From IMG/VR virus record IMGVR_UViG_3300006876_000003, positions 1 through 28,108 of that record: a DNA stretch of 28,108 nt; one strand, 5' to 3'. The stretch comes from a virus. Within the stretch, counting starts at the first letter, position 1. Each line of letters begins with the position of its first letter. The notes beneath the pieces are model-generated. The model was not told the origin of the DNA. It ran no database searches and saw only the letters and a program-made list of their open reading frames with translations. The position numbers were made by a program, and so were the translations under genes. Of this stretch, positions 1 through 28,108 are shown one piece after another.

Positions 1-1
1 C

Positions 2-328
2 ATCGACGAGGTCTGCCGGTTCATGGGCCACAGCTCGGTGCAGGTCACCGAGCGCTACGCGCGGAAGCTGAACGAGACACAAGCGCTCGCTGTTGCAGCG
101 ACGCCGGGACCAATGTTCCCAGGTGGGAACGGGAGCGGAGGTAACATGCCTACGTTACAGGACAAAACGCCGGCTTTCCTAAAGCCAAGGTCGCAAGTTC
201 GATTCTTGCTGGGGGCGCCAGGGGTTAGCAACCGTGGCAGGGAACACGGTGGGAACATTGAGCATAGTGTCTCCGCGCTAGCCCTCGCGCTGGCGGCCGA
301 GCGCGTCTTCGGGCGGGTGACGCCGTGA
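2..328 (+). CDS. int: Tyrosine recombinase/integrase, C-terminal fragment
   Basis: This is the end of a phage integrase; the 5' part lies outside the window. The visible 108 residues contain the C-terminal catalytic box: M-G-H-S-S (H10 in the visible part) followed nine residues later by the Tyr nucleophile in T-E-R-Y-A (Y19). That spacing is typical of tyrosine recombinases, which cut and rejoin attP and attB through a 3'-phosphotyrosine. After the active-site helix the frame stays open for about 85 more residues and runs through the tRNA-like attachment site (positions 171-220), where it encodes the F-L-L-G-A-P sequence typical of translated tRNA 3' ends. It stops at 326-328, overlapping the next gene by GTGA. 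Integration would therefore replace the natural C-terminal tail. Identification of the catalytic core is firm; use of the whole tail is inferred from the GTGA overlap and high GC at third codon positions after about 269. Confidence 0.88.
   Translation: MDEVCRFMGHSSVQVTERYARKLNETQALAVAATPGPMFPGGNGSGGNMPTLQDKTPAFLKPRSQVRFLLGAPGVSNRGREHGGNIEHSVSALALALAAERVFGRVTP
115..130. repeat. Left integrase arm-type inverted repeat
   Basis: GTTCCCA (115-121) and TGGGAAC (124-130) form a perfect inverted repeat with a 2-nt spacer, about 40 bp before the tRNA-like core. The same heptamer recurs on the right side of the core, as expected for arm-type integrase or excisionase binding sites. Binding is inferred from position only. 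Confidence 0.5.
171..220 (+). other. attP: Putative attP core: 3' half of tRNA-Arg(CCT)
   Basis: The segment folds as the 3' half of a tRNA. There is an anticodon arm with loop TTCCTAA (176-182, anticodon CCT at 178-180, A37), a 5-nt variable loop (188-192), and a perfect T-arm stem GCAAG/CTTGC (193-197 with 205-209) around TTCGATT. A 7-nt acceptor strand (210-216), discriminator G217 and CCA (218-220) follow. No 5' half (D-arm, matching acceptor strand) is found upstream, and the first anticodon-stem pair is C-A. It is therefore a phage-borne fragment that would restore a host tRNA-Arg gene on integration, the usual arrangement for integrases targeting tRNA genes. The exact crossover limits cannot be seen without attB. 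Confidence 0.78.
239..260. repeat. Right integrase arm-type repeats
   Basis: AGGGAAC (239-245) and TGGGAAC (250-256) are direct repeats 11 bp apart. The extended TGGGAACATTG (250-260) is an exact inverted copy of CAATGTTCCCA at 111-121 on the other side of the tRNA-like core. The symmetry supports a native attP with arms on both sides. Confidence 0.5.
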
Positions 329-765
329 GCCTGCGTCGTCAGGTGCTCGCCTTCCACCTGCGCTTCGGTGTGCCGGTCGCTTCGGCGCCGACCGAGCTCA
401 CGACGGAGCGCCTTCGGCTTCGGCTGACGCTGGTCGCCGAAGAGTTCGCCGAGCTGCTGGGCGCGGCCGGCTGCGGTCACCTGGCCGAGGTCGAGCGAGC
501 TCTGGCCAAGTCGATCGCCGTCGCCTCCCCGATCGCGGTCGACCTCCCGCTGCTCGTCGATGCGCAGGCGGACCTCGACTACGTGGTCGAGGGGTTCCGG
601 CTCGAGCTCGGCGTCGACAGCCGGCCGATCGCCGACGAGGTGCACGCGGCCAACATGCGTAAGGTCGGCGGGCCGACGCGCGGTGACGGGAAGATCCTGA
701 AGCCAGACGGCTGGCAGGCACCGGACATCGAGGGCGAGCTCCGGAAGCAGGGGTGGAGGCCGTGA
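325..765 (+). CDS. MazG-like / PRA-PH-type nucleotide pyrophosphohydrolase
   Basis: This 146-residue protein has the all-alpha NTP-pyrophosphatase pattern. A metal-binding E-E-F-A-E helix (E39, E40, E43) is followed by an acidic helix D-A-Q-A-D-L-D (D79, D83, D85). The C-terminal signature is E-V-H-x-A-N-M-R-K-V-G-G, then G-K-I-L-K-P and G-W-x-x-P-D-I. Such enzymes hydrolyse (d)NTPs to NMP and pyrophosphate, and phage copies are thought to adjust nucleotide pools or alarmone levels. The GTG start at 325 overlaps the integrase stop by GTGA. It is the first gene of the early operon, directly after attP, so integration would separate it from any promoter upstream of int. Substrate specificity is not visible. 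Confidence 0.8.
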   Translation: MSLRRQVLAFHLRFGVPVASAPTELTTERLRLRLTLVAEEFAELLGAAGCGHLAEVERALAKSIAVASPIAVDLPLLVDAQADLDYVVEGFRLELGVDSRPIADEVHAANMRKVGGPTRGDGKILKPDGWQAPDIEGELRKQGWRP

Positions 766-1601
766 CGCCCGAGTGCCTGCTCCGGGGCGAGCACGAAGTC
801 TGGCTCGGCGACGCACTGAGCCAGAGCTCGGCCGAGCTGGTGATGCACGGCGAGCAGGCCGATCTGCTCTGCGTCGACGCGCCGTACTCCGAAAAGACCC
901 ATGCCGGGCACGCCGGAGGCAAGCTGACGGCCGACTCGGCTGCCGCCTTCGCCGCTCGGCACTCGGCTGCTCCGACTCGAGAGAGCCGGTACGCGGCCCG
1001 CAAGTCGGCCGCAGGCGAGAGCGGTCGCCGCGATATCGACTACGCCGCGTTCAGTCCGGACAACGTGCGGTGGTTCGTCGAAGTGTGGGCGCCGCGCACT
1101 CGCGGCTGGTTCGTGACCATCACGGACGATTGCCTGGCTCCGGTGTGGGCAGCCGCACTCGAGGCGCACGACCGGTACGTTTTCGCTCCGCTGCCGCTGG
1201 TCGAGACAGGCTCGCGCGTCCGGATGGTTGGCGATGGTCCATCGAATTGGACCTGTTGGATCGTAGTCGCCCGGCCGCGCACCAGCAAGTTTGCCAAGTG
1301 GGGCACGCTGCCCGGCGCGTACGTCCAGCCCGGCGAGCGGGCCATGAATTCGGCTCAGGGCACCGCACGCGTTGTCGGTGGGAAGCCGCTGCGCTCGATG
1401 TGCGCGATCGTGGGCGACTACTCGCGCCCGGGCGATCTGGTTGTTGACCCGTGCTGCGGCGCCGGAACGGCCTTGGTGGCGGCTCGCTACCTTGGCCGCC
1501 GAGCGCGCGGTCTCGACGCCAAGCCGGAGCACGCCTCGCTGTCGGTGCGCGCTCTCGAGAAAACCAGAGAGCAGCGGAGCCTGTTCGCGGAGGGCGCATG
1601 A
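762..1601 (+). CDS. DNA methyltransferase (N6-adenine/N4-cytosine type)
   Basis: About 279 residues. An N-terminal G-D-A leads to the catalytic motif IV variant D-A-P-Y (residues 39-42; canonical forms are DPPY/SPPY). A C-terminal motif I, V-V-D-P-C-C-G-A-G-T near residues 226-236, binds S-adenosylmethionine and is followed by G-L-D acidic motif II. The IV-before-I order is that of beta-class amino-methyltransferases. It would methylate adenine N6 or cytosine N4 in DNA, perhaps to protect phage DNA from restriction. The GTG at 762 overlaps the upstream stop as GTGA; an in-frame GTG at 753 is an alternative start. A long Ala/Ser/Arg-rich stretch (residues about 50-85) separates motif IV from the next block. 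Recognition sequence and cognate nuclease are unknown; none is adjacent except the VRR-NUC protein. Confidence 0.82.
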   Translation: MTPECLLRGEHEVWLGDALSQSSAELVMHGEQADLLCVDAPYSEKTHAGHAGGKLTADSAAAFAARHSAAPTRESRYAARKSAAGESGRRDIDYAAFSPDNVRWFVEVWAPRTRGWFVTITDDCLAPVWAAALEAHDRYVFAPLPLVETGSRVRMVGDGPSNWTCWIVVARPRTSKFAKWGTLPGAYVQPGERAMNSAQGTARVVGGKPLRSMCAIVGDYSRPGDLVVDPCCGAGTALVAARYLGRRARGLDAKPEHASLSVRALEKTREQRSLFAEGA

Positions 1602-1699
1602 CATGCGGACACCCGTCGGTCTTCGCAATCCGGCACGACGAGGCCCTCTCGATCGTCAAGTGCAAGCACTGCCTGCACAGCTGGCTCGAGCTCGGGGCG
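1598..1699 (+). CDS. Zinc-ribbon-like N-terminal segment, frame-interrupted
   Basis: The ATG at 1598 forms an ATGA overlap with the methyltransferase stop. The first 34 codons read like a real protein, with C-G-H-P and then C-K-H-C-L-H-S-W, a plausible zinc-binding knuckle, and almost every third base is G or C. After about 1700 this frame degenerates into a Ser/Gly/Pro-rich run without a stop until 1915, while the neighbouring frame becomes clearly coding as VRR-NUC. The likely explanations are a single-base loss in GGGG (1694-1697) or CCCCC (1709-1713), a programmed -1 shift, or an out-of-frame overlap of two genes. The end given here is where coding character is lost, not a stop codon. Confidence 0.4.
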
Positions 1700-2028
1700 C
1701 CAAGGAAGCCCCCGTCGTCGCCGCAATCATTAAGCGGCTCAAGCTCGAGCGGGTCTGGTGCTGGCGGGCCAACGCCGGGACCATCGTCATCGGCAAGGGC
1801 CGAGCTCGGCGCGTCGTCCGCGGCTCGCCCGCCGGGACACCGGACATCCTCGTGGTGCTCGGCAACGGCCGACTCTGCGGCCTCGAGGTCAAGCGGCCTG
1901 TCGGTGGGACCGTGAGCCCGACGCAGCTCGAGTGGCACGCGCGCGCCTCTGAGCACGGGGTGCGCGTCGCGGTCGTGCGCAGCGTCCTCGAAGCACTGGA
2001 AGCGGTGCGGAAGTGGCGGGCGGAATGA
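1603..2028 (+). CDS. VRR-NUC domain nuclease
   Basis: From about 1702 the frame encodes a VRR-NUC domain, a small PD-(D/E)XK-fold nuclease found in phages and in FAN1-type enzymes. Visible elements are an N-terminal helix (I-I-K-R-L-K), W-C-W-R-A-N-A-G, the active-site G-T-P-D-I-L and L-E-V-K-R (Asp ... Glu-x-Lys), then Q-x-E-W and a C-terminal V-R-S-V helix. It probably cleaves branched or flapped DNA during replication or recombination. ATG 1603 lies 8 nt after GGAGGG (1589-1594), and GTG 1660 is another option. However, codons between 1603 and about 1690 have poor third-position GC, whereas the zinc-ribbon frame has high GC there, so the true N-terminus may be fused to that segment by a frameshift. 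The end overlaps the next gene as ATGA. Confidence 0.72.
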   Translation: MRTPVGLRNPARRGPLDRQVQALPAQLARARGAKEAPVVAAIIKRLKLERVWCWRANAGTIVIGKGRARRVVRGSPAGTPDILVVLGNGRLCGLEVKRPVGGTVSPTQLEWHARASEHGVRVAVVRSVLEALEAVRKWRAE

Positions 2029-2306
2029 AGTGCGCCCACTTCTGCGACTGCCTCGATTGCATGGGCGGCGAGCCGCGAGAGCCGCTGCGGGTTTACCCCA
2101 CGCCGCTCTCGCGTCGACGCGGCAAGCGCGGCCCCCACGCGCAGTGCCTACACGGGCACGACCTGACCCCGGAAAACTCGATAATCAAGCGCACCGGGGA
2201 CCGCTACTGCCGAGCCTGCAAACAGCAGAGCGACCGCGCGGCGCTGGCGCGTCATCGGGCGTCCCGGGAGACAGCCGAGCGCGCGGAAAAGGAAGCGGCA
2301 GCGTGA
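2025..2306 (+). CDS. Small double zinc-finger protein
   Basis: This 93-residue protein starts at ATG 2025 (ATGA overlap with VRR-NUC) in preference to the in-frame GTG at 2013. Two metal-binding clusters are visible. The first is an N-terminal C-A-H-F-C-D-C-L-D-C. The second is central: C-L-H-G-H, then N, then Y-C-R-A-C-K, a knuckle arrangement often seen ahead of phage HNH nucleases. The C-terminus is an Arg/Glu-rich helix and there is no HNH catalytic core. A nucleic-acid-binding role in the early operon is plausible, but no specific function can be assigned. Confidence 0.6.
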   Translation: MKCAHFCDCLDCMGGEPREPLRVYPTPLSRRRGKRGPHAQCLHGHDLTPENSIIKRTGDRYCRACKQQSDRAALARHRASRETAERAEKEAAA

Positions 2307-2458
2307 TTCTCGAAGCTCTCGAGGACGCCCGCGCAGCAGTCGCTCGCGGCGAAGACCTGGCTGCGTGGCTCGAGTTCGAGCTCCGCATGGGGTGGCTCAC
2401 CGACGAGCAGGCAAACGAGATCAGGGCCGCGATCGCGGCCAGGTTGGAGGCGGCATGA
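2303..2458 (+). CDS. Small helical hypothetical protein
   Basis: This 51-residue protein has a GTG start (GTGA overlap with the gene before) and an ATGA overlap with the initiator gene after it. It is predicted to be mostly helical, with a W-L-E-F-E-L-R-M-G-W-L-T-D-E-Q-A core resembling small phage helix-turn-helix or dimerization modules. No family is recognised. The tight coupling on both sides and GC-rich third positions argue that it is translated. Confidence 0.55.
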   Translation: MILEALEDARAAVARGEDLAAWLEFELRMGWLTDEQANEIRAAIAARLEAA

Positions 2459-3465
2459 ACTTCGAAGACGAACCCTATGTGCGGCTCTACAAGCGCCGAA
2501 CGCTGACGATCAAGCTCCTCGGCTGGGAGGGGCGCCTAGTGTTCTGGGCCTTGTTGCTGGAGGTGGACCGCGCCGGCGTTCTGGACCTCGGCTCGTCCTC
2601 GCCGGCAGAGGCCATCGCCGCGCTCTCGGACATCCCTATCGAGGTCGCCGAAATCGGCATGGCCCGCGCGCTCAAGCAGGGCGTCGTCGAGCAGCGAGGT
2701 GACGCTCTGTTCGTGCCCAGGTTCATGGAGGCGCAGGAGGCCAAGCAGTCCGACAAGGCACGACAGCGCGAGTCACGCGGGCGCCGAGCCGCTCTCATGC
2801 GCTGTTCCGAAGGCGCAATCCGCGCAGCGGCGACCGACGGAGATTCCCCGCTGAGTGTCACGAATCGTGACCACATACAGTCACAAAACGTGACCGATTG
2901 TCACGACCGGTCACACGCGGTCACACGCGGTCACTCAGAGCTCAGCTCAGCTCAGCTCAGCAGTGCTCAGCAGGGATCGGATCAAGGTAGCCGCGCCACT
3001 CCCGCACCGGAGCCTGAGACCATGCCGCCCGTCGCTTCGCCGCGGGCGGCCACCGCGAAGAAGTCCCGGTCGGTGGATTCGATTCCGGTTCCGATGTCGG
3101 ACGAGGTCATCATCCCGGACGACGTCGTCGCTGCGAAGGCCGCGCAGTGGCAGGTCGACGAGGCTCGCATCCGAGCTCAGGTCCCGGAGTTCAAGCGCTT
3201 CTGGGCACAGGACAGACCCGGCGAGCGGAGGTCACCGAAGGGCTGGCGCTCGGCGTTCGGTCGTCGCGTCGACGACCTCGGGAAGCGCGGCCTTCTGCAC
3301 GCGCCAATTCAGCAAGCGCTCGGGGTCGTCACAACGCGGGCGACGCGCGCCGCTGACCTTTTGCCTCGGCAGATGGAGCGGATTCGGCAGTTCGAAGCCG
3401 AGGAGGAAGCCGAAAGAAAGGGCGAAGTGTACGCGCGTCCCGTTTTGCTTGGAGGTTCCCGATGA
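2455..3465 (+). CDS. Phage replication initiator (lambda O-like organisation)
   Basis: About 336 residues starting at ATG 2455 (ATGA overlap; GGAGG at 2446-2450). Residues about 1-110 look like a winged-helix domain of the replisome-organizer type: Y-V-R-L-Y-K-R then a hydrophobic helix with L-V-F-W-A-L-L, then L-S-D-I-P and G-V-V-E-Q-R. It is followed by a polar linker (about 130-200) and a C-terminal Arg/Glu-rich helical domain containing F-K-R-F-W and R-S-P-K-G-W. The linker DNA carries the iteron array at 2857-2934, just as lambda O carries its origin in the middle of its own gene. The protein probably binds those iterons and recruits the helicase machinery encoded next. Family placement rests on architecture and context, not on a decisive motif. 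Confidence 0.68.
   Translation: MNFEDEPYVRLYKRRTLTIKLLGWEGRLVFWALLLEVDRAGVLDLGSSSPAEAIAALSDIPIEVAEIGMARALKQGVVEQRGDALFVPRFMEAQEAKQSDKARQRESRGRRAALMRCSEGAIRAAATDGDSPLSVTNRDHIQSQNVTDCHDRSHAVTRGHSELSSAQLSSAQQGSDQGSRATPAPEPETMPPVASPRAATAKKSRSVDSIPVPMSDEVIIPDDVVAAKAAQWQVDEARIRAQVPEFKRFWAQDRPGERRSPKGWRSAFGRRVDDLGKRGLLHAPIQQALGVVTTRATRAADLLPRQMERIRQFEAEEEAERKGEVYARPVLLGGSR
2856..2934. repeat. ori: Candidate replication origin: GTCAC/GTGAC iterons
   Basis: Eight pentamers occur in 78 bp: GTCAC at 2857, 2880, 2900, 2910, 2920 and 2930, and inverted GTGAC at 2867 and 2890. Start-to-start distances are 10, 13, 10, 10, 10, 10 and 10 bp, so nearly all sites face the same side of the helix. The first two pairs form 15-bp imperfect palindromes. 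The array sits in the linker-coding part of the initiator gene. Origin function is inferred from this layout and the lambda precedent. Confidence 0.62.
2934..2970. repeat. CTCAG pentanucleotide tandem repeat
   Basis: CTCAG occurs at 2934, four times in tandem at 2941-2960, and again at 2966. It encodes a Ser/Ala/Gln linker in the initiator. Because the unit is 5 bp, gain or loss of one copy would shift the reading frame. It adjoins the iteron array and may be part of the origin. Confidence 0.6.
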
Positions 3466-4022
3466 ATCGGTCCGAAGCCGCGAAGATCGTGGCCCTGCTG
3501 CAGGCGGCTTACCCCGGCGTTTCGATGTCCGAGGCAACGGTCAGCGTGTACGAAAGCCTGCTCAAAGACATCGACGCCGATGTCGGGAAACGGGCGGTGG
3601 AGCGGCTGATTTGTACGAATCGGTTCGTCCCGACCATCGCCGAAATCCGCGAGACCTGCGTGCTCGTGCGGCACGGCTCGGCGCGCGCCGGCGCGGAAGC
3701 CTGGGGCGACGTTGGCCAGGCGATCCGGCGGTTCGGGTCGTATCGGCAGCCGAAGTTCGAAGACCAGGCCGTCGCTCAGGCCGTGAAGTGCCTCGGCTGG
3801 CGGAACCTGTGCCTCGGAAGCTCGAACGAGTCCGCCGATCGCGCTCGCTTTTGCGAGATTTACGACAGCATCACGAAGCGCGAGCGGGAAAACGAGGCGC
3901 TTCCGCCGTCGCTCAAGGCCGCGCCGACCGTCCGAGAGCTCGGCAACGGCGCTGGCGATCACGCTTCGGTCGGCGAACTACTGGCCAATATCGGCCGCGA
4001 TTCCAACGGGGAGGACGCATGA
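3462..4022 (+). CDS. Helicase-loader-like (G39P-type N-terminal) replication protein
   Basis: 186 residues; ATG 3462 overlaps the initiator stop as ATGA, with GGAGGT at 3451-3456. The N-terminal ~65 residues match the pattern of the small helical domain of phage helicase loaders/inhibitors of the G39P type: an E-A-x-K-I-V-x-L-L-x-A-A-Y-P helix, then T-V-x-V-Y-x-x-L-L-x-D-I-D, then F-x-P-T-I-A-E-I-R-E. The C-terminal half is polar and probably flexible. Such proteins bring the host replicative helicase to the phage origin. The position immediately after the initiator mirrors lambda O-P and SPP1 38-39 gene order. No helicase gene is present in the window. Confidence 0.68.
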   Translation: MNRSEAAKIVALLQAAYPGVSMSEATVSVYESLLKDIDADVGKRAVERLICTNRFVPTIAEIRETCVLVRHGSARAGAEAWGDVGQAIRRFGSYRQPKFEDQAVAQAVKCLGWRNLCLGSSNESADRARFCEIYDSITKRERENEALPPSLKAAPTVRELGNGAGDHASVGELLANIGRDSNGEDA

Positions 4023-4036
4023 ATCCCGCATTCTGT

Positions 4037-4119
4037 CTAGGTGACATTTCGCTACGTGAATTTCCCTCAAGTAACATTTTGACACGTGTCGCAATGTCAC
4101 GTATCGTCATCTCACGTAG
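4037..4119. promoter_or_regulatory. Operator/promoter array before the Cro-like gene
   Basis: This is an AT-richer gap with three related sites. Site 1 (4037-4059) is CTAGGTGA, 7 nt, then CTACGTGA. Site 2 (4067-4090) is an imperfect copy shifted by 30 bp and contains the palindrome GACACGTGTC (4081-4090). Site 3 (4097-4119, minus strand) is CTACGTGA, 7 nt, then ATACGTGA. The octamers are direct repeats with a 15-bp period. A long ORF crosses this gap but its content here does not look coding. A repressor or activator array is the best reading; clear -35/-10 boxes were not assigned. Confidence 0.6.
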
Positions 4120-4126
4120 GGCCACG

Positions 4127-4411
4127 ATGCGATTCAAGCTCCCCGGCAAGAAGATCCACAAAGCCTGCAACAACCGGGCTGCGACGGCTCTTTTGGCGGT
4201 GATTCGGTCCTCCCCCGAGGAGACCATCCCGCGCTGGTGCGAGGCCAAGGGGCTCTGCCGGGCTGCCGTTACCAGCAGAATCAAGGGCTACCGGAAGACC
4301 ATCCCGACCGACCTGGCGCTGGCCATCGAAGCGGCGACCGAGGGCAAGGTCCCGGCGCCGTGGTGGCTCGAGCGAGCGGTCTCGAACGAGGTCATCAATG
4401 AAGGCCGCTAG
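4127..4411 (+). CDS. Cro/YdaS-like helix-turn-helix regulator
   Basis: 94 residues from ATG 4127. The helix-turn-helix region reads I-P-R-W-C-E-A-K-G-L-C-R-A-A-V-T-S-R-I-K-G-Y. It is followed by I-P-T-D-L-A-L-A-I-E-A-A-T-E-G-K-V-P, the signature found after the recognition helix in Cro/YdaS-family proteins. It probably binds the operator array just upstream and regulates itself and neighbouring modules. An ATG at 4019 (ATGA overlap with the gene before) would add 36 residues translated from the operator DNA, and ATG 4094 is another in-frame choice. I prefer 4127 because the extension is repeat-derived and AGGG at 4118-4121 gives a weak RBS. Confidence 0.65.
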   Translation: MRFKLPGKKIHKACNNRAATALLAVIRSSPEETIPRWCEAKGLCRAAVTSRIKGYRKTIPTDLALAIEAATEGKVPAPWWLERAVSNEVINEGR

Positions 4412-4727
4412 CCGCCGTTTAAACGCGTCGCTGCTCTTTGGGCGGCTTGCCCCGGTCCTGGTCACCGAAACGCGCAGCGAGTGGCGGTCTCGTGCCAGCA
4501 ATCGGCATTGGGACGCGGCGGTCGCTGACGCTGGTCGGACCTGGGTCGCCATCTGGTGTGGGCAGCGGGTCGGGACGGCGTACGCATCACGCGCCGCGGC
4601 AAAGCGTGGCCTCGAGCGGTTCGTGGTCTCGCAGGCTCGGGTGCTGATTCACGCGATGGGCGGCGAAGACTCGCCGGCTGCGTTCCTGAACACGATGGGC
4701 TTCCGCGCGCTGCGGAGGTCGAGGTGA
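4398..4727 (+). CDS. Hypothetical protein
   Basis: 109 residues, overlapping the Cro-like gene by 14 bp and the next gene by GTGA. It is basic, with W-R-S-R-A-S-N-R-H-W-D-A-A-V and a central W-V-A-I-W-C-G that may form a beta strand pair. A C-terminal helix holds F-V-V-S-Q-A-R-V-L-I-H-A-M. No family recognised. Position beside the regulator suggests a small early/regulatory role, but nothing in the sequence proves it. Confidence 0.6.
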   Translation: MKAASRRLNASLLFGRLAPVLVTETRSEWRSRASNRHWDAAVADAGRTWVAIWCGQRVGTAYASRAAAKRGLERFVVSQARVLIHAMGGEDSPAAFLNTMGFRALRRSR

Positions 4728-4942
4728 CGGCGGCTGAAGCGAAGGCGCGAGTCCTGGAGATTCGCGCCGAGGTGGCCCTTCACGACGACGAGGCGGCGCA
4801 CAGTCGCGAAGACAGTCTGCGGGCAGACGTGCTCCGCGCCATTGCGGGGCTGAATGGCGGGCTCACGGCGCGACAGATGCGAGAGCTTGCGCGGATCGCG
4901 CTCTCGACTGAGCGAATCGAATTCAGCAGGTGGTGCGCGTGA
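4724..4942 (+). CDS. Small coiled-coil hypothetical protein
   Basis: 72 residues from GTG 4724, with GTGA overlaps at both ends and GGAGG just upstream. The sequence is Glu/Ala/Arg-rich and almost entirely helical, with a likely amphipathic dimerization helix and an L-T-A-R-Q-M-R-E-L segment. No family recognised. It closes the early module, and its stop is fused to the start of the first sugar gene, so the two modules are probably co-transcribed. Confidence 0.55.
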   Translation: MTAAEAKARVLEIRAEVALHDDEAAHSREDSLRADVLRAIAGLNGGLTARQMRELARIALSTERIEFSRWCA

Positions 4943-5673
4943 GGCTCGCGCTGATTGGCGCGGGCAGGCACGGGGCTCGTTACCTCGACGAGGCCAACGG
5001 CGGCGCGAACATCACCGCGATCTGCCGTTCCGCAGGTGAGACCCGCAACTACCTCGAAGACGCCGAGCACGATGGCGCGGTCATCATCGCGACGCGCGCC
5101 GAGTCGCACGCCGAGCTGGCGATACTGGCGATGCGCGAGGGGCAGCACGTGCTGCTGGAGAAGCCGGCCGCGCTGCGGTTCGAGGACATCGAGCGGCTGC
5201 TCATCACCGCGCTGCGGACCGAGCGCAAGCTCATGGTGGCGCACACGCATTGCTTCGCGGAGAACTTCCCGACCGGTCTCACGCGAGCCGACGTGGCTAT
5301 CGGTGGCCCGCGCCCGGACAGAGACATGCGCGGCGTGTCGCCGATCGCCGACTGGGGCTCGCACGCGGTGGCCATGCTCTTCGCGGCGACGGGGAAGCTC
5401 GGCGCTCCGCTGGGCGACTGGACCATCAAGCCGAGCAGTGTCGAAGGCGGCTACTCGGCGGAGTTCGAGTTCGGCACGGTGAAGGTCGGCGACTGGTCCG
5501 AGAAAGCCGTTGTCGCTGGCAACAAGGGCAATCGCTACATGGGCCCGGAGCAGGGCGCCGAGACCCCCATGAAGCGCATGGTCGACACCTTCCTGCGCGC
5601 CTGCCGCGGTGAGCCCGACTTCCGCGCGAGCTCGGAGTTTACGCGGGCCGTGTACAGCGCGGTGCTCGCGTGA
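4939..5673 (+). CDS. Gfo/Idh/MocA-family oxidoreductase, compact
   Basis: About 244 residues from GTG 4939 (GTGA overlap, AGCAGG 8 nt before). The N-terminal Rossmann fold shows L-I-G-A-G-R-H-G-A-R-Y near residues 5-15. The family hallmark V-L-L-E-K-P (Lys near residue 75) comes after A-I-L-A-M-R-E-G. These NAD(P)-dependent enzymes oxidise or reduce sugar hydroxyl/keto groups, often on NDP-sugars. Family members are usually 330-380 residues, so the C-terminal beta-sheet domain is cut down by about 100 residues. The remaining part keeps D-W-G-S-H-A, resembling the D-x-G-x-H catalytic region with His. It is the first gene of the glycan island. Substrate unknown. Confidence 0.8.
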   Translation: MRLALIGAGRHGARYLDEANGGANITAICRSAGETRNYLEDAEHDGAVIIATRAESHAELAILAMREGQHVLLEKPAALRFEDIERLLITALRTERKLMVAHTHCFAENFPTGLTRADVAIGGPRPDRDMRGVSPIADWGSHAVAMLFAATGKLGAPLGDWTIKPSSVEGGYSAEFEFGTVKVGDWSEKAVVAGNKGNRYMGPEQGAETPMKRMVDTFLRACRGEPDFRASSEFTRAVYSAVLA

Positions 5674-5966
5674 GCTGCGCTGCGTGTCGTAATGCCCGTG
5701 GCTACTCCACACCGTGCCCCTACTGCCGTGAGCCCGGCAACCTGCAGCGTGAGCAGAGCAGGCTCGAAAGCCAGGAGGCGCGCGAGCTCGAGAAGCTTCG
5801 CGAGGTCGCCGAGGAAAACACAGCGATGCTCGAAGAGGCGCAGAAGCGCATCCGCTCGCTCGAGCAGAAGCTCGGGCCGATGCCGCCCGAGGCGCGCTGC
5901 CATGAGTGCCAGGGAACGGGCCTGAACAAGTTTTGGTTGGCGCGACAGGAACGGGAACAGACGTGA
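5670..5966 (+). CDS. Zinc-knuckle and coiled-coil protein
   Basis: 98 residues, GTG start, GTGA overlaps on both sides. Two DnaJ-like zinc half-sites flank a coiled coil: C-A-A-C plus C-P-Y-C at residues about 3-18, and C-H-E-C-Q-G-T-G near residue 78. Between them lies a Glu/Arg/Leu heptad helix of about 50 residues. The ends could bind one zinc each or pair across a hairpin. Similar small proteins are common in phage accessory regions, and no activity can be assigned. Confidence 0.6.
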   Translation: MSCAACRNARGYSTPCPYCREPGNLQREQSRLESQEARELEKLREVAEENTAMLEEAQKRIRSLEQKLGPMPPEARCHECQGTGLNKFWLARQEREQT

Positions 5967-8413
5967 AAGAAAAGCTAGCCTGCGCCCTCATCGTCCGAGA
6001 CGATTCCACGACCCTGCGCGCATGCCTCGAGAGCATCCGGCCGCACGTGGACGAGCTCGTGGTGCTCGACACGGGCAGTCAAGACGGCTCGCCGGCAATC
6101 GCGCGTGAGTACTGCGACAAGTGGGGCCTGTTCTTGGGCTGCAATGATTCGACCAGCGGCCTGATTGAAGACTTCGCGATGGCCAGAAACCAGGCGTGGT
6201 CGATGGTCGAGTCGAGCGTCTGTCTTTGGATGGACGCTGATGACGTGCTCCTCCGCGGAGAGCTCCTGCGCCCGTTCGTCGAGCAAGGCCCGTCCGCGCC
6301 GTGGATCGGGATGATGCGCTACGACTACGCGCCCGACACCGAGCAGGACCGCGAGCGCATCGTGTTCCCGCGGCACAGCTTCACCTGGCACGGGCCGGTG
6401 CACGAGGTGCTACTCGCCAAGGAAGCGCTGCCGGACCTCGTCGTGCGCAAGGCTCCGGACGAGCTTCGGATGTCGCATCGCAAGCTCGGCAGCGGCAAGA
6501 CTCAGGAGCCGGGTCGGAACCTGCGCATCCTGCTGAAGCACCTGGCCAAGGTCGGCGAGTCCGATCCGCGCGCCATCTTCTACGCCGGCTCTGAGTACGC
6601 CTGTCACGGGAACCTCGGCGAGTCGGTGCGGATGCTCCGGCGCTACGTCGAGATCGGCCACAACGACGAGGAGCGCTGTGCTGCGATGGCCATCATCGCT
6701 CGGCAGTACCAGGCCATCGGCGACCACCGGACCGCGCTCGACTGGGCGACGAAGGCCACGCACGAGAAGGCCGAGCCAGAGCCCTACTTCCTGCTCGCGC
6801 GTTCGTACTACTCGCTAGCGATGGCCGGTGATGATCCGCCGAAGAACTTCCGCCGCGCCGCGCACTTCGCGCAGTACGGCCTGACGATGGTCGTGGACAG
6901 TCCGCTCCTACTCTGGCGTGACCCGCGCTCACGCAAGGAGATTTACGAGTACCTGAACGTCTGCCTCTCGCGCATCGGTGACTTGGATGGCGCGATCAAG
7001 GCTTGCGAGGACGGGCTTGCGCTCGACCCAGGCAACGCGGACCTGGTAACGAACCTCACGCTCTACCGGCAGCATCGGGCCCGGCGCCAAGTGCAGGCCG
7101 CAACGCTCGAGCTTCAAGAGTCGGGCGCCATCGACGCGAACCAAGCCAAGGTGATTGAGCTCGCGCTGGCCTCGAAGGTAACGCTTGGCTTCGACCAGGC
7201 GGAGGCACCGACACCGCCAGCTCCTGCGGCAGCCATGGCAGCGCCGCGCGACGGCCTCCTGCGCATCGTGTTCTACGTCGGGCACGGGCTCGAGCCGTGG
7301 TCACCGAAGACCATCGCCGAGCACGGCCAGGGCGGCTCGGAGATCATGGCCTGGGAGATGGCGCGGAGACTCGCCAAGCTCGGGCATTCCGTGCGCCTGT
7401 ACGGGCATCTCTCGCCGCAGATGGAAGGCGATTACGACGGTGTGCAGTACCTCGATGCGAGCCGGTACCGAAACGTCCAGTGCGATGTGCTGATTGCGTC
7501 GCGTCAGCCCGCAGCTGTGGATGATGCGTACGGGTGCGAGGCGAAGGCGCGGGTATTGTGGGTGCACGATCTGCACTGCGGAGAGGCTCTCAACCAAGCC
7601 CGGTCGCTGCGCTTTGATCGCATCTTGTGCTTGACGGAGTGGCACAAGGCGTTCTTTGCCGGCTGCTATCCGTCGATCCAGAAGAGCATGATTCACGTGA
7701 CGCGCAACGGCGTCGATCGGGAGATGTTCTCGGTGCCTGCGGAGCGCAACCCGCGCAAGGCAATCTACGCCAGCTCCCCCGATCGGGGTTTGCTCACCGC
7801 GGTCGAATGCTGGCCCGATGTCCGTCGCCAAGTCCCCGACGCGGAGCTTCATGTCTTCTACGGCGACGCGAACTGGAAGCGCGTAGCCGAGATGACGGGC
7901 GACACGGGGGCGATGCGCGACTTGAATCACCTGCGGCACCTGGTAGCGAACACGGAGGGTGTCGTAGCTCGCGGGCGCGTCGCTCCGGCGGAACTGTGTC
8001 GCGAGATGCTCTCTGCCGGCGTGCTGGCTTCGCCGACCTGGTGGAGCGAAACGAGCGGAATTGTTTACATGCAGGCCCAGGCCGCGGGCCTCGTCGTCGT
8101 CACGTCGCCAATTGCCGCCCTGAACGAAACGGTGGGCGAGCGCGGCGTGATGATTCGCGGCAAAGGCGAGCCGGATGGCTGGTGGCGCCAGGCCGAGTAC
8201 AAGCGCGAGTGGACGGCTGCCGTGGTCGAAGCGATGGTCTTGCCGCCGGGTGAGGGCGCCCGCATCGTGCTGTCAGCCGAAGCGCTGCGTCGCTTCGACC
8301 TGAATACCCTCGCCGAAGAGTGGTCGCAGGACTTGCTTGAGCTCGTGTCAAGGGTCACGGATGAGGTCGTGCCGCGCTTTGCGGCGCCGGTACAGGTGGA
8401 GGCTGCGCAGTGA
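5963..8413 (+). CDS. GT2-TPR-GT4 fusion glycosyltransferase
   Basis: About 816 residues from GTG 5963 (GTGA). Residues 4-200 form a GT-A family 2 glycosyltransferase: A-L-I-V-R-D-D, V-V-L-D-T-G-S-x-D-G (34-42) and the metal-binding D-A-D in W-M-D-A-D-D (91-93). Residues about 200-385 are helical TPR-like repeats, ending with A-I-K-A-C-E-D-G-L-A-L-D-P-G-N. After an Ala/Pro linker (about 410-430) comes a GT-B family 4 enzyme: G-G-S-E near 450, R-N-G-V-D near 580, S-S-P-D-R-G near 600 and the nucleotide-sugar E-x-x-G-I-V-Y-M-Q-A-Q-A-A-G near 694-708. Two catalytic domains imply sequential transfer of two sugars, with the TPR part probably holding a protein acceptor, as in O-GlcNAc-transferase-like systems. 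The GT4 half is paralogous to the gene at 10257. Confidence 0.85.
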   Translation: MKEKLACALIVRDDSTTLRACLESIRPHVDELVVLDTGSQDGSPAIAREYCDKWGLFLGCNDSTSGLIEDFAMARNQAWSMVESSVCLWMDADDVLLRGELLRPFVEQGPSAPWIGMMRYDYAPDTEQDRERIVFPRHSFTWHGPVHEVLLAKEALPDLVVRKAPDELRMSHRKLGSGKTQEPGRNLRILLKHLAKVGESDPRAIFYAGSEYACHGNLGESVRMLRRYVEIGHNDEERCAAMAIIARQYQAIGDHRTALDWATKATHEKAEPEPYFLLARSYYSLAMAGDDPPKNFRRAAHFAQYGLTMVVDSPLLLWRDPRSRKEIYEYLNVCLSRIGDLDGAIKACEDGLALDPGNADLVTNLTLYRQHRARRQVQAATLELQESGAIDANQAKVIELALASKVTLGFDQAEAPTPPAPAAAMAAPRDGLLRIVFYVGHGLEPWSPKTIAEHGQGGSEIMAWEMARRLAKLGHSVRLYGHLSPQMEGDYDGVQYLDASRYRNVQCDVLIASRQPAAVDDAYGCEAKARVLWVHDLHCGEALNQARSLRFDRILCLTEWHKAFFAGCYPSIQKSMIHVTRNGVDREMFSVPAERNPRKAIYASSPDRGLLTAVECWPDVRRQVPDAELHVFYGDANWKRVAEMTGDTGAMRDLNHLRHLVANTEGVVARGRVAPAELCREMLSAGVLASPTWWSETSGIVYMQAQAAGLVVVTSPIAALNETVGERGVMIRGKGEPDGWWRQAEYKREWTAAVVEAMVLPPGEGARIVLSAEALRRFDLNTLAEEWSQDLLELVSRVTDEVVPRFAAPVQVEAAQ

Positions 8414-9018
8414 CAATCGCGTTCCCTGAATTCAGAGGCACGAGGTGCCTAATGATGCCGTTCGTCCAAGGCGAACCGGAGTCGGTCCCGCGTGAATACG
8501 CTGCTTATGCCGAGATCGTCCGGGACGTTTTCGTGCGCAAGGGCGATGTCGGTTATTTGACGATCGACGAATCCGTTGCGCGAGCAGGCAAGCCGCACCG
8601 AGGCGAGCGGGCCAAGGCGAGTCGCGCGCTTCACACCGAAGCCGGGCGCATACCTGGCAAGCTCTATTGCTGGGGAGACGGTGGCGGCTGGGGACGAAAG
8701 CATCGCGTAACGCTCGATCGCGACGTACAAATACTGCTCGCCAACAACCTGGACGACTCGTGTGCGGTCTGGAATGCCGTTCATGAAGACACGAGTCTCG
8801 ACGGCGACATCGGGCATGTGGCCGAGGATTACCCGTACGAGGCCGCTTGTTTTATGAAAGCTGGAGAGGTTCGCCAGATCGGCATCCTTACGCCGCACGA
8901 GAGTCTCCCGGTCAGGGAGACATGCCGCCGTCAGTTCTTGCGCATCGTCGGCAGTGGCGTGCACGGACGGGAACCGTACTTCACCAAGAATCCCTTGGTT
9001 GGGGACATGGGGTCATGA
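8410..9018 (+). CDS. Conserved-looking hypothetical protein of the glycan island
   Basis: 202 residues from GTG 8410 (GTGA), ending in an ATGA overlap. It is not a repeat or low-complexity protein. Dense blocks include Y-C-W-G-D-G-G-G-W-G, A-V-W-N-A-V-H-E-D-T and T-P-H-E-S-L-P-V, then R-Q-F-L-R-I-V-G and G-V-H-G-R-E-P-Y-F-T-K-N-P. The spaced His/Asp residues and predicted beta-rich middle could fit a double-stranded beta-helix (2-oxoglutarate oxygenase or cupin), but I do not recognise the family and no HxD...H set is certain. Position between two sugar-active genes suggests a linked role. Confidence 0.65.
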   Translation: MTIAFPEFRGTRCLMMPFVQGEPESVPREYAAYAEIVRDVFVRKGDVGYLTIDESVARAGKPHRGERAKASRALHTEAGRIPGKLYCWGDGGGWGRKHRVTLDRDVQILLANNLDDSCAVWNAVHEDTSLDGDIGHVAEDYPYEAACFMKAGEVRQIGILTPHESLPVRETCRRQFLRIVGSGVHGREPYFTKNPLVGDMGS

Positions 9019-9155
9019 TCCTCAAAATCCTTCTCTCAACCCTGATGATTCTCGGTGGCGGCGCTGCGGTGACGCTGCTCGCTGCCGTTGGCGTGACTGC
9101 GCTCGTCGTGGGCGCGCTGTTCGTGCAGCTGTTCAGTGGAGATCCTCGGCCATGA
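9015..9155 (+). CDS. Tiny membrane protein
   Basis: 46 residues from ATG 9015, with ATGA overlaps on both sides. Nearly the whole chain from residue 3 to 41 is hydrophobic (Leu, Val, Ala, Gly), enough for one long or two short membrane helices, ending F-S-G-D-P-R-P. It has no cationic tail typical of holins and no endolysin neighbour. It may anchor the glycosylation proteins at the membrane; that is speculation. Confidence 0.55.
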   Translation: MILKILLSTLMILGGGAAVTLLAAVGVTALVVGALFVQLFSGDPRP

Positions 9156-10057
9156 CCCCTGAGCAGGAAGCCATCGTGCGGAGCGCGCTCGATCGCGAGA
9201 CCAACCCGGACGCGCGAGCCATTCTCGAGGGGCTGCTGACGCAGCCGCAGTGCCTGCCGCCTCCCTTGGAGCCGCCGAACGGCCTCTATCGTTACGACAT
9301 CGAGCTGATGACCGACGTGCGCGAGTTCACGTGCCGCGGCAAGTCGTTCAAGGTCGCGTGCTTCGAGGGCGACGGCATCTACCACCCGTCGATCTGGAGC
9401 CACATGGACGAGGTCGAGACGCGGGAAGCCTGGTGGGACATCCAGCCCGGCGACGTGGTGTTCGACATCGGCGCTGACTTCGGGAGCTACACGCTGCCGG
9501 CGTTGGCGATGGGGGCGAAGTACGTCCACGCCTGGAGCCCGCCGTTCAAGCTGCCGAGTAAGCCGCTGGAGCTGCAGACCCTATACAGGAGCCTCCGGGC
9601 GAACGGATGGGAGGAAGAGCCTGAGCGTGCCTGTGTCTCCTCGTACGGGCTCTGGAGCAGCATCGGGTACCTGGCGAGCTTCGACGGACCTCGTCCGGCT
9701 CAGTTGTTCAGAACGCCTCAAGAGGCGCAGGCGGCCATCGCTGGGCAGGCAGGGCACTGCTCCAGCTTCTCGGTCATGCGCCTAGACGACTATGTGCCCT
9801 TCGTAGCCGGTAAATGGGACGGCTCGCGCACCTGGATCAAAATCGACACCGAAGGCGCCGAGGAAGAGATTCTCAAAGGCGCGCGCCGGACCATCGCCGA
9901 GCGTCAACCGACCATCCTGCTCGAGTACCACGAGCTCACGATGCCCGGCTGCGAAGCGCGGCTCGACGCGATGCTCGCGGACATGGGCTACGACAAGGTC
10001 GACCGCCGGCCACATCACACGATCGCGCATGGGCTGTACAAGCCGAGGGTCGAGTAG
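9152..10057 (+). CDS. FkbM-family methyltransferase
   Basis: 301 residues from ATG 9152 (ATGA). SAM-binding motif I is V-V-F-D-I-G-A-D-F-G-S-Y near residue 100-111. The FkbM signature I-K-I-D-T-E-G-A-E-E-E-I-L-K-G-A lies near 228-243, followed by I-L-L-E-Y-H. Enzymes of this family O-methylate sugars or polyketides, and phage and surface-polysaccharide clusters often use them to cap glycans. It is placed between the two glycosyltransferase genes, consistent with sugar O-methylation. Ends in TAG sharing a base with the next GTG (TAGTG). Confidence 0.83.
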   Translation: MTPEQEAIVRSALDRETNPDARAILEGLLTQPQCLPPPLEPPNGLYRYDIELMTDVREFTCRGKSFKVACFEGDGIYHPSIWSHMDEVETREAWWDIQPGDVVFDIGADFGSYTLPALAMGAKYVHAWSPPFKLPSKPLELQTLYRSLRANGWEEEPERACVSSYGLWSSIGYLASFDGPRPAQLFRTPQEAQAAIAGQAGHCSSFSVMRLDDYVPFVAGKWDGSRTWIKIDTEGAEEEILKGARRTIAERQPTILLEYHELTMPGCEARLDAMLADMGYDKVDRRPHHTIAHGLYKPRVE

Positions 10058-10260
10058 TGGCTAAGATTCAGATTGAAAAGCGCGCCACCCTGATCGTGCT
10101 GGCTCTCGGGGGTCGCGACCTGTCCGTTCCCGAGCAGAGGGACATCGCGAAGGCGTTGGTTGGCGCACAGCTAGCCGACTTTCTCAGAGAGTCTCTGGGA
10201 CAAATAGCGGCTGAGTCCGGTTGCACGTTCACCCTCGAGCCGATCGAGGGCAAGGGATGA
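10057..10260 (+). CDS. Small hypothetical protein
   Basis: 67 residues starting at GTG 10057 (one-base overlap with the upstream TAG) and ending in ATGA overlap with the next gene. An N-terminal beta hairpin-like segment (K-I-Q-I-E-K-R-A-T-L-I-V-L) is followed by a helix with Q-R-D-I-A-K-A-L and a C-terminal C-T-F-T-L-E-P. No family recognised. Good codon character and coupling suggest it is translated. Confidence 0.55.
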   Translation: MAKIQIEKRATLIVLALGGRDLSVPEQRDIAKALVGAQLADFLRESLGQIAAESGCTFTLEPIEGKG

Positions 10261-11444
10261 ACCTCGCCCTCATCTTCAGCACCTGGAACCTCGCCTTCCG
10301 CGGCGCGTTCACCTTCGCCGGGCTCTGGGACGATCCGCGCGGTCTCTCGGGCTCCGAGGTCGCGTTCGTGCAGTACGCGCGGGCACTGAAGGCCGCCGGC
10401 CACGAGGTCACGCTCTACACAGATTCGACGGACCAGGACTTCGAAGGCATGGCAGTCCGGCCGCTCGACGCGCGGACCATCACGCCACACGACGCAGCCA
10501 TCTCGTTCAACGATCCGGAGCCGCTGCGTCACTTCACTGGCGCGCTTCGGGTGTTCGTCCAGTACGTCAACAGCTTCGACTACTGCGAGCACGACATGCC
10601 GTCCTTCGTGGACCTGTTCGTGTCGCCAAGCGAGGCGCATTGCCGGATGCTCACGGGCAAAACCTGGCCGCTGAAGACCGGGAAGTGGACGCCGGACCCG
10701 CGCGATTGGGTCGTGGTGCCGCTGGCGTGCGATCCGAGCGAGTACAGCGGCGACAAGGTCCCCGGCCGCGTCATTCACTGTTCGTCGCCCGACCGCGGCT
10801 TGCACTGGCTCCTGCAGGAGTGGCCGGCCATCAAGCGCGCCGTGCCGCATGCCGAGCTTCACATCTACTACCGGCTCCGCGCCTGGCTCGATCAGTGGGA
10901 CCGGACCAAGTACAACCCGGCGCTCGAGTCGTCACGGGCGCGGGCGCTCCACATCGAAGAGTGCTTTCGGCGCATGGGCGACCGCTGGGGTGTGTTCGTG
11001 CACGACGCCGTGTCTCGGCGCGAGATTGCGACCGCGCTGTCCGAAGCCGAACTGCTCGCCTACCCGTGCGACACCGTGGCCTGGACCGAGGGATTCTCGT
11101 GCTCGACGCTCGAGGCGTGTGCTGCGCGCGCGTGCCCAGTCATCTGGGACACCGACGCGCTCGGTGACATCTACCGGGACGCTGCCGTGGTGACGCCTCG
11201 CGGTGACACGGAGCGGTGGCGAAAGACTGTGATCGAGCTGCTGACGAACCAGCGGCTCCGGGATGACGTGAACGACCGGGCCGAGGCCTTTGCGGAGACC
11301 ATGACATGGACCAACTCAACGAAGAAATTGCTCGACGCGATACAGAGCCGGTGCCGCGCGTCATCCGTATCCGCCTCGCCGACGCGACCGCTGCCGGTTG
11401 GATCCGAAACCTGCTCACCGAGCCCTGCGGCGGCGTCTCTCTGA
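10257..11444 (+). CDS. GT4-family glycosyltransferase
   Basis: 395 residues from ATG 10257 (ATGA). GT-B fold enzyme with an N-terminal acceptor domain containing L-S-G-S-E-V-A (about 30-36). A C-terminal donor domain has C-S-S-P-D-R-G-L (about 173-180), A-E-L-H-I-Y-Y and E-G-F-S-C-S-T-L-E-A-C-A-A-R (about 277-290), the E-x(7)-E-like donor site. It transfers a nucleotide-activated sugar with retention. S-S-P-D-R-G-L and the A-E-L-H block are shared with the C-terminal half of the fusion gene at 5963, so the two are paralogues. The last ~45 codons overlap the cupin gene by 139 bp and look like low-complexity read-through after K-K-L-L-D-A-I, so the functional end is probably near 11345. Confidence 0.82.
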   Translation: MNLALIFSTWNLAFRGAFTFAGLWDDPRGLSGSEVAFVQYARALKAAGHEVTLYTDSTDQDFEGMAVRPLDARTITPHDAAISFNDPEPLRHFTGALRVFVQYVNSFDYCEHDMPSFVDLFVSPSEAHCRMLTGKTWPLKTGKWTPDPRDWVVVPLACDPSEYSGDKVPGRVIHCSSPDRGLHWLLQEWPAIKRAVPHAELHIYYRLRAWLDQWDRTKYNPALESSRARALHIEECFRRMGDRWGVFVHDAVSRREIATALSEAELLAYPCDTVAWTEGFSCSTLEACAARACPVIWDTDALGDIYRDAAVVTPRGDTERWRKTVIELLTNQRLRDDVNDRAEAFAETMTWTNSTKKLLDAIQSRCRASSVSASPTRPLPVGSETCSPSPAAASL

Positions 11445-11731
11445 TTCACTCGGTGGCGGGCTCGAAGCGGTCCGCGCACTACCACAAGGAAGACGCGCAC
11501 TGGCTCTACGTGGCCAAGGGCGCGATGTTCTACTGGGAGCGCCCGGTGGGCAGCCGCGCGAAGCCGGTCTGCTACCGCGTCTACGGCGGCGAGATGATTC
11601 ACACCGGGCCGATGGTCGAGCACTGGACCGAGTTCCCGGAAGAAACCCTGCTCATCAGCATGAGCGACCGGCCGCGCGATCACGACTCGCACGAGAGCGA
11701 CGTGGTCCGGGTCGGGGAAAGGCCCGAGTGA
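11306..11731 (+). CDS. Cupin-fold protein
   Basis: 141 residues. A single cupin barrel is visible: G-S-K-R-S-A-H-Y-H-K-E-D-A-H-W-L-Y-V-A-K-G (H-x-H with E and H, residues about 52-66), F-Y-W-E-R, and G-E-M-I-H-T-G-P-M-V-E-H-W-T-E (second His motif, about 98-110). Sugar-cluster cupins include NDP-sugar epimerases and isomerases; a metal is likely bound by the His residues. ATG 11306 has GGAG upstream but lies inside the glycosyltransferase gene. GTG 11351 is an alternative start nearer the point where this frame gains good codon use. Substrate unknown. Confidence 0.75.
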   Translation: MDQLNEEIARRDTEPVPRVIRIRLADATAAGWIRNLLTEPCGGVSLIHSVAGSKRSAHYHKEDAHWLYVAKGAMFYWERPVGSRAKPVCYRVYGGEMIHTGPMVEHWTEFPEETLLISMSDRPRDHDSHESDVVRVGERPE

Positions 11732-11889
11732 TGCAGCTCACAATCGCGGCGCTGGTGATGCTCGTCGGCCTGCTGGTCTACGCGCTATCGAACAACGCGA
11801 AGGTCGCCGAGCTCGGCCGAATCATGTTCTGGACCGGGCTCGCGATCAGCCTGTTGGCGGTCGGTGGGCAAGGGGTGCGGCTGCCGTGA
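11728..11889 (+). CDS. Small two-helix membrane protein
   Basis: 52-53 residues; GTG 11728 gives a GTGA overlap and ATG 11731 a TGATG overlap with the cupin. Two hydrophobic helices (about residues 3-19 and 30-45) are separated by S-N-N-A-K-V-A-E-L-G-R. Small proteins of this layout are common in phages of Proteobacteria and have no proven role. Not a convincing holin, because no endolysin or spanin lies nearby. Confidence 0.6.
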   Translation: MMQLTIAALVMLVGLLVYALSNNAKVAELGRIMFWTGLAISLLAVGGQGVRLP

Positions 11890-12164
11890 GCGACTTCACC
11901 GAAAGGGGCATCACCAGCGCCGAATGGTTCCTCGTCGAGACGTGCCTGCGGCTCTACCGCGAGCAGCTTCGTGCCTATTCGGACTCGCGCTTCGGAATGC
12001 AACTCGGCCAGGGTCTGCCCTCGGCGCTTCTGTCAGCCATCGCGGCGGTGCATACCGAGCGCCAAGATCCGACGCTGGTCGCAGAGCTCGAGCGCGCAGA
12101 GCGTGAGGCGAAGGCCGCGGCGGGCCGCGTCGCTGAACTGCGGAAGAGGGTCAATGGCGAGTAG
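11886..12164 (+). CDS. Hypothetical protein with C-terminal coiled coil
   Basis: 92 residues from GTG 11886 (GTGA); it overlaps the next gene by 11 bp. The N-terminal half has E-R-G-I-T-S-A-E-W-F-L-V and L-R-L-Y-R-E-Q-L. The last ~30 residues are a Glu/Ala/Arg heptad helix (L-E-R-A-E-R-E-A-K-A-A-A). No family recognised. Its place inside the sugar cluster is the only clue to function. Confidence 0.55.
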   Translation: MSDFTERGITSAEWFLVETCLRLYREQLRAYSDSRFGMQLGQGLPSALLSAIAAVHTERQDPTLVAELERAEREAKAAAGRVAELRKRVNGE

Positions 12165-13362
12165 CTTCCACATCCGCGCCACCTGCCGCCTCTGCTCGGC
12201 GCAGCTCCCCGAGGAGCGCATCCTGGACCTAGGCGAGACCGCGCTGGCGAACGAGCTCAAGTCCACGCGCGCGGAATCTCTGGCGCAGGACAAGTTCCCG
12301 CTCTACCTCGTGCAGTGCAAGGCGTGCGGTCACGTGCAGCTGCCGGTCGTGGTGGACCCGGAGCGGCTGTTCCCGGCGGATTACCCGTACGAGAGCGGCA
12401 CCACGGAGACCTTTCGCGATCACCTCTGGCACCAGGCGCAATGGCTCGACGATCTGCTGCCTCGGAACGCGCGGGTGCTCGAGATCGGCTCGAACGACGG
12501 GACGCTGCTCGGGTACCTGAAGAAGCTCGGCCATCTCGTGGTCGGCGTGGACCCGGCGGAAGGCGTCGCGGTCAAGGCGCGAGAGGCTGGCGTTCCGACC
12601 GAGATCGAGCACTTCAGCTTCGGGGTCGCGTGCCGGCTCGCTGCCACGTACGGCCCGTTCGATCTGGTCGTGGCCAACAACGTCTTTGCGCACGTGGACG
12701 AGCTGTCCTCGTTCACCGAAGGCGTCGCGCATGTCCTGAAGCCGGGCGGGAGCTTCGTGTTCGAGGTCGGGTACTTCCCGCGGGTGTGTGAGCGGGGGTT
12801 GCTCGGGACCGTGTATCACGAGCACCTCTCGTACCATTCGCTCTCGAGCCTGGACCCGTTCCTGAAGGCGCGGGGGTTCGACTTCATGCAGATTCACGAG
12901 ATCGATTCGCAGGGCGGATCCATCCGATGCCTGGCTCGCAAGCGCGGCCCTGAGTTGACTGGCGAAGAGGCGCTGCGGCACGCCGCGGTGATGGCCGGGC
13001 GGAGCTTCCCGGAGCCTTTTGATCCGCTCGCCCTCGACGACCACCGCCGAGACCTGGTAGCCAAAACGTGCGCCGTCCTGGACTTGCTCCTCGCCGGCAA
13101 GCGCGTCTGCGGCTACGGCGCGCCCGCAAAGCTGACCTCGCTGCTCGCGGCGACCGGGCTCGGCGCTGACGAGCTGGAATGCGTGTTCGACGACAACCCG
13201 CGGAAGGTTGGGAAGTTCACGCCGGGGAGCGGGATACCAATCGTGGCCAGTGCCGAGATCGCGGAGCGAAAGCCCGACGTGCTGGTGCTGTTCTCGGGCA
13301 ACTTCGAAGCGGAGATCAGGCGGAAGCATCCCGAGTTCTCGGGGGATTGGATCGTGCTCTGA
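12154..13362 (+). CDS. NDP-sugar C-methyltransferase (TylCIII/TcaB9 type)
   Basis: 402 residues from ATG 12154. Three-part architecture of sugar C-methyltransferases: an N-terminal zinc site (C11, C14, C55, C58), a central SAM domain with L-E-I-G-S-N-D-G-T (109-117), and a C-terminal Rossmann-like substrate domain with G-Y-G-A-P-A-K. The catalytic Y-H-E-H box (221-224) and an upstream H180 match the residues used by TcaB9-like enzymes to deprotonate a 4-keto sugar before methylation at C3. It therefore needs a 4-keto-6-deoxy donor, which the RmlB-like enzyme at 14426 could supply. Length and all key residues are intact, and this is the best functional clue in the island. Confidence 0.88.
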   Translation: MASSFHIRATCRLCSAQLPEERILDLGETALANELKSTRAESLAQDKFPLYLVQCKACGHVQLPVVVDPERLFPADYPYESGTTETFRDHLWHQAQWLDDLLPRNARVLEIGSNDGTLLGYLKKLGHLVVGVDPAEGVAVKAREAGVPTEIEHFSFGVACRLAATYGPFDLVVANNVFAHVDELSSFTEGVAHVLKPGGSFVFEVGYFPRVCERGLLGTVYHEHLSYHSLSSLDPFLKARGFDFMQIHEIDSQGGSIRCLARKRGPELTGEEALRHAAVMAGRSFPEPFDPLALDDHRRDLVAKTCAVLDLLLAGKRVCGYGAPAKLTSLLAATGLGADELECVFDDNPRKVGKFTPGSGIPIVASAEIAERKPDVLVLFSGNFEAEIRRKHPEFSGDWIVL

Positions 13363-13363
13363 A

Positions 13364-13876
13364 ATGGCACTTCTGGACACGCTGAAGATGCTCTACACGC
13401 CCGAGCGCCTGATGGAGGCGATGAAGGTATCGACCCCCGCCGGTCGCATCGAGGAGATCGCCTCTCTTTACGAAGAGGGAATCATCGAGCAGGTGACGGC
13501 CATGCAGCTGCTGAACACGCCGCTTCAGCCCGAGCCGATGCCCTGCGTAAAAGACGACCGACGTCGTCCCGCTGATTACCAGTGCCAGTGCGACAAGTGC
13601 CTCATTCAGCGAGAGCGCCTAGCCTTCCCGGAGAGCCCGCTTCTCAATCGCCTGAACACCGCGCCCCTGCCGGAGCCTACGCATTGCACCTGCGGCGCGG
13701 AGTTGATGGGCGCGAAGGCGGTCGCCTGGAAGCGCTGCGGCGATTGCAACGTCGCTTTTCTCAGCGGGAGAAAGCCCCAGGACATCGACACCCGAATCCG
13801 GGCCGCCGCCAAGCCCGACGCTGACCCGACGAGCGGCTGGAGCGCTGGCGCGACTGCGGGGTACGAATGGCCCTGA
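13364..13876 (+). CDS. Hypothetical protein with two Cys clusters
   Basis: 171 residues from ATG 13364, one base after the preceding stop. The N-terminal helical part (to ~60) is followed by C-Q-C-D-K-C (about 74-79). Further on, C-T-C-G with C-G-D-C (about 108-126) makes a zinc-ribbon-like pair. The C-terminus is disordered, rich in Ala/Gly/Pro. No family recognised; metal binding is likely but the partner is not visible. Confidence 0.58.
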   Translation: MALLDTLKMLYTPERLMEAMKVSTPAGRIEEIASLYEEGIIEQVTAMQLLNTPLQPEPMPCVKDDRRRPADYQCQCDKCLIQRERLAFPESPLLNRLNTAPLPEPTHCTCGAELMGAKAVAWKRCGDCNVAFLSGRKPQDIDTRIRAAAKPDADPTSGWSAGATAGYEWP

Positions 13877-14097
13877 ACGGCAAAGAAGCCGCCTTCGTGC
13901 GGGCGATGCGCGAGGAAGTCGACGCGCTTTACGTCGAGGCCGCTCGGGCCCTGAGCGCGCTGCCACCGGGCTACGTCCCGGGGCCGCCCGTCAAGTATCC
14001 CTGGCATCGCCGAGCCCGCTGGTTCGTGCGCGCGAAGGTGAACGATGCGCGGGAATGGCTCGCGCTCAGGATCGCGCCTTGGCTGGAGAGGGACTGA
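13867..14097 (+). CDS. Small basic hypothetical protein
   Basis: 76 residues; ATG 13867 overlaps the previous gene by 10 bp and the stop forms TGATG with the next start. Helical, with W-H-R-R-A-R-W-F-V-R-A-K and a C-terminal amphipathic R-E-W-L-A-L-R-I-A-P-W-L. It could bind nucleic acid or membrane through the Trp/Arg face. No family recognised. Confidence 0.5.
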   Translation: MALNGKEAAFVRAMREEVDALYVEAARALSALPPGYVPGPPVKYPWHRRARWFVRAKVNDAREWLALRIAPWLERD

Positions 14098-14429
14098 TGG
14101 AATACCGATGCGAGTTCGGCCCGTGTGTCGAGATGGCAGACGGCAAAATGCTCTGCAATCTGCTCCCGGACTGCGGATGCGCGGGCGCCACGATGCGGAA
14201 GGCGTATCAGCGGGCGCTGGAGCTTCTGGAAAAGAACAACCTCGAAGCCCTGCACGCGGAGTTCAAGCTCGATGCTGAGCCGCGCCTTTTCTACTCCGTG
14301 CTGATGATTCTCGACGATCGGGACCTCATTGATCACGGCTCGAGCATTCGCTGCCCCTGGCTTACGGAGCGCGGCGAGGAGGCCCTGCGCCTGATGCGCG
14401 AACACTGGCCGCAGGAGGACGGATCGTGA
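14097..14429 (+). CDS. Hypothetical protein with winged-helix-like C-terminus
   Basis: 110 residues; ATG 14097 (TGATG). A Cys-rich N-terminus (C5, C10, C20, C26, C28) may bind metal. The rest reads like a small helical module ending L-I-D-H-G-S-S-I-R-C-P-W-L-T-E-R-G-E-E-A-L-R-L, resembling the wing and last helix of winged-helix proteins. Weak resemblance only; no function assigned. Confidence 0.5.
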   Translation: MEYRCEFGPCVEMADGKMLCNLLPDCGCAGATMRKAYQRALELLEKNNLEALHAEFKLDAEPRLFYSVLMILDDRDLIDHGSSIRCPWLTERGEEALRLMREHWPQEDGS

Positions 14430-15418
14430 CTCGAATCCTCGTTACCGGCGGCAACGGCTTCATCGGCGCCCACCTCGTGCGTCACCTGCTCGAGGGCTCC
14501 GATTGGGACGTGGTGTCGCTCGACCGCCACGACGACGCCTCGAACCACGAAGCGCTCGTGCCGCTCAAGGCGCGCTACCGGGACCGGCTGACCATCGCCT
14601 GGCGGGACCTGCGCGCGCCGATCGTGCTCACCGCTCCGGACCCGCTGTCGATTCCGTTCGATTTCGTTGCCCACCTCGCCGCGGCCTCGCACGTGACGCG
14701 CTCCATCATCGCGCCGCTCGGCTTCCTGCACGACAACGTCATGAGCACAGCGCACCTGCTCGAGTGGGCGCGCTTCCATCAGCCGGGCCTGAAAAAGCTC
14801 CTGCTGTTCTCGACGGACGAGGTGTTCGGGCCGGCGCCGGACGGGCACGAGTTCAGCGAGTTCGAGGGCTTCAACCCGAACAACCCGTACGCCGCGAGCA
14901 AAGCCGCCGCGGAGATTCTGGGGCCGGCCTGGGCCAACACCTGGGGCATCCCCATCGTGCGCACAAGGTGCACCAATATTTACGGGTCTGGGCAGCATCC
15001 CGAGAAGTTCATTCCGCTCTGCGTGGACCTCATCAGCCGCGGGGCGACCGTCCAGATCCATGCGCGCAACGGCGTGCCGAGCTCGCGCTTCTACGTGCAC
15101 GTCGACGACGTCTGCCGCGCGACGCTGACCGTGCTCGAAAAGGGCGGCGTCTGGTGCGGGCCGAAGACCGGCGCCTATCACATCGGCGGCGACGAGGAGC
15201 TCTCGAACCTGGACGTGGCGCAGGAAATCGCCAGCTGTCTCGGCATGCCGATCCGAGTCGAGCTGTGCGAGGCGGCCTCGAATCGCCCGCGGCACGATCA
15301 GCGCTACGCGCTCGACAGCCGGCATCTGCGCTCGCTCGGATGGCAGCCGGAGATCCGGTTTGCGGACGGGCTGCCGGGCGTCGTCGAGAGCCTGGCGGGC
15401 GGGAGGAAGGTCGCGTGA
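14426..15418 (+). CDS. NAD-dependent dehydratase/epimerase, RmlB-like
   Basis: 330 residues from GTG 14426 (GTGA). An extended short-chain dehydrogenase with the NAD-binding G-G-N-G-F-I-G (8-14), L-A-A-A-S-H-V (84-90), S-T-D-E-V-F-G (129-135) and Y-A-A-S-K (Y155, K159). The T-D-E triad is the hallmark of dTDP-glucose/CDP-glucose 4,6-dehydratases, which make 4-keto-6-deoxy sugars, the substrates of C-methyltransferases such as the one at 12154. H-V-D-D-V and A-Y-H-I-G-G downstream fit the substrate domain. Length is typical. The exact nucleotide sugar cannot be told from sequence. Confidence 0.85.
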   Translation: MTRILVTGGNGFIGAHLVRHLLEGSDWDVVSLDRHDDASNHEALVPLKARYRDRLTIAWRDLRAPIVLTAPDPLSIPFDFVAHLAAASHVTRSIIAPLGFLHDNVMSTAHLLEWARFHQPGLKKLLLFSTDEVFGPAPDGHEFSEFEGFNPNNPYAASKAAAEILGPAWANTWGIPIVRTRCTNIYGSGQHPEKFIPLCVDLISRGATVQIHARNGVPSSRFYVHVDDVCRATLTVLEKGGVWCGPKTGAYHIGGDEELSNLDVAQEIASCLGMPIRVELCEAASNRPRHDQRYALDSRHLRSLGWQPEIRFADGLPGVVESLAGGRKVA

Positions 15419-15558
15419 GCGTCTTCCGCATGAATGACGGCGTTCCTGTCACTCAGATCGGCTTCATGATGGTCACCGCGCTCGGCCGCTGGCACCTCGG
15501 GCTGCCTGTGCTGGTCGAGATGTGCGAAGCGTCGCGCCGTGGACTCGTGACTACGTAA
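15415..15558 (+). CDS. Short hypothetical protein
   Basis: 47 residues from GTG 15415 (GTGA overlap; GGGAGGAAGG ahead as RBS). Contains G-F-M-M-V-T-A-L-G-R-W-H-L-G-L-P-V-L-V. It is the last gene of the leftward transcription unit, and its stop overlaps the start of the operator in the next gap. Whether it is translated is uncertain. Confidence 0.4.
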   Translation: MSVFRMNDGVPVTQIGFMMVTALGRWHLGLPVLVEMCEASRRGLVTT

Positions 15559-15635
15559 CAGATTCTCACCTAGTGAGTCGGCCACTCGGGCCACTCCGCG
15601 GTGATACGATATCGCGACAATCAGAAGGATACTAT
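15551..15635. promoter_or_regulatory. Promoter/operator gap before terminase
   Basis: The first long gap after the glycan island holds several elements. A minus-strand copy of the operator (15551-15573) has CTAGGTGA, 7 nt, then TTACGTAG, with the same 15-bp spacing as at 4037. CTCAC-CTA-GTGAG is an inverted repeat (15565-15577), GGCCACTC is a direct repeat (15580 and 15589), and CGATATCG (15607-15614) sits in an AT-richer patch. It likely contains the late promoter; being next to TerS it could also hold the packaging (cos/pac) site. Exact -35/-10 boxes not assigned. Confidence 0.5.
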
Positions 15636-16157
15636 TTGGCACCTAGAACCAAGGGCGTTCACTGGTCGTCTGACCTCGACGACGTGACCCGCGAAGCCAT
15701 CGACATGATGCTCGACGGCAAGTGGATTACTGGCCGTTCGCACCTCGATCTGGCCAAAAAGCACGGGCGCGACGAGGGCCAAGTGCGCCAGATCGCCGCG
15801 AACGCCTCGCGCTTCATTCGCCTGTGCCGCGGCAAGGAAGACCAGGTCCGCGAGCGCATCCTGCTCGCGATAGACCGCGGCGAGCGGCTCGCGCTCGAAG
15901 CCGAGAAGGTCGCGTTCTCGATGGACGGCCAGGAGTTGCGCGCGAAGCAGCCCGACCTCCGTGCGCTGATCGCGTTTCTGCAACTCCAGTGCGAGGTGCA
16001 CGGACTCTGCCGCTCGGCGAAGGACAAGCCGACGGACGACGACACGGTGAAGCTCCCGATTAACGAACTGCGCGAGCTCCTCGATGGGCTCGGCTTCGAA
16101 GTGGTGAAAAAAGATGGCTCAAGCAGCGACGAAGAAGACGGAACCACCGGCGAGTGA
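15636..16157 (+). CDS. terS: Terminase small subunit
   Basis: 173 residues from TTG 15636. This rare start is chosen because AGAAGGA (15623-15629) lies 6 nt upstream and the upstream codons in frame are non-coding operator DNA. An N-terminal helix-turn-helix (L-D-L-A-K-K-H-G-R-D-E-G-Q-V-R-Q-I) is followed by a long helical hairpin (R-I-L-L-A-I-D-R-G-E-R-L-A-L-E-A-E) and an acidic Ser/Glu/Asp tail. This is the layout of TerS proteins, which bind pac/cos DNA as rings and hand it to TerL. No single diagnostic motif; the call rests on architecture and its place ahead of TerL. Confidence 0.68.
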   Translation: MAPRTKGVHWSSDLDDVTREAIDMMLDGKWITGRSHLDLAKKHGRDEGQVRQIAANASRFIRLCRGKEDQVRERILLAIDRGERLALEAEKVAFSMDGQELRAKQPDLRALIAFLQLQCEVHGLCRSAKDKPTDDDTVKLPINELRELLDGLGFEVVKKDGSSSDEEDGTTGE

Positions 16158-16521
16158 GCCGGAACAGCAGCCGAAGACGGCAACGCAGCTCGCGGCGGAA
16201 GCAAGCCGGCGCGAAGACCTGGAGACGACTGGCCCCGGCGAGTACGAGTGTACCGGCATCTGGTTTCCGGTGGGCCAGATGCTCCCGAACGCCAGCCGAG
16301 AGGTGATGCTGGGCGGCCACATCAGCGGCATCAGCGCGCTTTCGGGCCGCGTCGATAAGATCGTGATGCAGGCCAACGGCATCGTGCGGGTTTGCATGGA
16401 GGTGACCTCGGGGCGTCTGCCGCCGGGCACGCGGAACTACATCTTCTTCTCTGGTAACTCGTATCAGTACGCCGAGGCGGCCCCGATCACGCCGCGCGAG
16501 ATGGGAAGGCTCCGCCAATGA
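16114..16521 (+). CDS. Hypothetical protein between TerS and GroES-like gene
   Basis: 135 residues from ATG 16114, overlapping TerS by 44 bp and the next gene by ATGA. An N-terminal ~40 residues are disordered (Lys/Glu/Pro/Gln/Ala). The rest is beta-rich with a G-E-Y-E-C-T-G-I-W-F and N-Y-I-F-F-S-G-N-S-Y-Q-Y pattern. No family recognised. Its coupling to the GroES-like gene suggests joint expression. Confidence 0.6.
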   Translation: MAQAATKKTEPPASEPEQQPKTATQLAAEASRREDLETTGPGEYECTGIWFPVGQMLPNASREVMLGGHISGISALSGRVDKIVMQANGIVRVCMEVTSGRLPPGTRNYIFFSGNSYQYAEAAPITPREMGRLRQ

Positions 16522-17195
16522 AGCCCTTCCGCCTGCTCGAGGACAACGTTCTGATTCGGCTCGAGCCGCTCGAGGCCCAGTCCGGCGCGATTCACGTCGT
16601 GCGCTCCGGCGAGTGGGATAACCAGCGGCTCGCGCGCGTGCTGATGTGCGGGCCGGGCCACTACACGGAGCCCTACTTCGGCGGGCCGCGCGGCGCGCTC
16701 GTCGAGGTCGAGCCGAAGCCCGGAGACCTCGTGCTCGTGAGCAAGCATTCCGGCCACACCTACCGCCGCGGGCTCGACATCCACACGCCGAGGCAGAACG
16801 CGGACACGAGCTTCGGCGAGCTGTTCGACGAGCGCGGCGAGTACCGCATCATCCGAGCCGAGGAAGCCTACGCGCGGCGGACGACGGACGGGCTCGAAGC
16901 GCTCGGCCGGCACGTCGTCATCAAGCGCGACGACTTCGAGGAGAAGACCCCCGGCGGCATCGTCATCCCGCGGACCGTGGACGACAAGAACCTGAACGGA
17001 ACCGTGGTCAGCATCGGCCGCGGGCGCGCGCTTCGGGACGGCTCGTTCCGCCGGCACGAGATCGAGGTCGGTGACCGCATTCTCTTCGGGCAGCACGCCG
17101 GCAACCCGATCACGGTGCCGGGGCTCGAGGGCCTGATGGTCCTGCGGGATGAGGATGTGATCGCGACGTACGGAGAAGCCGAAGCTGCCGAATGA
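16518..17195 (+). CDS. Tandem GroES-type co-chaperonin (two Cpn10 domains)
   Basis: 225 residues from ATG 16518 (ATGA on both sides). It contains two GroES folds in one chain. Domain 1 (about 4-115) has L-L-E-D-N-V-L-I-R and a divergent mobile loop S-G-A-I-H-V-V, then a roughly 15-residue insertion before P-G-D-L-V-L-V. Domain 2 (about 128-220) is close to standard GroES: L-G-R-H-V-V-I-K-R, mobile loop E-E-K-T-P-G-G-I-V-I (141-150), G-T-V-V-S-I-G-R-G, V-G-D-R-I-L-F and L-R-D-E-D-V-I-A. GroES forms the lid of the GroEL folding chamber, and its G-G-I-V-L loop contacts GroEL. Phage lids such as T4 gp31 enlarge the chamber for capsid protein. A double-domain lid is known mainly from chloroplast Cpn20. 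Located in the head-assembly operon, it probably helps the host GroEL fold the capsid protein. Confidence 0.88.
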   Translation: MKPFRLLEDNVLIRLEPLEAQSGAIHVVRSGEWDNQRLARVLMCGPGHYTEPYFGGPRGALVEVEPKPGDLVLVSKHSGHTYRRGLDIHTPRQNADTSFGELFDERGEYRIIRAEEAYARRTTDGLEALGRHVVIKRDDFEEKTPGGIVIPRTVDDKNLNGTVVSIGRGRALRDGSFRRHEIEVGDRILFGQHAGNPITVPGLEGLMVLRDEDVIATYGEAEAAE

Positions 17196-18619
17196 CCGCG
17201 CACCTCGAGATCCCGCGCAAGCTTTACGACTCGCTCCGAGTGAGCGCGGGACTCGATCCGTTATGGCTCGCCGACTTGCACCCGAAGCAGATGAGCTTCG
17301 TGAAGAGCAAGGCGCAGCGAAAGGCCGCGCTCTGCTCACGGCGCGCGGGGAAAACTTGGGGCGAGGTCGCGTGGCTTTACCAGGGCATGGTAGCAAGTCC
17401 GGGCACTCGCTCCGTCTATGTAACGCTCTCCCGTTCGCGCGCGCGGCAGATCGTGTGGGACCAGGTGCTGGCGAAGATGCAGCGCCGATACCGGTTCCCG
17501 ATCGTGCTGCGTCAGCGCGACGGGCAGCTGATGGTCGAGCACCGGAACGGCTCTTCGCTCTGGCTCGTCGGCTGCGCGAACCGCTCCGAGGCAGCCAAGC
17601 TCCGCGGTGAGCCCTTGCGGCGCGCCGTCGTGGACGAGGCGCAGGCTTTCGCGGATTGGATTCAGGGCATGATCGAGGACGACCTCGAGCCCTCGCTGAT
17701 GGATCTCCAGGGCGAGCTCGCGCTGACCGGCACGCCCTCCCCGATCGCCACCGGCTACTTTTATGAGCTGACCACCGGCCAGACACCGGGCTGGGAGAAC
17801 CACCACTGGACCGTGCTGGACAACCCGGCGCTTCCGCACGCTGCCGAGTACCTGGCCGAGCGTCGCAAGCGTCACGGCTGGACCGAGCAGACCCCGAGCT
17901 ATCGCCGGGAATGGCTCGGCGAGTGGGTCGATGACCCGGACGCGCTCGTTTACCCGTTCACCTACGCGAAAAACCAGTGGTCTCCGAACCACGACACGCC
18001 GTTCGGGCTTCCGCCGGGCGACTACATCTTCGGGCTCGGCGTCGACCTCGGTTTCGGCGACAACTCGACCGCGTTCACGCTCGGCGCGAAGCGTCAGGGG
18101 GCCGGCGAGGTCTACTTGCTGCGCTCCTACACGCGCTCGAGGATGATTCCGACCGCGGTGGGCGCTCATGTGCAGCGGATCCGGCAAGAGGTCCGCGAAA
18201 AGACCGACTCCGGGCTCGCGGTCGTGGTCGACGAAGGTGCGCTCGGTGCCGGATACGCGGAACAGATGCGCCAGATGGGCGTGAACTGCGACGCGGCCGA
18301 GAAAAAGAACAAGCGCGCGTTCCAGGACTACGTCGGAGGGCTCATTCACAGCGGCTCCGTGCTCGTGGATTACGGCGCGTGCCGCGAGCTCATCGACGAA
18401 GCAAAGAAGCTGCCGTTCGACGAGGACACAGGCAAGGAAGACGAGCGCTATCGGCGTCATTGCGCAGATTCGGCGCTCTATTTGGTTCGTCGGCTGATGC
18501 CCAAGCTCGATGGGGAGATCGAGGGGCCGAAGCCGGGGTCACCGGAAGCAATCAAGGCGGAGATGCTGGCGCACAAAACGCGCCTGCTGAGGGAGAGGCA
18601 GGGAAAGCGACGCAGCTAA
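17192..18619 (+). CDS. terL: Terminase large subunit
   Basis: 475 residues from ATG 17192 (ATGA). ATPase domain: Walker A S-R-R-A-G-K-T (49-55), Walker B R-A-V-V-D-E-A (144-150) with catalytic E149, coupling motif L-T-G-T-P (178-182). C-terminal RNase H-like nuclease: G-V-D-L-G-F-G-D (about 283-290), V-V-V-D-E-G (about 344-349) and a late Asp in C-A-D-S-A (about 424-428). This motor cuts the concatemer and pumps DNA into the prohead through the portal. Length and all motifs are normal. Confidence 0.95.
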   Translation: MTAHLEIPRKLYDSLRVSAGLDPLWLADLHPKQMSFVKSKAQRKAALCSRRAGKTWGEVAWLYQGMVASPGTRSVYVTLSRSRARQIVWDQVLAKMQRRYRFPIVLRQRDGQLMVEHRNGSSLWLVGCANRSEAAKLRGEPLRRAVVDEAQAFADWIQGMIEDDLEPSLMDLQGELALTGTPSPIATGYFYELTTGQTPGWENHHWTVLDNPALPHAAEYLAERRKRHGWTEQTPSYRREWLGEWVDDPDALVYPFTYAKNQWSPNHDTPFGLPPGDYIFGLGVDLGFGDNSTAFTLGAKRQGAGEVYLLRSYTRSRMIPTAVGAHVQRIRQEVREKTDSGLAVVVDEGALGAGYAEQMRQMGVNCDAAEKKNKRAFQDYVGGLIHSGSVLVDYGACRELIDEAKKLPFDEDTGKEDERYRRHCADSALYLVRRLMPKLDGEIEGPKPGSPEAIKAEMLAHKTRLLRERQGKRRS

Positions 18620-18620
18620 A

Positions 18621-18920
18621 GTGAACATTCAATTTCGGCCGGAAGAAGTGGCCGGTTCTACCGTGATGGAGAGACTCCGTCGCGCGGGCGCCTTGTTCTT
18701 CAGGGAAGCGGGCGCAGCACCGGGCAGCATCTCGATGAGTCCCGAAGCCTGGCAGGACTGCGTCGGGTTCGCGGCGGCGAATAATCCGGCGTTCCGGATC
18801 GAAGAGCGATCGGGTCGCCGAGCCGCTCTTCAGGTTGCGATGTTCGGCCGCTTCGTCGATCTCGAATGCGACCTTGCGGTCACGGGGCTCGAGTCATTCT
18901 GCGTGGAGTCGGCGTCGTGA
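18621..18920 (+). CDS. Hypothetical protein between TerL and portal
   Basis: 99 residues from GTG 18621, one base after the TerL stop, with a GTGA overlap into the portal gene. Mixed alpha/beta, with F-G-R-F-V-D-L-E-C-D-L-A-V-T-G-L near the end. No family recognised. Placement in the packaging block suggests a head accessory or regulatory role. Confidence 0.6.
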   Translation: MNIQFRPEEVAGSTVMERLRRAGALFFREAGAAPGSISMSPEAWQDCVGFAAANNPAFRIEERSGRRAALQVAMFGRFVDLECDLAVTGLESFCVESAS

Positions 18921-20785
18921 GCCTCGCAGTCGTCGATGACTGGACGAAGCTGCCGGCTCACGAGATCGGCGGCGCTGTTCATCAGCTCGTCGAGGGCTTC
19001 AAGCGAACGCAGAGCGGTCGCCGCAACAACTACACGCGAAACCTCGAGCTCTACGAACGCCGTTCTTTCGCTGGCTACACGGCCTACGACTACGACGACT
19101 ATTCGACGAACCGAGAGTTCAACTCGGACCGGCTCGGGCTCGTGCGCTCGGCAGTCGAGAGTGCCGTTGCCTCGGTCTACGCGCCACAGAAGCCGAAGCC
19201 GCAGTTCCAGACGATGGGCGCGACCTGGGCGACCCGGCGCAAGGCCTACAAGCTCGACCGGATCTGCGAAGGCATCATCAACCAGCGGCAGGGGCGCTTC
19301 ATCAACGTCTGGGCCTTCATGGCGGACGCTTCGGTGGACGCGGTGCTCCAGGGCGTCGCGGCGATCAAGGTCGTGGCGAACCGCGCCCGGAAGCGCATCG
19401 AGCACGAGGTCGTCCCCCACCCGGACATCTTCGTGGACCCGGCCGAGGGCCGCGATCCGCAGAACCTCTTCCAGCGCGCGCCCATCGACCAGCACCTCGC
19501 GATCGCGCAGTACGGCAACAAGCTGGCAATCCGAGCGGCGATCGAGGGCGCGGTCCAATACGAGTGGTACGGCCTCGCCAACAGCCACCCGCGCGCCACG
19601 AAGTGCGTCGAGATCCAGTATGCCTGGCGGCTGCCGGCCTCGAAAGAGGAGCCCGGCAAATACGTCGCCTGCATCAACGGCACGGTCGTTGACGAGGCCG
19701 AATGGACGGCGCCGGCGTTTCCGTTCGAGTTCCTGGTCTGGTCCCATCACCGGGACGGCTTCTGGGGCTCGGGGGTCGCGAACGAGGGCTCGCAGATGGC
19801 CGAGGAGTGCGGCGAGCTCGACCGGCGCCTTTGGTTCCGCGAGCTCATCGCCAGCGGCCAGACCGTCTATGCCCAGCGCGACTCGGTCAAAGCCGATGAC
19901 CTGGCGCTGAACGACGCGCGCAAGGTCGTCTTCTACGAAGGCCAGATGCCGCAGGAGAGCGTCAGCGTCCCGTTCGCGCCAATGGAGCTCGAGTTTCTGC
20001 AGTTCAAGGTGCAGGGCTTTTGGGACGCGATCGGCATCTCGCAGGTCTCTGCCGCCGCGCGCCGCGAGTCCAACGTCTCGAGCGGCGTGGCCATGATCAC
20101 GCTGAACGACACGAAGGCCGGGCGGCAGCTGCCGAAGGCGAAGCGCTACGAGGAGTTCTATGTGGGCCTGGCGAATCAGTACGTCTGGCGCCTGCGCGAG
20201 CTCGCCGAGGAGGATCCGAACTACGCGGTGAAGTGGGCCGGCAAGACGCTGCTCCGCGAGTACAAGTTCTCGGACGCTGACGTGGACGATGACGAGGCGT
20301 TCACGGTCACCGTCGCGCCTGCTGCTGCTCTCCCGCACGACCCCGCCGGCCGGCAAGAGGCCGTGCAGCTGATGTACAACAACAAGTTCATCGGCAAGGA
20401 GACGGCGCGGCAGCTCATGGGCTGGCCCGATCTCGATAACGAGATGTCCCTCGACTCGGCCGAGCTCGAGTACATCGACATGCTGATCGAGCGCTACCTC
20501 GACGCCGACAAAGAGAGCTTCGACATGACCGAGTACGAAGCCCCCGAGGGCTTCATCACCAACAAGCTCGGGGCCGTTCGGCGCTTTGCCGCAGCCTGGT
20601 TCCGCGCGCGCACGGATTCCTTTTCGCTGCCGAAAGCGGAGCAGCTGAAGGCGACTTTCAACCTGAACCTTTTGACCAGGTGGATCAAAGAGATGGATGC
20701 GATCATTCAGCGAGAGGCGGAGGCCGCAGCGGCGCTCCAGTCGGGGCAGCCCATGAACCCGGGACAGGCGGCAGCCAATGTCTGA
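18917..20785 (+). CDS. Portal protein (podovirus type)
   Basis: 622 residues from GTG 18917 (GTGA). The size and mostly helical make-up are those of podoviral portals. Segments seen include an N-terminal Y-E-R-R-S-F-A-G-Y and F-N-S-D-R-L-G-L-V, a central D-I-F-V-D-P, H-H-R-D-G-F-W-G-S-G-V and I-S-Q-V-S-A-A-A-R-R-E-S-N-V-S-S-G-V-A. The late part has D-P-A-G-R-Q-E-A-V-Q-L and a Gln/Ala/Pro-rich tail. Forms the dodecameric ring through which DNA enters. The order TerL, portal, scaffold, capsid supports the call more than any single motif. Confidence 0.87.
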   Translation: MSLAVVDDWTKLPAHEIGGAVHQLVEGFKRTQSGRRNNYTRNLELYERRSFAGYTAYDYDDYSTNREFNSDRLGLVRSAVESAVASVYAPQKPKPQFQTMGATWATRRKAYKLDRICEGIINQRQGRFINVWAFMADASVDAVLQGVAAIKVVANRARKRIEHEVVPHPDIFVDPAEGRDPQNLFQRAPIDQHLAIAQYGNKLAIRAAIEGAVQYEWYGLANSHPRATKCVEIQYAWRLPASKEEPGKYVACINGTVVDEAEWTAPAFPFEFLVWSHHRDGFWGSGVANEGSQMAEECGELDRRLWFRELIASGQTVYAQRDSVKADDLALNDARKVVFYEGQMPQESVSVPFAPMELEFLQFKVQGFWDAIGISQVSAAARRESNVSSGVAMITLNDTKAGRQLPKAKRYEEFYVGLANQYVWRLRELAEEDPNYAVKWAGKTLLREYKFSDADVDDDEAFTVTVAPAAALPHDPAGRQEAVQLMYNNKFIGKETARQLMGWPDLDNEMSLDSAELEYIDMLIERYLDADKESFDMTEYEAPEGFITNKLGAVRRFAAAWFRARTDSFSLPKAEQLKATFNLNLLTRWIKEMDAIIQREAEAAAALQSGQPMNPGQAAANV

Positions 20786-21932
20786 AGCAGCGGAAGCGGT
20801 TTCGACGGGCGGAGGCGGCGATAGCGGCGCGGCCGTCGAGGCGAACCCCCAGGTCGGCGAGTCCGTCATTGAGACGCTTGCCCGGCTCGAAGCGGCCGGC
20901 GCTGGCGCTGAGTTCGCGGAGAGCTCGCCCGGCACCGAGGAGGCCGAAGGCGGAGGCGAGGGGGCCGAAGCTGGCGCCAAGGCGACCGAGAAGGCCAAGG
21001 GCTCGGGAAAGGCCGATTCTGACGGCGAGGAGGGCAAATCCACGTCGGCGCCCGAGGCGGGCAAGCCGAGCGCCGAGTTCATGGCCGAGGCCGAGCGCTT
21101 GGGCCTGGTCATCGACGACAAGGGCCGGGTCGCAAACGGCGAACGGAAGAAGTTCCGCGAGTACAAGGAAGCCGAGCGCGCGAAGCTCGACCAGCGCGCG
21201 CAGGAGATTTCCCAGAAGCTCGAGACCGCCCGGACCGACCTGCGGAACGACCTGATTTTCGCGAACGCGGTCCGCGCGGCGCGCGAGGCCAGGGATGAGA
21301 CCGCGCTGGCAAAGCTGCTCGGATTCGAGGACTTCGACGCCTACCAGCAGGACCTCATCAACCACAAGGCGGATCCGAACCATCGCCGGCTGATGGAGCT
21401 CGAGCGCCAGCTCCAGGAAAAGCAGCGGAAGGAGGCCGAAGCCGAGCAGGCGAACCAGCGCGCCGAGATGACCGCCCAGCAGCGCGCGGCCGAAGACCGC
21501 TACATCGCAAACCTGACCGAGCAGATGACCAAGTCCGAAGACCGCGTGGTCCGGGCGATCGGCGGGCTGCCGCTGTTCCGGGACGCCATCTACGAGATCC
21601 AGAAAGAGCACTGGGACCCGATCGCCAAGCGCACCGTCTCGCCCGAGCGCGCGCTCAAGCTGGCACTGAAGGGCGCCCCGCCGTTGCTCGAGGAAGCGCG
21701 CGCCATCTACCAGCGGCTGCACGAGGCGTTCGGCCCGGAAGAAGCCGAGGAGGCCGAAGAGCGGCCCGCGGCGAAGCCCACCCCGAAGCCGGTCGTGAAG
21801 GGCAAGCCTGCCGGCACGAAGACCGGGCCGTCGCCGAAGCCGAGTCCCAGCGCGCCGCCGGACGTCTCGAAGATGTCCGACGCCGAGGTCTCGAGGTACT
21901 GGACGAAGCGGCTGGCGGAGGCGGGCGACTAG
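20778..21932 (+). CDS. Scaffolding protein
   Basis: 384 residues from ATG 20778. Acidic Ala/Gly/Glu-rich disordered N-terminus (1-100), a long charged coiled coil (about 120-250), a conserved-looking G-G-L-P-L-F-R-D-A-I-Y segment, a Pro/Lys linker and a short C-terminal helix V-S-R-Y-W-T-K-R-L. This is the classic scaffold profile: the coiled coil self-associates and the terminal basic helix binds capsid. Lies between portal and major capsid. Stop codon shared in CTAG with the opposite-strand gene. Confidence 0.8.
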   Translation: MSEAAEAVSTGGGGDSGAAVEANPQVGESVIETLARLEAAGAGAEFAESSPGTEEAEGGGEGAEAGAKATEKAKGSGKADSDGEEGKSTSAPEAGKPSAEFMAEAERLGLVIDDKGRVANGERKKFREYKEAERAKLDQRAQEISQKLETARTDLRNDLIFANAVRAAREARDETALAKLLGFEDFDAYQQDLINHKADPNHRRLMELERQLQEKQRKEAEAEQANQRAEMTAQQRAAEDRYIANLTEQMTKSEDRVVRAIGGLPLFRDAIYEIQKEHWDPIAKRTVSPERALKLALKGAPPLLEEARAIYQRLHEAFGPEEAEEAEERPAAKPTPKPVVKGKPAGTKTGPSPKPSPSAPPDVSKMSDAEVSRYWTKRLAEAGD

Positions 21933-22543
21933 CCGCAGGTCGGCGCGAACGCCGCGCATTCTCGCAGCGCGCAGTAGCTCGCCAGAGTTTCGGCGTCGAT
22001 GCAGGGCGGCTGTTCCGTGGCCACGCCGTTCATCAGGGCGCCGTCGCCGTGCTCAAGCCCCAAGTAGTGCCCGAGCTCGTGCAGCGTGATTGTTCGGAAC
22101 AAGCCGTACTCGGCCAGGTCGAATCCGCGCTCGAGCAGCTCGACGGGGTAGATCCGTTCGGCGTCGAGCTCGATGCGCTTCTCGCGCCGGCGCGTGCAGC
22201 CGGCAGCGTGGGCCGTGTCGCCGCAGCGCTCGATCGGCTCTCGCTCGATGGTCCAGGAAGGCTGCGCACCGAAGGCAGCGGGCGCTAGGTCCACGCTGCC
22301 GCCGGTGGCGTCGAGCCACTGCCGAAAAGCGCTGTCGATTTCCGAGCGCTCGGCTGGGCGGAACTCGGGGCTCACGGCGATCGGCGCGAGGGGCTCGACG
22401 GTTTGCTCGGGAGCAGGCTCGGCAACGCAGCCGGCGGCAGCGAGAGCAAACAGGGCGACCCAGGAGCGGGCGGAGATTGGTCCGAGGGGGAGGTAGGTGC
22501 GAACCCGGGTCACCCTGCTCGAAAATCTATCACCGCGGTCCAT
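21929..22543 (-). CDS. Metzincin-type zinc metalloprotease lipoprotein (moron)
   Basis: 204 residues on the minus strand, the only gene of the window on that strand. A lipoprotein signal (W-V-A-L-F-A-L-A-A-A-G-C, C39 lipidated) is followed by a Pro/Glu linker. Then comes a catalytic H-E-L-G-H-Y-L-G-L-E-H (H155, E156, H159, H165) with a Met-turn A-L-M-N-G (M171): HExxHxxGxxH as in matrixins and astacins. Six Cys in the last half may form disulfides. It would be exported and tethered to a membrane. Not a virion gene; insertion between scaffold and capsid marks a moron, perhaps expressed in the lysogen. The ATG at 22543 is far from the signal; GTG 22513 is a shorter alternative start. Confidence 0.82.
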   Translation of the reverse strand: MDRGDRFSSRVTRVRTYLPLGPISARSWVALFALAAAGCVAEPAPEQTVEPLAPIAVSPEFRPAERSEIDSAFRQWLDATGGSVDLAPAAFGAQPSWTIEREPIERCGDTAHAAGCTRRREKRIELDAERIYPVELLERGFDLAEYGLFRTITLHELGHYLGLEHGDGALMNGVATEQPPCIDAETLASYCALRECAAFAPTCG

Positions 22544-22817
22544 GCATCGTCAGACGACCGGCCTAGGTGAATGTTCCGAGCCTAGGACGATTCTCGTGCG
22601 CGAGGGTCGCACCTGCACTCCATCTCTATGCGACACAAACTCACGTGCTGAACTCTCTCCTACGTGCACCGATTGCCGGAGTTGGCGAGTTCGTGCATCG
22701 TTGAAAGCACCGAGATCGGAAGCGATTTCGAGCTGCCACACGGGAGGCACCCATGTCCCGGAGCGCCGCAACGGGAGGCCCAAGTGACCCGGAAACACCA
22801 ACCGAAGGGTCACTTCC
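22544..22817. promoter_or_regulatory. Divergent promoter gap and capsid RBS hairpin
   Basis: 274 bp between the metalloprotease and the capsid gene, AT-richer than its flanks. It has CTAGGTGA at 22563-22570 (octamer shared with the other gaps), a second CCTAGG at 22581-22586, and TCACGTG (22641) with TACGTGC (22661). A 9-bp perfect hairpin AAGTGACCC/GGGTCACTT (22782-22790 with 22807-22815) has a downstream arm that covers GAAGGG, the likely capsid RBS. Both promoters presumably lie here; boxes not assigned. Confidence 0.55.
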
Positions 22818-24077
22818 ATGGGTTCCACAGAAACCACGTTCCGAGCGCTCCTGAAGGAGCGTTATCTCGGCTCCGGCATCGTCGAAAAGCTCACCTATCC
22901 CAAGAATCCGTTCTTGGCGATGCTGCAGAAGAAAGGGGACACCGGCTTCGTCGGCTTCGACCTGCCCGTTCCGCTCTTCTACAGCAATCCGCAGGGCCTC
23001 GGCGGCAACTTCACGGCCGCTCAGACCAACGTCTCGAACACGAAGTCTGATCGCTGGGTCATCACGGCCGGCGATTACTACGGCGTCGTTCACATCGGCG
23101 ACAAGGTCTTCGAGCTCTCGCGTTCGAATCAGGGCGCGTTCCTCGACAACAAGCGCGCTGAAATCGACGGCCTCTACACGCAGGCCGGCGACAACATGTC
23201 CAAGTACATGTGGGGCAACGGTGGCGGCTCGCTCGGCCGTCGTCAGAGCATCAGCTCGAACACCGTCACGCTCGCCACCGTAGCGGACGCCTGCAACTTC
23301 GAAGTCGGAATGACCGTCGTCGCGTCTGCGGCGGACGGCTCAATTTCGACCGATGCGCTCCGCGGCGGCACCCCGACCACGGTCACCGGCGTCAATCGCT
23401 CGGACGGCACCGTCACCCTGGCGGCAGCGGCCAACATCACGTCGTTCGCGGACGGTGACTACCTGTTCCGCGAAGGCGATTTCTTCGGCACGACCGGCAC
23501 GATCGTCGTCAAGGGCGCTCAGTGCTTCGTCACCGCGACGAACGTTCCGATGGATCTCTGGGGCATCTCCTCGGCGACCCGTCAGACCGATCTGGAGCGG
23601 TTCTCGGGCTGCCGCGTCTCGGCGAACGAGATCGCGGGCAAGACCTACGAAGAGCGGATCCTTCTGCTCATCGCGAAGATGACCGGCGCCTACAAGGCGG
23701 AGGCCCCGACGGCTGGATTCGTCCACCCGGAGACCTTCGTCAAGTTCGCGACGCTCCTGTCTGCGCGCGGCATCCGCCCGCTCGAGGACAAGAACACGCA
23801 GTTCGGCTTCATGAAGATCGACGTCATCACCAGCGATGGTGTGCTGCCGATCTACACGGACCGTCACTGCCCGAAGGACGAGTTCTTCGGCTTCAAGATG
23901 GACAACTGGGGTCTCTCGTCCGTTGGCGAGCTGTTCCACCCGCAATCGGTCGACGGCTCGAGCGGCGACCTGCTCCGGCGCGCCTCGAGCACGGACTTCG
24001 AGTTCCGCCTGCTCAGCTACCCGGCGCTCTACTGCAACGCCCCCAAGAACAACGGGCGAGTCCCGCTCGAGAGCTGA
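22818..24077 (+). CDS. Major capsid protein
   Basis: 419 residues from ATG 22818. The size and position after scaffold identify the main shell subunit. Blocks visible are an N-terminal F-R-A-L-L-K-E-R-Y, P-F-L-A-M-L, V-P-L-F-Y-S-N-P-Q-G, a central beta-rich insertion (about 145-215, Thr/Ala/Val-rich), E-E-R-I-L-L-L-I-A-K-M, F-V-H-P-E-T-F-V-K-F and a C-terminal F-E-F-R-L-L-S-Y-P-A-L. The pattern fits an HK97-fold capsid with an insertion domain. Its expression is probably set by the hairpin before the RBS. Likely client of the tandem GroES. Confidence 0.85.
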   Translation: MGSTETTFRALLKERYLGSGIVEKLTYPKNPFLAMLQKKGDTGFVGFDLPVPLFYSNPQGLGGNFTAAQTNVSNTKSDRWVITAGDYYGVVHIGDKVFELSRSNQGAFLDNKRAEIDGLYTQAGDNMSKYMWGNGGGSLGRRQSISSNTVTLATVADACNFEVGMTVVASAADGSISTDALRGGTPTTVTGVNRSDGTVTLAAAANITSFADGDYLFREGDFFGTTGTIVVKGAQCFVTATNVPMDLWGISSATRQTDLERFSGCRVSANEIAGKTYEERILLLIAKMTGAYKAEAPTAGFVHPETFVKFATLLSARGIRPLEDKNTQFGFMKIDVITSDGVLPIYTDRHCPKDEFFGFKMDNWGLSSVGELFHPQSVDGSSGDLLRRASSTDFEFRLLSYPALYCNAPKNNGRVPLES

Positions 24078-24105
24078 GCTCAGGAGGCTCTGAAAGGAGA
24101 CCACC

Positions 24106-24540
24106 ATGGGCTTTCCCGAACAACAGCAGTTTCCGCTCAATGCAGTGGGCCCGAAAGGGCAGCACGCATTCGTCGGCATGGCGAAGATGTTCTTCAATGG
24201 CGCGACCGGACTGGTTTCCGGCCCGACCAGCGCAGGAACGTTCTTCGGCATTCCCGGCATCTCCGCGACGCGGCGCGCGACGGGCATCTACCCGATCGCT
24301 TTTCCGAAAGCGCGCAGCGTCGACATCATCGCCGGTGTCCAGGCACCCACCGGCCAGCCCTACCAGGTGAACGTCTCGCAAATCAACGGATTCAGCGGCA
24401 CGGCCATCGTCGAAGTGACGCGCATGGCGGTAGGCAACGCGGCAACGGGCGCTCCGTCGCTGTTCGCGGCCCCGCACAACCCGGTGAGCGGCACCTACGT
24501 GAACCTCATGTTCTTCGTGGCGCCGATCACCCCGTACTGA
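24106..24540 (+). CDS. Structural protein, possible capsid decoration
   Basis: 144 residues with a strong AAAGGAGA RBS 5-10 nt upstream and a 28-nt gap after the capsid gene, one of few non-overlapping junctions; high expression is implied. Beta-rich with many Gly/Ala/Thr, N-terminal F-P-E-Q-Q-Q-F-P-L-N and T-Y-V-N-L-M-F-F-V-A-P near the end. The place right after the major capsid is where decoration or head-fibre proteins are often found. No family motif. Confidence 0.65.
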   Translation: MGFPEQQQFPLNAVGPKGQHAFVGMAKMFFNGATGLVSGPTSAGTFFGIPGISATRRATGIYPIAFPKARSVDIIAGVQAPTGQPYQVNVSQINGFSGTAIVEVTRMAVGNAATGAPSLFAAPHNPVSGTYVNLMFFVAPITPY

Positions 24541-24541
24541 C

Positions 24542-24802
24542 ATGGCGTTCTACGACGACGAAGACGAAGAGGGGCTCGAGGAGTCCGGCGACAGTGAGTC
24601 GGAAAAGCTCCTCGGGCTCGCCCAGCTAGCGTTCCCCGATCAGACCTGGGACGAGGATCGCCTATCCGCGTTCAAAGACCTGATCTCGGGCTGCTCTGGG
24701 CACATGGCGCCGGCTGATGAGGACGAGGACGAGAAGCCCAAGGACGAAGGTGCGGGCTTGCTCGAAATCGTGCTCGGCAGCGGCAAACCGAAGAAGAAGT
24801 GA
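24542..24802 (+). CDS. Small acidic protein
   Basis: 86 residues from ATG 24542, one base after the preceding stop. Two acidic disordered blocks (D-D-E-D-E-E-G-L-E-E near the start and D-E-D-E-D-E-K later) around a short helical core L-L-G-L-A-Q-L-A-F-P-D-Q-T-W, ending in K-P-K-K-K. Could act as an assembly cofactor. No family recognised. Confidence 0.6.
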   Translation: MAFYDDEDEEGLEESGDSESEKLLGLAQLAFPDQTWDEDRLSAFKDLISGCSGHMAPADEDEDEKPKDEGAGLLEIVLGSGKPKKK

Positions 24803-24811
24803 GCACGGAGG

Positions 24812-25537
24812 GTGTCGAGAACCGTCACGCTGACCCAGTTGCAGACTGATATTCAGTATCAGTGCGACATCATCGGCGCGACGGCTCGGCACCCTTCTGC
24901 CAACCAGACGCGGCTCATCAACCAGGCAATTCAGCGCTTCCGTGAGAAGATCACGAACGAGGGCGCGCAGCACTACCTGGTTTCGACATCGTCGACGCTC
25001 GGCACCGGGCCGACGAGCCCCTATCCCTTTTACGTGCTCGACCTGTCGGCGGTCTCGCCGTCGCTCGTGCGCACGTACGGCATCGACATCAAGATCGGCT
25101 CCGAGACGCGCTCGCTCCTGCACGTGCCGTTTCAGGACCGCGATCAGTACGGCGGCGGCCTCGCGCGCGGCGTGCCACTGGCCTGGGCGCACTACCAAAC
25201 GGCCAAGGTCGCAATCCTGCCGCCCGCGGGCAGCGCTTACACCTATGTCGCCTGGTATCTGCCGGTTTTCACCGATCTGAGCGCCGGTGGCGACACCTTC
25301 GACGGCGTGGCGGGCTGGGAAGACTTCATCGTTTGGGACGTCGTCTGTCGCATCATCGCGCGCGACGTCTACCCCGAGGCTTGGCAGATCGCTCAGCAGC
25401 ACAAGCTCGAGAGCTGGAACGACATCGTCAAGAGCGCGACCAAGGTGACCTCCGCCGGCGGCGCGGTCATCGGCCGCGACACGTTCGGCCAGCGCATGAT
25501 CGGCCGCACCGAGCGGCGCCGGCTGCCGCCCCCTTGA
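24812..25537 (+). CDS. Head-tail connector/adaptor-like protein
   Basis: 241 residues from GTG 24812 (GGAGG right before). N-terminal helices (T-L-T-Q-L-Q-T-D-I, L-I-N-Q-A-I-Q-R-F-R), a beta segment (P-Y-P-F-Y-V-L-D-L) and a long helical C-terminal half (F-I-V-W-D-V-V-C-R-I-I-A-R-D). Size and position match connector proteins such as P22 gp4 or T7 gp11 that sit under the portal ring. Call based on order and architecture. Confidence 0.65.
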   Translation: MSRTVTLTQLQTDIQYQCDIIGATARHPSANQTRLINQAIQRFREKITNEGAQHYLVSTSSTLGTGPTSPYPFYVLDLSAVSPSLVRTYGIDIKIGSETRSLLHVPFQDRDQYGGGLARGVPLAWAHYQTAKVAILPPAGSAYTYVAWYLPVFTDLSAGGDTFDGVAGWEDFIVWDVVCRIIARDVYPEAWQIAQQHKLESWNDIVKSATKVTSAGGAVIGRDTFGQRMIGRTERRRLPPP

Positions 25538-25541
25538 TGCC

Positions 25542-26039
25542 ATGGCGAACGCGAAAGCTCTCTCCGTGGACATCCCGCAGTCCTTCCGGCTGCCACCGGA
25601 GCAGTCCGCGCTCAAGGGCGAGCTCGAGCGCTTGGCTGCCAGCATCGTGGACTTCGGAAACCGCACGCGGCGCACGTTCACGGCGATCCCCGAGGTACGC
25701 CCGCAGGTTCTGATCGTCGGCGACAGCTCGGCGCAGTTCGACCAGCTGACCCAGGTCGCGCCGGCCACGGTCACGACCGTCATCAATCTCCAGCTGCCGC
25801 AACCCGCGGTCGAGAATGTAGGAAAAGACGTTCGAGTGCAGCGCACGGGCTCGCTCGGGCTCGTCGTCATGCGCCCCACGGGGCTCAATCAGAACGGCGT
25901 CGAGCCGCTGGTAAACGGCCAGTCGTCGATGATGCTGTCGAACGCGCTCGGCTTCACGAGCTTCACCTTCGACGGCCTGAACTACAGCTCCGACAACCCC
26001 GGCAACGGCCCGATCTACACGGGCACGGTGACGCCGTGA
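25542..26039 (+). CDS. Tail-region structural protein
   Basis: 165 residues from ATG 25542; ends in GTGA overlap. Basic/helical first third (G-E-L-E-R-L-A-A-S-I-V-D-F), then beta-rich Q/V/T segments (V-T-T-V-I-N-L-Q-L-P-Q-P) and a Gly/Asn-rich C-terminus. The second half is repetitive in the way of beta-structured fibre or tail accessory proteins. No family recognised. Confidence 0.6.
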   Translation: MANAKALSVDIPQSFRLPPEQSALKGELERLAASIVDFGNRTRRTFTAIPEVRPQVLIVGDSSAQFDQLTQVAPATVTTVINLQLPQPAVENVGKDVRVQRTGSLGLVVMRPTGLNQNGVEPLVNGQSSMMLSNALGFTSFTFDGLNYSSDNPGNGPIYTGTVTP

Positions 26040-28108
26040 GCCGGAGCGTCCGGAAGCAAGAGCTCATCCAGATCCCGCTGACTGCCGGGATGGACCAGTC
26101 GCCTGACGAGTTTATGACGCCGCTCGGCGCGCTGAAGCGCGTCACGAACATGCGCGCGGTCTCGGGCGGCTTTCTCCGGAAGCGCGTGGGATGCACGACG
26201 CTCGCGGGCTCGGTTTCCGCCGGTCAGTACCCGCTCGTCGATGACGAGAAGCCCGAGAAGCCGACGCTTCTCTCTCGCATCGGGAGCGCCAATGTGATCG
26301 GCATCAGCTCGGGGGCGGTCTTCGCGCTCGACGAAACCGACGCTGGCACCGACTTCAACTACGTCGGCCGGCACTCAACGGCTACGCCGATCAAGGCGAG
26401 CGGTGCGCTGATGGGCGGCGACCTGATCGGCGGCGCGGACGGCTTCGGTCGCAAGCCGGGCGCGGTCGCCATCAGCACCGAGGGCTACGTCATGGTCGCC
26501 GCGGTGCACGACGGCGACGAACTCCAGGCTTACGTCGAGTCCCCGGACGGCCTGCGCGTCTGGCGCGCGGCCGAAGTTGCGGCGACAAAGGTCCAATGCC
26601 TCGCGGTCGGCGCGACCCTGTTCCTGATTTACCAGAACAGCACCACCATCTCCGTGATCCGCGTCGTCCCGTCGTCGGACAGTATCGACTACGGCAGCGG
26701 TGCGACCGCCGCGTCGATTGCGACGCTGACCGGCGCCTCTGCGTACTGGGACACCTCGGCCTACGACGCATCCAACTGGTACATCGTGTATCAGAGTGGC
26801 GCGGCGCTTTGCACGGTCGCGCTGATGACGGACCGGACTGCGACGACGACGGCCACCTTCGCTGTCACGGGCACGGCACCCCTCTCGATTACCGCACTCC
26901 CCGACTACCCGAGCGCCAATGCCGTTTGGGTCGGGTACTACGACAACCCCACTGTCTCCGGGGATGTCGGGTACCTCGTTTACCCGGCCGCGCTCGGCAC
27001 GCCGACGCTAGCAAAGACCACAATGCTTAGCGGCGCGAACATCTACGGGCCGCCGCTGTTTGGCCCCTATTACGACCGCGTGGCCCCGGCCACCGATCGA
27101 GCTTTCGCGGTTGTGCGCGTCGCTTCGACCAACGTCTCGCTGATGCACAGCACGCGCTGCTCCGTCGAAGACGTGGCCGGCAGCGTCGGGTCCTCCACTA
27201 CGCTGTCGAACGTCCTGCCAGTGTCCAAGCCGGATCAGCGCCAGCGCTTCTGGGCAACGCTCGACTCCGGAGCGACTCACACGAACCTCGTGCTCTCGCA
27301 GCACTTCCTGATGCGCTACGAGCGGATGGGTGTCGCAAGCTCGCTGACGATCGAGCTAAGCACGCGGCGGTTCCCATGGCCTGGCACCACCTACGGGACA
27401 ACAGCCCGGTACGACTACTTCCACGCGGCGGCGGTCGGTGACGGCACCTTAACAGGTACCTTCCGCGCACTGATGCCGCTCGCGATCGTGCTCAACATGG
27501 TGAGCACGTTCCCGCTCATGGCCATCGAGCTCTACGAGTACTCGCTCTCGGAGTTCGACGCCCATCGTGCGAGCGCGCGCTTTTCGCAGGGCCTCGTGGT
27601 CAGCGGACAGCCGACAGAGCTCTATGGCCAGACGGTAAACTCGTACTATTCGACGAGCGCCGGGGAAGCGATCGACAAGGCGGCCGGGGCGGCCGAACTC
27701 GGGTGGCCGCACCCGCCGATCGTTTTCACCGTAAACAACGGGGGAGCCGGCAATGTCGCGGCCGGCGTGTACTCGTACAAGGTCGTCTACGAGTGGGTTG
27801 ACCAGTACGGGAAGCGGCATCTGTCGGCGCCTTCGGCGCCGTATTCGGTTACCGCGTCGTCGGCGAGCTTCTTCGAATTCCTGTCAGCAACAACGGCGCT
27901 CACCCAGCGCCTGCACGCAACCGACATCGCTCAGCCGCGGCTCGCCTACTACCGAACGCTGGCCGGCGGGACTTCCTACAAGCGATTGCCCGGGTATCAG
28001 TCCGCGTTCGGGCTCTTCACCGACAACTACTCCGACGCTTCGATCGCCGGCAATGAGTCGATCTATACCGACGGCGGCGTGTTTCAGAACGTGCTCGCCA
28101 CGTCGTGC
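26036..28108 (+). CDS. Tail nozzle-like protein, truncated by window end
   Basis: 691 residues are visible from GTG 26036 (GTGA) with no stop before the window end, so the gene continues. Beta-rich throughout with repeated Gly/Ser/Thr strands, early G-M-D-Q-S-P-D and F-L-R-K-R-V-G, and late V-Y-S-Y-K-V-V-Y-E-W-V-D-Q-Y-G-K-R-H-L then S-A-P-S-A-P-Y. The Y-E-W-V-D-x-x-G-x-x-x-x-S-A-P-S type block is seen in large tail-tube or nozzle proteins of podoviruses (P22 gp10 and T7 gp12 positions). The order connector, small protein, large beta protein fits. Confidence 0.68.
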   Translation, partial: MSRSVRKQELIQIPLTAGMDQSPDEFMTPLGALKRVTNMRAVSGGFLRKRVGCTTLAGSVSAGQYPLVDDEKPEKPTLLSRIGSANVIGISSGAVFALDETDAGTDFNYVGRHSTATPIKASGALMGGDLIGGADGFGRKPGAVAISTEGYVMVAAVHDGDELQAYVESPDGLRVWRAAEVAATKVQCLAVGATLFLIYQNSTTISVIRVVPSSDSIDYGSGATAASIATLTGASAYWDTSAYDASNWYIVYQSGAALCTVALMTDRTATTTATFAVTGTAPLSITALPDYPSANAVWVGYYDNPTVSGDVGYLVYPAALGTPTLAKTTMLSGANIYGPPLFGPYYDRVAPATDRAFAVVRVASTNVSLMHSTRCSVEDVAGSVGSSTTLSNVLPVSKPDQRQRFWATLDSGATHTNLVLSQHFLMRYERMGVASSLTIELSTRRFPWPGTTYGTTARYDYFHAAAVGDGTLTGTFRALMPLAIVLNMVSTFPLMAIELYEYSLSEFDAHRASARFSQGLVVSGQPTELYGQTVNSYYSTSAGEAIDKAAGAAELGWPHPPIVFTVNNGGAGNVAAGVYSYKVVYEWVDQYGKRHLSAPSAPYSVTASSASFFEFLSATTALTQRLHATDIAQPRLAYYRTLAGGTSYKRLPGYQSAFGLFTDNYSDASIAGNESIYTDGGVFQNVLATSC

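Follow-up and report, generated by a model that had tools for sequence, protein, structure and literature searches.

attP of the temperate phage described here probably lies inside the 3' coding region of the phage's own integrase gene (int), and the int message would in this way report whether the phage is integrated. The anatomy of the site and the swap of the reading frame upon integration are well supported by the sequence, and from these we infer an effect on recombination and on early-gene expression. The window, which is the whole stretch of DNA analysed, is a 28,108-base IMG/VR fragment beginning within int, and full-length int lies outside of it.

The int frame comprises 108 open codons, and its 5' end is beyond the left edge of the record. 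It opens with IDEVCRFMGHSSVQVTERYARKL, which is the H..Y motif found at the end of tyrosine recombinases (GHSSVQVTERY). Of the family signature R..HxxR..H/W..Y, the window holds the final H..Y part only, and the Tyr within it is presumably the catalytic residue, as in other tyrosine recombinases. A Pfam search with this short fragment gave no match, and the family call was made from the motif and from homology to locus L002, the closest viral relative, to whose integrase residues 1–85 are 54% identical. The full-length L002 protein matched Pfam Phage_integrase (1.4e-23) and PHROG 1. The initial annotation had proposed that the frame passes through a tRNA-Arg(CCT) core, which follows the catalytic Tyr, and ends in a GTGA overlap with the next gene. 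Both points were confirmed: the frame stays open through the core, which lies after the Tyr codon, and the stop TGA (326–328) overlaps the GTG at 325 of the following gene.

The tRNA half consists of the anticodon stem-loop GGCTTTCCTAAAGCC with the anticodon loop TTCCTAA (Arg-CCT), the T-arm GCAAG-TTCGATT-CTTGC and the acceptor strand TGGGGGC, followed by GCCA. It was scored by the Rfam tRNA model with 25.4 bits at 148–217, which is below the gathering score of 29, as expected because it is a half gene. Around the core, a repeat search found an 11-nt perfect inverted repeat (CAATGTTCCCA and TGGGAACATTG) and two copies of GGTGGGAAC, at 122 and 248, which are putative integrase arm-type sites. 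ARAGORN found no full tRNA in the window, be it at the left end or elsewhere. The frame continues past the core and phage genes follow, so the site is attP-like and not a simple prophage end, in line with the initial annotation. A prophage end with host genes at the left was also considered and was rejected, as there is only int on that side and early-type phage genes come after the core. A possible internal start directly before the core has a counterpart in L002 (GGAGG and an in-frame ATG at 5142–5144), and in both phages the attP stretch could be translated separately as a short peptide.

Table 1. Features at the left end of the window, with the evidence for each.
Feature	Position	Strand	Evidence
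Integrase 3' part, reads through attP	2..328	+	Open frame, GHSS..Y motif, homology to L002
Presumed catalytic Tyr codon	56..58	+	VTERYARK aligned with L002, L004, L006 and L007
Left arm-like sites, CAATGTTCCCA and GGTGGGAAC	111..130	.	Repeat search
Possible internal start: GGAGG, then in-frame ATG (146–148), just before the core	137..148	+	Sequence
attP core, 48 nt, equal to intact tRNA-Arg(CCT) of genome G511, sense to int	172..219	+	Sequence match
tRNA-Arg(CCT) 3' half up to CCA	172..220	+	Sequence; Rfam tRNA
Post-core int tail, 35 codons, predicted to be lost upon integration	221..325	+	Frame, predicted swap
Right arm-like sites, inverted partner (TGGGAACATTG, 250–260) of 111–121	248..260	.	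Repeat search
MazG-like nucleotide pyrophosphohydrolase	325..765	+	Pfam PRA-PH 2.9e-10; PHROG 671; GTG start
DNA methyltransferase, early-type	753..1601	+	Same strand as int
VRR-NUC, early-type	1372..2028	+	Same strand as int
Helicase-loader-like, early-type	3462..4022	+	Same strand as int

The block of early-type genes following int spans 753..4022 on the plus strand. The surroundings are similar in L002 and in phage Mx8. In L002, int comes after an HTH/Cro-like gene and small genes and is followed, on its own strand, by genes for RNase-H-like and ERCC4-type nucleases. In Mx8, imm is among the genes preceding int, a DnaC-like gene lies beyond int, and all are on a single strand. In each of the five free forms, the stop of int overlaps a start codon (offset -1). 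Such overlaps also occur at 62 of 155 long-frame stops of the same contigs, so the support that they give is modest (p about 0.01).

A candidate attB was sought among 317 genomes of one bacterial class, 17 of which matched the tRNA part of the core within 3 mismatches. A letter-by-letter comparison, which took in the loci of G475, G507 and G511, gave the longest exact match, 48 of 48 nt (172–219), in an intact and empty tRNA-Arg(CCT) gene of G511. This gene is a candidate attB. In the predicted G511 lysogen, the last 35 integrase residues are replaced by four (RKRG), and the translated frame across the integrated junction reads ...FLLGAPRKRG versus ...FLLGAPGVSNRGREHGGNIEHSVSALALALAAERVFGRVTP in the free phage. 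The proposal of the initial annotation that integration swaps the C-terminal tail was thereby upheld as a prediction, with which the joining of ends agrees in 10 of 11 complete relatives (see below). The exact tRNA-Arg pattern was found neither across the viral contigs (0 matches) nor in a first phylum sample (0 exact matches; 7 of 282 genomes with 2 mismatches). For G463, the nearest sense Arg-CCT relative, no second core copy within 1 mismatch and no other end were found.

From this arrangement, the following course may be proposed. The integrase would recombine the tRNA half at 172–219 with the tRNA-Arg(CCT) gene of a host. At the MazG side, an intact tRNA would then be restored from the 5' half of the host and the 3' half of the phage, and the int side would keep the catalytic part and the core and gain a host-encoded tail, RKRG in G511; the exact crossover point and the translation of both tails are assumed here. 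Most likely, the int message of the circle would encode a long-tailed enzyme and continue across the stop-start overlap to the early genes. The lysogen would make a short-tailed enzyme, and the early genes would be parted from int, and from whatever promoter drives it, until excision. Integration would have these two consequences, a changed tail and parted early genes, because int and attP lie between regulatory and early genes. With a sense core, the restored tRNA directly precedes the MazG side; with an antisense core, int and the tRNA point towards each other. Integrase activity may survive in the lysogen of the window phage, as has been reported for Mx8.

The closest viral relatives share this organisation. 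L002 has a complete int ORF of 436 amino acids with a GTGA end, which reads in the same frame through another tRNA half, Thr-CGT, in the sense orientation. Between the window and L002, silent changes dominate in the coding stretches from the Tyr to the core (pN/pS 0.32/0.68 and 0.27/0.76), whereas the tRNA part has no silent excess (0.38/0.42). In L004 and its twin L005, in L006 and in L007, int is read through antisense tRNA halves; the half of L007 has an aberrant T-loop, was missed by the T-loop scan and was assigned by eye. The integrases of L002 and L004 are 56% identical, and their cores are tRNA-Thr halves of one kind that face opposite ways. In L002, L004, L006 and L007, int, core and further phage genes follow in the same order on viral contigs of 10–83 kb. 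An earlier int stop in relatives, which had been named as an observation that would speak against the arrangement, was not seen in these close relatives. A scan of genome contigs found no close family member.

Bacterial genomes were then surveyed for the arrangement. The viral alignment was first searched against sampled genomes of one bacterial phylum and matched 24 of 282 (E up to 1e-30); the int frames of the best loci ended inside intact tRNA genes. To test the arrangement independently of the tails, a profile restricted to the catalytic domain (A3) was searched in the class containing G127 (E up to 1e-60) and gave 57 matches in 46 of 317 genomes; genomes of this class are large, with sizes up to 16 Mb. 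Scored were the 54 matches with flanks, and three partial ones were left out (G486, G416:C10 and G517:C1:4658748). The int frame entered a tRNA or tRNA half in 46 of the 54, namely antisense into an intact tRNA in 36, into antisense halves in four and into sense halves, like in the window, in six. It stopped before the tRNA in three (G447, G546 and G549:C373), and five had no tRNA within 500 nt of int. Some assignments need qualification: G447 and G472 have a stop codon inside the int match, G083 (L141) lacks the catalytic end of int, was counted among the 46 and was left out of the tree, and G283 (L142) has a probable degenerate half by eye, was scored as having none in the 54 and was labelled as through-frame in the tree. 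Of 14 distant integrases that have a tRNA or half close by, one has a frame that enters it. This control is a subset of the fetched rows, as 22 distant rows without a recognised Tyr motif are unscored and the Tyr was misplaced in a few rows (L004, which was corrected, L025 and probably L152–L154). The difference between 46 of 54 and 1 of 14 corresponds to a Fisher p of 7e-10, uncorrected for relatedness. All four other integrases that have the same tRNA-Arg half as core (G507 and G512) stop before the half.

Of the 36 intact-tRNA cases, 27 have the int stop codon within the tRNA gene, most frequently 63–65 nt from the tRNA 3' end, at a place where the conserved D-arm, read antisense, gives TGA (direct view in G024). 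On contig C11 of G250 (L138/L175), int is read through a tRNA-Thr half in the sense orientation; its frame is open for 889 codons and continues into what by eye is an apparent host gene of the Rpn/PD-(D/E)XK type. On contig C197 of the same genome (L183), a different int ends antisense within an intact tRNA-Thr, and a second core lies 13 kb further on. Through-frame integrases with core repeats were also found in elements that look too small for a phage, namely one of 5.3 kb and relatives of 8.5 and 9.6 kb (G024:C8, L163–L165, and G437:C149, L253); pairs of Cys are conserved in the circular-only tail of this type, which resembles a zinc-binding segment.

A tree of 57 integrase catalytic domains placed 17 of 19 through-frame rows in one branch (SH-aLRT 98), and the through-frame label required two changes on this tree versus about 16 for shuffled labels. 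For two viral rows in the branch, L008 and L009, no tRNA was seen. Mx8 and G250:C197 form a second group, and the Mx8 integrase is only distantly related to the clade of the window. The window belongs to an integrase clade with the habit of carrying attP in int, with the core in either orientation, and is itself a sense member.

Both states were compared in 11 complete elements whose core is repeated (G024, G522, G523, G546, G517, G437, G472, G480, G541, G536 and G451), and their circular forms were obtained in silico by joining both element ends. The circular int frame crossed the core in 10 of the 11, the exception being G546, where it stops before the core. It was longer than the integrated frame in nine, for instance 465 versus 423 codons in G024, 560 versus 443 in G523, 564 versus 431 in G536 and 505 versus 475 in G517; in G480, the integrated frame runs into host DNA and is longer than the circular one. 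The joined empty site was recognised as a tRNA in all 11. G517, the element that bears most on the window, is a sense case on a 12.2-Mb contig with an intact tRNA-Arg(TCG) 41.4 kb from int. Also sense-oriented are G480 and G472; the latter is another of the nine with the longer circular frame, although the matched part of its int contains a stop. The far end of G522 carries a partial second int copy, and this element may be composite.

A single through-frame in GC-rich DNA is weak evidence, and the overlap might be neutral: attP would be needed near the int end, GC-rich sequence has few stops, the tail would be functionless and the early genes would have their own promoter. We regard this as unlikely. 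In dinucleotide shuffles, the stretch from Tyr to core stayed open in 30% for the window and in 17–67% for 15 other integrases, so any single case might be neutral, but all 16 real stretches are open, with a product of 6e-7 when related sequences are treated as independent. Together with the 46 of 54 versus 1 of 14 integrases that enter the tRNA, this led to the rejection of a spurious GC-rich frame as the whole explanation. The tails speak for both sides. Most post-core tails are unlike each other (mean z 0.59 over 120 pairs), and AlphaFold2 predicted the L004 integrase core with fair confidence and its tail with pLDDT below 50, that is, as disordered. A domain conserved in the tails of all members was therefore rejected, as most look unrelated. 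On the other hand, when 22 circular-only tails were compared by leave-one-out profiles with 500 shuffles of each own tail, eight beat all shuffles (G522, G517, G472, G480, G541, G451, G508 and G499), and judging from these profiles a post-core segment is common to part of the clade. As good as the real tail were two shuffles for G523, two for L007, nine for the window, 89 for L002, 145 for Mx8, 150 for L004 and 334 for L006, and the profile similarity of the window's own tail to other tails is weak. For the tails of G024 and two G437 copies, pN/pS was 0.28, 0.38 and 0.83 in the three pairs, of which the two low values also argue against a neutral overlap.

Far less probable still is that the window represents the junction of two tandem prophages, or a chimeric assembly, instead of a free-phage attP. 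A tandem junction would have the same sequence as attP, and several cores are present in relatives such as G250:C197, G437 and G522. Against this stand the common order of int, core and phage genes in the four viral relatives and the exact end of the window frame at a recognisable gene. An attP within the int frame of a temperate phage is the preferred reading.

A further step is more tentative, and we hold it to be slightly less probable than its opposite: the int gene of the clade might act as a sensor of integration, with the through-frame itself being selected. The flipped core orientation between L002 and L004, with the through-frame kept, argues for such selection. In the circle, int would be rebuilt with an extra C-terminal segment and be coupled to the early genes; in the chromosome, this segment would be left without a start codon at the opposite prophage end, and the int stop codon of most antisense members would come from the host tRNA.

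The initial annotation had named archaeal SSV-type integrases and integration-dependent immunity phages as parallels. An attP in a coding frame is indeed shared with these, but the nearest precedent is Mx8/Mx9. According to the passages available, attP of Mx8 is located within int, and integration gives int a new 3' end that modifies specificity without inactivating the enzyme (PMC6070905); the int frame through the core was confirmed on AF396866. As far as these passages go, Mx8 and Mx9 resemble the window in that attP lies in int after the catalytic region and a tRNA 3' half serves as core. In Mx8 and the window alike, a tRNA-derived core is found in the int frame downstream of the catalytic Tyr, and for the window a host-encoded C-terminus is predicted with the G511 attB. 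However, the Mx8 core is antisense to int and its int stop does not overlap the next start, whereas the window core is sense, as in six of the 54 class relatives, and is from what is taken to be another tRNA (Arg-CCT), and the int stop of the window overlaps GTG. Because of the sense core, the window is called a variant of the Mx8 type.

In the archaeal elements SSV1, pTN3 and pT26-2, att is inside the integrase gene with the core in a tRNA, and SSV-type integration is described to split the gene into inactive N- and C-terminal pieces (PMC8371274). In contrast to these suicidal integrases, as portrayed in the sections available, the window retains the whole catalytic part, with the core after the catalytic Tyr, and the tail alone changes. 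The same 2021 review calls gene-disrupting recombinases 'exclusively archaeal', and Mx8 is absent from its available sections (PMC8371274). For mycobacteriophages with integration-dependent immunity, the available text reports attP in the repressor frame and a C-terminus changed by integration (PMC10865867). There the frame is that of the repressor, here that of the integrase, and the HTH genes of L002 are located upstream of int and away from the core. In Islander, 626 of 3919 islands overlap a RefSeq CDS, and its filter allows integrases extending across attP, citing Mx8 and SSV (PMC4383910, passages available); these passages hold no analysis at the family level, of core orientation or of circular versus integrated frames, as done here. 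In the literature searched, in which few subscription journals were covered, no description of the clade or of a sense-oriented bacterial case was found, and Mx8/Mx9 was the sole bacterial int found to be rewritten by its own reaction. New here, as judged from sequence, are the sense core, the clade-wide arrangement and the tRNA-supplied stop in most antisense members.

With an arrangement that is common in one bacterial class, occurs in both core orientations and is represented by complete circular and integrated pairs, an anecdote turns into a testable system for how lysogens keep excision off, and natural pairs of long- and short-tailed integrases become available for recombination work. 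For annotation, this means that int genes found antisense to an overlapping tRNA are probably genuine here, and that the int end recorded for a prophage is encoded by the host. If the sensor reading were true, self-interrupting integrases would extend from archaea to bacteria as a working switch.

Other parts of the window were also inspected. Its terminase is only about 24% identical to those of annotated phages. A sugar and methyl modification cassette is located inside the phage (4930–15418), comprising an oxidoreductase, an 835-amino acid double glycosyltransferase, FkbM and C-methyltransferases, a second glycosyltransferase and an epimerase. Just before the terminase, a protein of 225 amino acids is encoded (16518–17195) whose C-terminal half contains a GroES-like Cpn10 domain (3.5e-23) and whose N-terminal half, by eye, resembles a second, diverged Cpn10 copy. 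The product of a lone minus-strand gene amid the structural genes (21929–22543) is a matrixin-like metalloprotease (Pfam M10, 1.5e-05) that may carry a lipoprotein signal, and the gene looks like cargo.

Follow-up and report, generated by a model that had tools for sequence, protein, structure and literature searches.

The locus raises the question of whether a virus gene located directly in front of the terminase codes for a co-chaperonin of two complete Cpn10 domains and, if so, where the two domains come from. The window, which here means the whole stretch of DNA analysed, is the record of an uncultivated virus and is 28,108 bases long. The gene is a single uninterrupted ORF on the plus strand (16518..17195), from ATG at 16518 to TGA at 17195, and encodes 225 aa plus stop, with a purine-rich GGAAGG 8 nt 5' of the ATG. 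It shares an ATGA overlap with an upstream ORF of 135 aa (16114..16521, plus strand), which has weak homologues upstream in two related contigs, L228 and L230. A second ATGA overlap joins it to the downstream ORF of terminase large subunit (TerL; 17192..18619, plus strand; phrog_2, E 1e-34), and this confirms the position in the packaging operon proposed in an earlier sequence-only reading of this DNA. The gene order continues with a portal-like protein (18866..20785, plus strand), designated according to position and size and without family match, a scaffold-like protein, and the major capsid protein of 419 aa (22818..24077, plus strand; phrog_14242, E 5e-12); the match of the latter to SU10_MCP was under the cut-off (E 2e-4). 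No in-frame ATG, GTG, or TTG is present near the domain boundary of the co-chaperonin, so that it reads as one polypeptide.

Other features of the window were also recorded. A 204-aa matrixin-like metallopeptidase (PF00413, E 1.5e-5) with the motif HELGHYLGLEH and a lipoprotein-like start is coded on the minus strand at 21932-22543, antisense between the scaffold and capsid genes. Ahead of the packaging module, at 4930-15418, there is a sugar-metabolism block with oxidoreductase, glycosyltransferases, C-methyltransferase, and GDP-mannose-dehydratase-like genes, possibly a surface-glycan cluster. An ORF truncated at the window edge (2-328) reads DEVCRFMGHSSVQVTERYAR, which we take to resemble the C-terminus of a tyrosine recombinase, and this would point to a temperate phage. 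A search of the window for tRNA genes was negative.

The 225-aa protein is divided by HMM into two domains, aa 1-123 and aa 124-222, i.e., the tandem layout of the Cpn20 type, and a search of PDB chains with the whole protein returned GroES/Cpn10 chains (best E 2.9e-19). Domain 2 (16896..17171, plus strand) is a canonical Cpn10/GroES. Taken alone (aa 127-218), it belongs to PF00166, with 72.4 bits at a cut-off of 21.1 (E 3.2e-20), and it matches also PHROG GroES (E 1e-17) and GroES models of NCBIfam. Bacterial-type GroES from virus contigs is 40% identical to it. An AF2 model, for which 44 phage relatives were aligned, has pLDDT 93-95 across most of the barrel. The GroEL-binding type of loop ascribed to this domain was found as T-P-G-G-I-V-I-P (aa 144-151; 16947..16970, plus strand), with the flank E-E-K on its N-terminal side. 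The hydrophobic GroEL-binding tripeptide that marks the loop of group I co-chaperonins is present in TPGGIVIP of domain 2 and, as the variant GAIHVV, in domain 1.

Domain 1 (16518..16880, plus strand) is more divergent. Alone (aa 2-121), it scores 13.8 bits against PF00166 and falls under the cut-off of 21.1, so it is not a family member by this threshold; in each of Pfam, PHROGs, and NCBIfam, Cpn10/GroES nevertheless ranks first for it (NCBIfam E 9e-5). A phage Cpn10 HMM, which gives 92 bits for domain 2, aligns with domain 1 from end to end with 31.0 bits, while the best of 5000 shuffles reached 8.3. When the profile of the domain-1 family was compared with Cpn10 in hhalign, P was 1.3e-14 and the score 84, with a maximum of 18 in 100 column shuffles. 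In AF2, confidence was low across domain 1 if its relatives were missing from the alignment, and it rose to pLDDT 78 and pTM 0.72 once five homologues and eleven sequences of Cpn10 proteins had been included. This model superimposes on Thermus thermophilus Cpn10 (1wnr; Z 10.2, 2.5 A, 86 residues), other fold matches being Xanthomonas GroES and, lower, T4 gp31 (Z 7.7), whereas the GroES-like domains of dehydrogenases and reductases reach Z 6.7 or less. As modelled, domain 1 would have the GroES beta-barrel fold. Since Cpn10 sequences were inside the AF2 alignment, the model demonstrates compatibility, and the independent proof is that of the sequence statistics. Judged by the sequence tests with shuffles, which we consider decisive, domain 1 is assigned to Cpn10, and the presence of two Cpn10 folds, read earlier from the sequence, holds for both halves of the protein. 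Also the divergent loop and the insertion described for domain 1 were found, the former as A-Q-S-G-A-I-H-V-V-R at aa 20-29 (16575..16604, plus strand), where G-A-I-H-V-V departs from the canonical motif in lacking its second glycine and its proline, and the latter at about aa 86-105 (16773..16832, plus strand).

Relatives were not obtained directly, neither from viral contigs searched with the 225-aa protein, domain 1, and TerL, nor from genome contigs searched with the 225-aa protein and the portal. The capsid protein led to five contigs with capsid proteins of equal length and about 56% identity, and a portal profile made from these led to five contigs with upstream DNA, designated as L228 to L232, whose portals are 55-64% identical to the portal-like protein used as bait. 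In each of the five there is a homologue of domain 1 that consists of one domain only (34-41% identity, E 1e-12 to 1e-18), that of L229 having lost its N-terminus at the contig end. The homologues from L230, L231, and L232 clear the PF00166 cut-off of 21.1 (scores of 21.6, 26.3, and 34.1 bits). No match to domain 2 was found anywhere in the five records, including those of 44.9 and 61.6 kb. In L228, homologue and TerL share an ATGA like that of the window, and in L229 a short gap lies between the two genes; TerL of the window is 50-53% identical to those of L228 and L229. In L230-L232, the domain-1-type lid is located immediately 5' of the portal, with no terminase between, and the gene order of the packaging module therefore varies within the lineage. 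In all five, the place in the operon, before TerL or portal, is equivalent to that in the window, and what differs is the second domain. The search for the same fusion in other phages, proposed in the sequence-only reading, thus yielded no second contig with the fusion and, in its stead, these single-domain homologues.

The loops of the relatives (SGIAIV, SGLSIV, GGLHLV, and HGIKIL) have the form G-[IL]-x-[IL]-[VL], and the loop of the window domain 1 is three residues shorter before the next strand than that of the closest relative L231. The insertion is common to the domain-1 homologues. As relatives share both the loop type and the insertion, these are traits of the lineage and not signs of decay after the fusion.

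The origin of the fusion can be read from the same comparison. Domains 1 and 2 are only 21% identical, and in the tree domain 1 clusters with the relatives (support 0.92) while domain 2 does not, so that a recent internal duplication is ruled out. Domain 1 as a degenerate copy of domain 2 is ruled out as well, by the five single-domain homologues. Because domain 1 is carried by five relatives and domain 2 by none of them, domain 1 is regarded as the lineage's own and domain 2 as added. According to these sequences, domain 1 represents the ancestral single-domain lid of the lineage and domain 2 a newcomer, seen only in the window contig, which seems to be a lid of bacterial type. The protein ends with E-A-E-A-A-E-stop (17175..17195, plus strand; overlapping the TerL start), and this tail resembles the ends of several single-domain relatives (..EAEAAE, ..AEAAE, ..EQAAE, and ..IAAE, with ..RHVE in L231). 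The simplest reading is that domain 2 may have been inserted in frame between the ancestral body and its tail, with the coupled start of TerL kept. The A/E-rich tail is short, and hence the argument from it is only suggestive.

A fusion seen in one contig, with five related contigs lacking domain 2, could also be a chimera of a domain-1 gene with an unrelated groES that arose by assembly or recombination artefact, and another IMG/VR contig, L116, does carry an apparent assembly duplication of Cpn10. We consider this explanation very unlikely. The junction is in frame, TerL behind it is of the same lineage as in L228 and L229, the family tail and the ATGA overlap are intact after domain 2, and GC as well as third-position GC are similar in domain 1, domain 2, and TerL; moreover, both entry and exit would have to fall exactly at domain boundaries.

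To the statement that known phage lids are single-domain proteins, a scan for T-x-G-G-I-V-I-P gave the following. At least 119 stretches were recovered, many of them from single-domain phage Cpn10 proteins; among the 92 distinct non-crAss phage Cpn10 sequences collected, a sample drawn mainly by one loop motif and not an unbiased census, two domains occurred in the window and in L116 alone. The stricter scan for K-T-P-G-G-I-V-I-P gave no match. The repeat in L116 (2489-3416) is near letter-identical, includes non-Cpn10 sequence, and reaches the contig end; it is probably an assembly duplication and was rejected as a double Cpn10. The window protein is thus the sole credible double among the 92 distinct phage Cpn10 sequences collected. 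Of the jumbo phage records with two tblastn places, Erwinia phage pEa_SNUABM_47 and Xanthomonas phage XbC2 were examined and also rejected as carriers of tandem domains, as their GroES is single-domain or the two places lie far apart. No paper on a double or tandem GroES of phages was found in an open-access literature search.

The single-domain rule stands for this sample, and it is less certain in respect of family phrog_13932, in which GroES proteins of Cellulophaga phages phi38:1 and Calle, Flavobacterium elemo phages, crAss-like relatives, and a spring-water podovirus are two-module proteins of 180-194 aa, coded directly before or near TerL, an arrangement present in many phages of Bacteroidota type. 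Their C-terminal half is Cpn10 (hhalign P 8.8e-8). The N-terminal half is weakly Cpn10-like, with P 6e-4, or P 1.5e-4 if the domain-1 family was added, and its Cpn10 nature is unproven; in both tests the score lies above every one of the 100 shuffles, narrowly so in the first. Judging from these profiles, phages may have in this family another double lid, of older date. The window gene is not a member (E 0.0046, over aa 64-216 only), specific similarity of the N-terminal half to the domain-1 family was not found (hhalign prob 4.8), and the canonical loop of the window domain 2 is missing in phrog_13932 proteins. Loci of this type are L143-L222 (IMG/VR), L016, L141, and L142, and 540 IMG/VR contigs encode relatives. 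In MT497075.1 (L020, L142), from the Flavobacterium elemo phages, GroEL is coded together with a small GroES that belongs to it, and the 180-aa two-module GroES is coded elsewhere, adjoining the packaging genes.

In domain layout, the protein agrees with the comparison made earlier to chloroplast Cpn20. Chloroplast and apicoplast Cpn20 and Chlamydomonas Cpn23 have two head-to-tail Cpn10 domains in about 190-225 aa, and Chlamydomonas Cpn23 is the best PDB match of the window protein in phmmer. In a 2013 paper, the double structure was stated to be specific to eukaryotes of plant lineages (PMC3542282). Unlike Cpn20, the window protein is coded in a phage packaging operon and combines two unequal domains that stem from different sources. 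Nothing was found that points to a common ancestor of the two fusions, and descent from plastid Cpn20 was rejected, as domain 1 comes from a phage lineage and is single-domain in the five related contigs. The protein, as far as the sequences tell, resembles Cpn20 in architecture and is not a member of it.

Among phages, T4 gp31 and RB49 CocO are Cpn10 lids that replace host GroES for folding of head protein, and T4 needs gp31 in order to fold its capsid protein on the GroEL of the host (PMC3012670). Both are single domains of about 110 aa, unlike the window protein. Domain 1 is 13% identical to gp31 over the fold match, and no evidence was found for common descent of the window protein and gp31 closer than the level of Cpn10. 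Single GroES genes before the terminase are already known. In Xanthomonas phage PBR31 (QIN95328.1), the order is single GroES, small terminase-like, TerL, portal, scaffold, and capsid genes; its GroES is single-domain and, unlike in the window, separated from TerL by the small-terminase-like gene. Fold and operon position are therefore ordinary, and what is unusual is a fusion with traceable ancestry. Given its place among packaging genes, and given that some phage GroES-like genes sit in tail or structural clusters, the product could instead be a virion or packaging component of Cpn10 fold and no lid for GroEL. This is highly improbable, as domain 2 keeps the canonical GroEL-binding loop and gp31, the phage Cpn10 that has been studied well, acts as a lid (PMC3012670).

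The window protein is probably a two-domain phage co-chaperonin for host GroEL, composed of the lid of its lineage and the added domain 2. No Cpn60/GroEL gene was found in the window or in the related contigs, which are fragments, and the likely partner is thus GroEL of the host. As to GroEL binding, ring make-up, client, and use of both loops, we infer the following. Two Cpn10 domains, domain 1 being the lineage lid and domain 2 added at its C-terminus, would be fused head to tail and, by analogy with Cpn20, would occupy neighbouring places in one lid ring. About seven domains would sit on the GroEL ring, supplied by three phage subunits and one host GroES or, alternatively, by four phage subunits, one domain of which stays outside the ring. 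Such a lid would cap GroEL around new phage proteins, most plausibly the capsid protein and further head proteins that are expressed late together with it. Gene order and the analogy with gp31 make the 419-aa capsid protein a candidate client. The suggestion that a larger lid serves this capsid protein is not supported by the relatives, in which the capsid proteins of equal length are accompanied by a single lid.

It was considered also that domain 2 alone may grip GroEL, while domain 1 serves as a roof or docking module specific to client or capsid. The domain 1 loop, shorter than in L231 and without the second glycine and proline, would fit this, as would the far closer similarity of domain 2 to canonical GroES. 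In the relatives, however, no Cpn10 other than the domain-1-type protein was found, and this protein, provided that it is a lid, must act alone; its presence there, with a loop of this type, supports a lid role of domain 1. The window domain 1 keeps the family loop pattern (I-H-V-V), and the insertion is ancestral and predates the fusion. Such a division of labour is therefore judged unlikely, and both domains are assumed here to work in a common ring.

The sequence-only reading held that a pseudo-heptamer of unequal domains must solve a symmetry mismatch with GroEL. From known doubles, this problem is not new. Isolated Cpn20 forms tetramers or trimers, and doubles function with seven-fold chaperonins (PMC3542282, PMC5780408); linked GroES rings of six or eight domains are functional, and plants and green algae probably use a hetero-oligomer of seven domains in nature (PMC5780408). 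In PDB 7ekq, one Cpn11, one Cpn23, and two Cpn20 chains add up to seven Cpn10 domains. From the behaviour of Cpn20 and from 7ekq, a ring of about seven working domains is favoured. A narrower version of the same explanation is that the protein forms closed homo-oligomers only, of three or four subunits (six or eight domains) and never with host GroES, domain 2 raising the avidity. Plasmodium Cpn20, which works as sole co-chaperonin, is mainly tetrameric, and complements GroES in E. coli (PMC3542282), speaks for it together with the linked six- and eight-domain rings, while the seven-domain form of plants and green algae speaks against it, and the sequence holds nothing that separates a homo-oligomer from a mixed ring. 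We regard exclusive homo-oligomers as rather unlikely and retain the two-domain co-chaperonin of about seven working places.

A more far-reaching version can be put forward tentatively, as a possibility that we hold to be somewhat doubtful. The protein could be an independent Cpn20-like double, in which a bacterial-type GroES domain was grafted on a phage lid, so that the ring would combine phage-specific and host-type domains, perhaps recruit host GroES, and redirect host GroEL to head proteins. The single-domain form of L231 or L232 and the window protein are a pair small enough for expression and testing. If true, a phage that reached the layout of Cpn20 by addition of a domain would provide, with its relatives, a natural before-and-after pair, which would bear on how a lid of paired domains fits a seven-fold chaperonin and on why a virus replaces or hybridises the lid of its host.
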